A stretch of DNA of 64,000 nucleotides from positions 1,364,001-1,428,000 of the forward strand of contig NZ_JAGGMN010000001.1 of the NCBI RefSeq assembly GCF_017875325.1. The letters are read 5' to 3'. Positions 1 to 64,000 of the stretch are shown here, piece by piece (position 1 is the stretch's first letter; each line of letters starts with the position of its first letter). The stretch comes from Methanofollis sp. W23 (GTDB lineage: Archaea > Halobacteriota > Methanomicrobia > Methanomicrobiales > Methanofollaceae). A program made the position numbers and the translations under genes. The notes under the pieces are model-generated. The model worked only from the letters and a program-made list of their open reading frames with translations. It did not search any database and was not told the origin of the DNA.

Positions 1-578
1 TATCTCAAAACTCTCCAGGGTTGGATATCTCCTCAAACTGAAGTGTTTCCTTCCTGAAATTCTAAACTCTCTCCTCGACCGGGGGGCTTAGCTGCCCCCA
101 GGACCCCCCGCCGATGAAGATTGACGGAGTTGGCGGAGGATTGCGTCCCGTCTACATGGTCTTTTCTCTGCCTTCCCGTCCCCATCGCCATCCCGGGGGT
201 CCGGGGACAGCGCCTCTGGCATGGGCGAGGGGGAAGGCGACGAATGTATGGGCGCGCGATGAAAAAAGTTGGGATCTCTTCATTGTCATCCATCGCTCTC
301 AATCGGTGGGGAGGAGGGCCGGAGAGTTTTGGGATGACCTCCATGATTGATCTCTAATATCTTCGCCAGCGCGAATGTCAGGAAGAGACCTCGCAAAGGA
401 GAGGGCACCGACCCCCCACCCGCGTGTTCACTTTCACACCGCGCACGGGAAGGAGACTATAGGGGGGAGTGCGAAAATGATATGTGTGCCTGGAGACCAC
501 CATCTCGCGTGTATTTTTCCGGCATTCCGCACCTCTTCTGCTGGTGTGAGACCACATATCAAAAGGAGTGAAAAAAAT
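1..578. repeat. Intergenic mosaic of dispersed repeat modules upstream of radA
   Basis: No convincing gene is present. Bases 1-95 are the reverse complement of a module at about 30478-30570: partly conserved text running from 'caaaactctcc' through 'gaagtg.ttccttcc' to 'aaattctaaactctctcctcgacc'. A G/C-rich block with 'ggaccccccgccgatgaag' follows, then the 'gagttttgggatgacctcc' module at about 323-343, which recurs in many other spacers. The stretch from about 380 to 578 is not recognisably repetitive and probably holds the radA promoter. The short overlapping reading frames here change frame across the modules and look spurious. Confidence 0.6.
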
Positions 579-1559
579 ATGTCCTCTGGTTCACTGGATC
601 TTGAAGACCTCCCTGGAGTCGGCCCGACCACGGCCGACAAACTCAGGGAAGCTGGGTATGCAACGGTTGAGAGCGTCGCCACCGCTTCGCCCGCCGACCT
701 CGCCGAAGCGGCGGAGATCGGGGAGGCAAGTGCAAAGAAAGTCATCAAGGGCGCCCGAGAACTCGCCGATATCGGGGGATTCAAGACCGGGATCGCCGTC
801 CTCGAGGACCGCAAAGAGGTCAAGAAACTCAAGACTCTTGTTCCTGAGTTCGACGACCTGCTCGGGGGCGGGATGGAGACCAAGTCCATCTCTGAAGTCT
901 ATGGTGAGTTCGGGTCGGGCAAGAGTCAGATCGCCCACCAGATGGCGGTCAATGCCTACCTCCCCGAAGAGTTCGGGGGCCTCGAGGGGTCGTGCGTCTA
1001 TATCGATACCGAGAACACCTTCCGCCCGGAACGTATCGAACAGATGGTAAGGGGCCTTGAAATTGAGGGATACGACGTGCCGCCCTTCGAGGAGTTCCTC
1101 GAACATATCCATGTGGCTAAGGGCTACACCTCAGACCACCAGATGCTCCTGGTCGAGAGCGCGCGCGACCTTGCCACCGAGATGAAGGAGACCGAGTATC
1201 CGGTCAGGCTCATCATCATCGACTCCCTTACCGCTCACTTCAGGGCAGAATATGCAGGCAGAGGAACTCTCTCGGTGCGGCAACAGAAACTGAACCGGCA
1301 CATGTACGACCTGGCCAAACTGGCCGAGGAGTTCAATGCGGTCGCCCTGGTGACCAACCAGGTCCAGTCCAACCCAGGTGTCTTCTTCGGCGACCCGACC
1401 AAACCGATCGGCGGCAACATCGTCGGTCATGCCGCCAAGTTCAGGCTGTATCTCCGCAAGAGCAAAGGCGGCCGCAGGATTGCAAAACTGGTGGACAGCC
1501 CGAACCTTCCCGAGGGCGAAGCAGCATTCGTCGTCGAAGAAGGCGGGCTCAAGCCTTGA
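579..1559 (+). CDS. radA: DNA repair and recombination protein RadA
   Basis: Archaeal RecA/Rad51-family recombinase that forms filaments on single-stranded DNA and drives ATP-dependent strand exchange. The 326-residue product has the usual RadA length. The N-terminal helix-hairpin-helix domain (about 1-65, with [15 protein letters not shown]) is followed by the ATPase core with Walker [10 protein letters not shown] and Walker B LIIIDS, and by the conserved C-terminal segment with NQVQSNPG. The ATG at 579 was chosen because an AAAGGAGTG ribosome-binding site lies just upstream and because homologues start at this point. A longer in-frame extension to 375 runs into repeat-like DNA. The downstream phosphatase starts 12 nt after the stop, so the two are probably cotranscribed. 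Confidence 0.97.
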
Positions 1560-1571
1560 GGGTGGTCAGGA

Positions 1572-2270
1572 GTGCTCAGGGCGGTTGTCACTGACGTCGA
1601 CGGGACTCTCACCGACCAGAGGCGGCGGATCTCCACCGCCGCCATTCTGGCGATCCGTGACCTGGTGGATGCCGGCATACCGGTGGTGCTTGCAAGCGGC
1701 AACACCACCTGTTCGCTTGACATTCTCTGCAAGATGATCGGGACAGACGGGAGCATCATCGGCGAGAACGGCGGGGTCTACCGCCACCAGTTCGACGGCA
1801 CCCTCCATGTCGCCGGCCACCAGGAGGTCTGCTGGGACGCATACCACCGCATTGAGGATCACTTTGCAGAAGAAGGCAAGGCCCTCACACTTTATTCTCC
1901 TGAAAACCGTTTTGCCGACATCGCCTTCGCCCGCACGGTCAGTCCGGCAGAGGTCTCAGAGGTCATTGCCGATATGCCGGTCAGGGCCATCGACACGGGA
2001 TTTGCGATCCATCTCCAGTACAGGGGAGTCTCGAAGGGGAGCGGCCTTTCTGAACTTGCAGGCCTGATGGACCTTGCACCTGAAGAGTTCCTGGCGATAG
2101 GCGACTCAGAAAACGATACCGAGATGCTCAGGCGTGCCGGCGTCGGGGCTGCGGTGGGCAATGCCGCCCCTGCACCATTGACCGCGGCCGAATATGTTGC
2201 AGAGAAAAAGTATGGAGAAGGTTTCGTTGAGATCGTCAGAAAATACCGCGCTCACTTTCTGGAGAGATAA
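1572..2270 (+). CDS. pgp: Phosphoglycolate phosphatase (HAD superfamily, archaeal type)
   Basis: Predicted to dephosphorylate 2-phosphoglycolate, a by-product of DNA 3'-end repair. The 232-residue HAD hydrolase has motif I DVDGTLTDQ near the N terminus, with the nucleophile and acid/base aspartates, a Cof-type cap in the middle, and motif IV GDSENDTEM near residue 175. It starts at GTG, 12 nt after the radA stop, with GGTGGTCAGGA as leader. Its last 19 bp overlap the 3' end of the convergent PRC-barrel gene. The family is clear. The exact substrate follows the archaeal PGP subfamily and could also be another small phosphoester. Confidence 0.88.
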   Translation: MLRAVVTDVDGTLTDQRRRISTAAILAIRDLVDAGIPVVLASGNTTCSLDILCKMIGTDGSIIGENGGVYRHQFDGTLHVAGHQEVCWDAYHRIEDHFAEEGKALTLYSPENRFADIAFARTVSPAEVSEVIADMPVRAIDTGFAIHLQYRGVSKGSGLSELAGLMDLAPEEFLAIGDSENDTEMLRRAGVGAAVGNAAPAPLTAAEYVAEKKYGEGFVEIVRKYRAHFLER

Positions 2271-2503
2271 CGGTCGACGACGATATAGTCGCGGGCGTCC
2301 TTGACCGCCTCAAAGGGTATCAACATCATCTCACCGTCCATCCGGTACCCGGAGGAGTCAAAGGTCTGGTCTGGTTTTACGATCAGGTCGATCACCTCCC
2401 CGCTGTCGAGGTCGACCAGCAGGTTCTTGATCTGGCCGATGAGCATACCATCACTGCTCATCACCTGCTTGCGCGCAAGACTCCGTGAGAAGATTTTATT
2501 CAT
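2252..2503 (-). CDS. PRC-barrel domain protein
   Basis: A small 83-residue protein made up almost entirely of one PRC-barrel domain, with MSSDGMLIGQIKNLLVDLDSGEVIDLIVKP and a C-terminal DYIVVDRYL strand. PRC-barrel proteins of this length are common in methanogens. They are thought to act as small adaptor or regulatory barrels, but no reaction can be assigned. The ATG at 2503 (MNKIFSRSL) was preferred over an upstream ATG at 2587 because the extension would run through the promoter gap next to the histone gene and has no homologous look. It is convergent with pgp (19-bp overlap) and lies 80 nt downstream of the histone gene on the same strand. Confidence 0.85.
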   Translation of the reverse strand: MNKIFSRSLARKQVMSSDGMLIGQIKNLLVDLDSGEVIDLIVKPDQTFDSSGYRMDGEMMLIPFEAVKDARDYIVVDRYLSRK

Positions 2504-2583
2504 GGTTTTTCGGTGCGCTTCGTGAATATATATATCCTTTGAAAAGAGGGGAGATTTGCTTTTCCGCAGAATTCTGCGGGAGT

Positions 2584-2793
2584 TCACTTGAGGATCTCTG
2601 ACGCCATCTTGATGTCGACCGCCTTCACGGTCTTGCGTCCTGCATGCCTGGTGAGTTTGATCGCTTCCCTCGCCATCTGAGTCCCATATTCTTCCATGAG
2701 CGCTGCGAGCGCCTCACTTCCATCCGCGCTCACGCGCTCAGCACCGGCGTTCTTGATTATCCTGCCAACCGGGGCAATAGGTAGTTCACTCAT
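2584..2793 (-). CDS. Archaeal histone (HMf/HTz family)
   Basis: A DNA-wrapping chromatin protein of 69 residues with a single histone fold. The N terminus ELPIAPVGRIIKNAG is the usual alpha-1 helix/loop. The central helix contains ALAALMEEYGTQMAREAIKLTRHAGRKTV, and the C-terminal VDIKMASEIL matches the alpha-3 helix of HMf-type histones. Lys and Arg residues that contact DNA (RKT loop, GRII) are present. A GGAG-type ribosome-binding site lies upstream and a TATA-like element sits about 65-75 bp before the start codon, so the gene probably has its own promoter. Confidence 0.96.
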   Translation of the reverse strand: MSELPIAPVGRIIKNAGAERVSADGSEALAALMEEYGTQMAREAIKLTRHAGRKTVKAVDIKMASEILK

Positions 2794-2858
2794 TCTTCTT
2801 CATCTCCTCGGTCAACCCTGCCTCATTGCATTTAGGAGGGTTGAAATAACACATTCTT

Positions 2859-2870
2859 TGATATAAATAC
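2859..2870 (-). promoter_or_regulatory. TATA-box candidate for the histone gene
   Basis: On the minus strand the sequence reads GTATTTATATCA, close to the archaeal TATA consensus, in a short AT-rich island within G+C-rich surroundings. It lies about 66-77 bp upstream of the histone ATG, which would give a leader of about 40 nt. Confidence 0.55.
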
Positions 2871-2880
2871 CTCTATTTAT

Positions 2881-3970
2881 ACTTGTGGGTGGTTGGATCA
2901 GGTGACGACCCTTTCATGCTACCCATCTGGGTGTTCTTGGGTCGCGGCCAGGGCCATCAGGCAGGACATACTCATCGGCCAGGTGGATGGCAGAGAGAGG
3001 CGGTCGCGCAGGTTGGGGGCAGATCTGGCAGAATAGAAATGAAATATAATCAGCTATTTTCCAAATTTGAGCTATATTTTAGCTTATATCGGCGTCTGAC
3101 CGCGCAGTAAAATGTGGTGTCACAGCCGCCCATATCGGCCGGCATCCCCACCCCCCGCACCCGCTCAGAGGAGAGGAAAGGCGCTTCCGGGAACCAGATC
3201 TGGCACTCACGAAGAGTGACGTGCCCACCCCCCTCCACGAGATCAGATCAAAGACGCCGCCACCCTCTTCGTGGTCACCAGTATTGCCTTCCTGCCAGGA
3301 GTTATGGGGGGCGCCCCGTCCCTATAAGAGGGAAGGGAGAGTAAATCCACGCGTGCACAGGGAATAAGGGCAAGAGAGTCTACAAAACGGCTTTGTAGAG
3401 AGCCTCTTGATCTCTCTCATGCAGGTCTCTAGCGTGGAGCGTGCCCCCTCATTCACAGGATCTTCTCCGCCGTCTCACGCCGGCGGGTCTCCCCCTGGAA
3501 CCCCGGGATGAAGATAGGGCCGGGAAGGCTGGAAAAACAATCCTGATAGACGGGATCCCGTCTGCCACCTATCGCTCGCGCGGGGGGTTCGGGGGGGGGC
3601 GGCATGCCCCCCGGCGAAGAGAACCATCAAGATGATTTCTACAGAGCCAGGATAGTCAGAATAGAAGCCTGTAGAAACCCTCCCCCATTATGGGTGCAGG
3701 CGTGATTCTCCCGCCTTCTCCCATGAATCGCACCGGGGGCGCTGACTCCGGACCCCCAACGACGAAGATGGCCATGGGGCAGCATGATGCTTGACTCCGA
3801 TTTGCTCCTCGAATGAAGGATGAGGGTCAGGAATCAATCCAGTTCTGATATGATATTTTCATCCTTCTACATGGTCTACAAAACCAAGTGGTCGGCACCT
3901 CGCTTTCCAGGTCGACCTTTGGCACACACGGTGGGAGAAGATGGTTGGAGAGTGGTGAGATGAATTCGAC
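2881..3970. repeat. Intergenic block of MITE-like modules
   Basis: About 1.1 kb without a credible gene. A terminal-repeat-like left end GGCTTTGTAGAGAGCC starts at 3389 and a right end ATTTCTACAGAGCC closes at 3648, enclosing a 260-bp unit whose right part (GAGAACCATCAAGATG) matches other copies. A second left end (CCTGTAGAAACCC) begins near 3667 and a degenerate right end (GTCTACAAAACC) lies at about 3874-3885. No target duplication was found for these, so they are probably old copies. The first 300 bp (2881-3180) show no clear repeat. Confidence 0.6.
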
Positions 3971-3972
3971 CC

Positions 3973-3980
3973 AAAAAAAA
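3973..3980 (-). terminator. T-tract terminator of the CBS-domain gene
   Basis: An uninterrupted run of eight T on the minus strand begins 3 nt after the stop codon of the CBS-domain gene. T-tracts of this kind act as intrinsic terminators in archaea. Confidence 0.6.
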
Positions 3981-3982
3981 GA

Positions 3983-4858
3983 TTAGAGCAAGAATACGCC
4001 GATAATATCGGTCTGGGTAATGATCCCTATCGGCCTGCCATTCTCGACTACGATCACTCTCCCGATCTCCTTTTCCTTAAAACGCCTGATCACCTCGTAG
4101 AGTTTCGTCTCGGCATCGACCTCAACGACATCAGAGGTCATTGTATTGGTCACCGGTGTCGAGAGATCAAGTCCCTGCTCAATACTCCTGGCAAGGTCGC
4201 TGAGCGTCACGATCCCGAGGAGGTGATCGCCGTCCATCACCGGGGCACCGTGAATGTGGCGTCTGGCAAAGACCGAAGCTGCGTCCTTGAGCGTATCGGT
4301 GGGAGTAAAGGAGATGAGTGGAGAACTCATATAGTGCTTTACCGATTTTTTAGGGAGAGAGATCATCTCGCTGATCGAGATGAGCAACGAACTCTTCACC
4401 TCGTCCTTGCCAAAGATCTCGCCTCTAATGAGCATCTTGTTCACCGGCGTCGGACCGACAGTGATCTCGTCACCGATATCAAACATCTTGACGCTTCCGA
4501 GGAGTTTGATGAGGGCATGACAGATGTCAGGGTGGCAGAGGGTGGTGAAGTCGATCTCTGACACATTGACGCTTTCGACCTCGACACCGCCCCTGGAGAT
4601 CGGCACCATATACGCGCGCTCGTACTCGCCGATGTTGAGTTCGGTGTAGGCCTGTGTTGAAGGGTTGTATCCTCCCTTCGGGCCAGGGACGCCGTCGACC
4701 AATCCGAGTGCCTTGAGAGACTGCATCTGGTTCCTGACTGTTCCGGGGTTGCGTTTTAGAACTTCCGCGATCTCCTCACCCTTGATTGCACGCGAGTGCT
4801 GATGATACAGGGTGATGAGAGTGATAAGTATCTCTTTCTGGATAAGGGACAAATCCAT
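3983..4858 (-). CDS. Winged-helix transcriptional regulator with paired CBS domains
   Basis: A 291-residue cytoplasmic protein. Residues 1-65 form a winged helix (IKGEEIAEVLKRNPGTVRNQMQSLKALGLV), a middle region of about 80 residues follows, and two CBS motifs occupy about 165-291 (SFTPTDTLKDAASVFARRHIHGAPVMDGDHLLGIVTLSD, then DVVEVDAETKLYEVIRRFKEKEIGRVIVVENGRPIGIITQTD). Archaeal proteins with this layout are thought to couple adenosine-nucleotide binding by the CBS pair to DNA binding. The target is unknown. It is transcribed divergently from the Nog1-type GTPase with only about 44 bp between the starts, so it may affect that promoter or its own. Confidence 0.9.
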   Translation of the reverse strand: MDLSLIQKEILITLITLYHQHSRAIKGEEIAEVLKRNPGTVRNQMQSLKALGLVDGVPGPKGGYNPSTQAYTELNIGEYERAYMVPISRGGVEVESVNVSEIDFTTLCHPDICHALIKLLGSVKMFDIGDEITVGPTPVNKMLIRGEIFGKDEVKSSLLISISEMISLPKKSVKHYMSSPLISFTPTDTLKDAASVFARRHIHGAPVMDGDHLLGIVTLSDLARSIEQGLDLSTPVTNTMTSDVVEVDAETKLYEVIRRFKEKEIGRVIVVENGRPIGIITQTDIIGVFLL

Positions 4859-4902
4859 AATAGAATAAGGGACTCTTCATAGTTATCTTGGTTGTGGGTG
4901 CC

Positions 4903-5928
4903 GTGGATTTTGAAAAAATACCAACCGTTCCGACTGCAGACGAAGTACTGGACCGCAGCTTCAGGCGCGCTGCGAAAAAAATGCAGAAGAAGATGAACAA
5001 AGACCGTGCGAACGAGGAGTTTGTCAGGGCCGTCTCAAGTGCGGTCCATGACCGCCTCGTCCACGTGATCCAGTCGTTCCCGATCCTTGAAGAGCAACCG
5101 CCCTTCTACCGTGACACCGTCGAGGCACTCTTCGGGATCGAACGGCTCAAGAAGGCACTCGGGAGCGTGGGATGGGCGGCGATGCACACCAAACGGATGG
5201 GCTGGGAACACGGTGGGGCGCGGATCAGGTGGGCTGAAGACACCGCGGCGGTCAGAAAACGCGCCGTGGCCAGGATCGCCTCGATCGTCCACCAGATCGA
5301 CGACGACCTCCGGTTCCTTAACGAGGCCAGGAACGTCCTCAGGAAACTCCCTGACATCAGGGACGACGAGTTCACGGTGGTCATCGCCGGGTACCCGAAT
5401 GTCGGTAAGTCCTCGTTCATCAACAGGATCTCCTCGGCCGAACCCGAGGTGGCGTCATACCCGTTCACCACCAAAGGGGTGATCGTCGGCCACCGCTACG
5501 AGGGGCGCACACGGATCCAGCTCGTCGACACCCCCGGCCTGCTCAACCGCCCTGATGAGGAGCGCAACCCCATCGAGGAGCAGGCGATCTCGGCGATCAT
5601 CCATACCGCCGACCTGGTCGTCTTCATCCTTGACCCGAGCGAGTACTGCGGTTACCCGGTGGAGGACCAGCGCCACCTCCTTGAGGCCATCCAGGCCAGG
5701 GTGGAGGTGCCGGTGATCATCGTCGCCAACAAGGCCGACCTCGGGGCGGAAAGCGAGGCAGAATTCTCTATGTCAGCCCAGACCGGCAGAGGGGTAAAAG
5801 AGGTGCTCGAAGCCGTCCTCTCACACTATCGTGAGCCAGCCCCACGCCCCGACGAGGGCACACCCGAGGAGGAAACCGAGGATCGTCCCGCCGTTGAGGG
5901 GGGGGAGCCCGGCCTGCGGTCGTCCTGA
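4903..5928 (+). CDS. NOG1-family GTP-binding protein
   Basis: GTPase of the Obg/Nog1 group, which in archaea and eukaryotes associates with the large ribosomal subunit during assembly. The N-terminal helical region (about 1-155) precedes the G domain: G1 GYPNVGKSS, G2 with YPFTTKG, G3 DTPGLLNRP, G4 NKAD and a G5-like SAQTGRG. The start is uncertain. GTG at 4903 gives MDFEKIPTVPTADEVLDRSF, matching the family N terminus, whereas in-frame TTG 4888 and GTG 4894 would add a few residues. The acidic low-complexity C terminus (EEETEDRPAVEGGEP) lies in a 108-bp antisense overlap with the presenilin-like gene. Confidence 0.92.
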   Translation: MDFEKIPTVPTADEVLDRSFRRAAKKMQKKMNKDRANEEFVRAVSSAVHDRLVHVIQSFPILEEQPPFYRDTVEALFGIERLKKALGSVGWAAMHTKRMGWEHGGARIRWAEDTAAVRKRAVARIASIVHQIDDDLRFLNEARNVLRKLPDIRDDEFTVVIAGYPNVGKSSFINRISSAEPEVASYPFTTKGVIVGHRYEGRTRIQLVDTPGLLNRPDEERNPIEEQAISAIIHTADLVVFILDPSEYCGYPVEDQRHLLEAIQARVEVPVIIVANKADLGAESEAEFSMSAQTGRGVKEVLEAVLSHYREPAPRPDEGTPEEETEDRPAVEGGEPGLRSS

Positions 5929-6729
5929 TAAGACAAAGTAGAGGAGCACGGCCATCCCTGCGACCGAACCGAGCATGGCTCCAAGGGCGGGGACCGAGAT
6001 GCCCAGGACGGTCGAGTCAGTGAGGAAGACCTGGGCCGAGACGACGAGGACCGAGGGCATGATCAGATCCCCCATGCCCATGATAAAAGCACCTCGTTCG
6101 TCTTTCTCTTTTCCAAGGTCCATCCCTTCATGCCTGAACGAGAAACTCCGTCGTTTAGGGACGACAAAGAGGATGGGAGTCTTGAGTTCCATGATCCCCT
6201 CGGCAAGCGTGAGCATGTGCTTGGTCTTGTAGACCGAGATGGCGTCATAGACGGCAAGCAGGACGAGGAGAAGGATCACCGGCAGGACCGCAAGGGAGAC
6301 CCCAAAGATTGCGGCGACGCCGGCGGCGATGAGGATGCCGAGGGTGTCGATGACATACCACTCTGGGTACAGGAAGAGGAGGGCGGTCCCGACCGCCGCG
6401 CCTACGAGAGCAAAAGGAAGGGCGATGGATGAAAGGTCGAGCGCAGTCACTCCTAGACTCCAGAAGACGAAGTAAAGCGTGAGGAACACCGAAAGGGCGA
6501 CGAGTCCGAGGATCACCCGTTTGCCCCCGAGTTTAATGAGGACGAGCATGACCAGGGTGAACCCCAGGAGGAGAGCGATGAAGATGAAGGGGTTTGCGAC
6601 CGAGGACGGGTCTTCAAAGGCGACGACACCTGCCGCCTGCATCGGGAGGGCGAGATAGATCCCGACGGCCTCCACAAGGAGGAGCATAAGCGGCATCACC
6701 AACAGAGGGACGTTATTCCTGATATCCAT
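5821..6729 (-). CDS. Presenilin/signal-peptide-peptidase-like A22 intramembrane aspartyl protease
   Basis: An integral membrane protease of 302 residues with about nine hydrophobic segments. Both catalytic aspartates of the GxGD family are visible: YD at 161-162 in AVYDAISVYKTKH and GD at 220-221 in GMGDLIMP. A C-terminal GLPPLNGG corresponds to the PAL-type motif. The aspartate positions nearly coincide with those of the crystallised presenilin homologue from Methanoculleus marisnigri, so this is probably its orthologue. Natural substrates are unknown. The ATG at 6729 is preceded by an AGAGGT ribosome-binding site. It is divergent from the small membrane protein at 6786, and its 3' end overlaps the Nog1 gene in antisense. 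Confidence 0.93.
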   Translation of the reverse strand: MDIRNNVPLLVMPLMLLLVEAVGIYLALPMQAAGVVAFEDPSSVANPFIFIALLLGFTLVMLVLIKLGGKRVILGLVALSVFLTLYFVFWSLGVTALDLSSIALPFALVGAAVGTALLFLYPEWYVIDTLGILIAAGVAAIFGVSLAVLPVILLLVLLAVYDAISVYKTKHMLTLAEGIMELKTPILFVVPKRRSFSFRHEGMDLGKEKDERGAFIMGMGDLIMPSVLVVSAQVFLTDSTVLGISVPALGAMLGSVAGMAVLLYFVLSGRPQAGLPPLNGGTILGFLLGCALVGAWGWLTIV

Positions 6730-6785
6730 TGCAGACCTCTTCTAATATCGTTAGGTTAATTAATAGTATTCTATTATCTAAAAGC

Positions 6786-7100
6786 ATGGAGATCAGAGAT
6801 GTCCTTGTCGATATCGTCCTCACCATACTCCTTGTGGTCTCCACCCTCACGCTGGTCTGGCGGGTCTGGCAGGACCTGACGATGGCAGTGGCGACGACGC
6901 TGATGATGCTCTCTCTTGGCGGGCTTTTTCTCTCTCTTGGCTCTAAGATCTGGCGGCTCGAAGAGAGTATCGTCTCGCGCGAGCGCACGATGAGGGTGAA
7001 CATGGAGGAGCTTTCGCAGACGATGGCACAGAAATATGATAACACTGTCCAGCATATCGATACGACGGTGAGCGAACTCACCCGCAGGATGTACCGATAA
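6786..7100 (+). CDS. Small membrane protein with C-terminal coiled coil
   Basis: A 104-residue protein of unknown function. Residues about 7-55 contain two hydrophobic helices (VDIVLTILLVVSTLTLVW, then VATTLMMLSLGGLFLSLG). Residues about 60-104 are polar and heptad-like (RLEESIVSRERTMRVNMEELSQTMAQKYDNTVQHIDTTVSEL). This suggests a membrane-anchored dimer facing the cytoplasm. The ATG at 6786 was chosen over an upstream start at 6729, which would translate the AT-rich divergent promoter. It ends 30 nt before fen and may be cotranscribed with it. Confidence 0.75.
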   Translation: MEIRDVLVDIVLTILLVVSTLTLVWRVWQDLTMAVATTLMMLSLGGLFLSLGSKIWRLEESIVSRERTMRVNMEELSQTMAQKYDNTVQHIDTTVSELTRRMYR

Positions 7101-7130
7101 AAGAGCAGACAATTATTCTTGTGATCTTCC

Positions 7131-8132
7131 ATGGGCGTTGCACTCAGAGATATTATCAAGGACTACCGGGAGGAGACTGACCTCGAGGAGATGCGGGGCG
7201 TCGTGGCAGTCGATGCCTTCAATGCACTCTACCAGTTCCTCTCCATAATCAGGCAGCCGGACGGCACCCCGTTGATGGACAGGGAGGGGCGGGTCACGTC
7301 CCATCTCTCAGGACTGTTCTTCAGGAATGTCAACTTCCTGGAGAAGGGGCTCAGGCCGGTCTATGTCTTCGACGGGGCACCGCCCCAGTTGAAGAGCACG
7401 ACGATCGAGAAGCGGCGGGAGGTGAGAGACGCCGCAGGCGAGGCATGGAAAGAAGCGCTGGCGCGTGGCGACCAGGAGGAGGCCTACAAACAGGCGAGGG
7501 CCTCGTCCAGGATCGATGCCGGGATGATCGCCTCGGCAAAACGGTTGCTCTCGCTGATGGGTATCCCGTGTGTCCAGGCGCCAAGCGAGGGCGAGGCGCA
7601 GGCGGCGTTCATGGCGGGGAGGGGTGATGTCGCTGCGGTGGCCTCACAGGACTATGACGCCCTCCTCTTCGGGGCGCCGCACCTGGTCAGGAACCTCACC
7701 ATCTCGGGCAGGCGGAAGATGCGCGGCCGGACGGTGACGGTGCGCCCGGAGAGGATCGATCTCCAGCAGGTGCTGGACGGGCTCGTGATCACCCGCGAGA
7801 ACCTCATCGAGATCGGGATCCTGGTCGGGACCGACTTCAACCCCGGGATCAGGGGGATCGGGGCGAAAACGGCCCTGAAGATCGTGCAGAAGGGGAAGTT
7901 TGTCGAGACAGTCCAGGAGAAGGCGCCTGAGTTCGACCCCGAGCCCATCCGCAATTTCTTCCTCGATCCGCCGGTCACCGAAGACTACCATCTCTCCTGG
8001 GGGAGTCCGACGCGCGACGGGGTGGTGGAGATGCTCTGCGAGGAGTACGCCTTCTCTGAAGGGAGGGTGGAGAGCGCCCTTGAACGTCTGGGGATGAAGG
8101 CCGGGCAGAAGACGCTGGACGCGTGGTTCTGA
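7131..8132 (+). CDS. fen: Flap endonuclease 1
   Basis: Structure-specific nuclease that removes 5' flaps during Okazaki-fragment maturation and base-excision repair. The 333-residue protein starts with the usual MGVxL and shows the conserved acidic set: VAVDAFNAL in the N domain, VYVFDGAPP, the internal SEGEAQAA plus SQDYDALLF quartet, and GTDFNPGIRGIGAKTAL of the helix-two-turn-helix. The C terminus QKTLDAWF is a canonical PCNA-interacting peptide. A T8 tract lies just after the stop. Family and role are secure. Confidence 0.97.
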   Translation: MGVALRDIIKDYREETDLEEMRGVVAVDAFNALYQFLSIIRQPDGTPLMDREGRVTSHLSGLFFRNVNFLEKGLRPVYVFDGAPPQLKSTTIEKRREVRDAAGEAWKEALARGDQEEAYKQARASSRIDAGMIASAKRLLSLMGIPCVQAPSEGEAQAAFMAGRGDVAAVASQDYDALLFGAPHLVRNLTISGRRKMRGRTVTVRPERIDLQQVLDGLVITRENLIEIGILVGTDFNPGIRGIGAKTALKIVQKGKFVETVQEKAPEFDPEPIRNFFLDPPVTEDYHLSWGSPTRDGVVEMLCEEYAFSEGRVESALERLGMKAGQKTLDAWF

Positions 8133-8142
8133 GGATCTGTAC

Positions 8143-8150
8143 TTTTTTTT
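8143..8150 (+). terminator. T-tract terminator after fen
   Basis: Eight consecutive T begin 10 nt after the fen stop codon, immediately before repeat-derived DNA starts. Confidence 0.6.
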
Positions 8151-8752
8151 GATCGAGGTCATCCCGGAACTTTCCGGGCCCGGGATATGACCTGAAGGAC
8201 TCTGTAGATAACATTCTCTTTTCATCACCTCAACCCCCCTGCGAACTGAATCCATAGCCTTCCCTCATGCTCACGCCGGGGGCTCCGCCCCCGGACCCCC
8301 ACGACGAGGATAGGTGGGGGCGGTCGATCCATCAGAGGAATTGTCTATCCTCTGCGTATCGGTTTCAACTGGATATGGAGAGTTCAAACGCTCATACAAA
8401 CCTGAAGAGAGGATCGTCGGGATCATTTTCATGGTAATTGCTCATGAACCCCGGGTTCAAGCATACGGGATGAACATGATCGTGGATCCCGGGGGTGTCT
8501 GGATCCGTGCTCACCCCTCAGAGCAGGATACTATGTGAGACCACCACTTCATTGCCGCCCCCGCCTATCCTCCCCGTGGGGGGTTCGGGGGGCACTCGCC
8601 CCCCGGCGCGAGACGACGGTGGAGATTCTGCAATTGTGGGCGGCACGTCGGATCATCACCCCTCCCCTGATCAATCGCGCCGATGCGGCGCACGGTCCGC
8701 TCCTGATGCACTCACCAGAAAAAAAATTCAACGCAAAAAAAAGAAGAGCGGA
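8151..8752. repeat. Intergenic repeat mosaic between fen and the lipid synthase
   Basis: No gene seen. It contains 'gaggtcatcccggaac' (8156-8171), a left-end-like GACTCTGTAGATAAC at about 8198 followed by 'ttctcttttcatcac', shared with 55892-55930, a G/C hairpin 'cgggggctccgcccccgga' near 8276, and the reverse-oriented 'gatcgtcgggatcattttcatgg' module near 8412, which also occurs near 22070. The longer reading frame on the plus strand across 8495-9364 is a shadow of the downstream minus-strand gene. Confidence 0.55.
8735..8742 (-). terminator. T-tract terminator of the pyrG-to-lipid-synthase operon
   Basis: Two runs of eight T on the minus strand (8735-8742 and 8719-8726) follow the stop of the last gene in the operon within about 35 nt. 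Confidence 0.55.
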
Positions 8753-9346
8753 TCAGAGCCGCTTCCAGATATAGACGATCCGCTGCAGGGCGGTGTAATG
8801 CCCGAACACCCCATAGATGACCAGGAGCCATCCGAGGTACGGCAGCCCGTACACCGGCGCCGCAAAGATGAGATCAAGCAGACCGGCGATGATCAGGAGC
8901 ACCAGGCGATCGGCCCGGCCAAGAACCCCACCGTAGTACCTCCCGACCCCGAGGGCCTGGGCCTGCGTGCCCATATACGAGGACATCAGCACCCCGGTGA
9001 GGGCAAAGACCCCGATCTGCCAGGAGGCCGCACCGCCTGCAAAGAGCCCGGTGATGATGACGATATCGGCGTAGCGGTCAGAGACATGATCGATGAAGTC
9101 GCCGCGCAGACTCGCAACCTCGAGTTCACGGGCAAGCGCCCCGTCCATGGCATCAAAGACCGCATTCACCGCGACCAGGATGACACCCCAGACGATCTCG
9201 CCGAAGTAAAAGGCACCCCCGGCCGCGAAGGCTGCAATCAGTGCAACAGCCGAGAAGAAGTTTGGCGTGAGCCTGAGACGTGCGGCCCCGGCGATCGCCG
9301 GCGAGAGAAGTCCGCTGACATAGGGACGGAGGCGGTCGAGGGTCAT
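8753..9346 (-). CDS. CDP-alcohol phosphatidyltransferase family; probable archaetidylinositol phosphate synthase
   Basis: Membrane enzyme that transfers an alcohol phosphate onto CDP-archaeol to form a polar archaeal lipid head group. The 197-residue protein has the complete family signature DxxDGxxAR(x8)GxxxDxxxD in the stretch FDAMDGALAREL to GDFIDHVSD, plus several hydrophobic helices. Archaeal members of this size mainly make archaetidylinositol phosphate, but archaetidylglycerol phosphate synthesis cannot be excluded. The ATG at 9346 has a GGAGG site 4 nt upstream and overlaps the stop of the preceding kinase by 4 nt. A further upstream in-frame start at 9373 lacks this support. It is the last gene of a six-gene operon. 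Confidence 0.88.
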   Translation of the reverse strand: MTLDRLRPYVSGLLSPAIAGAARLRLTPNFFSAVALIAAFAAGGAFYFGEIVWGVILVAVNAVFDAMDGALARELEVASLRGDFIDHVSDRYADIVIITGLFAGGAASWQIGVFALTGVLMSSYMGTQAQALGVGRYYGGVLGRADRLVLLIIAGLLDLIFAAPVYGLPYLGWLLVIYGVFGHYTALQRIVYIWKRL

Positions 9347-9855
9347 AGCCCCTCCAGGATATAAGAGGACCAATCAACCATCCCGACAGAGGGGGCGACC
9401 TCGCCGGCCATGAAGCCCTCGACGAGGTCGGCGACTTCCTCAGGGTTCAGTGCACCGGCGTCCACCTCGAGCACCTTCTCCCTGGGGAAGCCCTCCAACG
9501 TCTCGATCAGGATGACGTCCAGGGCCTCGGCCTCGGCGTTCTCTCGCACCTTCTCGCGCGGATACCCGCGCGCGGTCAACCTCTCTTTCAGGAGATCAGG
9601 CCGGCACCGGAGCACCACCACCAGGTCGCAGGGAAGAAGATGGGCAAGGTGCCCCTCCACCACCCCGTCGATCGGTTCAAAGGCCGCCGCCCACGCCTCG
9701 GCGTCCACGACTCTCGTGTCACGCGCCGGGTCCTTCCCGAGGATGAACGGCCCGACTGTCTCGGTGGTATGCACCACACGGCGGCCGCGCCCGGCCAGCA
9801 CCACGCCAACCGTGCTCTTGCCTGTACCGGGCGTCCCGGTGATCCCGACCATCAT
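9343..9855 (-). CDS. AK6/Fap7-type adenylate kinase family protein
   Basis: A small P-loop nucleotide kinase/ATPase of 170 residues. Walker A is GTPGTGKST at about 7-15. The AK6/Fap7 hallmarks VEGHLAHLLPCD and RLTARGYPREKVRENAEAE are present. In archaea and eukaryotes this family has adenylate kinase activity and takes part in small-subunit ribosome maturation. Two adjacent ATG codons (9855 and 9852) are possible and the second gives the family N terminus MVGITG. The start overlaps the hisC stop, and the end overlaps the lipid synthase start. Confidence 0.87.
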   Translation of the reverse strand: MMVGITGTPGTGKSTVGVVLAGRGRRVVHTTETVGPFILGKDPARDTRVVDAEAWAAAFEPIDGVVEGHLAHLLPCDLVVVLRCRPDLLKERLTARGYPREKVRENAEAEALDVILIETLEGFPREKVLEVDAGALNPEEVADLVEGFMAGEVAPSVGMVDWSSYILEGL

Positions 9856-10916
9856 TGCAGATCCCTGACCTTCTCCAGAAAGAGTTCGTTCTCCCAGTCG
9901 GCACCGATGCAGACCCTGATATACCGGTCTTCAAGCCCGGGGAAACTCCGACACGACCTGACGACGACGCCCCCCTCTGCCAGTCGCTCCATCGCCTCGT
10001 CCCCTGTCATGGGCGCCACATCGATGAGGACGAAGTTGGCCTCAGAGGGAGCGACCGGGAAGGGGATCTCGGTCATAAAGCGTTCCCGCCACTGCCTCAC
10101 ATGCGCCACGACCTCGTCGATGTGCGCCTGGTCTGCAAGCGCCGCTTCGGCCGCAGCAAGGGCGACACAGTTTACGGCAAAGGGCGTGGCCGCCTGCTCC
10201 AGGTGAGGTGCAAGCCATTCCGGAACAAAGGCATACCCAAAACGCACCCCGGCCAGCGAGTAGGCCTTGGACATCGTCCGCCCCTCGATGAGGTGGTCGT
10301 ATTCCTGCATCAGCGGGCGGTAGTCCGCGTCCGAGAACTCGATATAGGCATTGTCCAGGAAGAGAAGACAATCGATGCCGTCCAGGATCTTCCTGACCGC
10401 CTCGACCGGGACCACATCCCCGGTCGGGTTGTTCGGCGTGCAGAGGAAGGCGAGTTTCGCCCCCCGGCACGCTTCGATGAACTTCGTGGGGTCAACCGAA
10501 AAGTCGGGCTCGCGCGGAACCTCGACGACTTCGGCCCCCTGCGCCGCGGCGGCAAGTCCATAGAAAGAAAACGTCGGGGTGGAGATGACGACGCGGTCGC
10601 CAGGTTCCACCACAGTGCGCACCACCGTCTCGATCACCCCGTCCATGCCATTGCCGAGGAGGAAGGCATGGTCGCCATGCACCCTCCTGAGGGCGTCGAC
10701 CACGGCCTCCTGCCGGGCCGGTGGGTAGCGGTTCCCTTCTTTCAGGGCGGAGAGCCCTGCAGCAATCGTCGCCTCAGACGGGGGAGAGGGGTTCTCGTTG
10801 CTTGCAAGCCGCGCCACTCTCGAAAGCCCCTGCTCGCGCGCGATCTCCTCCGCGCTCTTTGCAAAGACGTACCCCCCTGCAGTCGCGTAACAACGCCTAA
10901 CGATTGAGCGCCTCAT
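9852..10916 (-). CDS. hisC: Histidinol-phosphate aminotransferase
   Basis: PLP-dependent class I/II aminotransferase that converts imidazole-acetol phosphate to histidinol phosphate in histidine synthesis. At 354 residues it has the normal length. The segments LASNENPSPPSEATIAAG, NGMDGVIETV, CTPNNPTGDVVP and DNAYIEFSD match HisC, and the PLP-binding lysine lies in TMSKAYSLAGVRFGY. The ATG at 10916 overlaps the end of argD by 20 bp, consistent with translational coupling. Related aminotransferases (CobD, aromatic) are less likely given the HisC-like N terminus. Confidence 0.93.
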   Translation of the reverse strand: MRRSIVRRCYATAGGYVFAKSAEEIAREQGLSRVARLASNENPSPPSEATIAAGLSALKEGNRYPPARQEAVVDALRRVHGDHAFLLGNGMDGVIETVVRTVVEPGDRVVISTPTFSFYGLAAAAQGAEVVEVPREPDFSVDPTKFIEACRGAKLAFLCTPNNPTGDVVPVEAVRKILDGIDCLLFLDNAYIEFSDADYRPLMQEYDHLIEGRTMSKAYSLAGVRFGYAFVPEWLAPHLEQAATPFAVNCVALAAAEAALADQAHIDEVVAHVRQWRERFMTEIPFPVAPSEANFVLIDVAPMTGDEAMERLAEGGVVVRSCRSFPGLEDRYIRVCIGADWENELFLEKVRDLQ

Positions 10917-12036
10917 TGATCACACCGACGGCCGTGTCGATCTCCTCGTCGGTGATGACAAGGGGCGGCACGAGCCTGATGTTCCCGTCGGCGGCGCAGT
11001 TGACCAGCACCCCGTGCTCGGCACAGTAGTGTTGCACCTCTGCACAGCGCTCGCCGACCGTGAACCCGATCATCAGCCCCACCTGCCTGGGGTTCCAGGC
11101 AGCGAGGCCCCTGGCAAAGCGTGCGCCCTTCTCAGGGATGGACGGGAGAAGGTCTTCGATCACGCCGATCGTCGCCCGTGCGGCAGCGCAGGCAAGCGGA
11201 CCTCCGGCAAAGGTGCTCCCGTGCTCGCCTCCCTTGAACTCCAGGCCCTTGCGGGCGACAAGCGCCCCCATCGGGAACCCGCTTGCGATCCCCTTGGCCA
11301 TCGTGAGGACGTCTGGCTGTGCACCGGTGTGCTGGAACGCAAACCACTTCCCGGTCCGTCCCATCCCGGTCTGGACCTCGTCGATGATCATCAGGGCGCC
11401 GTGGCGGTCACAGCACTCCCTGATCCCTTCAAGAAATCCCTTCGGCGCAGGGAAGACCCCTGACTCGCCCTGGATCCCTTCGACGATCACCCCGGCGATG
11501 TCGTCGTCCATCGCCTGCTCAAGGGCATCGAGGTCGCCGTACTCGACGAAGGTGCATGCAGGTTCAAGGGGCTCGAAGGGCTCCCTGATCGCGGGTTTGT
11601 GAGTGACCGCAAGCGCCCCCATCGTCCGCCCGTGGAAACTGTGCGTGAAGGCGACGAACTTCTTCCTGCCGGTAGCAAGACGGGCAAGTTTGATCGCTCC
11701 CTCGTTCGCCTCGGCGCCGGAGTTCGAGAAGAAGGCCTTCCCGCCGACAAGCCCTGAGATCTCCACGACTTTTTTGGCGAGTTCGGCCTGGTGCGGGACA
11801 TAGAAGAGGTTTGAGCAGTGGATCAGTTCATGTGCCTGCGTACAGATCGCCTCCACCACCTTCGGGTGGCAGTGCCCAGTGCTGCAGACCGCGATCCCCG
11901 CGACACAGTCAAGATACTCATTCCCCTCTACGTCCCAGAGGCGGGCCCCCTGCCCGCGCACGATCTCGGTCGTGCGCGAGAAGGCGGGCATATAATACTC
12001 CGCGTCCAGTTCCTGGTAGTTTTCTGCTAATTCCAT
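10897..12036 (-). CDS. argD: Acetylornithine aminotransferase
   Basis: Class III PLP aminotransferase of arginine biosynthesis (N-acetylglutamate semialdehyde to N-acetylornithine). In some archaea it may also act on succinyldiaminopimelate. The 379-residue sequence includes GIAVCSTGHCHP, the substrate-binding EGIQGESGVFP, the PLP-phosphate/aspartate region MIIDEVQTGMGRTG and the Schiff-base lysine in LTMAKGIASGFPMGAL. It is 12 nt downstream of the guaA subunit gene and overlaps hisC, inside the minus-strand operon. Confidence 0.94.
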   Translation of the reverse strand: MELAENYQELDAEYYMPAFSRTTEIVRGQGARLWDVEGNEYLDCVAGIAVCSTGHCHPKVVEAICTQAHELIHCSNLFYVPHQAELAKKVVEISGLVGGKAFFSNSGAEANEGAIKLARLATGRKKFVAFTHSFHGRTMGALAVTHKPAIREPFEPLEPACTFVEYGDLDALEQAMDDDIAGVIVEGIQGESGVFPAPKGFLEGIRECCDRHGALMIIDEVQTGMGRTGKWFAFQHTGAQPDVLTMAKGIASGFPMGALVARKGLEFKGGEHGSTFAGGPLACAAARATIGVIEDLLPSIPEKGARFARGLAAWNPRQVGLMIGFTVGERCAEVQHYCAEHGVLVNCAADGNIRLVPPLVITDEEIDTAVGVINEALNR

Positions 12037-12048
12037 ACCATCATCATC

Positions 12049-12966
12049 TCATTCGTACTCGATTGTTGCAGGGGGCTTGGGGGTGATATCATAGACCACC
12101 CGCGAGACCTCGGCGATCTCGGACGCAACCCGCCCGGCAATCCTGACCAGGTCGTCGAAGGGCACCTCCAGCGGGTCGGCGGTCATGCCGTCGCGCGAGT
12201 TCACCGCCCTGACGGCGACGACCCAGCCGAAACACCTGACATCGCCCTTGACGCCGGTCCCCCGGCCGAGAAGCGCGGCAAAGCACTGCCAGGGCTGATA
12301 GCGCTCGACGAGTTCTTCTTCCACGATCGCGTTCGCCTCCCTGACGACCGCAATCTTCTCAGGGGTCACCTCGCCGAGCACACGGACTGCAAGCCCCGGG
12401 CCAGGGAAGGGCATCCTGTGCTGGATCTCGGCCGGGAGGTCCACGCCGCCGGCGACCTCGCGCACCTCGTCCTTGTAGAGATCACGCAGGGGCTCGATCA
12501 CCTTCTCAAACATCATGTCCAGGGGCATGCCGCCGACATTGTGGTGGCTCTTGATCCCGCCTTCACTCTCGATCCGGTCAGGATAGATCGTCCCCTGCAG
12601 GAGGTACTTCGCGCCGGTGGCCTTTGCCTCGCGCTCAAAGATCCTGATGAACCGCTCACCGATGACCTTTCTCTTCTCTTCAGGATCGATGACCCCCTTC
12701 AGCGCCGCAAAAAATTCGTCGGCGGCGTCGACTCTCTTCACGCCGAGGGGAGCGAAGACCTCGCAGATCCGTTCGCTTTCGCCCTTGCGCATCAGTCCGG
12801 TGTCCACATAGATGGGGACCAGGTTCGTCCCGATCGCCCGCGCCGCCAGCATCGCACAGACCGAGGAGTCCACGCCGCCCGAGAGGGCGACGACGACCTT
12901 CTCGTCCCCGGCCTCCTGCCTGATCTCCTTGACTGCACGCTCGATAAACTGCTCTACCTTGACCAT
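12049..12966 (-). CDS. guaAB: GMP synthase subunit B (ATP pyrophosphatase)
   Basis: Archaeal GMP synthases are split. This is the ATP-PPase/dimerisation subunit that adenylates XMP, and it needs a separate glutaminase subunit that is not in this window. Of 305 residues, the PP-loop [11 protein letters not shown] is near residue 30. The dimerisation domain contains HHNVGG and [16 protein letters not shown], and the protein ends with [13 protein letters not shown] as in GuaA. The ATG at 12966 has an AGAGGTTGA ribosome-binding site. It lies 14 nt after pyrG, so two amination steps of nucleotide synthesis are cotranscribed. Confidence 0.96.
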
Positions 12967-12980
12967 TGCTCAACCTCTTT

Positions 12981-14567
12981 TTACTGGTGTTCCTGGTTCT
13001 TGTACTCCATGCACGCCTTCACAAACCCGATATAAGGCGGTGACGCCCTCGTCGGCCTCGACCTGAACTCAGGATGGAACTGGGTCGCAAAGAAGAACGG
13101 GTGAGAGGGGAGTTCGAGGATCTCCATCCTGTTCCCGTTCATCCCTGAAAAGACCAGCCCATTCTCTTTCAGTTCCTCGATATATTCGGGGTTCACCTCG
13201 TAACGGTGCCGGTGCCGCTCGGTGATCGACGTCTTCTGGTAGAGGTCCCATGCCCTGGTCCCCTCCACCACGTCGACCGGATAACTCCCAAGACGCATGG
13301 TCCCGCCGAGTTTGGTAACGTTCTCCTGCTCTGGAAGGAGGGCGATCACCTGGGTGCCCTCGCCGAACTCCTCAGAGATCGCGTCCTCATACCCGAGGAC
13401 ATCACGGGCAAACTCCACGACCGCCATCTGGAACCCAAGGCAGATCCCGAGGAACGGGATCTGGTTCTCCCTGGCGTACCTGATCGCAGTGACCTTTCCG
13501 GAGACCCCGCGCTGGCCAAAACCGCCCGGGATCAGGACGCCGTCCAGCTCAGCAAGTTCTGCAGGTTCGTAGGTCTCTGCGTCCAGCCACTTGATCTGCA
13601 CCTCGGCAGAGAGGGTACGGCCGGCGTGCTTGAGGGCTTCCTTGATCGAGAGATACACATCCTCGATCCCGTACTTGGTGACGATCCCGATGGTCACCCG
13701 GTTGGTGTAGTCCTCGGTGACGGTGCGGTACCACTCGGCGTCCACCCCGCGCTTTTCGAGGTCAAGGAGGTCGAGGACGACATTGGCAGCCCCTTCCTTC
13801 TCAAGCTCCATCGGGACATGGTAGATGTCGGAGGCGTCGGCCGCACTGACGACCGCGTTGAGCGGGACGTCGCAGAACTCTGAGATCTTGCGGCGCGAGT
13901 GCATCGGAAGAACCCGGTCGCTCCGGCAGACGATGATGTCTGGGCGCAGTCCGAGTTCGCGCAGCGCCTTGACCGAGTGCTGCGTCGGTTTGGTCTTGAG
14001 GTCGCCCATTGTGTCTGCAGGGACCAGGGTCACGTGCAGCAGGGCGGTGTCGTGTGCAGGGAGTTCGCCGCGCATCTGGCGCACCGCCTCAAGGAAGGGC
14101 ATCGACTCGATGTCGCCGACCGTGCCGCCGACCTCGACGAGGCATACCTCAGCCTTGTAGCCGTTGTTCTCGAACTCTTCTGCAGACCTGGCGATGCAGG
14201 CCTTGATCTCGTCGGTGATGTGCGGGATGATCTGGACGGTCCCGCCCAGGAAATCTCCGCGCCGTTCTTTCTCGATGACGCTCTTGTAGATCTTGCCGGT
14301 GGTGATGTTGTGGTTGCGCGTCAACTCGATGTCAAGAAAACGCTCGTAGTTGCCGAGGTCCAGGTCAACCTCACCCCCGTCGCTGAGCACGAAGACCTCC
14401 CCGTGCTGTGCAGGGTTCATGGTACCTGCATCAATGTTCAGGTAGGGGTCGATCTTGATCGCGGTGACCTGATACCCCCGGTTTTTCAGGATCCTCCCGA
14501 TCGATGCTGCTGTTATGCCTTTGCCAAGGCCACTCATTACGCCGCCAGTAACGAATATATACTTCAA
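12981..14567 (-). CDS. pyrG: CTP synthase
   Basis: Converts UTP to CTP using ATP and glutamine. At 528 residues it is full length: the N-terminal synthase domain starts [18 protein letters not shown] with the nucleotide-binding loop, and the C-terminal class I glutamine amidotransferase domain carries the nucleophile in GICLGFQ and the His/Glu pair in ATQFHPEF. The start codon is TTG at 14567, the only position that gives the universally conserved N terminus, and a GGGGA stretch lies upstream. It is the promoter-proximal gene of the six-gene cluster. Confidence 0.97.
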
Positions 14568-15271
14568 AACAAATTCCCCGCGGATATCTTCGTACCCATA
14601 TCTATCTCACCAGGGGATTATAGATGTTCGGCTCCTGTGCACGGTCTCTTTCCTGCACCTCTCTTTTACGCAGTCCAGACCGCGAGAAGGCGCTTAATAT
14701 CCCGGATCCTGGGAGACGTGAAGGCACGTGCAGGAGCGTCGTCATTGTATAGAGGGGCATGTGCGTGACCGCACCTCCGGCGCCCTCATCTCATGGGCGG
14801 TCCGTCGTGAAGGAAGGGCCGGGGGGCCCAACCCTCGGCCCCCATGGACCATGACAAGGCCGGGGAAAGCAGAATGAACGACCACAACGAGGGGGGTGTA
14901 GTCCTCGATCTATGGTGGAGGAGAGCATGTCGCTCAAAGATATTCTATCGTTTCGCCTGCTCGAAAATCCAGGATTTACGGTTCTGTAGAAAACCTCTTG
15001 ATGACTATCTCTGCGGGAGGCGTGCCGCCCCCCGGCGCGTATGACAGGGGAAGGCACGCCGATCAGAACCGCCGCCCCTCATTGTAGACTCTTCACTGCA
15101 ATCCGACGCCAGGGCGGAGACTCCCCTGAACCCCCACGATGAGGAGAGGCAGGGGCGGCGAAAAGAACACGACCCTCACCGATTCTCCTGTCATTACATG
15201 GGAGATCACGCCACGAGAAATATTCATCCAGTATGCGTGAGCCAGGGGTTCATGCCGAATTCTACAGAGCC
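14568..15271. repeat. Intergenic region with pyrG leader and MITE-like modules
   Basis: The first 200 bp (to about 14770) are non-repetitive and should hold the pyrG promoter. From about 14815 recurring modules appear: a left end GGTTCTGTAGAAAACCTCTTGATG at 14980 followed by 'cgccccccggcg', a 'cccccacgatgaggagagg' block near 15130, and the conserved end segment 'ccagtatgcgtgagccaggg' then 'ttcatgccgaattctacagagcc' finishing at 15271, next to the histidine-kinase terminator. No 8-bp target duplication matches, so this is probably an old composite. Confidence 0.6.
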
Positions 15272-15278
15272 AAAAAAA
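15272..15278 (-). terminator. T-tract terminator of the giant histidine kinase
   Basis: Seven T on the minus strand starting 3 nt after the kinase stop codon, directly abutting a repeat end TTCTACAGAGCC. Confidence 0.5.
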
Positions 15279-15281
15279 GTC

Positions 15282-18200
15282 TTAATGAGTGAGAAGATCC
15301 TGGAGGATCCTGTTCAACTCTTCGAGGAGGTACGGCTTCCCAATACTCCCGTAAAATCCGTATTTGCCCGGGTTCTTGATGATCGGGTCGTTGAGATATC
15401 CACTCGACACGAGCACCCGCACCGCGGGGTCCAGTTCCTTGAGTTTCTCCATCGTCTCAAGGCCGCCCATCTTTCCCGGCACCGTCAGGTCCAGGATGAC
15501 CCCGTCGAAGGGAGTGCCGGTCTCCTGCGCACTGGCGAACGCCTCCACCGCCGCCTCGCCGTCCTGCGCCGTCGCCACCGTGTACCCGAGGTGCCTGAGA
15601 ATGTCGCTCGTCGTCTCCAGGATCCCGACCTCATCGTCCATCAAGAGAATGGATCCGGACCCCCCTCCGGTGATGGCCACAGGTGTCATCTGTTCACACC
15701 CACCATTTGCCGTTGCAGGCAGATAAAGGGAGAACGTCGTCCCCTGTCCTGGTTCTGACGCAACATCCATCCACCCGCCATGGTTCTTGATGATCGGGAG
15801 GGCCATTGCCAGTCCGATCCCTGACCCATGCTTCTTGGTGGTGAAATACGGGTCAAAGATGCGGCCCATATGCTCGGGCCTGATCCCCACGCCGTGGTCC
15901 TCCACCGCTACCCTGATATAGCGCCCCTTCGGGATCGGGATCGGATCGTTCCCGGCGACCTCCACCGGGCCCGCCCCGATGGTCACCGTCCCTCCTTCAG
16001 GCATTGCCTGGTCGGCATTGATGATGAGGGCGTGCAGAACCTGGAGGACCTGGGCGGCGTCGCCCATCACCGCCATCGGTTCGGGTTCAAGGGCGAACCG
16101 GCACTTGCACTTCGAGCCGCGCAGGGCATAACTCGCGGCCTCGTGGACCAGGTCGGCGATATCGACTGTCTCCTTCTCAGGTTCGGAGAGATCTGAGAAA
16201 CTGAAGAGTTGACGGGTGATGTCTCCCGCCTTCATCGTCGCCGCCTCCGCCTCGGTCAGGCGCTGGTAGACAAAGTCGTCAGGCGAGACCTTCATCTTGG
16301 CAAGATTGATGTTGCCCATCACCGAGGTGAGGATATTGTTGAAGTCGTGAGCGATCCCCCCTGCAAGGTCGGAGAGAGAGAGAAGTTTCTCGGTCCTGAT
16401 AAACTCCTCTTCCGCCTTCTTCACCAGGGTGATGTCCCTGCCCACCACCTGGTACTCGGAGACCGCACCGTCAGGGGCGGAGATCGCCCGCACCGTCCAC
16501 TGGTGCCAGGTCTCCTCTTCGTCCTTCGCTTTCACTTTGCCTTCCACGGTGAAGTTCTGCTGTCCGAGGTCAGTGTGCTCCCCGGGCGAGAGGAAGAAGT
16601 CGGCAAACCATTCTGGGAGAACGGCGTCGATGGTGGAGGAGAGTACCTCCTCTCTTGAGAACCCAAACGACCTGCAGAACGCCTCGTTGACAAAGGTCAC
16701 CTTCATGTCGGGCCTGAAGCGGCAGATCCATTCGGTCTGGTCCTCGACCACCCCACGGTACCGCGCCTCGCTCGCCTTGATCTCCTCCTCCATCCTCTTG
16801 CGCCTGGTGATGTCCTCGGCAAGGGTGACCACGCCCTGAAGACGGTCACCTCCGTCCCTGAGCAGGCGTGCATTCCAGTGGAGAACCTTCTCTTCCCCGT
16901 CTCTGGCCTGGACTGTGAATTCGAGGTTCTCGACCGTGTCCGACCCGGTGCACTCGCCCCGCACCACCTTCAGGACCTTCTCCCTGGTCACAGGGTCAGG
17001 GACAAGGGTGTCCCAGATCTCGGCACCCCCGACCACCTCGTCTCTTGCATACCCGGTGACCTCCTCGGCCGCCCGGTTCCAGACATTCACCCGCCCCTCG
17101 CTGTCGGTGACCGCAAGGAGCATGGTCGCGTTCTCGATGACACTCTCCCTGAACGTGCTGAGTGCCCTGATATGTTCCTCTGCCTCTTTCCTGACCTTGA
17201 CCTCGGCACGGAGACGTTTGTTTGTCTCGGTCAGTTTCTTCGTCCGTTCGAGGACGATCTCTTCCAGGTGGGTACGATACTTTGCCAGTTCCTCCTCTAT
17301 CTCGGTCCGCTCGGTGATGTCTATGAAGGAGAACATCATGCAGAGGGGGTCGCCCTCCTCGTCGGTGACCATGCTCGCCGAGACACTGGCATGGAACCTC
17401 TTGCCTCCTTTTTTCTTCCCGACAAGTTCGCCCATCCACCCGCCGTCCCTCCCGATCCGTTCAAGGACCGTCGCCACCTTCTTCTTCGGCTGCCAGAAGC
17501 GTTCAAGCGGCTTGCCCGCCACTTTCTTCACCTCGTCGTAGCCCCAGAATTTGAGCGCCGAGTTGTTTGCAAAGATCAGTTCCCCTTCCAGGTCGGTGAT
17601 GGTGATCGCGTTGATCGAAGAGGTGATGGCACTGTCCATGATCCTGAGCGCTTCCTCGATCCGCTTGCGTTCAGAGATATCGATTGCAGACCCGATCACC
17701 TCCGTGGGGTTGCCGTCGTCGTCCCTGGTCACCCGCACCTCGAAGTGGAGCCACCGGTATTTCCCGTCTTTGTGGCGCATCCTGAATTCAAGGACTTTAT
17801 CTCCCTTCTCTAAAAGTTCAGGGAATTCGTCGTCCTGGATCCGGCGGCGGTCCGAGGGGTGGATGGTGGTCGTCCAGAATGTCGAGTCATAGATCACCTC
17901 CTCTGGCTCGTAGCCAAGCAGCGAGGTGATATTTTCGGTCACATAGGTGATCAGGCCTGTGCTCCCGGGCGCTCGTGGCGGGTCGAGCGAGAAGATCATG
18001 ACCGGGCTTGACGAGAGGATGTGCTGGAGGCGCGATTTGGTCGACTCCAGTTCCATCTCAAGGACCCTCCTCTGGAGAGCCACTGATGAAAGGTTTACAA
18101 AGGTCTCGATGGTGGATGAGGCCTCCAGGAATGTGTCGTTTCGCTGGACCAGGACCACACATCCAAACAGGGTGTTGCTGCGTGCGATCCCGATCACGTG

Positions 18201-20465
18201 CACCGAGCCCTGCACCCCGTCGATATACTGCTCAGCAGTGGCCTTCACCTGCCCTGGAAGGAACGAGAGGGCCGTCTCGTGGTCAACCGCCCTGAGCTCC
18301 CCGTCGAGGAGACTGTCGTACGCGGTCTCGGGGAGGGCGATGCCTGTCCCCATGCAACTCCGCGCCATGGAGTACAGCCTGGGCTCATCGTCTTCATCGA
18401 CTCCTGAAACCGCCCTGACGGTGAGTTTCTGATCAAGACTATCGTATTGCCCTACAAAAGTGAGCACCTCGTCGAAGAAACTGCAGAGATGTTCCCCGAT
18501 GAACCGGTAGATCTCGTCTTCTGGCGGGAGGTCGACAAACCCCATCGCCGCACTGGACAGGAAGGAGAGTTCCCTGATGTACTGGGTCTCCCGTTCTTCC
18601 GCCAGTTTACGGTCGCTGATGTCTCGCATCACTCCCATCACGCCGTCTGATATCCCCTCCTCGGCATCATGCAGGGGGTTGATCCGCACCTCCATCCAGA
18701 GTGGGGTACCGTCTTTCCGGGACGTCTCGATCTCAAAGACCTTTGAGTAGACTGAGCCATCTTCCGGATTTTCAAAAGGTGCCGAGACTTCGATGGCGGC
18801 GTCCTGAAATGTGGTAAACGACCGTGGAGTAAGCAGGTCGGCGATCGACCTGGAGAGGATCCTCGCACCCGGTATCCCGGTGAGGCGCTCGATCGAGGGG
18901 CTCACATAGGTGAACTGCAGGTCGGCATCCAGGGTGAAGATCACGTCGGTCGCGTTCTCGGTGATGAGCCGATAGCGGTGTTCGCTCTCCCTCAGTTCAT
19001 GCTCGGTCTCCTTCTTGGAGGTGATGTCTACCAGCGAGATGACCGAGAGGGTGGTGCCTGGAATCAGGGAGACGTTGACGATCACGTCGCGCGGGGATCC
19101 ATCCTTTGCATAGGCACGACATTCATAGGTCCTTGGCGTGTGTTCAGGGTCGCTCAGTCTGGCCTGGTGGAAGTGCCTGACCATAGCCTGGTCGTCGTCT
19201 TCCACGCACGAGAGCCAGCACATGTCGTCCCTGATCTCGGCTTCAGAATACCCAAACATCTGGGAGAACTCGCGGTTCGCCATGCAGATCCGCATCTCTG
19301 GCCCAAGAAGGAATGATGCCGTGCCGGTCGTCTCGAAGAGTGTCTGGTAGGTGACCTGGGAGCGTTCAGCAGACATTTGTGCCGTTTTGTTCCTGAGGTA
19401 CAGGGTGATCTCGTCGACGATGGCAAGGAGGAAGAAGGACGGAGCGGAGATGTTCTGCTCTCTCGCCTCATGCCAGATTGTCACCTCCCCTCTCTGTCCG
19501 CTTCCGACGTCGACGGGGAATAATGTCTGTATACCCTGCTCAGGGTCTCCCGTGGTCACCGAGAGGCGGTCAGGGATCGAGATCGAGAGGGCGTGGATCC
19601 ATGGCACCGACTCGAAGATCATCTCAGAACCCCGCGTGAGGGTCTCGTGCTCAGAATATTCGTCGTTGTGAAGGAGGTGCACGAAACTGTACAGGCACCT
19701 GATCTTCTCTGCCCGTTCACCGGCCTTGAACCAGTCTTCCCTCCACACCCAGAGGATCTCGGTGAGTGTTTCTTCGTCGGTGAAGATGCCGTTGACGATC
19801 CATCTGTCGTCCCCATTGTGGACCTGAAGTTGAGGATTGTCAGCGGTGAGTGTCTTGAGTATTTTTTTCGCTTTTGCAGCGCTTTCCGGCGGGATAATAT
19901 CTAAGATTGACTCTCTTTCTCTCTTTTCCACATGATAAAAATCGTAGAATGCCTTGTTTGCAGAGAGGATCCTGAAACTGGTAGAGGTGGTGCAACAAGG
20001 GACCATGGATGATGAGACCAGTGCATGATGACGTTTTTCACTGGCCTTCATGGCAATTTCAACTTTTTTTTGCTCGGAAATATCACGGAAGAGGTCGATC
20101 CGCACTCCCTTGAGGAGCCCCTCCGTGATCAGGTGACTGGAGTAGGCCACCCCGCGGGGGACCGGGCCGGTAAGGGTCCATGCGGTACTCCTGGCGTCTC
20201 GTTCCTTTCGGTGCACTGATTCGATCCGGTTCCAGAACCCGGTCCGGTCCTCGAAAAGGGGGGAGACATCGGTCTCCAGCATTTCGAGAGCGTTGCGCCC
20301 GGGAAGGTTCTCTGGCGCAAGCCCAAACACCCTGCCAAAGATGTCGTTGGCATAGACGATCGAGCCTTCCTGGTCGATGAGCAGGACCCCGTCCCCGTTC
20401 TGGTCCATGGCCAGGGAGAGGAGGGCGGTCTCAGAATCTGAGGGGTTTGACTTCGAACTTTCCAA
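15282..20465 (-). CDS. Giant multi-PAS/GAF hybrid histidine kinase with C-terminal receiver domain
   Basis: A soluble sensor of 1727 residues with no evident membrane segments. In order it shows a PAS domain (about 15-135), a divergent PAS/GAF-like stretch (140-370), PAS domains at about 375-485 and 490-620, a GAF domain (635-790), four further PAS/PAC units (800-930, 930-1060, 1110-1230, 1230-1355), a histidine-kinase core with LAGGIAHDFNNIL (His about 1373), N box ALIINADQAM, G boxes DHGVGI and GSGIGLAMAL, and a CheY-like receiver from about 1604 with DD in ILLMDDE and the phospho-acceptor Asp about 1659 in ILDLTVPG. The start codon is TTG at 20465, and the first in-frame ATG would cut into the first PAS domain. 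No cognate output protein is adjacent. The ligand is unknown. Confidence 0.92.
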   Translation of the reverse strand: MESSKSNPSDSETALLSLAMDQNGDGVLLIDQEGSIVYANDIFGRVFGLAPENLPGRNALEMLETDVSPLFEDRTGFWNRIESVHRKERDARSTAWTLTGPVPRGVAYSSHLITEGLLKGVRIDLFRDISEQKKVEIAMKASEKRHHALVSSSMVPCCTTSTSFRILSANKAFYDFYHVEKRERESILDIIPPESAAKAKKILKTLTADNPQLQVHNGDDRWIVNGIFTDEETLTEILWVWREDWFKAGERAEKIRCLYSFVHLLHNDEYSEHETLTRGSEMIFESVPWIHALSISIPDRLSVTTGDPEQGIQTLFPVDVGSGQRGEVTIWHEAREQNISAPSFFLLAIVDEITLYLRNKTAQMSAERSQVTYQTLFETTGTASFLLGPEMRICMANREFSQMFGYSEAEIRDDMCWLSCVEDDDQAMVRHFHQARLSDPEHTPRTYECRAYAKDGSPRDVIVNVSLIPGTTLSVISLVDITSKKETEHELRESEHRYRLITENATDVIFTLDADLQFTYVSPSIERLTGIPGARILSRSIADLLTPRSFTTFQDAAIEVSAPFENPEDGSVYSKVFEIETSRKDGTPLWMEVRINPLHDAEEGISDGVMGVMRDISDRKLAEERETQYIRELSFLSSAAMGFVDLPPEDEIYRFIGEHLCSFFDEVLTFVGQYDSLDQKLTVRAVSGVDEDDEPRLYSMARSCMGTGIALPETAYDSLLDGELRAVDHETALSFLPGQVKATAEQYIDGVQGSVHVIGIARSNTLFGCVVLVQRNDTFLEASSTIETFVNLSSVALQRRVLEMELESTKSRLQHILSSSPVMIFSLDPPRAPGSTGLITYVTENITSLLGYEPEEVIYDSTFWTTTIHPSDRRRIQDDEFPELLEKGDKVLEFRMRHKDGKYRWLHFEVRVTRDDDGNPTEVIGSAIDISERKRIEEALRIMDSAITSSINAITITDLEGELIFANNSALKFWGYDEVKKVAGKPLERFWQPKKKVATVLERIGRDGGWMGELVGKKKGGKRFHASVSASMVTDEEGDPLCMMFSFIDITERTEIEEELAKYRTHLEEIVLERTKKLTETNKRLRAEVKVRKEAEEHIRALSTFRESVIENATMLLAVTDSEGRVNVWNRAAEEVTGYARDEVVGGAEIWDTLVPDPVTREKVLKVVRGECTGSDTVENLEFTVQARDGEEKVLHWNARLLRDGGDRLQGVVTLAEDITRRKRMEEEIKASEARYRGVVEDQTEWICRFRPDMKVTFVNEAFCRSFGFSREEVLSSTIDAVLPEWFADFFLSPGEHTDLGQQNFTVEGKVKAKDEEETWHQWTVRAISAPDGAVSEYQVVGRDITLVKKAEEEFIRTEKLLSLSDLAGGIAHDFNNILTSVMGNINLAKMKVSPDDFVYQRLTEAEAATMKAGDITRQLFSFSDLSEPEKETVDIADLVHEAASYALRGSKCKCRFALEPEPMAVMGDAAQVLQVLHALIINADQAMPEGGTVTIGAGPVEVAGNDPIPIPKGRYIRVAVEDHGVGIRPEHMGRIFDPYFTTKKHGSGIGLAMALPIIKNHGGWMDVASEPGQGTTFSLYLPATANGGCEQMTPVAITGGGSGSILLMDDEVGILETTSDILRHLGYTVATAQDGEAAVEAFASAQETGTPFDGVILDLTVPGKMGGLETMEKLKELDPAVRVLVSSGYLNDPIIKNPGKYGFYGSIGKPYLLEELNRILQDLLTH

Positions 20466-20512
20466 TGTATACCAGCTCCCACGTCCAGATAGGGTTTGAT
20501 GACCAGCAATGC

Positions 20513-20522
20513 ATATATGCCT
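20513..20522 (-). promoter_or_regulatory. TATA-like element upstream of the histidine kinase
   Basis: GCATATATGC, self-complementary, lies about 50 bp upstream of the TTG start in the short spacer before the DJ-1 gene and is the best TATA candidate for this gene. Confidence 0.35.
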
Positions 20523-20643
20523 TCTGTAATATGCAAATCAAGAAATGCCGGCCGATCACGGTGGCGTGTGTGTTGTTATAATATTTTTCTTGAGATAAAA
20601 AAATGGATGCATGCTCTCCATGAAGGAGAGATGTCCATCCTGT

Positions 20644-21159
20644 TTACTGGGGAAGGGCGGCGAGAACGGCCTCTGCAAATTTCCTGGCGGCCGCCGGTCC
20701 GTTGGCGGTTACGATCTTCCCGTCGGAGACGACGGCTTCGTCCACGAGTCTGGCCCCGCTCTGTTCCATCTCCTTCACCGAGGCAGGGCTCTTGAAGACG
20801 GTGGCGTTCTTCCCGTCGAGGACACCGGCGAGTGCCAGGACGACTGGAGAGAGACAGATCGCCGCGACGACTTTGCCGTGATGTGCATATGTCTGCACGA
20901 GTTTTTTCAGGTCGGCATCGGTCCAGAGGTGGTCCTGTGATCCGATGCCCCCAACGACGACGATGCCGTCGTACTCCTCGGGGTCCAGGTCGGCGAAGGC
21001 GGAGGTGGCCTCTGCCGTGGCCCCGATCATTCCCTGGCAGGTGCCGGGCCTGGTGGAAGCGACCACGGTCTTGATGCCTGCCTCTGAGAAGACCTGCTGC
21101 GGCACCTCAAATTCTTCGTCGCGGAACTTGTCGGGTGCGACTGCGAGTACGAGTTTCAT
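20644..21159 (-). CDS. DJ-1/PfpI family protein
   Basis: A 171-residue Rossmann-like protein of the DJ-1/PfpI superfamily (protease, glyoxalase or chaperone-type activities). The nucleophile-elbow cysteine is in VVAAICLSPVVLA. The upstream acidic segment DGIVVVGGIGSQDHLW and C-terminal SDGKIVTANGPAAARKFAEAVL fit the family. The ATG at 21159 (MKLVLAVAPDKF) begins at the first beta strand. An in-frame ATG at 21198 would add 13 unlike residues. Exact chemistry cannot be assigned. It is separated from the kinase by a 178-bp promoter region, so it is an independent unit. Confidence 0.88.
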   Translation of the reverse strand: MKLVLAVAPDKFRDEEFEVPQQVFSEAGIKTVVASTRPGTCQGMIGATAEATSAFADLDPEEYDGIVVVGGIGSQDHLWTDADLKKLVQTYAHHGKVVAAICLSPVVLALAGVLDGKNATVFKSPASVKEMEQSGARLVDEAVVSDGKIVTANGPAAARKFAEAVLAALPQ

Positions 21160-21217
21160 AGCAGTAGTTAGGCGAGGGTCTCTCATATTTTTTATCATGC
21201 GGTGGCCAATGAGGATC

Positions 21218-21628
21218 TCATCGGGGCCCCATCACCGCAAACGAGGCGGTGGTCCTGGAGAGGGTGTTCCCGTCCTGGTCAGAGACTTCACCATCGGCGA
21301 AGGCGACGCGCCGTCCTCTCCTCACCACTTCGCCTCTGGCCCTGAGGGTGCCGTCCTGGACGCCCGCGAGGAAATGTGTCGTCTCAGAGATGGTGGCGAT
21401 CCTTTCGTCTTCTTTGAGGACGGTAAAGAGGGCGAGGGCCATCGCTTCGTCGGCGAGGGAGGTGTAGACCCCTCCCTGCAGCCATCCTGCTCCGTTGCAC
21501 ATCTCTGGCCTCACCGCCATCGAGAGTTCGGCCTCTCCGTTCCCATATGAGACGGGATCGATCCCCATCATGACAAAGAAGGGGTTTGCTTCCCGGCCCC
21601 TGGCCCTGATCTCCTCAAGATAACTCAT
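21218..21628 (-). CDS. PaaI-type hotdog-fold thioesterase
   Basis: A 136-residue hotdog protein of the PaaI/YdiI group, predicted to hydrolyse acyl- or aryl-CoA thioesters. The motif NGAGWLQGGVYTSLADEAMALAL corresponds to the family's G-G-x-hydrophobic-D region with the catalytic Asp/Glu on the long helix. SETTHFLAGVQDGTLRARGEVVRRGRRVAFADGEV follows the expected strand pattern. It lies upstream of and on the same strand as the DJ-1 gene with a 58-nt gap. Substrate unknown. Confidence 0.88.
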   Translation of the reverse strand: MSYLEEIRARGREANPFFVMMGIDPVSYGNGEAELSMAVRPEMCNGAGWLQGGVYTSLADEAMALALFTVLKEDERIATISETTHFLAGVQDGTLRARGEVVRRGRRVAFADGEVSDQDGNTLSRTTASFAVMGPR

Positions 21629-22753
21629 ATCTCTTCATGCACGCCAGGGCGGGATAACCCTTCTCACCTGGGGAATGTCCGGTCGTGCCGTCCAGGGGCG
21701 TCCGGGAAGAGGGGGTCTGTCCGGATCAAATTTTCATCTGGGCTGCGTAGTTTTTCTCCAGGCGGGATCAGGTCTCCAGGTCGGTGTGGCTTCTGATCTC
21801 TCGGCCCAGGATCCAGAGGGGCCTCTACAGCTAAAAAATAGTCCTGTAGGTTCTGTAGAATTGCTCATGAGGCAAGAACGCCCCTCACACATAGGGGATG
21901 ATAATTTTCGTCATCTGCTCTCTCTTTTCAAGAGAGGAGGCGCGAGACGACGGTGAAGGTGTTGCGGTTGCGCTGAGGGCGGGTGATCATTCGGAGAGAG
22001 TTTCTGTATTTCGTATATCAGGTATGGAGGATCTCGGTGAGGAGAAATCATCATACAAACCTCCAGGGTTGATCGTCAGGATCATTTTCATGGTAAACCC
22101 CCTATAGATCGTGCCAGAGTAGCCTTCTGATCACGAGGGGTTCCCCCTTTTCGTGCCGGGGGCGCTGCCCCCGGACCCCCGCGCCACATGATTTATCGGA
22201 GATCGCAGAATCTTTGTCATGAACGCCGGATGTGCCTTCCTGACTTCATCATCATCCCAGGATTCCAGGGGTGGCACCCCCGGCACGAGACGATGGGAAG
22301 GCCATTGAATGAAGAGATGAGGATCTCTTAACCTTCGTCCCCCATTATCTTCTGTGAGGGCGAGACAGGAGAGTTCCAGGATGACCCCATAGTAAATCCT
22401 CACCTATTGTGTGGGGCGGAGGTGTGTTGCCCGCCTTCCCGCCCCCGGCATTACAGGACAGGGCGAGAAGGCACGTCGAACTAATCCGCGGCCCTCAACT
22501 GCTGAACGTCTCCTGTCACCTTGTGCTGGGGAGTGCATCCCCTGACCCCCTGACAAGGAAGAAGTGGGGACGGCCATCCAGTGATTCCCACCAGGGTCTG
22601 GCCCAGAATGAGGCACACAGGTCAGTGCACGATCCAAAGGTCTACGGTCATGTTCATCCCATATGTGTGAGTTTCAGGTCCATGCCGAATTCTACAGAGC
22701 CCGAAGATCAGAGATCCGCGTGCACTCCAGGGATCGTCACCAGGCCGCACCCC
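21629..22753. repeat. 1.1-kb intergenic repeat mosaic
   Basis: No credible gene. It includes the left end GGTTCTGTAGAATTGCTCATGA at 21849, the inverted 'gatcgtcaggatcattttcatgg' module at about 22070, a G/C hairpin 'gccgggggcgctgcccccgga' near 22158, and the end segment 'catcccatatgtgtgag' then 'ccatgccgaattctacagagcc' ending at 22701. These are the same modules as at 8200-8480, 15230-15271 and 46648 onward. The flanks of 21849 and 22701 show no matching duplication. Confidence 0.6.
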
Positions 22754-22981
22754 TCACTGGTGTCCGCGGAGGTGAGGGCCGAGTGCAGTGCCTGGACGAT
22801 ACTTCTCCGCGATCGCAAGGGCGGTCTCGCGCAGTTCGCCGTGCTCGCGCACGCATGAGTCTGGCGGCGGTTGCTTCCTGAGGATCTGGGAGGTGTTCTC
22901 GGTGATCTGGATCAGTTCGGTTGCGATGACGGCATTGAGCCACAACAGGTCTTTGAACATCTCTTTCTCTTCGCTGTCCAT
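22754..22981 (-). CDS. Small hypothetical protein
   Basis: A 75-residue open frame starting MDSEEKEMFKDLLWLNAVIATELIQI and ending GPHLRGHQ. It looks helical and acidic at the N terminus with a hydrophobic central helix, which is more protein-like than the surrounding repeat-derived frames. The upstream in-frame extension to 23272 runs through repeat modules and is unlikely. No strong ribosome-binding site is visible. It lies about 420 bp downstream of the OB/HD nuclease gene. No family recognised. Confidence 0.4.
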   Translation of the reverse strand: MDSEEKEMFKDLLWLNAVIATELIQITENTSQILRKQPPPDSCVREHGELRETALAIAEKYRPGTALGPHLRGHQ

Positions 22982-23400
22982 AGTGAAGAGAAGGAAGTTC
23001 TTCCATATGGGTTTTGTTGAACTCTCAGGCCCTGGAGAAACTCTCACCTCTCCCTGACCCGAGCGTGACTCCCCTGATCTCGTTGCCGGGGACTCAATCA
23101 AAGACCTGCAGGTCCATTCAGGCTCACTATTGTCTGTTTCCACCAGATCCCTGGAGGAAGATTGACCGGGAAGACAGAATGGACGACCATGATAAGTGCG
23201 TTGCAGTCCTCGACCTATCGTGGTGCAGGGGACCGGGGGTGCGACCGGAGAGGGACTTGAGAAGGCTTTCAACCTTCAGGCGGCCAGCGCCACGATGGAG
23301 AGAGCCATAGAGGATCCATGCAATCTCTCTCTTTGGTGAGTGGAGGTCAAAAGAAGAGGTCTATTGAGCAGGACATGATCACCAGGGTGGCCGCCACTGC
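22982..23400. other. Intergenic region with degraded repeat fragments
   Basis: About 420 bp. It contains 'gcagtcctcgacctatcgtggtgcaggggaccgggggtgcg', resembling the 'cctatcgtggtgcaggggg' module at 61030-61060. Otherwise featureless and without a credible gene. Confidence 0.4.
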
Positions 23401-24366
23401 TCACTCAAAGCGCCAGACCGGGCCGCCTGCACGCCAGCCTTTCCTCTTCCCTGTTCCTGGGGCGAGATCGGCCTGGTCGTCCGCGGCCTCCCTGAGGGTG
23501 GCGCTGGTCAGGTCGGCAAAGTGGACTGTCCATGCCTCAGGGGTCTGGCAGGGCACCTCGCCGTGCGGGCCATGGTGGGACTGGAGGATGTGGAGAAGGT
23601 GGGCAGCCTTCTCAGGGGGCAGGCGTTTTGCGAACGGCGCGATGTACGAGACCCCGAGAGTGACATGCCCGATGAGGTCGTACTCGGGCTGTGCCGCAAA
23701 CCCAAGTCCTTGCTCCTCGAAGCAGCAGGCCTTCCCGATGTCGTGAAGGAGGGCACCGGCGATGACCAGGTCGCGGTCGATCTCGGTCCTGGTGGCATCG
23801 CAGGCCGCCCGCGCGATCCTGGCGGCCTCAAGGGTGTGCTCTGCAAGCCCTCCCCTGTACTCGTGGTGCCTCCCCTTTGCCGCAGGTTTGATGAAGAACC
23901 CGTCGGCCGACGAGATCGCCTCAAGCACCAGGTGCCTGAGCACCGGGTCTGAGATCTCATTGGCCGTCCTGAATATCCCGTCCTTCAGGTCCAGGCCCTT
24001 GAGCGGCGACGTGAGATAGTCCTCAGGGTCGAGGCCCATGGGAGGGACCGGGGCGGCGAAGTCGGCGATCCCCTCGTTCACCGAGACCTGCATCGAACCA
24101 TTGTAGGTCTTTGCATTCCCTCTCACGTGGTAGACCGCACCGACCTGCATCGAGGAGGCGGTCTCGGTGACCTGGTCCGCGCACCCCTGCACCCCCCAGA
24201 GAAAGCAGGAGAGCGTGCCGGTGACATCCCCGATCTCAGCCCTGACGTACGGGCTCCCGTCCCTCTTCTGTTTCACCTCGAAGGTCTTGAGGAGGAAGAG
24301 GTCGTCCACCTTCTCGCCGTCAGTGATCTCTGCTGCAAACTTCTGTTTCACGCACCTATCATTCAT
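23401..24366 (-). CDS. OB-fold/HD-domain protein, YhaM-like 3'-5' exoribonuclease
   Basis: A 321-residue cytoplasmic protein. The N-terminal OB fold (about 15-110: FLLKTFEVKQKRDGSPYVRAEIGDVTG, NGSMQVSVNEG) should bind single-stranded nucleic acid. The C-terminal HD phosphohydrolase domain carries YRGGLAEHTLEAARIA and LVIAGALLHDIGK, the metal-binding His and HD residues, with later histidines in LLHILQSHHGPHG. This is the layout of YhaM-type 3'-5' exonucleases. It is the third gene of an operon, 12 nt after the BrxC/D-like ATPase, which suggests a shared nucleic-acid role. Exact substrate is inferred. Confidence 0.85.
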   Translation of the reverse strand: MNDRCVKQKFAAEITDGEKVDDLFLLKTFEVKQKRDGSPYVRAEIGDVTGTLSCFLWGVQGCADQVTETASSMQVGAVYHVRGNAKTYNGSMQVSVNEGIADFAAPVPPMGLDPEDYLTSPLKGLDLKDGIFRTANEISDPVLRHLVLEAISSADGFFIKPAAKGRHHEYRGGLAEHTLEAARIARAACDATRTEIDRDLVIAGALLHDIGKACCFEEQGLGFAAQPEYDLIGHVTLGVSYIAPFAKRLPPEKAAHLLHILQSHHGPHGEVPCQTPEAWTVHFADLTSATLREAADDQADLAPGTGKRKGWRAGGPVWRFE

Positions 24367-24378
24367 CCAGTCTACTCC

Positions 24379-25662
24379 TCAAAACTCGACCTCAAAGAAG
24401 GCCTCTTCCTCTTCGTTCAGTTCCTGCTTTACCTTTCCGGCGTCGAAGGCATAGGCCTGTGCCGGGTCGTACTCGGTATAGAGTTCGCACTTGTCCAGGA
24501 GATCGACGAACTCGCGCAGGAAGACCCGTGGGATAACGTCTACCCGCCCGCCAAAGCGCGAGGTGACCCCGTCGATCATCCCCCTCACAAAACGGTGCGA
24601 GACCCGTTCCCTGTCCACCGGACCATAGGCGTCAGAGTAGACCTCGCAGACCTTCTGGGCGGCCGCCTCGAGTTTTGGCCTGTCAAAGGGGGAGAGCTCG
24701 ATCTGGGTCTGGAGAGGGTTGGTATATCCGTCGTCCCCGACGACCTTCAGCCGGTCGTACAGCGGCGGGAGCGACCTGATCCCTTTCGAGCCCTCGAAGA
24801 AAGCCGGCGTCCCGGTGAAGAGGAAGTAACAGTGGGGCATCTGACCGCGGTCGACAGCGTCGACGATCTGGCGGAGGTTGTTGTAACCGCGCTGCCGCAG
24901 ATTGGAGGGGAGGGCCTGGACGGTCTCGACCTCGTCGACGGCCACGGCAAGTCCGCGGTAGCCTGCCCCCCTGATCACCCGCACGATCCCCTGGAGAAAG
25001 ACCAGGGCCGAGACCTCGTCCACCTCGCCCTTCACCCCGGCCGCCCGACGGAAGTCGCGGCCGATATGGGGCTCGCCAGAGAGCCAGCCAAGCGCCGCCT
25101 GGGCGAGCTGGAACTCTCCTGCGTTGTTGGCGGTGTAATAGACCCGCAACGCCGCCGCCAGCGCCGGGTTCACCGTCGAGATGTCGGTGAGCGCCTCCTC
25201 GATCCGCGCCACCGTCCCGGCCTCCAGGACCTCGTCCTCCTCGGTCTTCTCGACATCGATGATCTGTTCTTCGATCGAGAAGGTCCAGTTGTCGATGATC
25301 TCCTTGAGGGCGTTCTCGTGCTCGGCCGTCCGCAGGGACGAGAGGATCCGGTAATAGAGGGCGCTCAACTTATGGAGCGGGGTGTCGGCCGAGATCATCA
25401 CGTGGGCGGTCGCATACCCCTGATCTCGTGCGATCTCAAGTGCCCGCGCCACCAGGAAGGTCTTCCCGCTCCCATAGTCGCCGCGCACGAACTTGACGTC
25501 TGCCCCGCCGGTGGCGACGTATTCGAGTTGCTCGCCGATCACCCGCCCCTCGACCTCGAGCCCAACCGCAAGTCGTTCGAGCCCTGCGGCAGGGACCGTG
25601 CCCCGCCTGAGGGCGTTGATGATCCCGATACTTTCAGCCTTCTTCTCATCCATCCTCTTCAC
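24379..25662 (-). CDS. BrxC/BrxD-like P-loop ATPase (former DUF2791)
   Basis: A 427-residue ATPase. Walker A GDYGSGKT is at about 61-68, and Walker B LAVAVDEVE at about 238-246. The text between (DNWTFSIEEQII, YTANNAGEF, ALGWLSGEP) and FLFTGTPAFFEGSKGIRSLPPLYDRL follows the DUF2791/BREX ATP-binding family. In BREX type 2 loci the relative BrxD accompanies PglX and PglZ, none of which is present here. The GTG start at 25662 overlaps the upstream TPR gene stop (GTGA), implying coupled translation; an in-frame ATG at 25653 is an alternative. Likely an ATP-driven partner of the TPR and OB/HD proteins. Function unknown. Confidence 0.85.
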   Translation of the reverse strand: MKRMDEKKAESIGIINALRRGTVPAAGLERLAVGLEVEGRVIGEQLEYVATGGADVKFVRGDYGSGKTFLVARALEIARDQGYATAHVMISADTPLHKLSALYYRILSSLRTAEHENALKEIIDNWTFSIEEQIIDVEKTEEDEVLEAGTVARIEEALTDISTVNPALAAALRVYYTANNAGEFQLAQAALGWLSGEPHIGRDFRRAAGVKGEVDEVSALVFLQGIVRVIRGAGYRGLAVAVDEVETVQALPSNLRQRGYNNLRQIVDAVDRGQMPHCYFLFTGTPAFFEGSKGIRSLPPLYDRLKVVGDDGYTNPLQTQIELSPFDRPKLEAAAQKVCEVYSDAYGPVDRERVSHRFVRGMIDGVTSRFGGRVDVIPRVFLREFVDLLDKCELYTEYDPAQAYAFDAGKVKQELNEEEEAFFEVEF

Positions 25663-27458
25663 TTCCCGGTGTAGACATAGATCTCGCCGTGTTCACCCAT
25701 ACCCTGTTTCTCGATGAGAGAGACGCCGGCCTCACTGGCCTTTTTGATGAGCCGGTTCACCACCCCGCTCACCCGCCGTGTCCCGAGCACTTTCCTGAGG
25801 TCTGCTTCATTGCTCTCTCTGTGCTGTTTTAAAAATGCGACGAGCGCCGTTTCACGCTCGTCAAGCCCGAGGTCGGGGAGATCGTCGTGTTCCTCGTCTC
25901 TCGTGGCCCTCGCCGCCCCGGCGCCCTCAGGGGGGAGGACCGGGCGTTCGGCCACCGTCGCCTCCTTACACCGCGAGACGACCTCGAAGAACTCGTGCGT
26001 ATGCGCCCTGGTCAGGTCAAGCCCGTGCAGGGCGCACTCCTTGCACCGCATGTACTCGCCTGCCTCAAGCGCCCCCTCTGCGGCGCAGAGGTAAATCCTG
26101 GCAAAGACTTCCAGGCCCTCAGGACTGAGGGTGGTGACCTCGGCCGAGAACCTGGTGATGAGCCCGTCGACGAGGCGCGGCATCCTCTGCCACCCGTGCT
26201 CGGCCTCAAAGACCGTCTCCGCGACCCGCACCAGGTCCCCGGTCTTTTTGACATGGGTGAGGACATAGAGGAGCACCTTCTCGCACTCGCGCAGGTCTCC
26301 CTCCCCTGCCAGGAACCTGGCGTATTCGGTCCCGCCGTTGAGAAAGTCGAGGCGGTAGGCCCGGTACAGCCACTCGCGCCCCTTTTTCTCCTCGCCAAAT
26401 GAGGCGTAGAACCACCCGGTCCGTGCAAGGCTGACGACGTTCGGGTCCTCTGAGACGACAGAGAGGTAGCAGTCAGGCACCGTGGTGAGAGGTCTGGACT
26501 TCTTGAGAAATCCCTCGTAGGCCTCGATGATCACCGAGAGGGTCTCGAGGTCGTCGCCCTGCGCGATCTCTTCCCTGATCAGGTCTTCATATCCCTGTTG
26601 CGCCAGGTCGGTCTCCCCGGTCGCGGCGACGAGTTCGCAGGCGACGACCTGGTGGATCGGGTCGGGCTTCATCTCGATGAGGCGTTTGCAGGCCTCAAGC
26701 GCCTCCAGGTACCGGTGTTCAGACTTGAGGAGGAGCACATAGTCGAGGACGAGGTCGTCGTCCGGGCATTTCTGGAGGACGGTCGGGAAGAGGTGGAGGG
26801 CGGCGGGACGGTCATAGGCGGCGAGAGCAGCGAGGTGCTGGCGCAGGAATCCTGCGTCATGGCACGAGTGGTATGCCGCCAAGGCGGCCTTGGCCGCCTC
26901 CTGGCATCTGCCGTCGATGATCAGAGCGTCGATGTACTCGGTCTCTGCGCCCTCTCCCCCGAGCAGGGATGCATGGACCTCGAGTGCTCCCTCGCCGTCG
27001 CCGGTGGCGATGAGGTTGCGCATCAGGGCGACGGCGTCGTCCTCTTTTTTCGAGATCGGCGCAAGGGCCGAGAGGAGAGGCCGGGCGGCGCGGTGGTCCT
27101 CCAGTCCGGTGAAGTGCGCCGCATAGGCACGCAAGGCTTCCTCGTTTTCGGGATCAAGCTGGACCGCCGTGGCATAGGCGGCGACCCCGCCCTCCTTCCC
27201 CGCGGCGTCGAGCACCTTCCCAAGAAAACTATAGTAATAGGAAGAATCGGGGGCGTGCGTGATGAGGTCGCGGAGTCGCACTTCGGCCTCGTCGTACTCA
27301 CCAAGAGCAAAATAGTTGGTCACGATGAGGACGGCAACCGAAGGGTCGGCGGCGCCGTCCTGGTGCGAGGCGCAACACTCGATCGAGTCCCAGTATCTTC
27401 CTGCCTCATAGAGGGCGAACGCCTCTTTCCTCCAGCTGGTGGGTGACCCCTCATTCAT
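25659..27458 (-). CDS. TPR-repeat protein with C-terminal winged helix
   Basis: A 599-residue, Ala/Leu-rich, all-helical protein. Tetratricopeptide-like helices run through most of it (for example AFALYEAGRYWDSIECCASH, ATAVQLDPENEEALRAYAAHF, LEALEACKRLIEMKPDP). After a linker near 500-535 the last 65 residues form a winged helix (ERETALVAFLKQHRESNEADLRKVLGTRRVSGVVNRLIKKASEAGVSLIEKQG). The start at ATG 27458 (MNEGSPTSWRKEAF) agrees with a TATA candidate 33-42 bp upstream. It is the first gene of the three-gene operon and is fused to it by a GTGA overlap. Probably a scaffold that couples the ATPase and nuclease to a partner or to DNA. Not a recognised family beyond its domains. Confidence 0.82.
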   Translation of the reverse strand: MNEGSPTSWRKEAFALYEAGRYWDSIECCASHQDGAADPSVAVLIVTNYFALGEYDEAEVRLRDLITHAPDSSYYYSFLGKVLDAAGKEGGVAAYATAVQLDPENEEALRAYAAHFTGLEDHRAARPLLSALAPISKKEDDAVALMRNLIATGDGEGALEVHASLLGGEGAETEYIDALIIDGRCQEAAKAALAAYHSCHDAGFLRQHLAALAAYDRPAALHLFPTVLQKCPDDDLVLDYVLLLKSEHRYLEALEACKRLIEMKPDPIHQVVACELVAATGETDLAQQGYEDLIREEIAQGDDLETLSVIIEAYEGFLKKSRPLTTVPDCYLSVVSEDPNVVSLARTGWFYASFGEEKKGREWLYRAYRLDFLNGGTEYARFLAGEGDLRECEKVLLYVLTHVKKTGDLVRVAETVFEAEHGWQRMPRLVDGLITRFSAEVTTLSPEGLEVFARIYLCAAEGALEAGEYMRCKECALHGLDLTRAHTHEFFEVVSRCKEATVAERPVLPPEGAGAARATRDEEHDDLPDLGLDERETALVAFLKQHRESNEADLRKVLGTRRVSGVVNRLIKKASEAGVSLIEKQGMGEHGEIYVYTGK

Positions 27459-27488
27459 ATACAACCGTGTACTGGGCGGTGTGGGCCA

Positions 27489-27500
27489 ATAAGTATACTG
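27489..27500 (-). promoter_or_regulatory. TATA-box candidate for the TPR/ATPase/nuclease operon
   Basis: On the minus strand the segment reads CAGTATACTTAT, an AT-rich element about 31-42 bp upstream of the ATG at 27458. This would place transcription start within a few nucleotides of the start codon (short or no leader). Confidence 0.45.
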
Positions 27501-27970
27501 AATTATGCTCGGGGAGATTCTGTAGGAATCCTCCAGGTAATGCTTTCCGCCGGGGAGCGGCACGTCTCCGGCACGATCGATGGGTCAATGGGTGAAGGCG
27601 AGTGAGTCATGCTCACACCAGGAACAAGTGAGAAATTCTACTAAATCCACGTTGGCTCTCTCTGCGAAGAGCGTGCCGCACCCAGGACCCCCACGTCAAG
27701 ATAGGTCGTGGACGGCACTCCCTCTTCAGGAATTTCGAATATGCCTTCCCGGCCCAATCTTCGAGTATGAGAGGTCCGGCAAAAAGCGTCCTGAACTCCT
27801 GGAATGAAAAATCCATGGGTCCGCTGAAGATCCGACTCCCCAATCCGCGATATGCTCGCACGACTGAGACGGACCTTCGTTCCATGAGCCTACGACTTCC
27901 CCTCTCACGGAGCCCCAAAGATCGCCCCTCGTCCCCCCACCTCGCCGACCAGATCTGGGGTGCTGCGATA
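27501..27970. repeat. Intergenic repeat mosaic between the TPR operon and the ferredoxin gene
   Basis: No gene. It has a left-end-like GATTCTGTAGGAATCCTC at 27516, a degenerate right end AATTCTACTAAATCC ending near 27648, and 'tcttcaggaatttcgaatatgccttcccggcccaatcttc' (27720-27760), a module that recurs near 55732 and in inverse near 61000. The last 150 bp are not clearly repetitive. Confidence 0.5.
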
Positions 27971-27972
27971 GG

Positions 27973-27981
27973 TCTATATGA
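27973..27981 (+). promoter_or_regulatory. TATA-box candidate of the ferredoxin gene
   Basis: TCTATATGA lies 23-31 bp before the ferredoxin ATG and no ribosome-binding site is visible, as expected for a leaderless archaeal transcript. Confidence 0.5.
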
Positions 27982-28003
27982 GAGTGCGACCACTGGCCCC
28001 TCC

Positions 28004-28225
28004 ATGGTGCTGGTCACGATCGAGAGGGAGGAGTGCACGAGCTGTGCACTCTGCTGGGAGACCTGCCCGGAGATCTTTGAAGAGAGCCCAGACGGACGCG
28101 TCCAGATCAGGGAGGAGTACCAGACAGACGGCCCTGATACCGGCGAGATCCCGGATGAAATAGAGGACTGTGCGGGCGACGCCGCCGACGGGTGCCCGGT
28201 GGAGATCATCGAGGTCGGGGGGTGA
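28004..28225 (+). CDS. Ferredoxin, [4Fe-4S] type
   Basis: A small acidic electron carrier of 73 residues. Cluster ligands are CTSCALCWETCP (CxxCxxCxxxCP) near residue 10 and a C-terminal CxxxxxxxCP (DCAGDAADGCPVEII). The central CxxCxxC plus the distal CP can bind one [4Fe-4S] cluster. The second set is incomplete for two full clusters, so a single-cluster ferredoxin of the kind with a long acidic loop is most likely. The ATG at 28004 fits the usual start (MVLVTIEREECTSC); the longer frame to 27767 runs into repeat DNA. It is monocistronic and its partner is unknown. Confidence 0.85.
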   Translation: MVLVTIEREECTSCALCWETCPEIFEESPDGRVQIREEYQTDGPDTGEIPDEIEDCAGDAADGCPVEIIEVGG

Positions 28226-28600
28226 AGAGGAGGAGTGCCCGGCTGCAACACGGGTTCTCTCTGAGATCAGAACATCCTTTTTTTCGGTTCTGGAGAAATC
28301 CTCATCAGTGTCCGGTGTGAGCGCGTCTCACTCGCCTTCCACTCTCTTCTCACCTGGGGCGAGTGCCCCCCTGACCCCGGGGACGACGATGAAACCAGGA
28401 AGGCCAGATCGAGAACCATGAGGGGGTGCTGTCGTCTTTGACCTCTCGTCGCGCGAGGAGAGCCGGGAGAGCGGCACGCCCCTCGCCCCAGCAAGTCTTC
28501 AAAAGGATTTCTCCCGAATCGATCTCGTGTCGGTCTTCAAGGTGCAAACGAAGAGAGCACCAGAACCTCCCAGAGGGGCTCCTACAGAGTTCTATTTTCA
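28226..28600. repeat. Intergenic repeat-derived DNA upstream of the MFS transporter
   Basis: Contains a left-end-like GGTTCTGGAGAAATCCTC at 28286, a 'cacctggggcgagtgcccccctgacccc' G/C-rich block, 'aaaaggatttctcccgaatcg' near 28500, and a right-end-like CTACAGAGTT ending near 28591. No gene is seen. The promoter-proximal part after 28600 is distinct and not repetitive. Confidence 0.5.
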
Positions 28601-28602
28601 CC

Positions 28603-28624
28603 ATTTCAGGAAATATCCCGAAAT
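28603..28624. promoter_or_regulatory. 22-bp palindrome, candidate operator of the MFS efflux gene
   Basis: An imperfect inverted repeat ATTTCxGGAxA/TxTCCxGAAAT with 9 of 11 symmetric base pairs, located 17 bp upstream of the TATA-like element and 58 bp upstream of the GTG start. Such symmetric sites ahead of drug-efflux genes are typical targets of TetR/MarR-like repressors. No regulator gene is adjacent, so the function is inference. Confidence 0.4.
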
Positions 28625-28640
28625 TCCCGACCCAAAAGTA

Positions 28641-28650
28641 GATATAAACA
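28641..28650 (+). promoter_or_regulatory. TATA-box candidate for the MFS transporter
   Basis: GATATAAACA, within a short AT-rich stretch, 32-41 bp upstream of the GTG start at 28682. No clear ribosome-binding site follows. Confidence 0.5.
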
Positions 28651-28681
28651 GATTTATTTCTCCGAAAGGGTACCGTACTCT

Positions 28682-30178
28682 GTGAAACCAAGTCAGCCTT
28701 CGACACAGGGTACGCAGACCTTGCTCCTCATCTCCGCCATCGCCCTCGCGGCCTTCATGTCCGCCCTCGACGGCAGCATCGTGAACATCGCCCTCCCAAC
28801 GATCTCGGAAGGGTTTGACATCTCGACCGGGCTCGTCTCATGGGTCTCGACGATCTATCTCCTGGTGGTGACGAGCAGTCTCCTGATCTGCGGGAAACTC
28901 GCCGACATCAAAGGTCTGAAAAAGATCTTTCTCCTGGGATTTGTCATCTTCACCCTTGGGTCGTTTCTCTGCGGCTTCCTCCCGGGCGCCCTCAACTCCT
29001 TTGCGTCGCTCCTCGGCGCCAGGGTCGTCCAGGCGATCGGCGGGGCGATGATCGCCGCCATCGCTCCGGCGATGGTCAGCGTCTTCATCCCGGCCGAAGA
29101 GCGGGGGCGGAGCATGGGGCTGGTGGTCACCTTCGCCTCGCTTGGCGCAGCGGCCGGGCCGTTCCTCGGCGGGCTTCTCACTGAGTTTCTCAGCTGGCAC
29201 TGGATCTTCTTCATCAATGTCCCGGTCGGGATCGCGGCCGTGGCCCTGGGGGCGCGGGTCATCCCCAATCATCAACCTGGCTCAGGACGGTCGGCAGGGT
29301 TTGACGCACCTGGCGCCGCCCTCCTCTTTGCCGGTATGATGACCGGCGTCTTCGCCCTCAACATGGGGACCGCGATGGGGTTCACCTCGCCGCTGATCCT
29401 GCTGGCCGGCGCCGTCGCCCTGACCTGTGCCGGCCTCTTCATATACCATGAACGGCGTGCCGAAGACCCACTCCTCGACCTCAGTCTCTTCACCAACCGG
29501 AACTTCCTGTATGCAAACCTGGCGGTCACCCTGATCATGATCGCCTTTGCCGGGTCGGCCTTCCTCCTCCCCTTCTTCCTCGAATATGTCAAGGGGCTCG
29601 AAACCTTCTCGGCCGGGATGGTGATGACCGCCTTCTCGTTTGCCATGATGATCGGCGGACCGGTGGCTGGCTCGCTCTTCAACCGGGTCGGCGGTCGAAG
29701 GCTCACCCTGGCCGGCGCGACCCTGGCGGCCCTCAGTTTTGTCATCCTTGCCGGGCTCCACCCTGACAGCCCGGTGATCATGGTCGCGGGAGCACTCGGG
29801 CTCCTGGGGTTTGCGATCGGGCTCTATGTCGCCCCGAACAACACCATGGTGATGAACACGGTCAGGCCCGAGAAGCGGGGGATGGTCTCAAGCCTCCTCA
29901 ACACCGAGCGCTATGGGGGCCAGTCCCTGGGGATTGTCCTCTTTGAACTGGTCCTCATCCAGGCCGTCCTCTCGATCGTCTCGCATGCCGAGGTGACCAC
30001 CGAGTCGCTTGCCTCGGTCACCATCGACCAGAAACTCGCGGTCCTCTCGGCCGGGTTCGATATGGCCTTCTGGGCCGGGGCGGCGCTCGCGGTGCTGGCA
30101 CTGGGGCTCTCGTTCCTGGTGAGAGAAGAAGAGGTGCCTGCTGAAATCGAAGAAGAGACTCCTGCGGTAGCAGGGTGA
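28682..30178 (+). CDS. MFS multidrug efflux transporter, DHA2 (EmrB/QacA) type
   Basis: Proton-driven exporter of 498 residues with about 14 predicted transmembrane helices. The family motif in helix 1, ALDGSIVNIALPTI, and the loop motif GKLADIKGLKKIFLLG are clear, as are GRSMGLVVTFASLGAAAGPFLGGLL (antiporter motif C-like) and the mid-protein loop that joins the two halves. It starts at GTG 28682 (MKPSQPSTQGTQTLLL). Substrate unknown, probably hydrophobic drugs or cations. Single-gene unit with its own promoter, a candidate operator and a strong terminator. Confidence 0.93.
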   Translation: MKPSQPSTQGTQTLLLISAIALAAFMSALDGSIVNIALPTISEGFDISTGLVSWVSTIYLLVVTSSLLICGKLADIKGLKKIFLLGFVIFTLGSFLCGFLPGALNSFASLLGARVVQAIGGAMIAAIAPAMVSVFIPAEERGRSMGLVVTFASLGAAAGPFLGGLLTEFLSWHWIFFINVPVGIAAVALGARVIPNHQPGSGRSAGFDAPGAALLFAGMMTGVFALNMGTAMGFTSPLILLAGAVALTCAGLFIYHERRAEDPLLDLSLFTNRNFLYANLAVTLIMIAFAGSAFLLPFFLEYVKGLETFSAGMVMTAFSFAMMIGGPVAGSLFNRVGGRRLTLAGATLAALSFVILAGLHPDSPVIMVAGALGLLGFAIGLYVAPNNTMVMNTVRPEKRGMVSSLLNTERYGGQSLGIVLFELVLIQAVLSIVSHAEVTTESLASVTIDQKLAVLSAGFDMAFWAGAALAVLALGLSFLVREEEVPAEIEEETPAVAG

Positions 30179-30185
30179 ACCCGCA

Positions 30186-30207
30186 GAGGGTTCATACCCT
30201 TTTTTTT
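30186..30207 (+). terminator. Hairpin and T8 terminator after the MFS gene
   Basis: AGGG/CCCT short stem with a TTCATA loop followed by eight T, starting about 8 nt after the stop codon. A repeat end (GGCTCTGTAGAAA) begins immediately after the T-tract at 30208. Confidence 0.6.
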
Positions 30208-30369
30208 GGCTCTGTAGAAACTCTTCACCTAGAGGTCATCCCAAAACTCTCCAGCCCTCCTCCTCACCGATGAAGCGCGATGGATGGCAATGAAGAGATC
30301 CCACCTTTTTCATCGCGCACCCGTGCATTCATCGCCTTTCCATCTCTTTGGCCGGGGGCGCGGCTCCCC

Positions 30370-30478
30370 CCGAACCCCAGGACCACGATGGGGCCGGGAA
30401 GGCACACTCAATCGCCATGAAGGATGTAATGCCGTCCACCGCCTCTCGAATCGCGCGAGGGGACCTGGGGGCGGCACG
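30370..30478 (+). repeat. Direct repeat copy A
   Basis: Shares with 30881-30987 the runs 'gaccacgatggggccg', 'gaaggcacactcaatcgcc', 'gtccaccgcctctcgaat' and 'ggacctgggggcggc'. Same orientation, 0.5 kb apart. Confidence 0.8.
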
Positions 30479-30880
30479 CCCCCCGGTCGAGGAGAGAGTT
30501 TAGAATTTCTGGAAGGAAGCACTTCAGTTCGAGGAGATCTTCAACCATAGAGAGTTTTGGGATGTGCTCCTGGTGTGGAAAGAATGTGTGTCACCCACCT
30601 CCCCATCGTCTCGTGCCGGGGCGAGTGCCCCCCAAACGCCAGGGATCAAGATTGGAAGGGGAAGGAAAACCAATGGACATGACGAGGGGAGTTGCAGTAC
30701 CCCGCCTTATCTTGATGCAGAGGGCGGTGATGAAGCCATATCTTCAAGATGCCCGTCGAGAGGAAAAGAACCCCTCCCCGTCTCGAAACACTGCTCGATG
30801 AAAATATCATCTCAAATTTGATCAATTCTTGACCCTCATCCTTTTACGAACGAGAAGTGATCGAAGTCGAGCATCATGCC

Positions 30881-30987
30881 GCCCGAACCCCCTGGACCAC
30901 GATGGGGCCGAGAAGGCACACTCAATCGCCATGAAGAGCGTACGTCCACCGCCTCTCGAATCGCGCGGGGGGACCTGGGGGCGGCCA
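30881..30987 (+). repeat. Direct repeat copy B
   Basis: Second copy of the 30370-30478 segment with a 3-bp internal deletion (after 'catgaagagcgta') and a few substitutions. Confidence 0.8.
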
Positions 30988-31382
30988 AGCCCCCTGCCAA
31001 AGATACATGCCTAGGATTTCTACAAAACCCATTTTTCCGATCTTCGTGCTCATCAAGGAGACGAGCGGAAGGGCAGAACCCATTTGAAGACGCTCTCAAG
31101 GGAGGGGCATGCCACTCGCACGAGCAATGAAGAGAAGTGCGCGATCAGAGACGTCATCCTGACAGATCTGTATGAATGTCTACAGGATCGAAGAATTGAA
31201 AATGCATTGAAACAGGATGAGATATCCTGGCACTCTGGAGGGTATATTCTTGATTTCTCCTGTTTCAAGCAGAGAGATACTTTGTTCGACACCCCATGGA
31301 GGGGGACCGTTCTCATACACACGGCCTGTATCATGGGAACTAATCCTGACCCACTGGACCGGGACACGTGATGAAGTGGAGG

Positions 31383-31553
31383 TTACTCGATAGTCCCCTC
31401 CTCGGTCTCGTCAAGGAGATGGTGAAGATGGTCGTCGAGGTTCTTGATGTGCGCGTTGAGTTCTTCGATGTCTCTTCCCACGTGCTCGACGTCGTCATGC
31501 ACATGTTCGAGTTCTGCTTTCATGTGATCCACAAGTTCTTTCGTCTCTGTCAA
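31383..31553 (-). CDS. 56-residue coiled-coil microprotein
   Basis: A short minus-strand gene. TTG at 31553 begins MTETKELVDHMKAELEHV and the frame ends DETEEGTIE at TAA 31383. A full GAGGTGA ribosome-binding site sits 4 nt upstream of the TTG, a much better signal than expected by chance. The product is strongly acidic, His-rich and fully helical with a leucine/valine heptad pattern (LVDHMKAELEHVHDDVEHVGRDIEEL, LNAHIKNLDDHLHHLLDE), so a homodimeric coiled coil is likely. No family recognised and no neighbour in the same unit. Confidence 0.72.
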   Translation of the reverse strand: MTETKELVDHMKAELEHVHDDVEHVGRDIEELNAHIKNLDDHLHHLLDETEEGTIE

Positions 31554-31557
31554 CCGT

Positions 31558-31564
31558 TCACCTC
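31558..31564 (-). promoter_or_regulatory. Ribosome-binding site that fixes the TTG start of the coiled-coil microprotein
   Basis: Minus-strand GAGGTGA, complementary to the archaeal 16S rRNA 3' end, with 4 nt to the TTG. Confidence 0.65.
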
Positions 31565-32536
31565 TTTTCTGTATCTAATCGTGTAAGGAGGAGCCTCCCT
31601 ACATAGTAAAAGTGTAGGATAAGGAAGCAATGAACCTCACTCGAAAGATATTCGGTTCTGAGATGATTCCAAAAAATACCACGAGACCGATGTAGAATCA
31701 GGTCGGAACACGGGGTTCACGCACATGGGATGAAAATTATCCGAGTTTTCTGGAGTGAGTGGACCCCCGCTTTCCCTCCAGAGTTAGACCATAAGAGGGG
31801 TGTTGCCGTCCTCGACCTCTCGTGTCGCGGTACGCCCCTCCGCCCGAGCGTCCCATCCAGAGGAGTTACTATGAGGTCATCCCAACACTCCCCACCCCTC
31901 CTTCTCACCGATGATAGTGAGAGATGATAATGAAGAGATCCCTGCATTCGTCGCTTTCCCAGATCCCGGTGCCGGGGGCGCTACCCCCGGACCCCAGTGA
32001 TGGCGAATGGAGCGGGGAGGGAAAGCGAGGATCGTGAATACAGGACGTAATCCTCCGCCAATCTTCATCACCGGAGGGTCCGGGGGGCGGCCGAGCCACC
32101 AGGTGGAGGAGTGAGGGTAGCATTTCTGGAAGGAAGCACTTCAGTTCGGGGGATGTTCACGAGGAACATGATCCCAAATCTCGATCTTCTCGATTTACAT
32201 GACGATTTGAACTCACGAGATCTCAGTGAGACCAATATGCAGAGGATAGGGGTCTGTAGAAACCTTCGGGACAGTTATCTTTGGCAGGGGGTTGACCGCA
32301 CCGCCAACCACCCCCACGCCAGGTTAGGTCGTGGACGGCAATCCCTCTTCAGGGAGTTCCGATCCCCCATGAAGAGGAGAGACAGAGGCGACGCATTGAA
32401 CACAGTCCCAAAAGATTCTCCTGTCTTCGTAGGGGAGATCACGCCACAAGGTATGTTCATCCAGTATGCGTGAGGCGTGATCCCGCCTCATGCCGAATTT
32501 TACAGAGCCGAAATAATCAAGACAAGAGACCACCGA
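31565..32536. repeat. Intergenic repeat mosaic
   Basis: No gene. It holds 'gaggtcatcccaacactcc' (31874), a G/C hairpin 'gccgggggcgctacccccgga' (31973), 'gcatttctggaaggaagcacttcagttcggggg' (32120), 'catgacgatttgaactcacgagatc' (32199), a left end GGGTCTGTAGAAACC at 32250 and the end segment 'tgccgaattttacagagcc' closing at 32509. The modules and their order match 46500-46650 and 61080-61260. Confidence 0.6.
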
Positions 32537-33151
32537 TCACCGGGCCATAATCTGGCGAGCAAACCGCCGCCCGGCCTCATATGCCGCATCCATGATCTCC
32601 TCGTGCCGTCTCACCGCCCCGCGCTCAAAGATCCCGGTGACCGGGAACCGTTCGGCCACCTCATACCCCAGCGCCTCGAGCGGCATCGAGAGCGCTTCAA
32701 GAGTGAACCCCATCTCACTGATATCCGTCTGCTCACAGACCGAAAAGACCAGTGCCGCACGCCCGGCGCCCGCAAGGCGACTCGAATATCCACCGCCAGG
32801 CCGCTCACCGGTGAAGGTGTAGTAGGGGTAGAGGCGGTCGATGAATGACTTGGTCATGCTGGTGACATTGTAGTTGTAGGTCGGCGACCCGATCACCAGG
32901 CCCTGTGCACCCTCCAGTTTTGGATAGAGCAGGTGCATGCCGTCAAAGAACCTGGTGCAGGTCAGGTCTTTCCGGCAGCGTTCGCACCCGGTGCAGGCCT
33001 CGATGGTATAGTCGCGGAGGTGCACGCTCTCCACCTCCGCACCTGCCGACGCCGCCCCTTCGAGAATCCGGTCGAGGAGGAGGTCGGTGTTCCCGCCGCG
33101 GCGCGGACTGCCCCCGACGCCGAGGATGCGGGGGGAGTCACGCGGAGGCAT
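32537..33151 (-). CDS. Iron-sulfur flavoprotein (NADPH-dependent FMN reductase family)
   Basis: A 204-residue flavodoxin-fold protein that binds FMN and, via a compact cysteine motif, a [4Fe-4S] cluster. GVGGSPRRGGNTDLLLDRIL is the FMN-phosphate loop. CTGCERCRKDLTC (CxxCxxCx5C) matches the archaeal Isf cluster motif. GSPTYNYNVTSMTKSFIDRLYP follows as the second flavin loop. Isf proteins take electrons from ferredoxin and can reduce oxygen species or other acceptors. The ATG at 33151 has GGAGGAT upstream, whereas the frame extends to 33226 without support. It ends directly next to a repeat end. Confidence 0.88.
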   Translation of the reverse strand: MPPRDSPRILGVGGSPRRGGNTDLLLDRILEGAASAGAEVESVHLRDYTIEACTGCERCRKDLTCTRFFDGMHLLYPKLEGAQGLVIGSPTYNYNVTSMTKSFIDRLYPYYTFTGERPGGGYSSRLAGAGRAALVFSVCEQTDISEMGFTLEALSMPLEALGYEVAERFPVTGIFERGAVRRHEEIMDAAYEAGRRFARQIMAR

Positions 33152-33737
33152 TGATCCTCCTGGTCTGAAGGGGTGCGCGGAGCGAAGATCTCGCGACTGA
33201 AGGACGAAACAGAGACCAGTCCTCAAAGGCAGTGCCTTCCCATAGAGAGAAAAAACGAGGAATCATAAAGCATCATACGGCCTGTCGACGAGAGCAGAGA
33301 AATAAGGTTCCCCTGGTTTTGTAGAATCCTAAATGAAGCAAGGGCATGCCTCACGCATCTGGGATGAACATTTTTCGTCGCTTGGTCACTCTTTTTCAAG
33401 ACAGAACCCCTGTAGAAACCCTCACCTATTCTCGGGCGAGCGCGATTCAACCGCCGTCCTACATCTTTGGCCGGGGGCTCTGCCCCCGGACCCCTGAGAC
33501 CACGATGAAGCCAGGAAGGCAGAAGATGACCATGAGGAAGGTGCTGCCGTCCTCGATCAATCGATATGGGATGAAAATATCATGGGCCTCTGAAAATGGC
33601 GTGGATCTATACTATTCCCTCTGGAAGGGACATCAGATGAGCAATCAGCACCCCCAGTCCCCACGCCACTCCTTGAGTCAGAGGATCTTCCCCTCCCCCT
33701 CTTTTTTCGAGACGAAGAGAACATGTTCACACGTAAA
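33152..33737. repeat. Intergenic region, repeat-derived
   Basis: From about 33315 the sequence begins GGTTTTGTAGAATCC and runs through 'tcacgcatctgggatgaacatttttcgtcgcttggtc', which parallels the left end of the 46648 element. A second left-end-like CCTGTAGAAACCCTCACC follows near 33410, and a G/C hairpin 'ggccgggggctctgcccccgga' at 33469. No gene seen. Confidence 0.5.
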
Positions 33738-34060
33738 TGATATATCATATAAGAATAATATTTATTTCATATCCGTGCGCAGAAGACCTATACTCTGCTG
33801 GTGAGGGGGTGCATCGTCATCATGGTTGCACATATGCACCGGATTGCACTGGGTTTGCACTTCAAGAATGTCACCGAACTGAAGGCATTTTGAACTCTTT
33901 CTCTTCATCCCTGGATTTAAATCCGGACCGTATTCTCATGTGCACTCGTGCCCGGATCACACACACACCCACACCTGTAGCCTGACCAACCTGGGGTAGT
34001 GGGTGTGTCTCAGTTCGAGTGCAATATAGTACAAGAGGAGAGAGAGATCTCTCTCCTCTC
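33738..34060 (+). ncRNA. Candidate structured RNA or very small gene with its own promoter
   Basis: A roughly 320-bp stretch unlike the surrounding repeat modules. An AT-rich promoter-like segment (33738-33775, 'tataagaataatatttattt') precedes it. It contains four TGCAC motifs at 33827, 33835, 33845 and 33856, a perfect 12-bp palindrome GGATTTAAATCC near 33913, a hairpin with arms ACACACCC (33963-33970) and GGGTGTGT (34001-34008), and a 10-bp perfect stem AGAGGAGAGA (34034-34043)/TCTCTCCTCT (34050-34059). Open frames on both strands here are Cys/His-rich and not recognisable. An RNA gene is possible but unproven. Confidence 0.3.
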
Positions 34061-34869
34061 TTTAGATAAGGTACTCTGAGCCTGTTTCTCAGTCCTTGTT
34101 CTTTGCATTTTTTCAGTGTAATTTCGGTGCACATGAGGTGCAAATACGCAAATCATATTCATCTGATCTGGTGGGGATCTTCTCCCTCATACTGATTCGA
34201 TGATAGGGAGAGACGATAGGCCTTGTAGATTCCTCACCAATTCTGAGAGATCATCCCAAAACTACTCTGGCTCTGAAAAGTGGGCGGATGAAGATTCTGA
34301 AGCACAATCTCGTTCAAGAGGTTGATGCCGCCCCTCCTTTATCTTTGTCGTGGGGGGGTCCGGAGGCAGCGCCCCCCGGCAGGAGAAAGCAAGGAACTAT
34401 TCTTTGGCTCTGTAGAACCATCTTGATGGTTCTCTTCGGTAGGGGACTGGCCGTCCCCCGGACCACCTGCGTGAAGAGAGATGGCAGACAGCATAATCCT
34501 CTCCATGATCGTTGATTGTGCTTTCCCGGCCCAATCTTCGTCCCAGGGGTCCGAGGGCAGAATCCCCGGTGTGAACATGGGGGAAAGCGGGGGAATCATA
34601 CTCGAACCAAGAAAAGTGAGGGCTTCTACACAGTGTGAATTCTACAAAGGCGCGTCTCAAAACCCTTCAGAAGAAAAGACCGGACACACACCCCTCGCAC
34701 CACCAAGGTGAAGGGGCGCACCACTGCGCCCCCAAGGTGTGTATTAAATTGTCTATGGATAAGTCACAGCCCAGATACGCCCGCGCGATGTGGCGCATAC
34801 ACGCGTGAAATCTGGAAGAGTGGCTCAAAGATCACGACATCTCTTTCAAACGTTTGAGGGAACGTGCAG
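34061..34869. repeat. Intergenic region downstream of mcrA with repeat modules
   Basis: It includes 'gagatcatcccaaaactactctgg' (34247), 'gggggggtccggaggcagcgccccccgg' hairpin-forming DNA (34355), the left end GGCTCTGTAGAACCATCTTGATG at 34406 and a degenerate right end GAATTCTACAAAGG at 34638. The last 150 bp before mcrA's end are non-repetitive. No gene seen. Confidence 0.5.
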
Positions 34870-34877
34870 AAAAAAAA
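34870..34877 (-). terminator. T-tract terminator of the mcr operon
   Basis: Eight T on the minus strand 15 nt after the mcrA stop codon. Confidence 0.6.
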
Positions 34878-34891
34878 GAAGTCGTGGGATC

Positions 34892-36598
34892 TCAGTTCTT
34901 GGCTGAGATGATGAGCGAGCGCTCGCCTGCAGGCTCGAACTCGCGGATCGCACCCTTTGCGAACTCCTTCCTCGGTTCGGCGAAGTCGAACTGGAGGGAC
35001 GGGTCGGCGAAGGTGATCTTGACCAGTGGAGCGTAGCAATAGGCGTCGCCACGGCCATAGTGAGCACCGCCGACGATGGCGGCGTACTCGCCCTGGTGAC
35101 CGACGTTCATCGCGTAGTTCGGGTAGTTCGGGCCACGAAGTTCGCCCATCAGACCGCGGTCAGGCTCCATGGAGAGGGAGTTGGCTGAACCGCACTGGTC
35201 CTGCAGGTCGTAGCCGAAGAACCCGAGCCTCGACCAGGCGTCCTTGTGCAGGAGCATGGAGAGGTACCAGCCGTTGAGACCGGCGTTGGAGTTCCCGGTA
35301 CTGATCGAGCAGGTCAGACCACAGGCGGCGGCCATGACACCAGCACGCTGGGACCCACCGAAGTGGTCTTCCATCATGGTCGGGAACTGCTCGTACTGCT
35401 CCATGGCGTTGAGGGAGACCTCGGTGGCGAGGTCGTTGACGACGTCCTGGGTCGGCTTGAGCATGTTCTGGCCAGGCTGGGTGTAGTCGAAGCCGTACTT
35501 GTCCTTGAGGTAGTCCATACCGTAGTAGGTGAACTCATCAAGGATGTTGTCGGTGTACGCCGCAGTGGCGTACTGGGTGAACCCGACACCGCCAGACATG
35601 TAGGAACCAAGCCAGATCTGGTCGAAGAGCATGGTGCCTGCACCGACGACCTCGAGGGCCGCCTTTGCGGGGTCGTTCGGGTACTTCCGGTTCGCCTGGA
35701 CGATATCGGAGAAGAGACCGAACTTGATACCGCCTGGCTCGTTCGGACCACGGGCACGACGGGCCGGGAGGATGGTACCCATCTGGACGACACCGGCGTG
35801 CTTTGCAGCGAAGGACAGGTCAGCGACTGCCGCTTCACCGGCGCACATGCGGTACGCGGCGATGAAGGACATCCCGATCTGCATCGCAGACCACCTGGAG
35901 GTGGTACCGCCGTCGCACGTCCTGGAGACGATGGTCGGGATGTGGATTGCCTGGTACATCGAGTTGCCGACCTCGGCCTTCAGCTCCTCGGCCTGCTTGG
36001 CCGGGAAGAGCTTCTCGATGTTGAGGAGGAACTGGGGTTCGATGTCGTCGGCGAGATCGTCGTCACCGGTGAAGACCTTGACGTAGCAGTCGTCGACAAG
36101 CCCCGGGTGGGTCTCGACCATGTGTTCCTGAACCACGGCTGCGCCCGGCATGGCGTGGTTGAGAGTGTGGAGGTACTCGTTGATCGTCTCAGGAGTGACC
36201 TCCTTGCCGAGCCTCTTCTGGAGGGTGGCGTGGGCCATGTCCATGCCGACGATAACGGTCCTGCGGATGTCGTCCCAGAACTGCTGCATCGCAGAGTTGT
36301 TGACGAAGTGCAGGTCGTCGCCCTCGACGAAGGTGCCGGTGCCGGAGACCTCGTAGGTCATCAGCTGGCGCTGACCCATCGGGATACCGCCAAGGTGGCA
36401 GCGCTCAGGGTCGTACATGGAGATACCACGCTTGGCCTCGATGGCCTTGGTGGCTTCCATGAACTCGCGCTTTCTCGGGGACTGACGGACACCGTCAAAG
36501 TTGTAGAACTCAGTCTTCTCAGACTGGACGTCCTGTCCCTGGAACTTCTCTTTCAGTGACTTGAGGAACAGTTTCTGGGCTCTCTCGATCTTTGCCAT
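34892..36598 (-). CDS. mcrA: Methyl-coenzyme M reductase subunit alpha
   Basis: Catalytic alpha subunit of the (alpha beta gamma)2 enzyme that reduces methyl-coenzyme M with coenzyme B to methane. It binds F430. The 568-residue protein carries the diagnostic C-terminal [25 protein letters not shown], with the thioglycine and other modified-residue sites, plus [21 protein letters not shown] and [26 protein letters not shown]. The ATG at 36598 ([11 protein letters not shown]) is preceded by GGAGGAGTGATTGCA inside the end of mcrG; the longer frame upstream is a readthrough of mcrG DNA. It is the last gene of the operon, 5 nt after mcrG. Confidence 0.99.
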
Positions 36599-36603
36599 TG
36601 CAA

Positions 36604-37368
36604 TCACTCCTCCTTGGGCATGAAGCCGTACTTGGTCCTCAGCGTGTGGATGCGCTGGATGTATTCGATGTATTCCTGGTCCTCGCGGAACCCGGTCCCG
36701 GCGAGGGAGTGGAACATGGTGGTGTGCTCCTTGAGCCACTTCTCGTCCATCGGCTTACCGACTTCGACCGGGCGGTCGAGGGGGACACCGACCTGGTCCT
36801 TGACGTACTTGACGACACCGTCGTCGCCGAGGACACAGCGCTGGAGGGCGTCGAACATCATGCCGTCCTCTGCAAGACGGAGAGAGTGACCGTGCACGGT
36901 CGCACCGCGGATGCCCACGGTGGCCGGGTCGAACATCTCGGTCTCGATGAGGAACTTGGCGTACTGGTCAAGGTCACGCTCGCGGCACTCGACGATCTGA
37001 CGGCCAGAGAGGGTACCCGGGTCGATGGCGCGGAAGCGGTAGCACTCACTGTATGTCCTCTGGTACGGCTGCGAGGGCGCGTTGAACATGGAGTCTGCAA
37101 ACTGGACGTACCTGACACGATCGCCGGCCTTCGCACCGTCGGTCGGCTTGACGATCTTGCGCATCGGGTCTTCGGGCTCCTGCTGCTCGGCCAGAGGCGG
37201 GTGAGCCGTCGGGTAGGCCGCACCAGGGGCACGGTGTCCAAGGATAAGGACGACGTCCTCATCAGTTACTGAACGGAGTTTCTGGAGTTCATAGCCGGGG
37301 TTCATCTGGTTGCGCCTATTCTGGGCAACAATCGAAGTTCCCGGACCATACTGTGGTTTGTATGCCAT
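36604..37368 (-). CDS. mcrG: Methyl-coenzyme M reductase subunit gamma
   Basis: Structural gamma subunit of 254 residues ([24 protein letters not shown] at the N terminus, typical of Mcr[48 protein letters not shown]). It contacts the F430 pocket in the heterohexamer. The start lies 9 nt after mcrD, so no mcrC gene intervenes. Strong codon bias matches mcrA and mcrB. Confidence 0.99.
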
Positions 37369-37377
37369 TTTGTAACC

Positions 37378-37917
37378 TCAATTGGAATAATTTGAAGTAT
37401 GTTCTGTCTGCGTCTGATCAGACAGTCCTCCCCCATTGTCGTTGCATGCCGCGGCCGGGATGATGACAGGGCTGTCATGTCGTCTCGGGTCGGTGAGTCC
37501 GATGATGAACTCGTCGGCGTTGGGACCGTACTTGGTGTAGTCCACCAGGGATGCCTGGCTCTTCATGAACTGGCGTCCGGTCTGGAGGGTATATGGGAAG
37601 GCCGTGAAGATCTCGTCACAGGCGTTCCGTACGGCCTCGATGACTGTGTCGTCTCTGACCTCGAGGGTGACCATACCGGTCTGGACCCGCATCTCAAATT
37701 CGGTGCCGCGGACCTGGATCGTCTGTCTGTTGGTATTGGGATTTGCTGCTCCTCGTGCTGGACCATAGGGAATAGTGACCGGGAGGGAGGGGCCGTTGAT
37801 GACAGCCCGGCGCACCCCCGGGATCCCTGCAATCTGGTTGAGGAGACGCTCCGTCGTCGCAGGGGAGAGGAGCCGCAGTGGGACGATCCTGCACTGGGGG
37901 AAGACTGAATCAGGCAA
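37378..37917 (-). CDS. mcrD: Methyl-coenzyme M reductase operon protein D
   Basis: Accessory protein of the mcr operon, thought to bind apo-MCR and assist F430 loading or assembly. At 179 residues it matches McrD with FPQCRIVPLRLLSPATTERLLNQI, GIPGVRRAVINGPSLP and FMKSQASLVDYTKYGPNADEFIIGLTDPRR. It starts at TTG 37917, overlapping the end of mcrB by 8 bp. The C-terminal tail (ACNDNGGGLSDQTQTEHTSNYSN) is polar and probably disordered. Confidence 0.96.
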   Translation of the reverse strand: MPDSVFPQCRIVPLRLLSPATTERLLNQIAGIPGVRRAVINGPSLPVTIPYGPARGAANPNTNRQTIQVRGTEFEMRVQTGMVTLEVRDDTVIEAVRNACDEIFTAFPYTLQTGRQFMKSQASLVDYTKYGPNADEFIIGLTDPRRHDSPVIIPAAACNDNGGGLSDQTQTEHTSNYSN

Positions 37918-39226
37918 TCAGATCCACGCCCTTGGCGATCTGGTCGATCGGCTTGTTGAAGACGTCGATCTGGCCGTAGGTCTCGCCCATGACCTTTGAG
38001 GAGCCCTCAGGTGAGAACATCTGGGTGCCTGCATCGAGAGCACAGGCGGCAACCGCGCACGGAATCGCGACGCCGTTGGCGTGTCTGGTCACGACGTGGT
38101 TGCCGTTGAAGATACCCGGACCGCCGCCACCGTAGATAGAGTGGCTGAAGAAGGAGAAACCGACGGCGGTACCCATCATGCGGCCGAAGTCGCAGGACGG
38201 CAGGCCAGTCTCGTGCTCGATGAGGTCGTTGAAGTACAGGAGGGTCGAGGAGACTGCCTGTGCAAACCGGCCAGCACCACAGTTGACAACCGTGGCGGCA
38301 AGGGAACCGGCAGCGACGTAGGCGTTCCAGAGCATCGGGTCGTTCGTGTTGTAGAACTGGAAGTACCCGCCCTTCTTGCCTGGAGTGATGACCTTGTCCT
38401 CGATCGCACGCTCGACGAGGGACTGGACCACCGTACCGACGGTGCCGTTCTCGCCGTTTGCCTTGACCAGGTCGTAGACCATGTTGTTGGCGTTGAGGCC
38501 CTGGAAGGCGTAGTTAAGGAGCTGGTTGCGTTCGAAGGGACCGATTGCCTCGCCCATCTCGAACTCACCAGCGGTCTCGAGGGTGGACGCAAGAGCGGCA
38601 CCCTGGAGGGAGTTCCTGCCGGTCATCATGACATAGTGGTTGACCGGGATGTTCCTCAGAGCGAAGCCGAGGCCTTCGTTGTTCTGGGGGATGTTGAGGA
38701 TGGAAGTGACGTTGCTGCCCTTGACGTCCATGGTCTGTGGGTATGCACCCCAGCAGGCCGCCTTGACGGTGGACGCGTTGAACATGTCGATGTCGAACTC
38801 TTCGACGATCGAGTAGGTGGTCGCCGAGGCGACTGCCGTAAGTGCAGCGTCGTAAGTGGCTGCATTGTCGAGGCGCTTTTTCGGCACCTGGACAAGGAGG
38901 AGCTGGCCGTTGTTGAATTCGAGGATCTCGGTGTCGTCACCCTCCTCGACCTGGACCATCTCCTTGATCCTGGCAACGATGTTGTCCTTGTTCTCCATGA
39001 TCGGGAGGTCGAGTTCACGCCCCCTGATCTTACCTCCGCCGAGCTTTGCGGCCTTGAGGCTGTTCTCAATGCCAGCGAGATTGACATTGATTGTACGCTT
39101 GGTCAGGTCGATGATCTTGCTGGTCGCAGGGTTCACCAACGGGCTGACCTTGTCGAGGGTAACTCCGCTTTTCAGCAGTTTACCGTCATCTGAATAGAGA
39201 TCGATGGTTTCTGAATATGCTGCCAT
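37910..39226 (-). CDS. mcrB: Methyl-coenzyme M reductase subunit beta
   Basis: Beta subunit of 438 residues. MAAYSETIDLYSDDGKLLKSGVTLDKVSPLVNP, GRNSLQGAALASTLETAGEFEMGEAIGPFERNQLLNYAFQGLNANNMVYDLVKANG and SFFSHSIYGGGGPGIFNGNHVVTRHANG are all hallmark McrB segments. It is the first gene of the mcrBDGA operon. A TATA-like element about 110-120 bp upstream implies a leader of roughly 85 nt. Confidence 0.99.
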   Translation of the reverse strand: MAAYSETIDLYSDDGKLLKSGVTLDKVSPLVNPATSKIIDLTKRTINVNLAGIENSLKAAKLGGGKIRGRELDLPIMENKDNIVARIKEMVQVEEGDDTEILEFNNGQLLLVQVPKKRLDNAATYDAALTAVASATTYSIVEEFDIDMFNASTVKAACWGAYPQTMDVKGSNVTSILNIPQNNEGLGFALRNIPVNHYVMMTGRNSLQGAALASTLETAGEFEMGEAIGPFERNQLLNYAFQGLNANNMVYDLVKANGENGTVGTVVQSLVERAIEDKVITPGKKGGYFQFYNTNDPMLWNAYVAAGSLAATVVNCGAGRFAQAVSSTLLYFNDLIEHETGLPSCDFGRMMGTAVGFSFFSHSIYGGGGPGIFNGNHVVTRHANGVAIPCAVAACALDAGTQMFSPEGSSKVMGETYGQIDVFNKPIDQIAKGVDLIA

Positions 39227-39749
39227 ATCAGTACATCCTTTTACCCTTTGTGTAGGAAGGTATGTTCTTCAAGAATTCCACCCGGTAAATGGTATGAAAT
39301 TCCTGAGCGTCACTACTGCAAGCCCCTATCTGGGACTATATATCTATCCAGCGATGCTCATATAAAATTTCCTAATCTTTTTTAATAGTTTAACATGATA
39401 TTTTACATTAAAGTGGATTATTATTGGTCTTTTGTATTGTTGTGCACCAAATTATCATCAAAATATAACTGAGCCACAATATGGCCCGGGCACGCCCAAT
39501 TCCATATATTATCCAACCATTATCAAAATAACTATAGAAAATAACTCCAATTAAATAATTAAAGCAAATAATTTCTTACACTTATCAATGTCCGGATATA
39601 CCAGTCAGGAGAGGTATACCTTCCTGTACCCCCCCACCCCGACAGGCCCTGATCAGAAACGCAGGAGTCGGGGGCAAAGGAACCACAGGATAAAACAATA
39701 CCGAAGGAAAGTATCAAGACGGCCCGCACAGAGATCAGAGATGATCTCC
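39227..39749. other. Divergent AT-rich regulatory spacer between mcrB and an iron-sulfur flavoprotein
   Basis: The mcr leader and promoter occupy 39227-39360. Bases 39361-39590 are strongly AT-rich with many short A/T tracts and no repeat modules, unlike all other long spacers in the window. The segment 39590-39749 could be translated in frame with the downstream gene but the family start is at 39750. Confidence 0.5.
39335..39348 (-). promoter_or_regulatory. TATA-box candidate of the mcr operon
   Basis: On the minus strand the sequence reads GATAGATATATAGT, the best archaeal TATA element in the spacer, about 109-122 bp upstream of mcrB. The surrounding 39345-39590 is unusually AT-rich, as expected upstream of a strongly transcribed gene. 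Confidence 0.6.
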
Positions 39750-40415
39750 ATGAGAATTCTTGGCATCAACGGGAGCCCACGAGGCCCGGCGAGCAGGACT
39801 CGACGCCTCGTCGAGGGCGTCCTGGGCGGGGCCGCCACGGCCGGGGCAGAGACCGAGTATATCGATATCGCGGCCTACACGATCAGGCCCTGTGTGGGCT
39901 GCACCCTCTGCTACCAGACCGGTGAGTGCCCAAAGATGGATGACTTCCTCAAGGTCTACGAAAAGATGCTCGACGCCGACGGGATCGTCCTCGGCTCACC
40001 CAACTACATCAACAATGTCTCGGCCCAGCTCAAACTCCTTCTCGACCGGATGGCCGATGCGATCCACTGCCAGCGGTTTGTCGGGAAGTACGGGTGTGCA
40101 GTCTCGACCGCCGGGGGGTCAGGGGCCGAGGACGTGGCCGCATACCTGAACCAGACCCTCCGCGTCCTTGGAGCCACCACCATCGGGGCGGTCGGGGTCG
40201 ACCTCGGGACTGAATCGGACGCCCTCTCTGCCGGCGGGGAGCGGGCCCACCGGCTCGGCACCGATCTTGTGGCCGCAATCGGTGAACGCCGGAAGTACCC
40301 GGACCAGGAGACCTTCCACCAGGAGATGGAAGCACATATGCGTGCCCTTGTCGAGGCGAACAAAGAGACCTGGAGGCACGAGTACGACACCTGGGCTGCA
40401 AGGCCCAGGACATGA
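39750..40415 (+). CDS. Iron-sulfur flavoprotein (NADPH-dependent FMN reductase family)
   Basis: A second flavodoxin-fold Isf-like protein of 221 residues, divergent from the mcr operon. ILGINGSPRGPASRTRRLVEGVL is the FMN loop. CVGCTLCYQTGEC (CxxCxxCx5C) is the cluster motif. GSPNYINNVSAQLKLLLDRMADAIHCQRF forms the second loop, and AVSTAGGSGAEDVAAYLNQTLR follows. It probably passes electrons from ferredoxin to an unknown acceptor. The ATG at 39750 was chosen from the family N terminus MRILGINGSPRG; MISMRILG from 39741 is also possible. Confidence 0.88.
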   Translation: MRILGINGSPRGPASRTRRLVEGVLGGAATAGAETEYIDIAAYTIRPCVGCTLCYQTGECPKMDDFLKVYEKMLDADGIVLGSPNYINNVSAQLKLLLDRMADAIHCQRFVGKYGCAVSTAGGSGAEDVAAYLNQTLRVLGATTIGAVGVDLGTESDALSAGGERAHRLGTDLVAAIGERRKYPDQETFHQEMEAHMRALVEANKETWRHEYDTWAARPRT

Positions 40416-40420
40416 GGGGG

Positions 40421-40912
40421 CTATTCGTCCCCTGCTTTTTCCATCTCTTCCCGCATCCGCCTGGTATGCGAGCCCATCCAGTAGAGGCGGTGACAGACCG
40501 GACACCAGAAGAACGAGAGTCCCTCTCTGGCCTCTGGCGCATATGCGGCCCCCTCGATCTCGCGGCGGCGCGCCGGCCTGAGGGGGGTGTTGCAGAGCGA
40601 GCACCGGTCAAAGGAGAGGTGCAGGCTGACCAGTCCCAGGCCCAAGAGGTGCGCCACCTGCTCGTCGACCTGCTCTGACCTGACCAGAACCCCCTGTTCA
40701 CCTGCACGCCTTGCAAGTTCGGCGTCCCGGGTGAGGAGGATGCGTCCCTGGGTCCTTGCGATCTCAAGGAGCACTGTGTCCTCGCGCCTGCTCCCTGGGA
40801 AGAGCGAATTGGCGCTGAGCGTGTCGTACCCCATCAGCCGCAGCCGCCTGGTCAGGGTGCCGAGCATCCGGTCCGCAAGGAATTTTGCCCTCTCTTCAGA
40901 CCGACCTGACAA
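40421..40912 (-). CDS. Mut7-C RNase domain protein with zinc ribbon
   Basis: A 163-residue protein of the Mut7-C family, a PIN-like RNase fold. KFLADRMLGTLTRRLRLMGYDT and RILLTRDAELARRA carry the conserved acidic residues, and the C terminus has two CxxC knuckles (CSLCNTP and CPVCHRLYW) forming a zinc ribbon. Predicted to act on RNA, though the archaeal targets are unknown. It overlaps the 3' end of the upstream radical SAM gene by 17 bp, so the two are translated together. It is convergent with the flavoprotein gene, with 5 bp between the stops. Confidence 0.87.
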   Translation of the reverse strand: MSGRSEERAKFLADRMLGTLTRRLRLMGYDTLSANSLFPGSRREDTVLLEIARTQGRILLTRDAELARRAGEQGVLVRSEQVDEQVAHLLGLGLVSLHLSFDRCSLCNTPLRPARRREIEGAAYAPEAREGLSFFWCPVCHRLYWMGSHTRRMREEMEKAGDE

Positions 40913-41906
40913 CCGCGATCCGCTCCCCGCACTTTATACACCGGTCTTCAGAGAGCCCGACCACCCTGCTCATGAACCCGTAGCGTTCGATGAGCAGGGC
41001 CCCGCATGAGGGGCAGTAGGTATTCTCGTACGGCCCTGGCGGCACATTCCCGAGGTAGGGATAGCGCACCCCAAGGTCTCTGGCCAGCCTGTAGATCTTC
41101 TCCAGCAATGGCAGGGGCGTCGGGTCGCGGTCGGTCATCTGGTAATCTGGATGGAAACGGGTGAAGTGCATCGGGGTGTCGGGTCCGAGGTTTTCGAGCA
41201 CCCAGGTGATCAACGCCTGCATCTCCTCAAGAGAATCGTTCAGCCCCGGGATCACCAGGGTGACCGTCTCGATGTGCATCCCGCGCTCATGGGCGGCGAG
41301 AGCGGCGTCGAGCACCGGCTGGAGCCTGGCCCGGCAGACCTTCCGGTAGAAGTCGTCTGAGAAGGCCTTGATGTCCACCCTGAAGGCGTTGAGCATGGGC
41401 GCAAGTTCGTCGAGCGCCTCCTCGGTCGCATACCCGTTGGTGACATAGACAGTGCCGAGCCCCTGTGCGCGCGCCCGCGCCCCCATCTCCATGGCATATT
41501 CGTGCCAGATCGTCGGCTCATTGTAGGTCCAGGAGATGCTTGCCGCCCCTGAGGTCCGCGCCCGCTCGACCCCCTGTTCAGGGCTGATCTCCCTCAGGGG
41601 CATGGCGTCCAGGGAGGCCTGCGAGATCTCCCAGTTCTGGCAGTGCCGGCACCTGAAATTGCACCCCACGCCGCCGAGCGAATAGGAGAGGGTGCCTGGA
41701 AGAAAGTGGAAGAGCGGTTTTTTCTCGATCGGGTCGACCGCTTCTGCCGCAACCTTGCCAAAGTTCGCCGCATAGAGGGTACCCCCCTGGTTGATGCGCA
41801 CCCCGCAGATCCCGTGCTTCCCTTCGGCGATCGTACAACGGTGAGCGCAGAGCGAACATTTTACTGTGTCCCCCTCAGTCCTGGCATACTGGTGCGCCTC
41901 GTGCAT
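40896..41906 (-). CDS. amrS: AmmeMemoRadiSam system radical SAM enzyme
   Basis: A radical SAM protein of 336 residues. The cluster motif is CNFRCRHCQNW. N-terminal CSLCAHRCTIAEGKHGICGVR and C-terminal CPSCGALLIERYG and CIKCGERI cysteine pairs are typical of the AmrS/PflA-related group that forms the conserved trio with AmmeMemo proteins. The other two members are not in this window. The start at ATG 41906 (MHEAHQYARTEG) is uncertain; GTG at 41921 is an in-frame alternative. It is divergent from UMP kinase and overlaps the Mut7-C gene. Function in the cell is not established. Confidence 0.88.
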   Translation of the reverse strand: MHEAHQYARTEGDTVKCSLCAHRCTIAEGKHGICGVRINQGGTLYAANFGKVAAEAVDPIEKKPLFHFLPGTLSYSLGGVGCNFRCRHCQNWEISQASLDAMPLREISPEQGVERARTSGAASISWTYNEPTIWHEYAMEMGARARAQGLGTVYVTNGYATEEALDELAPMLNAFRVDIKAFSDDFYRKVCRARLQPVLDAALAAHERGMHIETVTLVIPGLNDSLEEMQALITWVLENLGPDTPMHFTRFHPDYQMTDRDPTPLPLLEKIYRLARDLGVRYPYLGNVPPGPYENTYCPSCGALLIERYGFMSRVVGLSEDRCIKCGERIAVVRSV

Positions 41907-42008
41907 ATGCCGATCATGCACGGTGAGGTAATTGAAGATTATGGGGGTGCGGGCCGCGCGAACAAGATATATCAGAGGCCCGAAGAAACGAATAAGCTTA
42001 GATCTATT

Positions 42009-42713
42009 ATGGCGAAGATAGTACTCTCCCTGGGAGGTTCGATACTGGTGCCTTCCCTCGAATCCCACACTGTGTCCGAGTATGTGGCGGCGCTGACGAC
42101 GATGACAGACCGGGCGCAGGTCTTTGTGGTGGTCGGCGGCGGCGGCGAGGCACGGCGCTATATCAAAGCCGCCCGCTCTCTTGGGATCAGTGAGGCGTCC
42201 TCAGACGAGATCGGGATCATGGTCACCAGGATCAATGCTACCCTTCTGATGCTCGCCCTCGGCGATGCCGCCTATCCTGCGGTCGCCACCTCGTACCGGC
42301 AGGCGCGGGAATACGGTGAGTCCGGCAAGATCGTGGTGATGGGCGGCGTCACCCCAGGGCAGACGACCGACGCGGTCTCGGCCGTGCTCGCCGAGACGGT
42401 CGGGGCCGATGTGATCATCAACGGCACCTCGGTCGATGCCATCTACAGCGCCGACCCGAAGGTCGAGAAGGGCGCCCGCCGCTACGACCACCTCACCCCG
42501 GCCGAACTCCTCAAGATCATCTCGACCGCTCGCATGGATGCCGGGTCCAACATGGTCATCGACATCGTGGCCGCCAAGGTCGTCGAGCGTAGCGGTATCC
42601 CCCTTGCAGTCATCGACGGCAGAAACCCGGAAAACCTGGTGGCGGCGGTCTGCGAGGGAGAGTTCGCGGGCACCATCGTCAGCGAAGATGCCTGCACCCC
42701 CTTCCCCCTGTGA
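42009..42713 (+). CDS. pyrH: UMP kinase (archaeal PyrH)
   Basis: Amino-acid-kinase-fold enzyme that phosphorylates UMP to UDP. The 234-residue product starts MAKIVLSLGGSILVPSLE with the glycine-rich ATP loop, then FVVVGGGGEARRYIKAARSLG, GVTPGQTTDAVSAVLAE and INGTSVDAIYSADPKVEKGARRYDHLTPAEL, the pattern of archaeal PyrH. The ATG at 42009 lies 102 bp from the divergent radical SAM start. It is followed by tRNA-Pro. Confidence 0.94.
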   Translation: MAKIVLSLGGSILVPSLESHTVSEYVAALTTMTDRAQVFVVVGGGGEARRYIKAARSLGISEASSDEIGIMVTRINATLLMLALGDAAYPAVATSYRQAREYGESGKIVVMGGVTPGQTTDAVSAVLAETVGADVIINGTSVDAIYSADPKVEKGARRYDHLTPAELLKIISTARMDAGSNMVIDIVAAKVVERSGIPLAVIDGRNPENLVAAVCEGEFAGTIVSEDACTPFPL

Positions 42714-42768
42714 GGCCACGTTCCCATAATTATTTTAGGCTGGAGCACGCATAGAATATGTCAAACGC

Positions 42769-42843
42769 GGGGTAGTAGGGTAGCCTGGTCCATCCTAGAG
42801 CGTTTGGGACGCTTTGACGGCAGTTCGAATCTGCCCTACCCCA
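42769..42843 (+). tRNA. tRNA-Pro (TGG anticodon)
   Basis: Cloverleaf: acceptor GGGGTAG/CTACCCC, D arm GGGT...ATCC, anticodon stem GAGCG/CGCTT with loop TTTGGGA (anticodon TGG), T arm GGCAG-TTCGAAT-CTGCC, discriminator A at 42843. The 3' CCA is not encoded. No intron is visible. It lies 55 bp after pyrH. Confidence 0.95.
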
Positions 42844-43289
42844 TTCTTCTTCTTGTCGTGTCATGAACCCCATCTTGACCGACGCGTATCCCCCTCGTCT
42901 CTCGTGTCGGGGACGCCCTCGAAGTCTTTCGTCGTCTCATCTTCGCCTCTGATCACCTCTCAAAGATCACGGGTTCTGGCACTGTAGAACTCCTCGGTGG
43001 GTTCTCTGTGGCGGGAACATGTCACACAAAGATCAGAGAGATCTTCTCATGCTCGCACTCCACAGAAAATACGAGCAGGATAAAACAATTACCCTCGTGA
43101 AGAGACACTTCCTCCTTCCCCCTGTCACGTGGCGCGGGGGTACGCTCACACCAAGAATAGGTGAAGGTTTCTACAAAACCAAGATCTCTGATCTTCGAAG
43201 AGCCCCGGCGAGAAGAAAAGAGGCAAGGGGCGAGTCGCGCCCGCATTGGGAAGAGGCAAGAGTTTCTACAGAGCCCAGAAAACACTACT
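42844..43289. repeat. Intergenic MITE-like modules upstream of endonuclease III
   Basis: A left end GGCACTGTAGAACTCCTCGGTGGG at 42979, degenerate right ends GGTTTCTACAAAACC (to 43180) and TTTCTACAGAGCC (to 43275), the last only 14 bp before the nth start. The frames across this stretch are repeat-derived. Confidence 0.55.
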
Positions 43290-43958
43290 ATGATGGAGAG
43301 AAAAACCGCCTGTGCGATCTACCAGGCACTCAGAGATCGATATCCTCCTGCCATCGAAGGAGGGATCAGTTATGGCGACCCATTCAGGGTGCTGGTGCTG
43401 ACCATCCTCTCGGCACAGACCACCGACCGCGCCGTCGCCGCCGTCGGCCCGCACCTCTTCTCCAAATACCCCACCCCACAGGCCCTTGCCGCCGCCGACC
43501 CGGGCGAGGTGGGCGAGATCATCCGCCCGACCGGGTTCTACCAGGTCAAGGCACGACATATCATCGGGACCGCCAGGATGATCGTGGATGAATATGCAGG
43601 GGAGGTGCCCCGCACCCTCGAAGACCTGACCCGCCTCCCCGGCGTCGGGCGCAAGACCGCAAACATCGTCCTCTCCAACGCCTTCGGGACCGACGAAGGG
43701 ATCGCCGTCGACACCCATGTGCGCCGGATCAGCGGACTGCTCGGACTCACCGACGAGACAGACCCTGTAAAAGTGGAAAGAGACCTGACCGCGACCTTCC
43801 CCAAAGAAGTCTGGGGCGAGATCAACGCCCTCCTCGTCCAGCACGGCCGGGCGGTCTGCATCGCCCGCAGGCCCAGGTGCGAGGCATGTATGCTCACGCC
43901 CTGGTGCCGCTACTTCAGAGAAGAGAGTCAGGGGAGGAAGGGGGCACAGACGAGGTAG
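43290..43958 (+). CDS. nth: Endonuclease III
   Basis: Bifunctional DNA glycosylase/AP lyase for oxidised pyrimidines. The helix-hairpin-helix LTRLPGVGRKTANIVL supplies the catalytic lysine, VDTHVRRISG the aspartate, and the [4Fe-4S] ligands are CIARRPRCEACMLTPWC (Cx6Cx2Cx5C). At 222 residues it has the expected length. Start ATG 43290 or 43293, directly after a repeat end; the frame extension to 43161 is repeat DNA. The C-terminal extension QGRKGAQTR is short and basic. Confidence 0.94.
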   Translation: MMERKTACAIYQALRDRYPPAIEGGISYGDPFRVLVLTILSAQTTDRAVAAVGPHLFSKYPTPQALAAADPGEVGEIIRPTGFYQVKARHIIGTARMIVDEYAGEVPRTLEDLTRLPGVGRKTANIVLSNAFGTDEGIAVDTHVRRISGLLGLTDETDPVKVERDLTATFPKEVWGEINALLVQHGRAVCIARRPRCEACMLTPWCRYFREESQGRKGAQTR

Positions 43959-44029
43959 CACCCCCAGGCCACCGCCGCCGAGGCCGGGACAGTCATGACC
44001 CAGGCGGCGACGATGTCCCGCACAATTCC

Positions 44030-45103
44030 CTATTTTACCGCAGAATACCCTTTTGTCGCCCCGACACCCATGATCGACCCGCTCATCGCGTGCGTCGTCG
44101 AGACCGGCACGCCAAAGGCGGTCACCACTGAGAGAACGGTGCCCCCCGCGGCCGAGGCGCAGAAGCCCTGGTAGGGCTGCATCTTGGTGATCTTGTTGGC
44201 CATCATATCCACGACCCGCCAGCCTCCAAGAAGGGTGCCGAGCGAGATCGCCGTGCATGAGAGAAGGATGACCCAGAGGGGCACTGAAAATTCGGTCATG
44301 AACCCGGCGGCCACCAGCATCGCCGTGATGATCCCCATGGCGTTCTGGGCGTCATTGCTCCCATGCCCGACCGCCTGAAAGGCGGCCGCGACGATCTGGA
44401 GTTTTTTGAAGGCATGCCCGAGGATCGGCGAACTTGAATGTGCAAACCTCCTGATGATCAGAACCCCAAAGAGATAGGCGACCATGAACCCGAGCATCGG
44501 GGAAACGACCATGAAGACCACCACGGCCAGGATCCCCGAGACCGGGAGGAGCCCGGTGGCCACCATGATCGGGATGAGCACGGCAACACCAGAAAGAGCG
44601 CCAAATCCGATGTACCGGTCCCAGGCTTCGTCGAAGTGGCGCGCGAGATACACCGCCACCCCCATTCCGCCGATCGCACCGATGACAAGCATCACAAGGA
44701 GGAGGATGACAAGCATCTCTGAAGGCCAGAGGATCGCGCTGATCCCACAGCATGCAGAGGCGGCCCCGAGGAGTCCGCCGATCAGAGCGTGGCTACTTGA
44801 CACCGGGATACCGAAATACGAACAGAAAAAGACCCACACCACCGCGCCGACCATGGCCATCAGGATGATCTGGGGACTGAGCAGGATCGGGTCGACGATC
44901 CCGCGCCCGATCGTCTCGGCGATCGCGGTCGTGAAGAGCAGGGGTCCGACCAGGTTGAAGAACGACGCAAGGAGGACCGCCTTGAAAGGAGAGAGCACCT
45001 TGGTGGCCACGACCGTTGCGATCGAGTTTGCGGCATCATTGAGTCCGTTGACAAAGTTGAAGAGAAGCGCCAGGATGATGCCGAGGATGATGACGATATC
45101 CAT
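44030..45103 (-). CDS. pit: Inorganic phosphate transporter, Pit family
   Basis: Membrane cation-phosphate symporter of 357 residues with about ten transmembrane helices and the internal duplication of the family: FNFVNGLNDAANSIATVVATKVLSP in the first half and FQAVGHGSNDAQNAMGIITAML in the second, each holding the conserved GxND-type substrate motif. The ATG at 45103 starts 5 nt after the DUF47 stop, so both are one operon. The C terminus VPVSTTHAMSGSIMGVGATKGYSAVK looks cut short relative to members with a final TM helix (about 20-30 residues). This may reflect an early stop. Confidence 0.92.
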   Translation of the reverse strand: MDIVIILGIILALLFNFVNGLNDAANSIATVVATKVLSPFKAVLLASFFNLVGPLLFTTAIAETIGRGIVDPILLSPQIILMAMVGAVVWVFFCSYFGIPVSSSHALIGGLLGAASACCGISAILWPSEMLVILLLVMLVIGAIGGMGVAVYLARHFDEAWDRYIGFGALSGVAVLIPIMVATGLLPVSGILAVVVFMVVSPMLGFMVAYLFGVLIIRRFAHSSSPILGHAFKKLQIVAAAFQAVGHGSNDAQNAMGIITAMLVAAGFMTEFSVPLWVILLSCTAISLGTLLGGWRVVDMMANKITKMQPYQGFCASAAGGTVLSVVTAFGVPVSTTHAMSGSIMGVGATKGYSAVK

Positions 45104-45108
45104 GCTCC

Positions 45109-45738
45109 TCACGAATGCCTGATCGCGATGTCCGAGAGGACATTGGCCACGTCTTCACATCTGTCGGTGGCTTCCTCAAGGTTCTCGTAGATGTCCTTGA
45201 GTTTGATGATCGTGATCGCGTCGTTGGTGGAGAAGAGGTTCTTGATAGCGTCTGCAAGGACCGCGTCGGCAAGGTTTTCAAGCCGGTTGATCTCGATGCA
45301 GTGTTTTTCAATGGCCCTTGGATCGTCCATTGTCCTGATCAGCCTCACGGCGACCTGGATCTCCTGGGTGGAGAGGTAGATGAGCCGTGCAAGTTCTTTC
45401 ATCAACTCATCGGTCTCAGTGACTCCATACCCATACATCTGCTGACTCGTGCCGTCGATGTAATCAAGCACATCGTCGAGCGCGGTGGCAAGCCTGGAAA
45501 TCTCCTCAGGTTCGAGAGGAGTGATAAAGGTGAGGTTGAGTTGTTCGTAGACCTGATGGGCGATCTCGTCGCCCCGGTGTTCGATCTCCTTGATCATATG
45601 GCACTTATTTTTGACATCCACATAATCATTGACGAGGGCATGGAGGAGCTTTCCGCCCTCGTTCACCGTATCTGCCTGCTTTTCGAACAAGTCAAAAAAA
45701 ACCTTGTCCTGCGGCACGATCCATTCCTTTAGACCCAT
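45109..45738 (-). CDS. DUF47 (PhoU-like) phosphate transport regulator
   Basis: A helical, PhoU-like protein of 209 residues (MGLKEWIVPQDKVFFDLFEKQADTVNEGGKLL; CHMIKEIEHRGDEIAHQVYEQLNLTFITPLEPEEISRLATALDDVLDYIDG; a C-terminal DIYENLEEATDRCEDVANVLSDIA). DUF47 proteins form pairs with Pit transporters and are thought to gate or regulate them. The start could be ATG 45747 (MGAMG) or 45738; GGTG precedes the latter. It is immediately upstream of pit. Confidence 0.92.
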   Translation of the reverse strand: MGLKEWIVPQDKVFFDLFEKQADTVNEGGKLLHALVNDYVDVKNKCHMIKEIEHRGDEIAHQVYEQLNLTFITPLEPEEISRLATALDDVLDYIDGTSQQMYGYGVTETDELMKELARLIYLSTQEIQVAVRLIRTMDDPRAIEKHCIEINRLENLADAVLADAIKNLFSTNDAITIIKLKDIYENLEEATDRCEDVANVLSDIAIRHS

Positions 45739-46647
45739 TGCACCCATGTGTTATCGGTTCTCACTGAACAAAAACCATTCCATCCCATGAAAATAGATGT
45801 TCTTTCGTGCATGAATTATGGCACGAAAAAGCGGCGATGAGACCCGGATCCATCCCGGAGAGATCAGGTCTGTTTGCGCAGGGATTTTCAAGAATTTATA
45901 TTTGAGGTCATCCCGAAACTCTTCAGTCCTCCCCCTCTCAGAAGATAGCAATGGATGTGGAGAAAATATCCTCCTCTTTTTGTTGCGCACCCATGCATTC
46001 ATCCCTTCCCACACCACCGCACCGGGGGACTGCGCCCCCGGACCCCCGGGATTGCAATTGGGACGGGAAGGCAGAGCGATGATCGTGAAGACGGGATGTG
46101 ACCCCCCGCCAATCTTCATCGGCGGGGGGTCCGGGGGGCGGCCAGCCCCCCGGTGGAAGAGAGCGTTCAAAGTTTCAGGAAGGGAGGCACACTCCAAGGC
46201 ATGAAGGAGAAAGTGCCGACCCCCCCTCTCCTGATGTGGGGGGAGTGAGGGGTTACCCTGAGGGCATCCCAACACTCTTCCGCCCTTCCCCCCAGAAGAG
46301 AGCGCCAGACATGGGGGGAAGATCTTCACCTCTGTTGGAGCGCACCCATGCATTCATCACCATCACCTTCACTCCTCTTTGGTCAGGGGGAGTGCCGCCC
46401 AGAATCCAGGAATACCGACAGAACCGGGGGGGGCAGTGCGATGATCGTGAAGAGAGGACGCAATCCTCAGTCAATCTTCATCCGCGGGGGTTCAGGGGGG
46501 TCTCCCCCTGGTGGAAGTTGGTTCAGAATTTCAGGAAGGAAGCACTTCGGACTGGGGGGATGTTCACCTCAGGAGAGTGGCGGGATATGCTCATGAAAAT
46601 GATCGTGAAGATCATCTCTCTGGGGTTCCATAATAGTTTGAATTCAC
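45739..46647. repeat. Repeat mosaic left of the nested 653-bp element
   Basis: No gene. It has 'gaggtcatcccgaaactcttcagtcc' (45906), a G/C block 'accgggggactgcgcccccgga' (46020), 'gagggcatcccaacactcttccgcc' (46258), 'tcaggaaggaagcacttcggac' (46530) and 'ctcatgaaaatgatcgtgaagatcatc' (46590) leading to the insertion point at 46640. The modules around 46530-46647 continue after the insertion at 47309. Confidence 0.65.
46640..46647. repeat. 8-bp target-site duplication, left copy
   Basis: GAATTCAC immediately before the left terminal repeat of the 653-bp element. An identical copy follows the right terminal repeat. Confidence 0.85.
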
Positions 46648-47300
46648 GGCTCTGTAGAATCTGGCATGAACCCCCGGCTCACGCATACGCGATGAACATT
46701 TCTTGTCACGTGGTCTCTCTTTTTCAAGACTGAGGAGCAGGAGGGAATCGTGTTCACTCGCAGCCCCTCCCCCTCTTCGTCGTAGGGGGGTCCGCGAGAT
46801 GACAGGGACGATTCTATGATCGGGACGGCACACCCGATCATCACGCCTTCCCAGACCTTCACGCCGCGGGCGCGGCGCCCGGACCCCGGGGAGCAAGAGA
46901 GAGTCGGGAAGGCAGAACGTCGATCATGCTGAAGGTATCTCTCTCATCTGCATGTCATCTTCAACGATATCTCCACCACATCAATTGCTCTCTTCTGGGA
47001 GGGGGAGGGTTGGAGAGTTCTGGGATGACCTCCATGAAAAGTTTGAATCCACCACGCCCCTTCTTGACCGACACGCAGATCATCTCACAAATGATCGGGC
47101 CGCTGCCTTCCCCTTCCAGTCCCTATCGCCATCCCGGCGCGGGGGTGCGGGAAGGCACGTCGATCTGATCGGCGACCCTCAGCGCAGGATCTTCACTGAC
47201 GTCTCGCACCGGGGGTACACCCCCCATGACGAGGACAGGGGCAGGGCCGCGGTGCCCTGTGCTGAAAGAGACCCATGATCATGCCCAATTCGACAGAGCC
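46648..47300. mobile_element. 653-bp non-autonomous element with terminal inverted repeats and 8-bp target duplication
   Basis: Left end GGCTCTGTAGAATCTGGCAT and right end, read on the other strand, GGCTCTGTCGAATTGGGCAT agree at 17 of 20 positions. Perfect GAATTCAC duplications flank both ends. The interior contains no convincing gene and includes copies of modules found in other spacers. Removing it and one duplication rejoins 46500-46647 to 47309-47350, restoring a module arrangement seen at 32110-32255 and 61085-61260. No transposase is encoded, so it must rely on one elsewhere. Confidence 0.85.
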
Positions 47301-47308
47301 GAATTCAC
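47301..47308. repeat. 8-bp target-site duplication, right copy
   Basis: GAATTCAC immediately after the right terminal repeat of the 653-bp element. Confidence 0.85.
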
Positions 47309-47578
47309 CAGATTCCTTCAAGAGTGAGATACAGATTGCAGATACATCTCCTGAATGACCGGCCCTTTGAGACGGCACGTCGATCAGAGGTGCCGCCCCT
47401 GATCGTCGAATCTTCACCGCCGTCCCGCACCGGAGGGTGCACGACCAGGAGACCCATGATCATGTCCAGTTCATCTCGTATGCCTGAGCCCGGGGGTTCA
47501 TGCCGGACTCTACAGGGGCGATAAACCCTCTTTACTCTGGAAACCCCATTCATTCAGAGAGTTCTGAGACAGGATATC
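47309..47578. repeat. Repeat segment and thiC upstream region
   Basis: It continues the module interrupted at 46640, then contains 'catctcgtatgcctgagcccggg' and 'tgccggactctacaggggc', ending at 47519 about 60 bp before thiC. The thiC promoter must lie within the last 60 bp or inside the repeat. Confidence 0.5.
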
Positions 47579-48859
47579 ATGACCAGCATTCTTGAAGCAG
47601 CACGATCCAATGTGGTGACGCCCGCGATCAGGGCGGTGGCGGATGAAGAAGAGATCGATCCTCTTGAGTTATGCCAGAGGATCGCCGAGGGCAGCGTGGT
47701 GATCATGCACCGTGGCGAGAAGTGCGTCGGCATCGGTGCAGGCCTGAGGACGAAGATCAATGTGAACCTTGGAACCTCCAATGTCAGCGTCTCCCCTGAC
47801 GAAGAGGTGGAGAAGGCCCTGGTCGCCGAGAGATACGGAGCCGACATGATCTCCGACCTCTCGATGGGGGGCGACATCCCGGCGATCAGGGCCGCGGTCG
47901 CGGGGCGCACCACCCTCCCGCTCACCACTGTGCCCATCTATCAGGCGGTGGCGGAACATGGCCTCGAAGACCTGACGGCAGAAGATATCCTTGCGACCAT
48001 CAGGGCGCAGGCTGAGGAGGGGGTGAGTTCACTGGTGGTCCACTGCGTGAACCCCCATATGATCGATCTCCTGAAGGCGCAGGGGCGGGTCATGGGCGTG
48101 GTCTCCAAGGGTGGGTCGATCACTTCCTCGTTTATGTACCTCAACCAGTGCAAGAACCCCTTTATCGAGCACTTCGACGAGATCCTCGCGATCGCACGGG
48201 AGCACGACATCGTCCTCTCGCTCGGGAACACGGCCAGGAGCGGGTGCATCCATGACCCGCAGGACCCGGTGCAGATGGAGGAGATGAGGCAGAATATCGA
48301 ACTGGCCAGGTACGCCCATCATATGGGGGTCCAGGCGATCATCGAGGGCGCAGGGGGACATATCAGGTTCGACCGGATCAGGGAGGTCATACGTTCCTAC
48401 AAGACGCACTCCTCGTTCCCGCTCTTCGTCGCCGGGCCTCTGCCGACCGATGTGGCGGCAGGCTACGACCATGTTGCCGGGGCCGTGGGGGCGAGTGCGG
48501 CGAGCGCCGCGGGCGCCGACTATCTCTGCTATATCACGCCGGCCGAGCACCTCAGTCTCCCCTCTCCCGAGCATGTAAAGGAGGGGCTGATCGCGTTCAG
48601 GATCGCCGCACATATCGGGGACTCGGTGAAGAGGGGCGCCGTCGGCAGGGACCTTGAGATGGCCAGGAATAGAGCGGAGTTCAACAGGGGCGGCCAGATC
48701 GCCTGTACATTCGATCCAGAACGGGCGCAGCAGATCATGGAGACGGCAGGGAACGAGATCTGCACGATGTGCGGGGACTTCTGTGCGATCAGGTTGATGA
48801 AAGCGATCTGTGGGTCGGGGAAGTCTACTGAATGCCCAGATAAGAGTGTGCGGTTCTGA
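47579..48859 (+). CDS. thiC: Phosphomethylpyrimidine synthase
   Basis: Radical SAM enzyme of thiamine biosynthesis that rearranges aminoimidazole ribotide into HMP phosphate. The 426-residue product has GIGAGLRTKINVNLGTSNV, ADMISDLSMGGDIPAIRAA, the central TGGG-like regions MGVVSKGGSI, and the C-terminal cluster motif CTMCGDFCAIR (CxxCx4C-type). The ATG at 47579 is preceded by the end of a repeat block. No THI-box-like sequence is visible upstream, so TPP-riboswitch control is not supported. It is monocistronic. Confidence 0.96.
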   Translation: MTSILEAARSNVVTPAIRAVADEEEIDPLELCQRIAEGSVVIMHRGEKCVGIGAGLRTKINVNLGTSNVSVSPDEEVEKALVAERYGADMISDLSMGGDIPAIRAAVAGRTTLPLTTVPIYQAVAEHGLEDLTAEDILATIRAQAEEGVSSLVVHCVNPHMIDLLKAQGRVMGVVSKGGSITSSFMYLNQCKNPFIEHFDEILAIAREHDIVLSLGNTARSGCIHDPQDPVQMEEMRQNIELARYAHHMGVQAIIEGAGGHIRFDRIREVIRSYKTHSSFPLFVAGPLPTDVAAGYDHVAGAVGASAASAAGADYLCYITPAEHLSLPSPEHVKEGLIAFRIAAHIGDSVKRGAVGRDLEMARNRAEFNRGGQIACTFDPERAQQIMETAGNEICTMCGDFCAIRLMKAICGSGKSTECPDKSVRF

Positions 48860-49315
48860 AGGAGGGAGTTCGCACATTTTTTCATTGAGGCCATCCCAAA
48901 CCTCTCCAGCCCTTCCCCTCTCAGAAGAGAGCATTAGATGTGGTGGAGAAATCCTCCCCTTTTCGTTGCGGATCCATGCATGCATTCATGCCTTCCAACT
49001 CCACCGCGCTGGGGACGATGCCTCCGGAACCCTTGGGATGGCAATGAGGACGGGAAGGCAGAGCGATGATCGTGAAGACGGGACGCGATCCTCCGCCAAT
49101 CTTCATCTGCGGGGGGTCAGGGGGCGGTGCCCCCGGTGGAGGATAGGGTTTAGAAATTCAGGAACGAACGACTTCAGTTCAAGACGATAGTCAAACCTCA
49201 GGAAGTTTTGGGATATGTTCATTTTTAAACGAACTCCAGATTAAACAAACTCCCAAAACATGGTACCCGGAAGATTCTTCGGGGATTTCTAAAATACTCC
49301 CGCTTGATTCAAGGA
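48860..49315. repeat. Intergenic repeat modules before the AT-rich island
   Basis: A T-rich run (about 48875-48880) follows thiC. Then come 'gaggccatcccaaacctctccagccc' (48887), 'ggtttagaaattcaggaacgaacgacttcag' (49147) and 'gaagttttgggatatgttc' (49204), modules shared with 30478-30570 and 61085-61160. No gene seen. Confidence 0.55.
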
Positions 49316-51031
49316 TCAATCAAATGTCCTATGTATATATTCCATCACAGCTTCCTGTGAGGGTTGCAACTCGCCAGGTTTATACAGCAGGTCTGGAATG
49401 ATCGCTTCGATGAGTTCCCGGTTATAATAGGTGACAGTACTCTGAACCTCTCCGTGCTTCACGGGATCTTTGTTCAACCGTTCAAATATCTTACAATAAC
49501 CGTCAATGTCGACATCTGTTCCTTCAAAACATGATTTTTCAAAGAGATCTGGCCTCCTCAGTGCCCGATTGAGATCCTCAAGAAGGAGTTTGAAAAAAGT
49601 ATCCGAAGGGTTGTCTTTCGATGGATAAACGCGGATCATATTCTGTACTCTGTTCGATAGCATCTGCACCAGATGGCGAGGTATGGCGCTGTCACTGGAT
49701 AACCATTCCATGAACTTTTCTTTATCCTTGATGTCTTCAGGGGCGATACATAATGGACTGTCAGTTGTCCAGATCTTCAGTTTAAAGTCCATTTCATCGG
49801 GTATTTTTACTTCATATCGGGTACCAGGAGAACAGGTTCCATGGCCGTCCACAGGAATGAAACAAAATTGTTTGGATATCTGGCGAGCGCTGTACTTCAG
49901 ATCGATAGAAAGTGTATTTCCATTTTTTAAAGAGAAAAACATATACGCGATGTGCGGTTTGACGTCACCGTCCGGAGAGAGAACCCACTCCCGATGATTA
50001 AAGTCCACATAGTCCACGATATTATTCATCGGGATCTGAAGAGTGATACTGATATCACGCGCTGCGATGGAGACCATATCTTTCATAAATTCAGAAGCGT
50101 ATTCATGATCCTCCACCATCTCCTTTTTCAATTCAAAGGAATGCCATTCTCCTGACAGGAAGTACCGCAGCGCAGATGGTGAGGATTTAATCAGCGTTAA
50201 TATTGGGAGAATACATTTCTCCATCTCAATGACTTCTCTGTGAGAATGCAAAATTTCAGGATATCCCCTTATCGCACGATCGGCAGATTCTATTGTGAAT
50301 CCAAATTTTATTCTATCGACAAAATCCGAGCGCCTTGTTTTATAAAATGTGTCGGTTACAATGGGGATCGCACAGTTGGACGCACATGGCGAGATTAGAC
50401 ACCGGTCAGGGCGATGGGAGTGCCTTCCCGTGTTATCTTCAGTCCAGGATATCTCACTTCGGACCTCTTCGACCAACCTCTCTTCATTAAATTCTTCGTC
50501 CTGCACCCAGATGTTCCATGCGCTGCGAATATTTTCCCAGTTTACATCAAGGATATCATAACTATCCCGGATATATACGCTTTTTTTAAACAGGATCTCT
50601 CTAACAAGGTTTTCATCAATAAAGTAATCGAAATATGCACTGCTCAAGATCGTCAATCGTTCAAAGGGGTCGAAATTCTTGACGATGATCTCGAGTATCT
50701 GTTTTAATGTTGCGGCATCATGATTGAGGGAATAATGTTTTGTCTTATGGAATGAATTCACTCCATCTGTTCGTTTCTCTTCTGAAGATAATATTCCCAT
50801 ATCTTCAAATTTTTCACACCAGGATTTTATCGTCGGTTTTGTTATCTTTTGGCCACATTCTTTCCATATCTTCGAGGGATACTCATACACGGGGTCAAGC
50901 GCCGTTTTACCTGTGTCCTGAGTACCCCCTATCTTTCGCTGACAGAAATACTCGATGCTGCTACTCTCGACCTGAATGAAATACCTCAGGATATCCTTTG
51001 CACATTTGGTCAATTCAAAACACTCTGGCAT
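49316..51031 (-). CDS. Orphan 571-residue protein with N-terminal winged helix
   Basis: Unknown protein that is clearly more AT-rich and uses A/T-ending codons (AAA, ATA, TTT) unlike the neighbours, which suggests recent acquisition. Residues about 5-75 (CAKDILRYFIQVESSSIEYF, KPTIKSWCEKFEDMGILSSEEK) look like a helix-turn-helix/winged-helix. The rest is a mixed alpha/beta globular region with a cysteine-rich patch (RCLISPCASNCAIPIV) and no motif that assigns catalysis. Start ATG 51031. It faces a frameshifted gene at 51196 across a 164-bp AT-rich divergent promoter, so the two may be a broken functional pair. I do not recognise the family. Confidence 0.75.
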   Translation of the reverse strand: MPECFELTKCAKDILRYFIQVESSSIEYFCQRKIGGTQDTGKTALDPVYEYPSKIWKECGQKITKPTIKSWCEKFEDMGILSSEEKRTDGVNSFHKTKHYSLNHDAATLKQILEIIVKNFDPFERLTILSSAYFDYFIDENLVREILFKKSVYIRDSYDILDVNWENIRSAWNIWVQDEEFNEERLVEEVRSEISWTEDNTGRHSHRPDRCLISPCASNCAIPIVTDTFYKTRRSDFVDRIKFGFTIESADRAIRGYPEILHSHREVIEMEKCILPILTLIKSSPSALRYFLSGEWHSFELKKEMVEDHEYASEFMKDMVSIAARDISITLQIPMNNIVDYVDFNHREWVLSPDGDVKPHIAYMFFSLKNGNTLSIDLKYSARQISKQFCFIPVDGHGTCSPGTRYEVKIPDEMDFKLKIWTTDSPLCIAPEDIKDKEKFMEWLSSDSAIPRHLVQMLSNRVQNMIRVYPSKDNPSDTFFKLLLEDLNRALRRPDLFEKSCFEGTDVDIDGYCKIFERLNKDPVKHGEVQSTVTYYNRELIEAIIPDLLYKPGELQPSQEAVMEYIHRTFD

Positions 51032-51195
51032 ATCTGTTATCCCGCAGAAAATCGACTATACTACATATCAGCATTTTGCCTTTGTAAAATTATTACACTG
51101 GAGGTTTACTCAGAAATCCGGCTTATATTGCCCAATTTTGTGATCTATCGCAGTATGAACAATAACACCATTTCAAAGTAAAATTGATTGATGAA

Positions 51196-51793
51196 ATGAC
51201 ACGCGACATGACAGAATATTGGTCTGAAAATGAGTATTGCCAGAACCTGAACCTATTCGATATGATTCCTTCTCCAGAACGATCCCCCCACAGGCGGAAG
51301 CATACGCTTCCACCAAGATGCGTGACCTTGTAAGATCCGTGAATAAAGCAAGATGCAAGAAGAACGGTTTTGCATACAATAGAGAAGAAAATAAAATATC
51401 CAAATGGCGTGGCCAGAATCATGCGAGATTCGATCTCCTGTTCATCGGAGAGTGTGGCTGTGCCAGTTATGGCGAGGTTAAGTCACAGGTGCGAAGCCGC
51501 CCATCATCTGCACTTCGAAAAAGGTATGGTTCAAATAAGATCTTCTTTCAGATTTATTCGGACAGGCAAGTGTCCCGTTCTCCCGAACTGTTCCTGATTT
51601 TTATGAATATGAGGCATTGAAGAATAGGAATGACTTACTCCTTGATCTGTGCGACGCACTGATCACTCTCCCTGAGGTAGATATAATTCAACGGCATATC
51701 AGTCCCTCGGCAAGGCAGACGAAACCCATCACGTTTTTAGATTCCAATACATCAACTGTCGCACCAAGTTTGAACTCCCAAGTATGCCTATAG
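51196..51793 (+). pseudogene. Frameshifted gene, possible PD-(D/E)XK nuclease-like protein
   Basis: Protein-like sequence continues across three frames. From ATG 51196 frame one reads MTRDMTEYWSENEYCQN and on to DMIPSPER. At a C6 tract (51284-51289) it passes to the next frame (AEAYASTKMRDLVRSVNKARCKKNGFAYN, then KWRGQNHARFDLLFIGECGCASYGEVK). Near 51560 it shifts again to SRTVPDFYEYEALKNRNDLLLDLCDALITLPEVDIIQ, ending at TAG 51791. The FDLLF...GEVK stretch resembles a PD-(D/E)XK nuclease core (D then ExK), an inference from motif only. Sequencing error at the homopolymer is an alternative for the first shift. Confidence 0.5.
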
Positions 51794-51985
51794 GTCCATG
51801 CAAGAAACCGGCATCTATTGTCCATGAAGATTCATTTTCACCATACCTGCTCCCTTTGATCACACGACCTCTCAGTATACAATAGGGAGGGACAGTCAGG
51901 TAAACTCACACCAATTCTCTTTTACTTCTGCTGAAACGTTTTATTCTGTGCTCGTGATGGATACCATGCAAGGAGGTGAAATGTG
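51794..51985. other. AT-rich spacer and leader of the Asn-rich microprotein
   Basis: A TATA-like 'acgttttatt' lies near 51934-51943 and a strong AGGAGGTGA ribosome-binding site at 51971-51979. No other gene seen. Confidence 0.4.
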
Positions 51986-52114
51986 ATGGGAAGCAATCAG
52001 AGGGCAAATGCGAAAAATCCAAACAACTCAGCCCACAAGGCAACAACGAACAATAGATCCAATCAGTTAAACCCAAACAACGCTGCGTACCGCTCATCTC
52101 GTGGGAAGAAGTGA
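51986..52114 (+). CDS. Asn-rich, basic 42-residue microprotein with internal duplication
   Basis: A short gene with a textbook AGGAGGTGA ribosome-binding site 6 nt upstream of ATG 51986 (GTG 51983 in frame also possible). The product has two similar halves: RANAKNPNNSAHKATTN and RSNQLNPNNAAYRSSRG, each with the pattern R-x-N-x-x-NPNN-x-A. It resembles small Asn-Pro-rich proteins of unknown function seen in diverse bacteria and archaea, as far as I can judge from memory. It is highly charged and probably disordered. It sits between the AT-rich island and tRNA-Ala, with no partner in the same transcript. Confidence 0.75.
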   Translation: MGSNQRANAKNPNNSAHKATTNNRSNQLNPNNAAYRSSRGKK

Positions 52115-52499
52115 TCTTTGAAGAACAAACTTTTCTTTTTGATGGTTTCTGGGATCTATAGAATTCCTCTGGACCGTTCTCTTTACAGGGGCGTGCCGCC
52201 ACCCGGTTCCCCCGTGCGAAGAGAGACTGTGGACTACAGTCCCCTCTTCACGTTTGTTGAGTGTACCTTCCCGACTCAATCTACCTCCCTAGGATTCCAG
52301 TGGCTGCGAGCAAGAACGAGCATGAAATAAATCTCCGATTTTCGAGAGAGCCCCCGAAGTGATCGAGGAACGAAGGCGGTTCTATCGCGCTCGCGTCGGG
52401 AAGAGGAAAGGATTTCTACAGTTATTTTTTGGGGTTTTGGCAACCCAAAGAACAGTACAGAAATGATATGCTGAAGAAATGTTTTCGCAAAAACAGAGA
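52115..52499. repeat. Intergenic MITE-like fragment between microprotein and tRNA-Ala
   Basis: A left-end-like GGATCTATAGAATTCCTCTGG at 52152 and a degenerate right end GATTTCTACAG at about 52411-52421 enclose about 270 bp of the F-type module. No matching duplication. No gene seen. Confidence 0.45.
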
Positions 52500-52571
52500 T
52501 GGACCGAGCGGGAATTGAACCCGCGGCCTCTTCCATGCCAAGGAAGCGATCTTCCCCTGATCTATCGGCCC
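52500..52571 (-). tRNA. tRNA-Ala (GGC anticodon), copy 1
   Basis: Minus-strand cloverleaf of 72 nt: acceptor GGGCCGA/TCGGTCC with the G3-T70 wobble pair that is the alanine identity element, D arm GATC/GATC, anticodon stem CTTCC/GGAAG with loop TTGGCAT (anticodon GGC), T arm GCGGG-TTCAATT-CCCGC, discriminator A. CCA is not encoded. Identical to 56781-56852. Confidence 0.95.
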
Positions 52572-52964
52572 CTGCTACCCTACACTATTGATCGTAATCC
52601 CATAATAAAGATTGGGGCTGGCCGCTCCCCAAACCCCCCCTCGCAGGGCCCTGGAGCCAGGAGAGCACCGAACCACGCGCATCTTCTATGACCGGACGCG
52701 CCGCCCCTCCATGATGGCGATGAAGCGGAAGGCAGAAGAGATGATCACGACGAGGGCCTCCCCCTCCTCGGCCCTCTCTTCGCACAAGAGGGACTGGAGA
52801 GAACCGCAACTAAGAGGAGAGGGCAGAGTGACCAGGCATGAACAAGATCTGTAGTCCCGGAGACTGGTGCAGATCGCCTCCCGACCGGCATGGCGAGCAT
52901 TGCTGGAGACCCCCACCCCCCTCCTGACCATACCTTCAATTGCGCACAATGGAAACCTCTACCT
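52572..52964. other. Intergenic region between tRNA-Ala and PH-domain genes
   Basis: Upstream of tRNA-Ala there is a TTTATTA-like element near 52604-52611. The rest (52620-52964) is G/C-rich with a few degenerate repeat fragments and no gene. The short frames here are artefacts, including one derived from the tRNA. Confidence 0.45.
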
Positions 52965-53558
52965 ATGCCAATCCCCAGTCCTTTTCAAGGACACCCCACG
53001 GTCGATGAAAGGGAACCAGTCCATGAGACCAGTGCAGGAGGCGAGGGCTACAGGCGACTGAACCGGAAGTGCATGGTCTCGATGTACATCGGGCACGCCA
53101 TCTCGTACGCCATACTCCTCGCGGGCTATCTCCTCCTCAAAACTTTTTCGCAGGAATTCCTGGGCCAGTATTATGATCTTGTTCAATATGCCGCGCTGGC
53201 GGTCCTTGCAGTTGTCCTCGTCTATATCGTGGCGGCCCCGCCGGTCTACTATGCCCGCTACAGGTACCAGATCACCGAGGACAAGGTGGACGTCCGCTGT
53301 GGCGTCCTCGTGATACGCCACATCCTGGTACCGATCGAACGGGTGCACCAGGTGGAAGTCTCCAGGGGCCCGATCAACACCCTGCTCGGGCTTGCAGACG
53401 TCACCATCACGACCGCAGGCGGGGATGCGACCATCGAATATCTGGAGATCGAGGAGGCGGAGAAGGTCGCAGACCATCTCAACAACCTGATCGGCCGGAT
53501 GCTCCAGGACCGGATCACAACGACCCCCGCCCCCGATGCCGGGCCTGCGGATGAGTGA
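52965..53558 (+). CDS. PH-domain (YdbS-like) membrane protein
   Basis: A 197-residue membrane protein with two hydrophobic helices (about 45-70 and 78-105) followed by a bacterial/archaeal PH-like domain (YARYRYQITEDKVDVRCGVLVIRHILVPIERVHQVEVSRGPINTLLGLADVTITTAGGDATIEYLEIEEAEKVADHLNNLI), the YdbS/DUF304 type. Its role is unknown. In Firmicutes the YdbS/YdbT pair affects resistance to antimicrobial peptides. The start ATG 52965 is uncertain (an upstream in-frame start at 52890 exists). It overlaps the YdbT-like gene by 8 bp. Confidence 0.75.
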   Translation: MPIPSPFQGHPTVDEREPVHETSAGGEGYRRLNRKCMVSMYIGHAISYAILLAGYLLLKTFSQEFLGQYYDLVQYAALAVLAVVLVYIVAAPPVYYARYRYQITEDKVDVRCGVLVIRHILVPIERVHQVEVSRGPINTLLGLADVTITTAGGDATIEYLEIEEAEKVADHLNNLIGRMLQDRITTTPAPDAGPADE

Positions 53559-55248
53559 GAGGAGAGGAGACCGGGAGGTAAAAAGAGTGGAGAACCAAAA
53601 CGGGCTGCCTCCAACCCGAACAGAAGCGGAATCATCCTCTATCGACCAGGCCGCCATCGAAGATCTAGCCGAAGGTCTGCAGTGTGGACAGGACGTCCCT
53701 GACGCGGACGAGAGACGCACCACTCCACAGGGGCCTCAGTATTCAGAGGAGAGAAGCATGGCCGGCGAAAAATTCCGGTGCCATCCCAGCATTATCGTGG
53801 AGAACTCGTTCAATGCGTTCTTCTCAATAGTGATATTGCTGATTTTCCTCGGTGCATGGACCGATAACACCGCCGTCCTGGGCGTACTCGCGCTCTCCCC
53901 TGTCGCCCTCCTCCTCTTCTACTACAGGCAGTGGAAGAGGACGACCATCCAGTTCAATGAGACCGATGTCGTGATAAAAAGGGACACCCTCTTTCAGATG
54001 AAAAAGACCCTCCCCTACACAAAGATGGCGTCGGTCAACATGAACCGGGACATCGCAAACAGAGTGTTTGGGACGGCGAAGGTGCTGATCAACATCAACT
54101 CAGGAGCCAGCGCCACGACCCCGGAAGCGGTCCTGACATTCAAGCAGGACGTGGCCGAGAGGCTCAGGTCAGAGATGTCGCAGCGCCTCTACGACCATGC
54201 GATCTCCCAGGACGAGGAGGAGACGATCGAGTCCCTGGCAACGTTCACCCCGCTGGACGTGATCATCCATGGGATCTTCAGCGTCCCGACCTACCAGACC
54301 ATACTGGGGTCGATGTTCCTGGCCTACTCGGTCTTTGAACTCTACCTCTCCATGGTAACTGAGGCCGAGTTGGGTGCGGGGGCGATGATCTCTCTCCTGA
54401 TGTTCGTCGGGCTCCAGATCATGCCGTCGGTCTCGCTGATATTCCGGTACTACCACTACAAGGTCTACCGCCGGGGCGACACGGTCTACCTGCAGCATGG
54501 CCTGATCAGGACCTACAGAACCTCGTTCAGCGTCTCACGGGTCAACGCCGTCCGCGTCAAGAGCACGCTTGCGGCCAGGCTTCTGGGGCGTTCGTGCATC
54601 GAGGCCGAGGTGGTGGGACTGGCCTCTGAGGACGACGAGAGTTCAAGCCCTGTCCTCTGCCTGCTCAAAGATGATGCAACCCAACAGAGGGTCCTCAGGG
54701 AACTGGTGCCGGAGTTTGTCTACGAACGCGATCCACACAAACAGCCAGAAGGCGCAAAGCGTGTGCTCCAGATCCGGGCGGGCCTCGCGTCCCTGGTGCT
54801 GGCGGCGGTGATGTGCATCCCTTCGCTCTACGTCTCCCGCGAGGCCGCCGCCCTCTCCGGGATCTCCGGCATTCCTGATGCGGTCGTGCAGTCTGTGCTG
54901 CCCGTGGGTACGGCGCTGGTGATCCTCGCGATCTTCTATGCCGCGCACGTCACCTACAGGGTCGTGGAGTTCGACGCCGGGGAAGACCTCTTCACGTTCG
55001 TGAACGGCGCCGTCGATCGCGAGACGGTGGTCATGAACTACGATAAGGTGCAGATGGTCTGGATTGCCGAGGGCCCGGTCGCCAGGATCTTCGGGGTCGC
55101 CAGGGGGAGTGTGTATATGCTCTCCTCTATCGGGAGTTCGAGAATCATGTCAGGGTACTTCCCTGAGAGTTACTTCAACAGGATAAACGAGATCGTGATG
55201 GACCGTATCACCAGCGGGAGATATGATTACCGGCTGAATAGTATCTGA
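53551..55248 (+). CDS. Multi-PH-domain (YdbT-like) membrane protein
   Basis: A 565-residue membrane protein with several PH-like (DUF304/bPH2) domains. After a disordered N-terminal stretch (about 1-70) each repeat alternates hydrophobic helix pairs with PH strands: KRTTIQFNETDVVIKRDTLFQMKKTLPYTKMASVN, then YHYKVYRRGDTVYLQHGLIRTYRTSFSVSRVNAVRV, then AAHVTYRVVEFDAGEDLFTFVNGAVDRETVVMNYDKVQMVW. The start ATG 53551 overlaps the previous stop and is probably coupled, although the conserved protein starts at MAGEKFRC (53758). Likely acts with the upstream YdbS-like protein at the membrane. Confidence 0.8.
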   Translation: MSERRGDREVKRVENQNGLPPTRTEAESSSIDQAAIEDLAEGLQCGQDVPDADERRTTPQGPQYSEERSMAGEKFRCHPSIIVENSFNAFFSIVILLIFLGAWTDNTAVLGVLALSPVALLLFYYRQWKRTTIQFNETDVVIKRDTLFQMKKTLPYTKMASVNMNRDIANRVFGTAKVLININSGASATTPEAVLTFKQDVAERLRSEMSQRLYDHAISQDEEETIESLATFTPLDVIIHGIFSVPTYQTILGSMFLAYSVFELYLSMVTEAELGAGAMISLLMFVGLQIMPSVSLIFRYYHYKVYRRGDTVYLQHGLIRTYRTSFSVSRVNAVRVKSTLAARLLGRSCIEAEVVGLASEDDESSSPVLCLLKDDATQQRVLRELVPEFVYERDPHKQPEGAKRVLQIRAGLASLVLAAVMCIPSLYVSREAAALSGISGIPDAVVQSVLPVGTALVILAIFYAAHVTYRVVEFDAGEDLFTFVNGAVDRETVVMNYDKVQMVWIAEGPVARIFGVARGSVYMLSSIGSSRIMSGYFPESYFNRINEIVMDRITSGRYDYRLNSI

Positions 55249-55297
55249 ACTGGGCCGCGGAACTCCTGGGAGTCGGTGTCTGGAATTGGGGGAATAG
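55249..55297. other. Short spacer to the 234-bp MITE
   Basis: Non-repetitive DNA ending with GGGAATAG (55290-55297), the left target-site duplication of the following element. Confidence 0.5.
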
Positions 55298-55531
55298 GGC
55301 TCTGTAGAAACCCTCACCTCTTGTGTGGGTGAGACATGTGTTCCCCCCCCCTTCCCTCCTCTTTGGCCGGGGACTCTGCCCCCGGACCCCCGGGACCACG
55401 ATAGGGTCGGGAAGGCAGAATAGATGACCATAAAGAGAGTGCTGCCGTCCTTGGCCTATCGTGTTGCGGGGGGTTCGGGGGGCGGCACGCCCCCCGCCAG
55501 AGAGATTCATCAGGAGGATTTCTACAGAGCC
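55298..55531. mobile_element. 234-bp MITE with perfect 8-bp target duplication
   Basis: Terminal inverted repeats GGCTCTGTAGAAACCCTC (left) and GGCTCTGTAGAAATCCTC (right, read on the opposite strand) agree at 17 of 18 positions. Direct repeats GGGAATAG flank it on both sides (55290-55297 and 55532-55539). The interior holds a G/C-rich stem region (ccgggga... near 55370 and ggcggcacgcccccc near 55480) and no gene. This is the clearest recent insertion of the F-type family in the window. Confidence 0.9.
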
Positions 55532-55539
55532 GGGAATAG
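55532..55539. repeat. 8-bp target-site duplication, right copy (234-bp MITE)
   Basis: GGGAATAG directly after the right terminal repeat; the left copy is at 55290-55297. Confidence 0.88.
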
Positions 55540-55559
55540 AAGATTTTTTCTGTTGTAGT

Positions 55560-55873
55560 GAGTTTGTAGAACCCCTTACCTCTTTCTGGTATGAGCCCCC
55601 GGCATGGTGTGGCGAGAAGATGCGTCGATCCGATTGGCCCCCCCTCAATCACAGAACCTTCTTCGCCATCTTGCGCCAGGGGGTTGCTGCCCCCCGGTCC
55701 CCCCGCGCCACGAGAGGTCGTGGACGGCACATCTCTCTTCAGGGAGTTCGAATATGCCTTCCCGTCTCTATCTTCCTCCCGAGGGTCTGGGGGCAGCGCC
55801 CCCGGCGCGATTCATGAGGGAAGGGGGGTGAGTCACGCGTGCACCCATAAAGGGTGAGGGTTTCTACAGAGCC
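55560..55873. mobile_element. Older 314-bp MITE-like element
   Basis: A degenerate left end GAGTTTGTAGAACCCC at 55560 and a clean right end GGTTTCTACAGAGCC finishing at 55873 enclose modules found in other copies ('gtcgtggacggcacatctctcttcagggagttcgaatatgcc'). The flanking octamers do not match, so any duplication has decayed or the ends belong to different insertions. Confidence 0.5.
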
Positions 55874-55891
55874 GACTTTTTTTATTTTACC

Positions 55892-56073
55892 GGCTCTGTA
55901 GAAACCATCCTCTTTTCATCACTTCAATCCCCTGTGAACCGAATCCATCACCTTCCCTCACGCTTGTGCCAGGGGAAAAACCCCGGACCCCCCCCCACGA
56001 CGAGGAGAGGCGGAGGCAGCGATGGAAAAAAAATCTTCACCGATTCTCCTGTCTTAAAAAAGAATGATCCAGC
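55892..56073. repeat. Truncated MITE-like segment
   Basis: It starts GGCTCTGTAGAAACC at 55892, followed by 'atcctcttttcatcacttcaatcccc', which matches 8210-8240, and 'ttcaccgattctcctgtc' (56034), which matches 15176-15192. It has no right end before the next element begins at 56074. Confidence 0.5.
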
Positions 56074-56197
56074 GGCTTTGTAGAAACCCTCACTTCCTCT
56101 CGGTGCAAGGGCGACGCAATCGCCTTCCCACACAATCACGCCGGGGGCGGCGAGTCCCCCCGTCGAAGAGAACCATCAAGAGGGGTTCTACAGAGCC
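56074..56197. mobile_element. 124-bp MITE with near-perfect 8-bp target duplication
   Basis: Left end GGCTTTGTAGAAACCCTCAC and right end (opposite strand) GGCTCTGTAGAACCCCTCTT agree at 16 of the first 18 positions. Flanking octamers are GATCCAGC (56066-56073) and AATCCAGC (56198-56205), 7/8 identical, as expected for a slightly aged 8-bp duplication. It is the smallest complete copy, with a single G/C-rich hairpin interior. Confidence 0.82.
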
Positions 56198-56205
56198 AAT
56201 CCAGC

Positions 56206-56780
56206 AACAAAATATTTTCATCCCATGTGCTTGAGACATGTTCTCGCCCCATGACGAATTCTACAAAGCCATTTCACTACAAAGTCGTCTCAAAAGTATC
56301 GGGTGATTGAAGGTCAGGATCCGGAAGTAGTTTTTACTGTCACCCGAATTGCTGAAACAATACCGCGCAAGGACACTTGAAACAGAGCATATCTCAAAAC
56401 CCTCTGAGGCCTGAATTGAAACACTCCTTTCCAGGAATTTTGAATGCGTATCTTCCTTCCGCCGGGGGGCGGCAGCCCCCCGGTCCTCCGCAGAAGATAG
56501 GGAGGAGGACAGTAATCCCTCCTTCGTGACAATCAAAGACGAAATCCTCCTCCTATCGCCATCCAGGGGGTTTCCGGGGGGCGCTGCCCCCGGCACGAGC
56601 GTGCGGGAAGGCCATAGGTGCTTCGAGGCTACGAGGGGGTGAGGACCTTTCAATCATCATCCATCGCTATCTTCTGTAAAGGTAAGGTCGGAGAGTTCTG
56701 GGATGATCTCACAGATACATGTCCTGAACTCAGGAATTCATCTCAACAAAGAAGTTCACAAAGGTTTTTTCAAAAACGAG
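56206..56780. repeat. Repeat-derived intergenic DNA between the 124-bp MITE and tRNA-Ala
   Basis: A right-end-like GAATTCTACAAAGCC ends at 56271. 'ctcaaaaccctctgag' (56393) and 'gaaacactcctttccaggaattt' (56418) match the inverse of the module at 30478. A G/C block (56464-56485) follows, then 'gagagttctgggatgatctcac' (56691). No gene seen. Confidence 0.5.
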
Positions 56781-56852
56781 TGGACCGAGCGGGAATTGAA
56801 CCCGCGGCCTCTTCCATGCCAAGGAAGCGATCTTCCCCTGATCTATCGGCCC
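56781..56852 (-). tRNA. tRNA-Ala (GGC anticodon), copy 2
   Basis: Identical over all 72 nt to the copy at 52500-52571, same strand, 4.3 kb away. The flanks differ (for example 'tcaaaaacgag' versus 'gcaaaaacagaga' on the 3' side), so the duplication is not a very recent tandem one or has diverged at the edges. The window has no other tRNA-Ala. Confidence 0.95.
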
Positions 56853-56914
56853 GGTGATACCCTACAATATTGCATGCCATCTAATAAATGGATTTGGGCC
56901 GGGATACCCCCAGG

Positions 56915-58045
56915 TCATACAGACCCTGCGATCCCGGCAAGATATGCGAGGACGCGCGCCCTCGCCTCCGCAGTCTCTGCAGAGGCCATGATCGTCCCGT
57001 CCCGTATCGCCGGGACCAGGAGCGGCGCGGCCCCCTCTGGTGCAGGGGCGGAGATCGGGAGAAGTTTCCGCCGGCCGTCAGGGAAGAGATAAACCTGCTT
57101 GACCCCGCTCCACTTACCCCGCTTGGCAACACTCCTCCCTTCCACCTCGATGATGTCCAGGGAGAAGTCGATGACCGGGGCATTGGCGATCGAACCCCCG
57201 ACCCCAAATGCCTCGACAATATCGCGGAAGGCAAGGATGTCCTCCCTCGTGATACCGCCAGAGAGAAAGATCTCGACATCCTCGTGCCCATGACTGTCGA
57301 GTTCCCAGCGCACCTCTTCAAGGATGGAACGCATGTTCCCGCGGCGCGAGCGCGGGGTGTCCAGGCGCACGCCCTTCGTGAACCCAAGTTCTGCCGCCCT
57401 GAGGCACTCCTCCTTCTCGTCGCCGAAGGTGTCGCAGAGCATCAGGCGCGGCACCTCGGACGCGGCATAGCGGTCGAAGGCCGTCCATGCCTCTTCAGGG
57501 TTCTCATGACACATCACAAAGGCGTGCGGCATCGTCCCGACGACCGGCATGCCAGGCGGGGCGGTGGTGTTCGAGACCCCGTCCACCCCTCCGATCCATG
57601 CCGAGCGCTCGATCATCGGTGCGATCGCCGGGTGTTGTCGCCGTGAACCGAATGAGTAGATCTTGCGCTCTCCTGCGGCGTGCTTGATATGCGCGGCGGC
57701 GGTCGCGATCCCCGAGGCGTGGCAGAGAAACCCGAGGAGGGCGGTCTCGAAGACCCCGAACTCACGGTACCGCCCGGTGATCCTGAGCACCGGTTCTCTC
57801 GGGCGAAAGACGCTCCCCTCAGGCATGGCCTCCACGTCCACCGAGAGACCGGAAAGGAGAGCAAGGACATCGTGAAGCCCACAGAAAATCCCCCACTCAT
57901 AGGGCATACCTGCGGTCGTCACCTCCATCGTGACCACCGGGTCTATCCCTTCCTTCTCAAGCACCTCTTCACAGCGGGCAAAATAGATATCTGTGCACTC
58001 GCCGCGCGCGATCGTCCCCTCGTCAACCATATGAAAACGGCTCAT
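56915..58045 (-). CDS. pncB: Nicotinate phosphoribosyltransferase
   Basis: Converts nicotinate and PRPP to nicotinate mononucleotide in NAD salvage. The 376-residue protein starts MSRFHMVDEGTIARGECTDIYF. It contains TTAGMPYEWGIFCGLHDVLALLSG, the active-site region FGSRRQHPAIAPMIERSAWIGGVDGVSNT and KGVRLDTPRSRRGN. FLSGGITREDI then FGVGGSIANAPVIDFSLDIIEVEG completes the barrel. The ATG at 58045 is preceded by another ATG at 58051. It lies 62 bp from tRNA-Ala and runs toward it. Confidence 0.93.
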   Translation of the reverse strand: MSRFHMVDEGTIARGECTDIYFARCEEVLEKEGIDPVVTMEVTTAGMPYEWGIFCGLHDVLALLSGLSVDVEAMPEGSVFRPREPVLRITGRYREFGVFETALLGFLCHASGIATAAAHIKHAAGERKIYSFGSRRQHPAIAPMIERSAWIGGVDGVSNTTAPPGMPVVGTMPHAFVMCHENPEEAWTAFDRYAASEVPRLMLCDTFGDEKEECLRAAELGFTKGVRLDTPRSRRGNMRSILEEVRWELDSHGHEDVEIFLSGGITREDILAFRDIVEAFGVGGSIANAPVIDFSLDIIEVEGRSVAKRGKWSGVKQVYLFPDGRRKLLPISAPAPEGAAPLLVPAIRDGTIMASAETAEARARVLAYLAGIAGSV

Positions 58046-58596
58046 ATTCATCTCAACACTGCGATATGAGATGTCGGAGGGTAAAAAGGGGTGGTCCTGG
58101 TTCTGAAGAATTTCCCTTCAATCGGCTCTGTAGAAATCATCTTGACGGCTCTCTTCGACAGACCCCCCGCGATTCGATTGGTGGCGGACGGCAATACGCC
58201 CTTCATGGCCGCGGATTGTACCTTCCCCGCCTTCTTTTCATCCCGGGGATCTCGGGGGCCGCCCCCCCCCTGGGGGCGATTCATGAGGGAAGGCGGGAGA
58301 ATCACACGTGCACACAGAATGGGCGAGGATTTCTACAAAGCCCTACGATCAGGATGGCACCTCTGATCGTCATGCCTTTGTTCCTGCCAGGGGCGCTCTC
58401 AAAGATCAACGATCTTCTCACGCTCGCAGCCACCTGGACCCCTGCGAAGATAATTGAATCAGGAGAGCACGACAGATGACCACGAAGAAATGCCCATCCA
58501 GAGAAGAGCCTCCAGGGCGGTGGTCTTTAACCCTCTGGAAACCCAATTTTTTCTGATGGCAGGCAGGCATACTGAGGAGCAGAGGAGGACCTGCTG
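58046..58596. repeat. Repeat-rich spacer between pncB and the methylthioadenosine operon
   Basis: It contains a decayed MITE-like element (58124-58342) and a second left-end-like GGTTCTGAAGAATTTCCC at 58099. The rest has no gene. Confidence 0.55.
58124..58342. mobile_element. 219-bp MITE-like element with decayed duplication
   Basis: Left end GGCTCTGTAGAAATCATC at 58124 and right end GATTTCTACAAAGCC closing at 58342. Flanks are CTTCAATC (58116-58123) and CTACGATC (58343-58350), matching at 6 of 8 positions. It carries 'gttgccgtcc'-like and G/C blocks typical of the family. Consistent with an older insertion, but the duplication is weak. Confidence 0.55.
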
Positions 58597-59271
58597 ATGC
58601 TCGGGATCATCGGCGGCACCAGCCTCCTGTACTGTGACCTCCCCCCACTGGAGGAAAAGACGGTCTGGACCCCGTACGGTCCGGCCGCCGTGCATACCGG
58701 CGAGATCGCCCTGATGCTCAGGCACCAGGCCGACCGTCCGCCCCACCAGATCAATTATCAGGCCCAGATGGCGGCGCTCGCCCTCTGCGGCGTAGACCGG
58801 GTCGTCGCCTTCGGGTCGGTCGGTTCATTGAAACCCCTCATCCAGCCAGGGACGGTGATGCTCCCGACCGACTATCTCAGCCTCACCGACATCCCCTCCT
58901 TCCACAACCATGCCATCGAGCATGTGATGCCGGCTCTTGACCAGGGTCTGGTGAAGCAGATCTCAGAGGCCGTCCCTACCGCCGAGGTCGGGGGGACCTA
59001 TGCCCAGACGCGCGGCCCCAGGATCGAGACGGTCTCTGAAGTGCAGGCCCTGGCAAAGATCGCGGATGTAGTCGGGATGACGGTGGCGAGCGAGGCGACG
59101 CTTGCCCGAGAACTCGAGATCCCGTTTGCGGCGGTCTGCACGGTCGACAATTATGCGAATGGATTATCTGATGAGGTGCTGACCTACGAACACATCCTTG
59201 CCACCTCGAAGAAATACGCGAGGCGGACCGAGGACCTGGTCGGTGCGGTTGTGCAGGCACTGGGAGCATGA
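58597..59271 (+). CDS. 5'-Methylthioinosine (purine-nucleoside) phosphorylase
   Basis: A 224-residue PNP/MTAP-family phosphorylase that cleaves methylthioinosine or related 6-oxopurine nucleosides. Start LGIIGGTSLLY is the phosphate loop. The family's NH-rich segment is LRHQADRPPHQINYQAQMAALALCGVDRVVAFGSVGSL, with SVGSL in the phosphate site. EHVMPALDQ, SEATLARELEIPFAAVCTVDNYANGL follow. The neighbouring deaminase makes methylthioinosine, which supports this substrate over methylthioadenosine. The stop overlaps nothing, but the deaminase begins 1-2 nt later. Confidence 0.85.
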   Translation: MLGIIGGTSLLYCDLPPLEEKTVWTPYGPAAVHTGEIALMLRHQADRPPHQINYQAQMAALALCGVDRVVAFGSVGSLKPLIQPGTVMLPTDYLSLTDIPSFHNHAIEHVMPALDQGLVKQISEAVPTAEVGGTYAQTRGPRIETVSEVQALAKIADVVGMTVASEATLARELEIPFAAVCTVDNYANGLSDEVLTYEHILATSKKYARRTEDLVGAVVQALGA

Positions 59272-59272
59272 G

Positions 59273-60577
59273 ATGATGAGAGAAGTATACAATGGAGAGG
59301 ACGTCCTGGTACGGGACGTCGAGGTGCAGGGCAGACAGGTGAACATCAAGATCGAGGGCGGACGGTTTGCGGCCATCGGTGAGGACGCCGGTGGCGAGGC
59401 AGACCTTGTCATCGAGGGGAAGGGTGCGGTCGCTCTCCCTGGGCTGTACAACACCCACACCCACGCGGCAATGACCCTCCTGCGAGGGTATGCCGACGAC
59501 ATGATCCTCCAGGAGTGGCTCTCTGAAAAGATCTGGCCACTGGAAGCGCACCTGACCGCCGACGACGTCTACTGGGGGACGCGCCTGGCATGCCTTGAGA
59601 TGATCAGGTCAGGGACGGTCGGGTTCAATGACATGTACTTCTTCATGGAAGACGCCGCAAGGGCCGTCGAGACAATGGGGATGAAGGCGCAGCTCTCGTA
59701 CGGGTTCATCGACCTCTTCGACGAGGAGAAGCGGGAGAAAGAGATCAAGGCGACCGAGGCGCTGGCCACTTCGGTCAGGGGGATGGACAACCCGCGGATC
59801 AAGGCGGCGGTCGGCCCCCACTCTATCTACACCGTCTCCGAGGAGGGGCTCTCCTGGTGCGCCGAATTTTCCCGTCAGCAGGATATCAACATCCACGTCC
59901 ACCTGGCCGAGACCGAGCAGGAAGTGACCGACTGCGTCGCCAAGACCGGAGTGCGCCCCACACAGGTGCTGGACCGGTGCGGACTCCTCACCCCGAGGAC
60001 GGTCGCCGCCCACTGTTGCTGGCTCGATTCAGACGACTGCGCACTTCTTGGCAACCGCGGCGTCTTTGCATCCCACAATCCGGCAAGCAACATGAAACTC
60101 GCGGTGGGCCGCGCGATGCCATATGAATGGTTGAAGGAAAGGGGTGCCGGGCTCTGTCTCGGGACCGACGGGTGTTCGTCCAACAACAATCTCGACATGT
60201 TCGAGGAGATGAAGTTCGCCGCACTCCTCCAGAAGTTCTACTGGCGCTCGCCGACCATCCTCCCTGCAGAGGAGGCGCTTGCCATGGCCTCGGCAAACGG
60301 CGCTGCGGCACTCGGCTTTGAAGGCGGGAAACTCGAGGTCGGTGCCCCCGCCGACCTGGTCCTCCTCGACCGCCGGGCCTCCAGCAACACTCCGCTCTAC
60401 AACCCGGCGTCCAATGCGGTCTATGCCTGCAACGGCGGTGCGGTCTCCACCGTGCTCTGCGACGGCCGCGTCCTGATGCAGGACCGCGTCGTCCCTGGCG
60501 AAGAGGAGGTGCTGGAGGGCGCACGGCAGGCGATCGCCGGGCTGCTCGCGCGGCACCATGCGTCTGTCTCAGAATAA
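59273..60577 (+). CDS. mtaD: 5-Methylthioadenosine/S-adenosylhomocysteine deaminase
   Basis: Amidohydrolase of 434 residues that deaminates MTA (to methylthioinosine) and SAH, and in archaea 5'-deoxyadenosine. Metal-binding HxH is in LPGLYNTHTHAAMTLLRGYADDMILQEWL, followed by VHLAETEQEV, AAHCCWLD and LGTDGCSSNNNLDMFEEMKF with the catalytic aspartate. Start ATG 59273 (or 59276) just after the phosphorylase stop, so one operon. Together the two enzymes recycle methylthioadenosine via methylthioinosine, a route known in Methanocaldococcus. Confidence 0.94.
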   Translation: MMREVYNGEDVLVRDVEVQGRQVNIKIEGGRFAAIGEDAGGEADLVIEGKGAVALPGLYNTHTHAAMTLLRGYADDMILQEWLSEKIWPLEAHLTADDVYWGTRLACLEMIRSGTVGFNDMYFFMEDAARAVETMGMKAQLSYGFIDLFDEEKREKEIKATEALATSVRGMDNPRIKAAVGPHSIYTVSEEGLSWCAEFSRQQDINIHVHLAETEQEVTDCVAKTGVRPTQVLDRCGLLTPRTVAAHCCWLDSDDCALLGNRGVFASHNPASNMKLAVGRAMPYEWLKERGAGLCLGTDGCSSNNNLDMFEEMKFAALLQKFYWRSPTILPAEEALAMASANGAAALGFEGGKLEVGAPADLVLLDRRASSNTPLYNPASNAVYACNGGAVSTVLCDGRVLMQDRVVPGEEEVLEGARQAIAGLLARHHASVSE

Positions 60578-61662
60578 GGAGTATGGCGCGGACCCCTGGC
60601 CGGGACGTGGCCAGGGATCAAGAAGGGGCGGCACCCCCCTCTTCACGAATTTTTCTCAGGGGTTTGACCTCCCTCCTGAACTGAAGCACTCCTTCCCAGA
60701 GATTTTGGTTCAGAACATATCCCACCACTCTCCTGGGGTGAACATCCCCCCGGACCGAAGTGCTTTCTTTCAGAAATTCTGGGTCTGTAGAATCGAACAT
60801 GACCATGAGGCTCACGCATACGCGATTGAAGATGATCGTGAGTCTCCTATGGTGTGTGAACCTGTGCTCCCCTTCAGCACAGGACACGCTGTGAGACCGC
60901 CGCATCATTGCCGCACCCGCATATCTTCTCTCCATGGGGGGCCCGGGGGCGAGTGCCGCTCGGACCATGGGGATGAAGATTGGGCCGGGAAGGCATATTC
61001 GAACTCCCTGAAGAGGGATTGCCGTCCACAACCTATCGTGGTGCAGGGGGTCTGGGGGGCGGCCAGCCCCCCAGTGGAGGCGAGGGTTTAGAATTCGTGG
61101 AAAGATGAGTTTCGGTTCGATAAGATGTTCAAGCCACAGGGAGTTTTGGGATGAACTCCATGAAAATGATCCCTATGATCCTCACTTCAGATTTGCATGA
61201 GTGTTTGAACTCGCTATATCACGTTGGAGCCCGACACACAGAGGATAGAATATTCCTCTGATGGATCGGCCGCCCGGAACCGTCAAATCGAAGATGACCG
61301 GAGGGCGGCATGGTGCTCGACTTCGATCCACTCCTCAAACAAAACACGGATGAGGGTCGGAAATCGATCCAGTTCTGATATGATATTTTCATCCTGTATG
61401 CGTGGCCCAAGGTTCATGCTCGATTCTACAGAGCCCCTATCCCCTCGCGTCGGGGTGCGGCCATCTGATGATCGTCCGCGTGGTGTCGTGCTTTTTCATC
61501 TCGTATGCCTGAGCCCCTGGTTCATGCCTGATTCTACAGGTCCGTATTCTCAGGGTCGTTGTCCCTCAGGTCTCCCTCATCCCCGGAGATACTGATTGGG
61601 CCAGGAAGACGGGTCTGACACTCCTGGTGCAAGAGATGCCCGACTTCACGCGCCCCGCTTTC
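60578..61662. repeat. 1.1-kb repeat mosaic downstream of the salvage operon
   Basis: 'ctgaactgaagcactccttccc' (60676) and 'cagaacatatcccaccactctcctgggg' (60712) are the inverse of the 30478-type module. A left end GGGTCTGTAGAATCG lies at 60781, then 'gaactccctgaagagggattgccgtcc' (61004), 'gtttagaattcgtggaaag' (61088), 'gagttttgggatgaactcc' (61141) and two end segments TTCTACAGAGCC (to 61435) and TTCTACAGGTCC (to 61543). No gene seen. Confidence 0.6.
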
Positions 61663-62622
61663 TCACCCCACCTCTTCCTTCCCCAGCACGATCTCTCGCA
61701 GCACCGCCTGTGTCCCGGCAGGTGTCGGCCCCGCCGTGACCTCGAAGACCCTCGCCGCCCCGAGGAGCGAGGCGAAGAACCTGCGGCGAATCCCCTCCCT
61801 GAACGCCGTCCTGACCAGGAGATGGGGGTTGAAGTAGCCGGCGGCCGACGCGATCTCAAGGGCCTCTTCAGGGTCGAGGAGACGGCACCACGCCGCCGCC
61901 CCTCCCTCGTGGCGCCTGAGAAACACGATGGTCCGCAGGGTGGTCATCGGAAGGACCCGCCCCTTCCCGACCACCGACCTGAGGTCGACCACTGCCCGCC
62001 CCTCGGCGTCGAGGTCGGCCTTGCCGACAAGATCTTCAAACGCAGGCCAGGCCCCGGCCAGGTCGGCCCTGATATAGAAGTTCTTCTCAGACCCATACGC
62101 AAAGACCTCGTCCCCATAGACCCTGGCAAAGAACCAGTCGTCTGAGACCACCCGCACCCGCGGGTCCAGAAGGAGCCCGTAGGTCTGGGTGGTCTTGCCG
62201 GCCCCTGACTCGCCGAGGAGCGCAACGCCCCGGCCGTCGGCATCCACGCAGGCCCCGTGGACCGAATGAGTCCCATGCTCCTCCTCCAGGACGTCCCCCG
62301 CGACCGAGAGGGCGAGGGACTTGACCAGACCATAATAGGTGACATTGAGGAGAAACACAGTCCTGGACTGGGGATCGTAGCGCACGGTCTCGGCCGGGAC
62401 CGCGGGGTCCCTGAGATGATAGAGACGGCCATGAGAGCGAATGTTCTGGGAGATGAAGTAGAAGTTCTCCTCCCACCGCTCCTTTGTCTCTTTCTCGTCG
62501 GTGAGAAGTTTGATGCAGCACCCGAAGATCTCTGACTTCACCTCATAGGCGACCGCGTCGACATACCGCGCCTCCAGATCCTCTTTCTCCTCCACGGTGA
62601 TGAGAGTGAAAGGGCAGGGCAT
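61663..62622 (-). CDS. HPr-kinase-like P-loop protein
   Basis: A 319-residue protein of the HprK-like P-loop group. The N-terminal half (about 1-115) is alpha/beta with no catalytic motif. Walker A GESGAGKTT is at about 137-145, followed by DPRVRVVSDDWFFARVYGDEVFAYGSEKNFYIRAD and GKGRVLPMTTLRTIVFLRRHEGG. HPr itself is not expected in a methanogen, so the substrate is unknown. A similar fold appears in small proteins that bind ATP next to peptide-modifying enzymes. Start ATG 62622 (MPCPFTLITVEEKEDLE) preferred over 62643. It lies downstream of moaE on the same strand with a 91-bp gap. Confidence 0.72.
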   Translation of the reverse strand: MPCPFTLITVEEKEDLEARYVDAVAYEVKSEIFGCCIKLLTDEKETKERWEENFYFISQNIRSHGRLYHLRDPAVPAETVRYDPQSRTVFLLNVTYYGLVKSLALSVAGDVLEEEHGTHSVHGACVDADGRGVALLGESGAGKTTQTYGLLLDPRVRVVSDDWFFARVYGDEVFAYGSEKNFYIRADLAGAWPAFEDLVGKADLDAEGRAVVDLRSVVGKGRVLPMTTLRTIVFLRRHEGGAAAWCRLLDPEEALEIASAAGYFNPHLLVRTAFREGIRRRFFASLLGAARVFEVTAGPTPAGTQAVLREIVLGKEEVG

Positions 62623-62713
62623 GCATCCCCCTGGCGCGCACAAGGGTTAAAAAGTGCCTCCCCCACCCGGAAAAAAGAGATCGTTTTGAGAGCCAGAACC
62701 GTTCTCCTGACCT

Positions 62714-63088
62714 TCAGACCGCAAGCAGGGGTTGTTTCCTGACGATCTTCTCCTCCTTGACGGCATTGACGATATACTCGCACGCCTCAAAGGCCACGTC
62801 CCTCTCTGGCGCACCCGTCGCCACCAGGAGGACCACGTCCCCGACATCCACCTCGCCGACGCGGTGCACGACATCGGCACAGCTCAGCCCATAGCGCCTC
62901 ACCGCCTCGTCCCTGATCGATGCCAGCGTATCTGTCGCCTGCTCGACATCGGTCTCGATCGAAAGCCCGGTGGAACCTTCCTCGGCCCGCACCCGCCCGA
63001 CATAGGTGACAACCGAACCTGCCAGGGCGGCGCTCCGTGATTTCATCGGTGCGCTGGGGTCGATCGCGTCATGTGTGATCCCGACCAT
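62714..63088 (-). CDS. moaE: Molybdopterin synthase catalytic subunit
   Basis: MoaE-family protein of 124 residues, which with MoaD inserts sulfur into precursor Z to form molybdopterin. GSVVTYVGRVRAEEG, ATDTLASIRDEAVRRYGLSCADVVHRVGEVDVGDVVLLVATGAPERDVAFEACEYIVNAVKEEKIVRK match the family. The usual WKKE motif near the end is here RKQPLLAV, so the catalytic lysine environment is atypical. The ATG at 63088 is preceded by GGAG. No MoaD is next to it. Confidence 0.88.
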   Translation of the reverse strand: MVGITHDAIDPSAPMKSRSAALAGSVVTYVGRVRAEEGSTGLSIETDVEQATDTLASIRDEAVRRYGLSCADVVHRVGEVDVGDVVLLVATGAPERDVAFEACEYIVNAVKEEKIVRKQPLLAV

Positions 63089-64000
63089 AATGTTCTCCTC
63101 CATACCCCCGCCAGGTTGTCTGCCTCCAGGGGTCAGGAGTCATTACCTGACGCGACACATAAAAATGATCTCCTTGACGCCTGCCCCATCCTATCCTGGT
63201 CGTCTGAAATATAGAGTGCTGCCGACACACACCTGACCGATCTCTCGGGGCGGCCGCAGGTCCGCCCTTCATCTTCGTCTCTCTCATGTGGCATGAGGAT
63301 TCTATAACACAGTGGTGCAGTTATCCTCACCTCGTCCTGGGAGCATATTCCAGGACTCTCCTGGGGTGAACATCCCCTCGAACCGGAGTACTTCCTTTCA
63401 GGAATTCTGGCTCTGTAGAACCCCTCTGGATGTCTTTCTCAGGTGGGGGACTCGCCGCCCCCCGGCGAGATGACCATCCAGAGGCTTTATGATGAAAATG
63501 ATCCTGACGATTATCTCTCAAGGTTTGCATGAGAATTTGAACCACCCATATCTCGTTGAAGATGATATGCAGATGACAGAGACACCTTCAGTATGATCGG
63601 CGTGCTGCCTTCCCACCTCTATCGCCATCCTTGGGGTTCCGGGGGAGCCGCGCCCCCGGCATGGTGGTGCGGGAAGGCACGTCGATCCGATGTGCCGCCC
63701 CCCCATCGTCGAATCTTCACCGCCATCTCGCGCCGGGGGGTTCACCCCCCGGACCCCCCACGGACCGAAGATAGGTGGGGGCGGCGATGGAATACGATCC
63801 CACCCCGATTCTACAGAGTTGGGATCTCTTCATTATCATTCGTCGCTATCATTGGTGAGGAAGAGAGCGAGATCATTCTGGGATGACCTCCAGGAAAATA
63901 TACCTCGACCACCATTCCATCGTAGTCGCAGAAAGGGCGCGGCACCCCCGGACCCACGAGATGATGAGGCCGGGAAGACCTATTCGATGATCCCCAAGGC
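63089..64000. repeat. Right-hand intergenic region, repeat-derived
   Basis: The first 200 bp are not repetitive. Then 'caggactctcctggggtgaacatccc' (63352), a left end GGCTCTGTAGAACCCC at 63419, 'tgatgaaaatgatcctgacgattatctctc' (63490), G/C hairpin 'gggggagccgcgcccccgg' (63640), a right-end-like ATTCTACAGAGTT ending at 63820, and 'attctgggatgacctcc' (63864). The modules run past the end of the window. No gene seen. Confidence 0.55.

What the first reader, a model, noticed from the sequence alone, without database searches (positions are those of the whole stretch)
23401..27458. Three-gene operon: TPR/winged-helix protein, BrxC/BrxD-like ATPase, OB/HD nuclease
The three genes are joined by a GTGA overlap and a 12-nt gap, so they are expected to act together. 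The ATPase belongs to the BREX P-loop family (DUF2791), but PglX, PglZ, BrxL and helicases are absent. The TPR protein ends in a winged helix and the last gene is a YhaM-like single-strand nuclease. Together they could form an ATP-driven nucleic-acid surveillance or defence module distinct from BREX. Function is inference.
Basis: partly seen in the sequence, partly recalled or inferred. Interest (0 to 1): 0.76.

Follow-up and report, generated by a model that had tools for sequence, protein, structure and literature searches.

The report
BREX-free ATPase–helicase module in methanogens
Two neighbouring genes of a methane-making archaeon, an ATPase otherwise known from a phage-defence system and a repeat protein with a likely DNA-binding end, are inherited and lost together with a helicase gene far away on the chromosome, which points to a three-part machine not described in the papers searched.

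Summary
The three genes are real and lie as described, on the minus strand. The ATPase is a BrxD (NCBIfam BrxD 431 bits, cut-off 350). The first gene is a TPR superhelix ending in a winged helix. The pair is core rather than patchy: the TPR gene ends directly upstream of the ATPase in 80 of 80 loci examined, at a housekeeping locus, in Methanofollis, Methanoregulaceae-type and Methanocorpusculaceae-type Methanomicrobiales. The OB/HD gene does not track the pair and is a neighbour. Over 199 genomes of the order, pair and helicase are both present in 106, both absent in 84, and discordant in 9, all at most 89% complete. In a single-contig genome both sites are cleanly empty while their flanks remain. 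Best reading: a BREX-independent BrxD–BrxHI helicase machine with a TPR–winged-helix adaptor, vertically inherited. Partnership is well supported; helicase loading and chromosome surveillance are inferred; stand-alone immunity remains a close rival.

The parts
25659..27458 (-). TPR-winged-helix protein (599 aa), proposed DNA-binding adaptor; core partner
   Evidence: directly upstream of the ATPase in 80 of 80 loci
25671..25859 (-). winged-helix domain, residues 534-596 (H534-546, H551-558, H563-576, E582-588, E591-596)
   Evidence: AlphaFold2 model, block pLDDT 82-88 over this part; alignment A4 mean column identity 60%
24379..25662 (-). BrxD-type ORC/Cdc6-like AAA+ ATPase (427 aa, GTG start in the GTGA overlap)
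25459..25482 (-). Walker A of the ATPase (GDYGSGKT, residues 61-68)
   Evidence: G61, G64, G66, K67, T68 invariant in 16 pair-type ATPases
24931..24951 (-). Walker B of the ATPase, ending in D243 E244
   Evidence: D243 and E244 invariant in 16 sequences and in 37 including Shango-type ATPases
23401..24366 (-). OB-HD protein, YhaM-like; neighbour, probably co-transcribed here, not a conserved partner
   Evidence: phylogenetic profile
9852..14567 (-). HisC, ArgD, GuaA and PyrG homologues: the housekeeping flank that marks the conserved locus
   Evidence: Pfam; synteny

Best explanation
The TPR-winged-helix protein and the BrxD-type ATPase are two parts of a three-protein, BREX-independent machine whose third part is a BrxHI-like SF2 helicase encoded about 1.3 Mb away. 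Shown here: the two genes are a fixed, translationally overlapping pair; the ATPase is a BrxD by sequence with an ORC/Cdc6-like AAA+ fold; the module is vertically inherited at two housekeeping loci; pair and helicase are retained or lost together. Inferred: the ATPase, which lacks the C-terminal winged helix of ORC/Cdc6, is brought to DNA by the winged helix of its TPR partner and, powered by ATP, loads or switches on the helicase at abnormal DNA such as stalled forks or R-loops. The purpose is probably chromosome surveillance or repair, with immunity against foreign DNA a close second.
For: Pair in 80 of 80 named loci. BrxD identity: NCBIfam 430.9 against cut-off 350; ATPase tree joins the pair clade (100/100) with BREX BrxD (99/98), apart from Shango-type ATPases. 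In every annotated non-methanogen relative whose downstream gene I saw (8 of 8: counting once each: Thiodictyon, Yoonia, Klebsiella, Aulosira, Pseudanabaena, Deinococcus, Streptomyces, Halocatena, Paenibacillus, Polaromonas, i.e. 10 of 10) the next gene is a DEAD/DEAH helicase. A BrxHI-like helicase (own copy PADLOC BrxHI 534.6 against SngC 381.6) lies unlinked in pair-bearing genomes: 106 both, 84 neither, 5 pair only, 4 helicase only of 199, all 9 discordant genomes at most 89% complete. RpoA1 tree: pair presence needs 4 changes, 3 forced by well-supported branches. In G155 (one contig, 99% complete) both sites are empty with flanks kept, 24 and 33 nt between the neighbours. Fold: best solved match A. 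pernix ORC2, Z 17.6, rmsd 3.5, 260 residues, ending at ORC2 residue 288 of 394. ATPase dN/dS 0.03-0.06.
Against: No physical interaction was tested; no complex could be modelled. The helicase clade has only moderate support (83/60) and is not placed inside BrxHI. Helicase calls were sorted by hand from a table that scores at most about five candidates per genome; for five genomes of genus g35 the scores (228-246 bits) overlap those of Shango-type helicases, and only three of these five were checked in a tree. The family-level presence pattern is a few events, not 199 independent ones. The known relatives of BrxHI are immune helicases (Cell 2024 paper, passage read), which favours the defence rival. 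Fold matches of TPR repeats are generic.
Confidence: 0.55

Rival explanations
1. Resident innate immunity: the three proteins are a stand-alone defence system (a BREX-2 or Shango relative) that happens to be vertically inherited. TPR-WH senses foreign DNA, BrxD loads BrxHI, which unwinds or blocks it.
For: All characterised relatives are defence proteins: BREX-2/6 and Shango, whose antiphage activity is reported in PMC10250203 (passages); SngC and BrxHI fall in a helicase clade defined by immune functions (PMC12278908, passage). In genus g35 the three genomes lacking the module (G155, G177, G197) each have a strong PglZ (211-212 bits), whereas of the five bearing it two have 68-69 bits, one 22.6 and two none, as if one system replaced another.
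Against: Fixed housekeeping loci, no PADLOC hit among 10 neighbouring genes, near universality in three families, ATPase as conserved as HisD (medians 61 and 65% between families), no match in 50,697 phage records or in IMG/VR viral contigs. G047 carries both a strong PglZ and the pair.
Confidence: 0.3
2. The pair alone is a transcriptional or signalling switch (AAA+ switch plus TPR and DNA-binding domain, MalT-like but on two polypeptides); the helicase correlation reflects shared ancestry only.
For: Domain logic; ORC/STAND-type fold.
Against: Both loci are lost in each of the losses that the RpoA1 tree requires, and in G155 both are cleanly excised about 46 kb apart; BrxD elsewhere is a helicase partner.
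Confidence: 0.08
3. One reading: TPR-WH, ATPase and OB/HD nuclease act together as an operon product.
For: 12-nt gap here; HD directly downstream in Methanofollis and several Methanocorpusculum loci: within 100 nt in 9 of 80 loci and somewhere in the locus in 14 of 80.
Against: HD does not track the pair: 39 both, 72 pair only, 56 HD only, 32 neither of 199; HD stays at the locus in f2 and f4 without the pair.
Confidence: 0.07

Closest known systems
BREX type 2 (and 6) BrxD ATPase with BrxHI helicase
   Same: ATPase 40% identical to BREX-2 BrxD, E 1.8e-99, passes the BrxD equivalog cut-off, grouped with BrxD in the tree; helicase scores best with PADLOC BrxHI.
   Different: No PglX, PglZ or BrxC beside it; helicase on a separate locus; TPR-WH partner; vertical core genes in archaea. 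PMC12839542 (abstract, section 24 and passages read) states that its 1309 type-2 BREX taxa include no archaea and treats BrxD and BrxHI as a linked dyad.
Shango (SngA TerB protein, SngB ATPase, SngC helicase)
   Same: Same ATPase superfamily and same helicase superfamily; an extra protein is encoded immediately upstream of the ATPase.
   Different: SngB scores only 153 bits against BrxD 434; ATPase tree places Shango apart; no TerB; the TPR-WH winged helix shows no profile similarity to SngA (E 0.7).
Archaeal ORC/Cdc6 initiators
   Same: AAA+ fold, Z 17.6 to A. pernix ORC2.
   Different: 13% identity over the alignment, and no C-terminal winged helix of its own; a winged helix is present on the TPR partner.
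YhaM / CBF1 3'-5' exoribonuclease (for the neighbour gene)
   Same: OB plus HD domains, E 9e-23 to a solved YhaM.
   Different: 88 bits against the YhaM equivalog cut-off of 460.

Membership tests
BrxD ATPase family | Curated BrxD equivalog score | tested here: met
   NF033438 430.9 bits, cut-off 350
BrxD ATPase family | Groups with BREX BrxD rather than SngB in a tree | tested here: met
   99/98 support for pair plus BrxD; position relative to the BREX-2 and BREX-6 branches unresolved
BREX type 2 system | PglZ in the locus | tested here: not met
   No PglZ at the locus; the only own-genome PglZ is a BREX-3 PglZ, 593.6 bits, at another locus
BREX type 2 system | PglX, PglW and BrxC/PglY in the locus | tested here: not met
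   None among 10 neighbouring window genes scanned with PADLOC; not searched genome-wide
BREX type 2 system | BrxHI helicase next to BrxD | tested here: not met
   BrxHI-like helicase present but 1.3 Mb away
BrxHI helicase family | Best family score BrxHI over full length | tested here: met
   PADLOC BrxHI 534.6 bits over 3-693, SngC 381.6
BrxHI helicase family | Nested in or sister to BREX BrxHI in a tree | tested here: inconclusive
   Core clade 83/60, relation to BrxHI unresolved
Shango | TerB-domain protein SngA with SngB and SngC in one operon | tested here: not met
   P0001 had no PADLOC hit, P0002 scored SngB 153 against BrxD 434
ORC/Cdc6 AAA+ | AAA+ fold with Walker A and B | tested here: met
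ORC/Cdc6 AAA+ | C-terminal winged helix in the same protein | tested here: not met
   Model ends in helices and a low-confidence tail; alignment stops at ORC2 residue 288
YhaM exoribonuclease (neighbour P0003) | Curated YhaM equivalog score | tested here: not met
   88.5 bits, cut-off 460
Antiphage defence system | Protects a host against phage or virus | not testable with these tools
   Needs an experiment

The most novel reading that the evidence does not exclude
BrxD-BrxHI is a BREX-independent helicase-loading machine that serves as a resident chromosome-surveillance system in a large part of Methanomicrobiales, with a previously undescribed TPR-winged-helix adaptor that supplies in trans the DNA-binding domain missing from BrxD; BREX-2 and Shango would then be defence systems built round the same ATPase-helicase core.
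Probability: 0.4. Interest if true: 0.8.

Novelty: new variant of a known kind. Interest (0 to 1): 0.63.

Why it matters
The role of BrxD and BrxHI in type-2 BREX is unknown; a 2026 survey (section 24 of PMC12839542) can only suggest helicase loading and reports type-2 BREX from no archaeon. Here the same two proteins appear to work without any BREX effector or methyltransferase, as core genes with a defined extra partner. That gives a minimal three-protein system in which the loading hypothesis can be tested directly, and natural pairs of close relatives with and without the module. It would also be a case of a defence-type ATPase-helicase set serving as resident machinery, or of resident machinery from which defence systems were built; the unrooted trees do not tell which.

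Tried and rejected
Rejected: (1) OB/HD as third partner, because its presence does not follow the pair. (2) Mobile defence island: conserved synteny in 20 loci, no PADLOC hit in 10 neighbours, no match in phage records, none confirmed in viral contigs. (3) Degenerate BREX-2 remnant: strong purifying selection and invariant Walker motifs. (4) Homology of the winged helix with the C-terminus of SngA: none found (E 0.7). (5) The pair outside the order: 12 genomes outside the order matched the ATPase profile in 294 phylum genomes, none above 241 bits, against at least 588 bits for unbroken pair-type copies; the winged-helix profile found 28 of 236 genomes, 26 of them pair-bearing at 103 bits or more and two at about 26 bits.

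A family or fold that is not listed is not thereby excluded. In the trees one Shango-type row is odd: sngArch_L115_7 is a very long branch; Deinococcus BrxD is a long branch too.

Rows dropped before counts: in the HD profile the two genomes with only weak hits (G019, G070) were set to absent. From, 14 of the 153 matched genomes were counted as lacking the pair because their only match was another subfamily. In one search, 27 of the pair-type sequences at hand were used, and five unrelated ORFs picked up by length were removed. RpoA1 of G191 was not found, so 29 of 30 genomes entered, G197 with a partial sequence.

Full report
Observation. The three genes lie on the minus strand with the boundaries given. 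The first two share the bases GTGA; the third follows after 12 nt. The ATPase is PF10923 over nearly its whole length (431 bits) and passes the curated BrxD cut-off of NCBIfam (430.9 against 350). The TPR protein matches TPR models; the third protein has an OB and an HD domain and is YhaM-like but below the YhaM equivalog cut-off.

Structure. AlphaFold2 models: ATPase mean pLDDT 86.9, TPR protein 88.4. The ATPase aligns best with Aeropyrum ORC2 (Z 17.6, rmsd 3.5, 260 residues), up to residue 288 of a 394-residue chain, so it has the AAA+ part and not the winged helix that follows in ORC/Cdc6. The TPR protein is a long helical repeat followed by a linker of low confidence and a winged helix at residues 534-596. 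This is the anatomy behind the proposal that the partner supplies the DNA-binding domain; that step is inference.

The pair is core. A named-genome scan kept the best 80 of 111 relatives of the ATPase, all from records titled Methanomicrobiales genera or Euryarchaeota MAGs. In 80 of 80 the TPR protein ends directly upstream on the same strand. In 20 loci of 20 kb from unnamed relatives the pair sits between a PyrG-GuaA-ArgD-HisC block with thioesterase, DJ-1 and glycosyltransferase genes on one side and HisD on the other, with local variation; in the window the PyrG block lies at 9852-14567. A search of all 232 genomes of the class found a profile match in 153; by my sorting 139 are pair type, all in families f1, f5 and f6. 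Outside the order the profile found 12 genomes, none above 241 bits. Between families the ATPase is about as conserved as HisD (median 61 and 65% identity to the same Methanofollis locus), the TPR protein much less (38%). dN/dS against two Methanofollis relatives: ATPase 0.03 and 0.06, TPR 0.15 and 0.19, HD 0.12 and 0.24.

What the ATPase is. Its best relatives in plasmids are annotated BREX BrxD proteins, about 40% identical. In a tree of 59 ATPases the pair clade (100/100) groups with BREX BrxD (99/98), apart from Shango-type ATPases and two other archaeal groups. In the BrxD and Shango records read, the gene after the ATPase is a DEAD/DEAH helicase: 10 of 10 annotated records whose downstream gene was shown (the Rhodococcus stretch ended at brxD and the Azospirillum record has no annotation). 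The pair lacks one.

The missing helicase. I therefore searched 199 genomes of the order with the BREX-2 BrxHI helicase. Besides the generic Lhr-type helicases of 850-990 aa found everywhere, pair-bearing genomes carry a helicase of about 700-790 aa, 30-42% identical to BrxHI, at another locus. The window genome's copy is at C1:2714796-2716673, 1.3 Mb from the pair; it scores 534.6 bits with PADLOC BrxHI and 381.6 with SngC. In many of 20 loci inspected its neighbours are PurF, an LSm protein and a thioredoxin, again housekeeping genes. Cross-tabulation (presence assigned by hand): both 106, pair only 5, helicase only 4, neither 84, n = 199. By family: f1 12 of 12 both; f5 65 both of 75; f6 29 both of 33; f2 (28), f3 (11) and f4 (40) neither. 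The nine discordant genomes are 74-89% complete (completeness), so none of the 132 genomes of at least 90% is discordant. The HD gene gives 39, 72, 56 and 32 for the same four cells.

Independent losses. Shared ancestry could produce such a table with few events. On an RpoA1 tree of 29 genomes pair presence needs 4 changes, 3 of them forced by well-supported branches. The most telling case is genus g35: G148, G163, G167, G171 and G182 have pair and helicase; G155, G177 and G197 have neither. G155 is one contig, 99% complete. There the glycosyltransferase and HisD are 24 nt apart with only the pair missing, and so in G177; the thioredoxin and the next gene are 33 nt apart with only the helicase missing. 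The two sites are about 46 kb apart and each keeps both flanks, so one deletion cannot explain both.

Interpretation. The simplest account is that TPR-WH, BrxD and BrxHI form one functional unit in which the ATPase loads or activates the helicase, as proposed for BREX-2 on other grounds (PMC12839542, section 24 read). The TPR-WH protein would recognise or dock on DNA. What the unit does for the cell is open. Housekeeping location, slow evolution and near universality in three families favour chromosome surveillance; archaeal Lhr, a related type of helicase, is linked to stalled forks (PMC7437997, abstract). Against this, the known members of the BrxHI/SngC helicase group are immune (PMC12278908, passage), Shango is antiphage (PMC10250203, passages), and in g35 the genomes without the module have a strong PglZ while those with it do not. 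I put maintenance slightly ahead.

Novelty. Searches for DUF2791 (none), BrxD with BrxHI (2 papers), BrxD with archaea (6), BrxHI (10) and BREX with Methanomicrobiales (2) in the held library showed no description of this unit in the listings; I read passages of five papers (PMC12839542, PMC10609329, PMC10250203, PMC12458937, PMC12278908) and the abstract of one (PMC7437997). Subscription papers are mostly not in that library, so this is not proof of absence.

Weak points. No interaction is shown. The helicase clade is moderately supported and not resolved against BrxHI. Helicase presence was sorted by hand with knowledge of the hypothesis, and the genome search scores few candidates per genome. 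Two of the five pair-bearing g35 helicases (G163, G171) were not tested in the tree. The direction of transfer between archaea and BREX is unknown.

Noticed in passing
L294 (G000:C1:974500-994499), genes at 97-11115: The same genome has a BREX-3-like locus: DUF6079/BrxC-like protein, DNA methylase, SNF2-type helicase, PglZ (NCBIfam BREX-3 PglZ 593.6 bits) and a 237-aa protein.
   Followed up: partly
L112-L120, L129, L130: Shango-like TerB protein, SngB-type ATPase and SngC-type helicase sets occur patchily in the order, in genomes with and without the core pair.
   Followed up: partly
L186-L188 (genomes G255, G264, G271): Another gene set outside the order: a 258-aa protein of unknown family, a BrxD-related ATPase and a BrxHI-like helicase, next to type I restriction genes in L187.
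   Followed up: no
genus g35: G155, G177, G197 against G148, G163, G167, G171, G182: The three genomes that lack the module each have a strong PglZ (211-212 bits; the G155 fragment scores 249 with BREX-1 PglZ type A); the five with the module do not.
   Followed up: partly
L121, L122, L189-L192: A third archaeal group of PF10923 ATPases travels with a smaller helicase and two other conserved genes.
   Followed up: no
window 28170-32473: Short ORFs in this stretch translate into similar phrases several times over, which suggests dispersed repeats (seen by eye).
   Followed up: no
window 49316-51031: A 571-aa minus-strand ORF with low third-position GC (0.46 where most genes have 0.7-0.8) and no Pfam match: perhaps recently acquired.
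   Followed up: no
window 52500-52571 and 56780-56852: Two tRNA-Ala (GGC) genes on the minus strand with identical Rfam scores.
   Followed up: no

Follow-up and report, generated by a model that had tools for sequence, protein, structure and literature searches.

Archaeal MITEs usually share just short terminal repeats with their partner insertion sequence (IS), and Kamoun and others described IS5-derived MITEs in Methanosarcina and Methanococcoides, along with 19 MITE-like families for which there was no partner (PMC3852290). In Haloquadratum, mobile MITEs that go with a broken transposase were described by Dyall-Smith and others (PMC3119063). Here, we analysed a family of short repeats in Methanofollis sp. 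W23, found in a 64,000-nt stretch of its genome (hereafter the window), and conclude that they are very probably non-autonomous MITEs of a methanogen IS5-family IS that makes 8-bp target duplications, the parent IS having decayed in this host.

Three end types, A (GGCTCTGTAGAAACCCTCACC), B (GGCTCTGTAGAAATCCTCTTGATG) and C (GGCTCTGTAGAATTCGGCATGA or similar), recur in the family in the combinations A+B, A+C and C+C. The insertions and their target duplications in the window are as follows.

46640-46647, no strand: left target duplication of the 653-bp element, GAATTCAC
46648-47300, plus strand: 653-bp element, both ends of C type, GGCTCTGTAGAATCTGGCATGA and GGCTCTGTCGAATTGGGCATGA, with a perfect duplication
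47301-47308, no strand: right target duplication of the 653-bp element, GAATTCAC
55290-55297, no strand: left 8-bp target duplication of the 234-bp MITE, GGGAATAG
55298-55531, plus strand: 234-bp MITE of the main ~232-bp subfamily, with A end GGCTCTGTAGAAACCCTCACC on the left, B end GGCTCTGTAGAAATCCTCCTGATG on the right and no transposase ORF
55532-55539, no strand: right 8-bp target duplication of the 234-bp MITE, GGGAATAG, perfect
55892-56270, plus strand: probable outer, older element with a right end of C type, its ends having 0 and 1 mismatch
56066-56073, no strand: left target duplication of the 124-bp MITE, GATCCAGC
56074-56197, plus strand: 124-bp MITE with A and B ends, nested in the older GGCTCTGTAGAA-ended element
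56198-56205, no strand: right target duplication of the 124-bp MITE, AATCCAGC, with one mismatch to the left copy
58124-58342, plus strand: possible further copy of 219 bp, its ends having 0 and 1 mismatch and its flanks CTTCAATC and CTACGATC differing at 2 of 8 positions, which is weak

The 234-bp and 124-bp insertions were recovered with exactly the coordinates, lengths and flanking octamers reported in a first-pass annotation of the window, which was made from the sequence alone. That annotation also counted more than fifteen other end sites in the window, a figure that stands only if one mismatch is allowed: on both strands, GGCTCTGTAGAA occurs 15 times exactly and 25 times with up to one mismatch. 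With up to two mismatches 41 end sites were found, against 3.95 expected, and none of 100 shuffles reached that number. G+C-rich inverted repeats (GGGGGCGGCA..CCCCCCGG) lie both within and outside the MITEs, at 55366-55500, 55676-55806 and 56456-56595.

Direct evidence of insertion came from empty sites, which are paralogous repeats within the host genome, namely intact copies of the repeats that the elements had hit. When the 124-bp element and one octamer were removed, the resulting junction aligned gap-free to other places of the host genome carrying a single GATCCAGC; a gap-free empty site of the 653-bp element was found in other copies of the repeat hosting it, and the 231-bp copy at C1:854325 likewise has an empty site in the same genome. 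The comparison of one insertion with a sister genome gave an alignment on one flank only. Judged from these alignments, insertion is seen directly for the 124-bp, the 653-bp and the C1:854325 elements. The probable outer element measures 379 bp as it stands, with the 124-bp copy and one of the 8-bp repeats inside it, and ~247 bp once these are subtracted; its flanks, ATTTTACC and ATTTCACT, differ at 2 of 8 positions and make a duplication that is weak if taken alone, and the flank of the inner copy aligns with other copies of the outer element. By the empty-site alignments, the cluster at 55298-56270 is a pile of insertions, one nested inside another. The repeat hosting the 653-bp element is another dispersed intergenic one (CATGAAAATGATCGTGAAGATCATC...CCTGAATGACCGG) with many genome copies; it occupies 46045-46647 and 47309-47400 of the window and is also present at C1:735006-735111 and elsewhere.

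Genome-wide, the exact end motif was found 265 times in 2.9 Mb (121 + 144 sites), and a reversed-pattern control gave 0 + 0. Forward sites seem denser in C1 0-1.8 Mb (~91 of 121) than in 1.8-2.87 Mb. The duplications were surveyed in 403 kb, taken as 94 pieces with consistent overlaps, which enclose 200 of the 265 exact sites; inward-facing ends were counted as a pair when less than 700 bp lay between them (n = 199), and the chance rate was derived from ends more than 5 kb apart. The flanking octamers had been set beforehand by the first-pass annotation as the test able to refute the family, and they showed a clear excess over random pairs: identical octamers flanked 34 of the 199 pairs (~0.13 expected) and octamers with one mismatch a further 23 (~1.0 expected), the rates among unrelated pairs being 0.065% and 0.49%, respectively. 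Only a duplication length of 8 bp gave this result, since lengths of 4-7 bp yielded 2-3 perfect matches and lengths of 9 and 10 bp none. The duplicated octamers are AT-rich and preferentially palindromic, G-A-A-A/T-T/A-T-T-C (pattern G-WWWWWW-C); the immediate flanks have a G+C content of 35-43% versus 58% overall, and the copies are mostly intergenic, in AT-rich DNA. Together, the excess of ends, the excess of matching octamers, the sequence family and the empty sites strongly support the initial claim of a family of MITEs flanked by 8-bp target duplications.

The surveyed 403 kb hold 57 elements with a perfect or one-mismatch duplication, 99-672 bp long and half of them 221-242 bp, and 35 of the 57 are united in one sequence family. 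From their 114 ends an 18-bp terminal consensus, GGCTCTGTAGAAAYCCTC, was obtained. Copies of 121-130 bp with A and B ends, including that at 56074, form a separate small class. The MITE sizes are below what a gene for a ~300-aa transposase needs, and the transposase searches found no DDE_Tnp_1-type match at any MITE of the host genome. Most copies diverge by 8-30% from their nearest relative; a pair of 229 bp, at C1:646168 and C1:1458575 in different 8-bp targets, shares 99% identity.

The 234-bp copy folds back on itself as a long hairpin (z -5.4 to -5.6 as RNA and DNA), and this fold, together with the mostly intergenic, AT-rich location, would suit repeats retained for a structural function of the RNA or DNA (terminators or processing signals, for instance) rather than for mobility. 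However, the duplications and empty sites make mobility evident, the consensus structure gains no support from covariation (covariation term 0; a two-sided change in 2 of 27 pairs), and an Rfam search returned tRNA matches only. A structural function is therefore very unlikely as the explanation of the family, and its version as a conserved RNA, with a strong fold but neither covariation nor an Rfam family, was rejected.

The first-pass annotation had looked for the parent among IS families that make 8-bp duplications, namely IS6, ISL3, IS66 or IS1595, and for IS6 the resemblance is real: the end GGCTCTGTAGAA is similar to the published IS6/IS26 consensus GGTTCTGTTGCAAA (PMC6807381), both starting with GG and having a G at position 7, and IS6 elements also make 8-bp duplications (PMC7986276). 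The transposase is a different one, however, and the IS240-type DDE domain (PF13610) was absent from the host genome in a search whose controls matched; an IS6/IS240 parent was rejected for want of such a transposase in the host genome. The IS6-like look of the ends is thus misleading. Autonomous elements with these termini and with 8-bp duplications carry instead the gene of an IS5-family transposase; the four proposed families are not supported, and a parent in any of them is extremely unlikely.

The clearest such autonomous element was found in Methanofollis formosanus (G004): it is 1008 bp long, has the ends of the MITEs (GGCCCTGTAGAAACCCTTCC and GGCTCTGTAGAATTCCTTTA) and a perfect duplication, GAACAATC, and contains an open frame of ~300 codons. 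Its product matches NCBIfam NF033579 (IS5 family transposase) with 237 bits (cut-off 140) and Pfam DDE_Tnp_1 with 76.7 bits (cut-off 23), and a Pfam search with the parent protein up to E = 1 returned DDE_Tnp_1 and a weak DUF772 only, with no ISL3, IS66 or IS1595 domain. As their signature, IS5-family transposases have the catalytic residues D, D and E and the spacing Y-(2)-R-(3)-E-(6)-K. The parent transposase carries this signature (D, D, E and the Y-R-E-K spacing), and in an alignment of five transposases D117, D190, Y239, R242, E246 and K253 are invariant. A decayed 954-bp parent copy with the duplication CGAAAATC is present in G002, and G011 has three copies of 1007 bp whose ends are of a variant type, GGCTTTGTTGAA, and whose duplications are perfect. 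In M. aquaemaris (G001:C1:467476-468385; L110, L119), a parent IS is split into two oppositely oriented parts, its first half lying on the minus and its second half on the plus strand, an arrangement such as an internal inversion would leave. Complete relatives flanked by 8-bp duplications were also found in public genomes of Methanoregula UBA154, BL5, Methanomicrobiaceae 284, ADurb.BinA087 and Methanococcoides alaskense, those of BL5, Methanomicrobiaceae 284 and ADurb.BinA087 being metagenome-assembled. M. alaskense contains both an IS of 998-1000 bp and a 132-bp MITE, which have a common 18-bp end, GGCTCTGTAGAAATCCTC, and no other common sequence; this end is the B end of the MITE family in the window. 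As read from the shared ends, this independent IS-MITE pairing is the best support for the parent assignment, and the parent is, by its ends, its 8-bp duplications and its predicted protein, an IS5-family element of ~1.0 kb.

In the host genome itself, a plain search with the parent transposase gave no significant match, and a profile of five relatives revealed one parent remnant at C1:1034446-1034610 (bounds alternatively C1:1034464-1034632). In this remnant residues 122-143 are joined to 260-292, the right end is intact and the left part is replaced by unrelated DNA; the parent was therefore once present in this genome. Neither the plain nor the profile search yielded any further trace of the parent transposase there, and in the sampled host stretches no end pair 700-3000 bp apart had a perfect duplication, as an autonomous copy would. 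The only DDE_Tnp_1 match of the host genome, C1:20983-21840, is another transposase, its frame interrupted by an internal stop, and was discarded as parent. The host assembly (G000) consists of 2 contigs with an estimated completeness of 99.7%, which makes a missed parent copy unlikely but possible. The MITE interiors showed no similarity beyond the ~18-bp ends to any of the parent copies, which speaks against the assignment in that their origin by simple deletion from a known IS finds no support. Accessible to direct reading are the ends, the duplications, the empty sites, a parent in sister species that matches the MITEs in its ends and in the length of its duplication and, apparently, the loss of the intact parent here.

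Within Methanofollis the exact ends number 265 in the host, 356 in G007, 102 in G004, 69 in G002, 41 in G001 and 0-16 in the others. Outside the genus, 1 of 108 genomes of the same order had a clear excess of ends; this genome (G020, family f5), with 33 exact ends, probably harbours a second MITE expansion.

We propose that a ~1.0-kb autonomous copy would supply the transposase, that this enzyme would bind the ~18-bp terminal repeats of a MITE in trans and would excise or copy it, and that the MITE would then be joined to staggered cuts 8 bp apart in an AT-rich target, preferably G-WWWWWW-C, where gap repair would produce the 8-bp duplication. Cutting and joining would follow the chemistry of IS5 enzymes, and the loss of the parent would have come after the burst. 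In the host, the MITEs would thereby have grown to well over 57 copies and the parent have shrunk to one truncated, internally deleted remnant. Since the parent has apparently decayed there, the present MITEs would be mostly stranded, unless transposase comes from outside. Such an outside supply, by a related IS5-type enzyme that a plasmid or virus carries, or else an intact parent that vanished only very recently, might keep the MITEs moving by means of a non-resident transposase; the two 229-bp copies that are 99% identical, the 34 duplications that remain perfect and the variation from 0 to 356 exact ends among sister species all fit such continued movement. The 8-30% divergence of most copies points instead to mainly old insertions, and the assembly holds no intact transposase of the parent kind, so that we regard continued movement as possible but rather unlikely. 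For stranded MITEs, too, the 99% identical pair means that activity or the loss of the parent may be recent; seen together with the perfect duplications, the pair suggests mobility until not long ago.

The parent has one peculiarity of coding. Its right terminal repeat (GAATTCTACAGAGCC, read E-F-Y-R-A) is coding: nine complete copies of the parent, drawn from several genera (L108, L109, L117, L124, L139, L141, L145, L148 and L246), have a transposase frame that remains open through the repeat; in all nine no stop lies within the IS, and the stop falls 4-163 nt into the target DNA. The tail of the protein therefore differs from copy to copy. We found no discussion of such a stopless transposase gene for the parent's group in a small literature search. 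Speculatively, the target-derived tail of each insertion might alter the activity of the enzyme and some tails might spoil it, a cost borne by the autonomous element and not by the MITEs; we consider this improbable, yet if true it would explain why the MITEs are so abundant and the parent is disappearing. The IS5 family includes a group with 8-bp duplications, the ISH1 subgroup. By its general description, this subgroup is like the parent IS in its IS5-type DDE transposase of ~300 aa, its length of ~1.0 kb, its 8-bp duplication and its archaeal hosts; the parent differs in its reading frame, which contains no stop codon and exits across the right terminal repeat.

The first-pass annotation had regarded the family as not described. 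As for the family itself this holds so far as a literature search for the end motif found one irrelevant match, but the kind is known, since archaeal MITEs that share only terminal inverted repeats (TIRs) or lack a partner have been reported (PMC3852290, PMC3119063). Closest are the MITEs of ISMac15, ISMma12, ISMbu10 and ISMba19 (PMC3852290, Table 4), which likewise have methanogen hosts, an IS5-family partner and TIR-only sharing and, at 140-252 bp with terminal repeats of 15-17 bp, resemble the Methanofollis family in build. For these MITEs the published table gives 5-24 copies and a duplication of 0 or 3 bp; the Methanofollis family has 265 exact ends and a duplication of 8 bp. HqIRS39 of Haloquadratum walsbyi, with its broken HqIRS12 (PMC3119063), is alike in that the MITEs spread while all matching transposase copies are broken; H. 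walsbyi differs in its halophilic host and another IS, and in Methanofollis a single truncated fragment remains, the intact parent having been traced to sister species. The orphan repeats of Methanofollis, otherwise annotated as anonymous intergenic repeats, can now be assigned to a transposase, and they offer a clear-cut and quantified example, within one archaeal genus, of MITEs more numerous than a parent that has nearly vanished. With 0 to 356 exact ends and intact or decayed parents in sister species, the birth, burst and stranding of MITEs become comparable across close relatives. Collectively, this is a large new family of a known kind, that of TIR-only archaeal MITEs outliving their parent, among which it stands out by its copy number and its traced parent.
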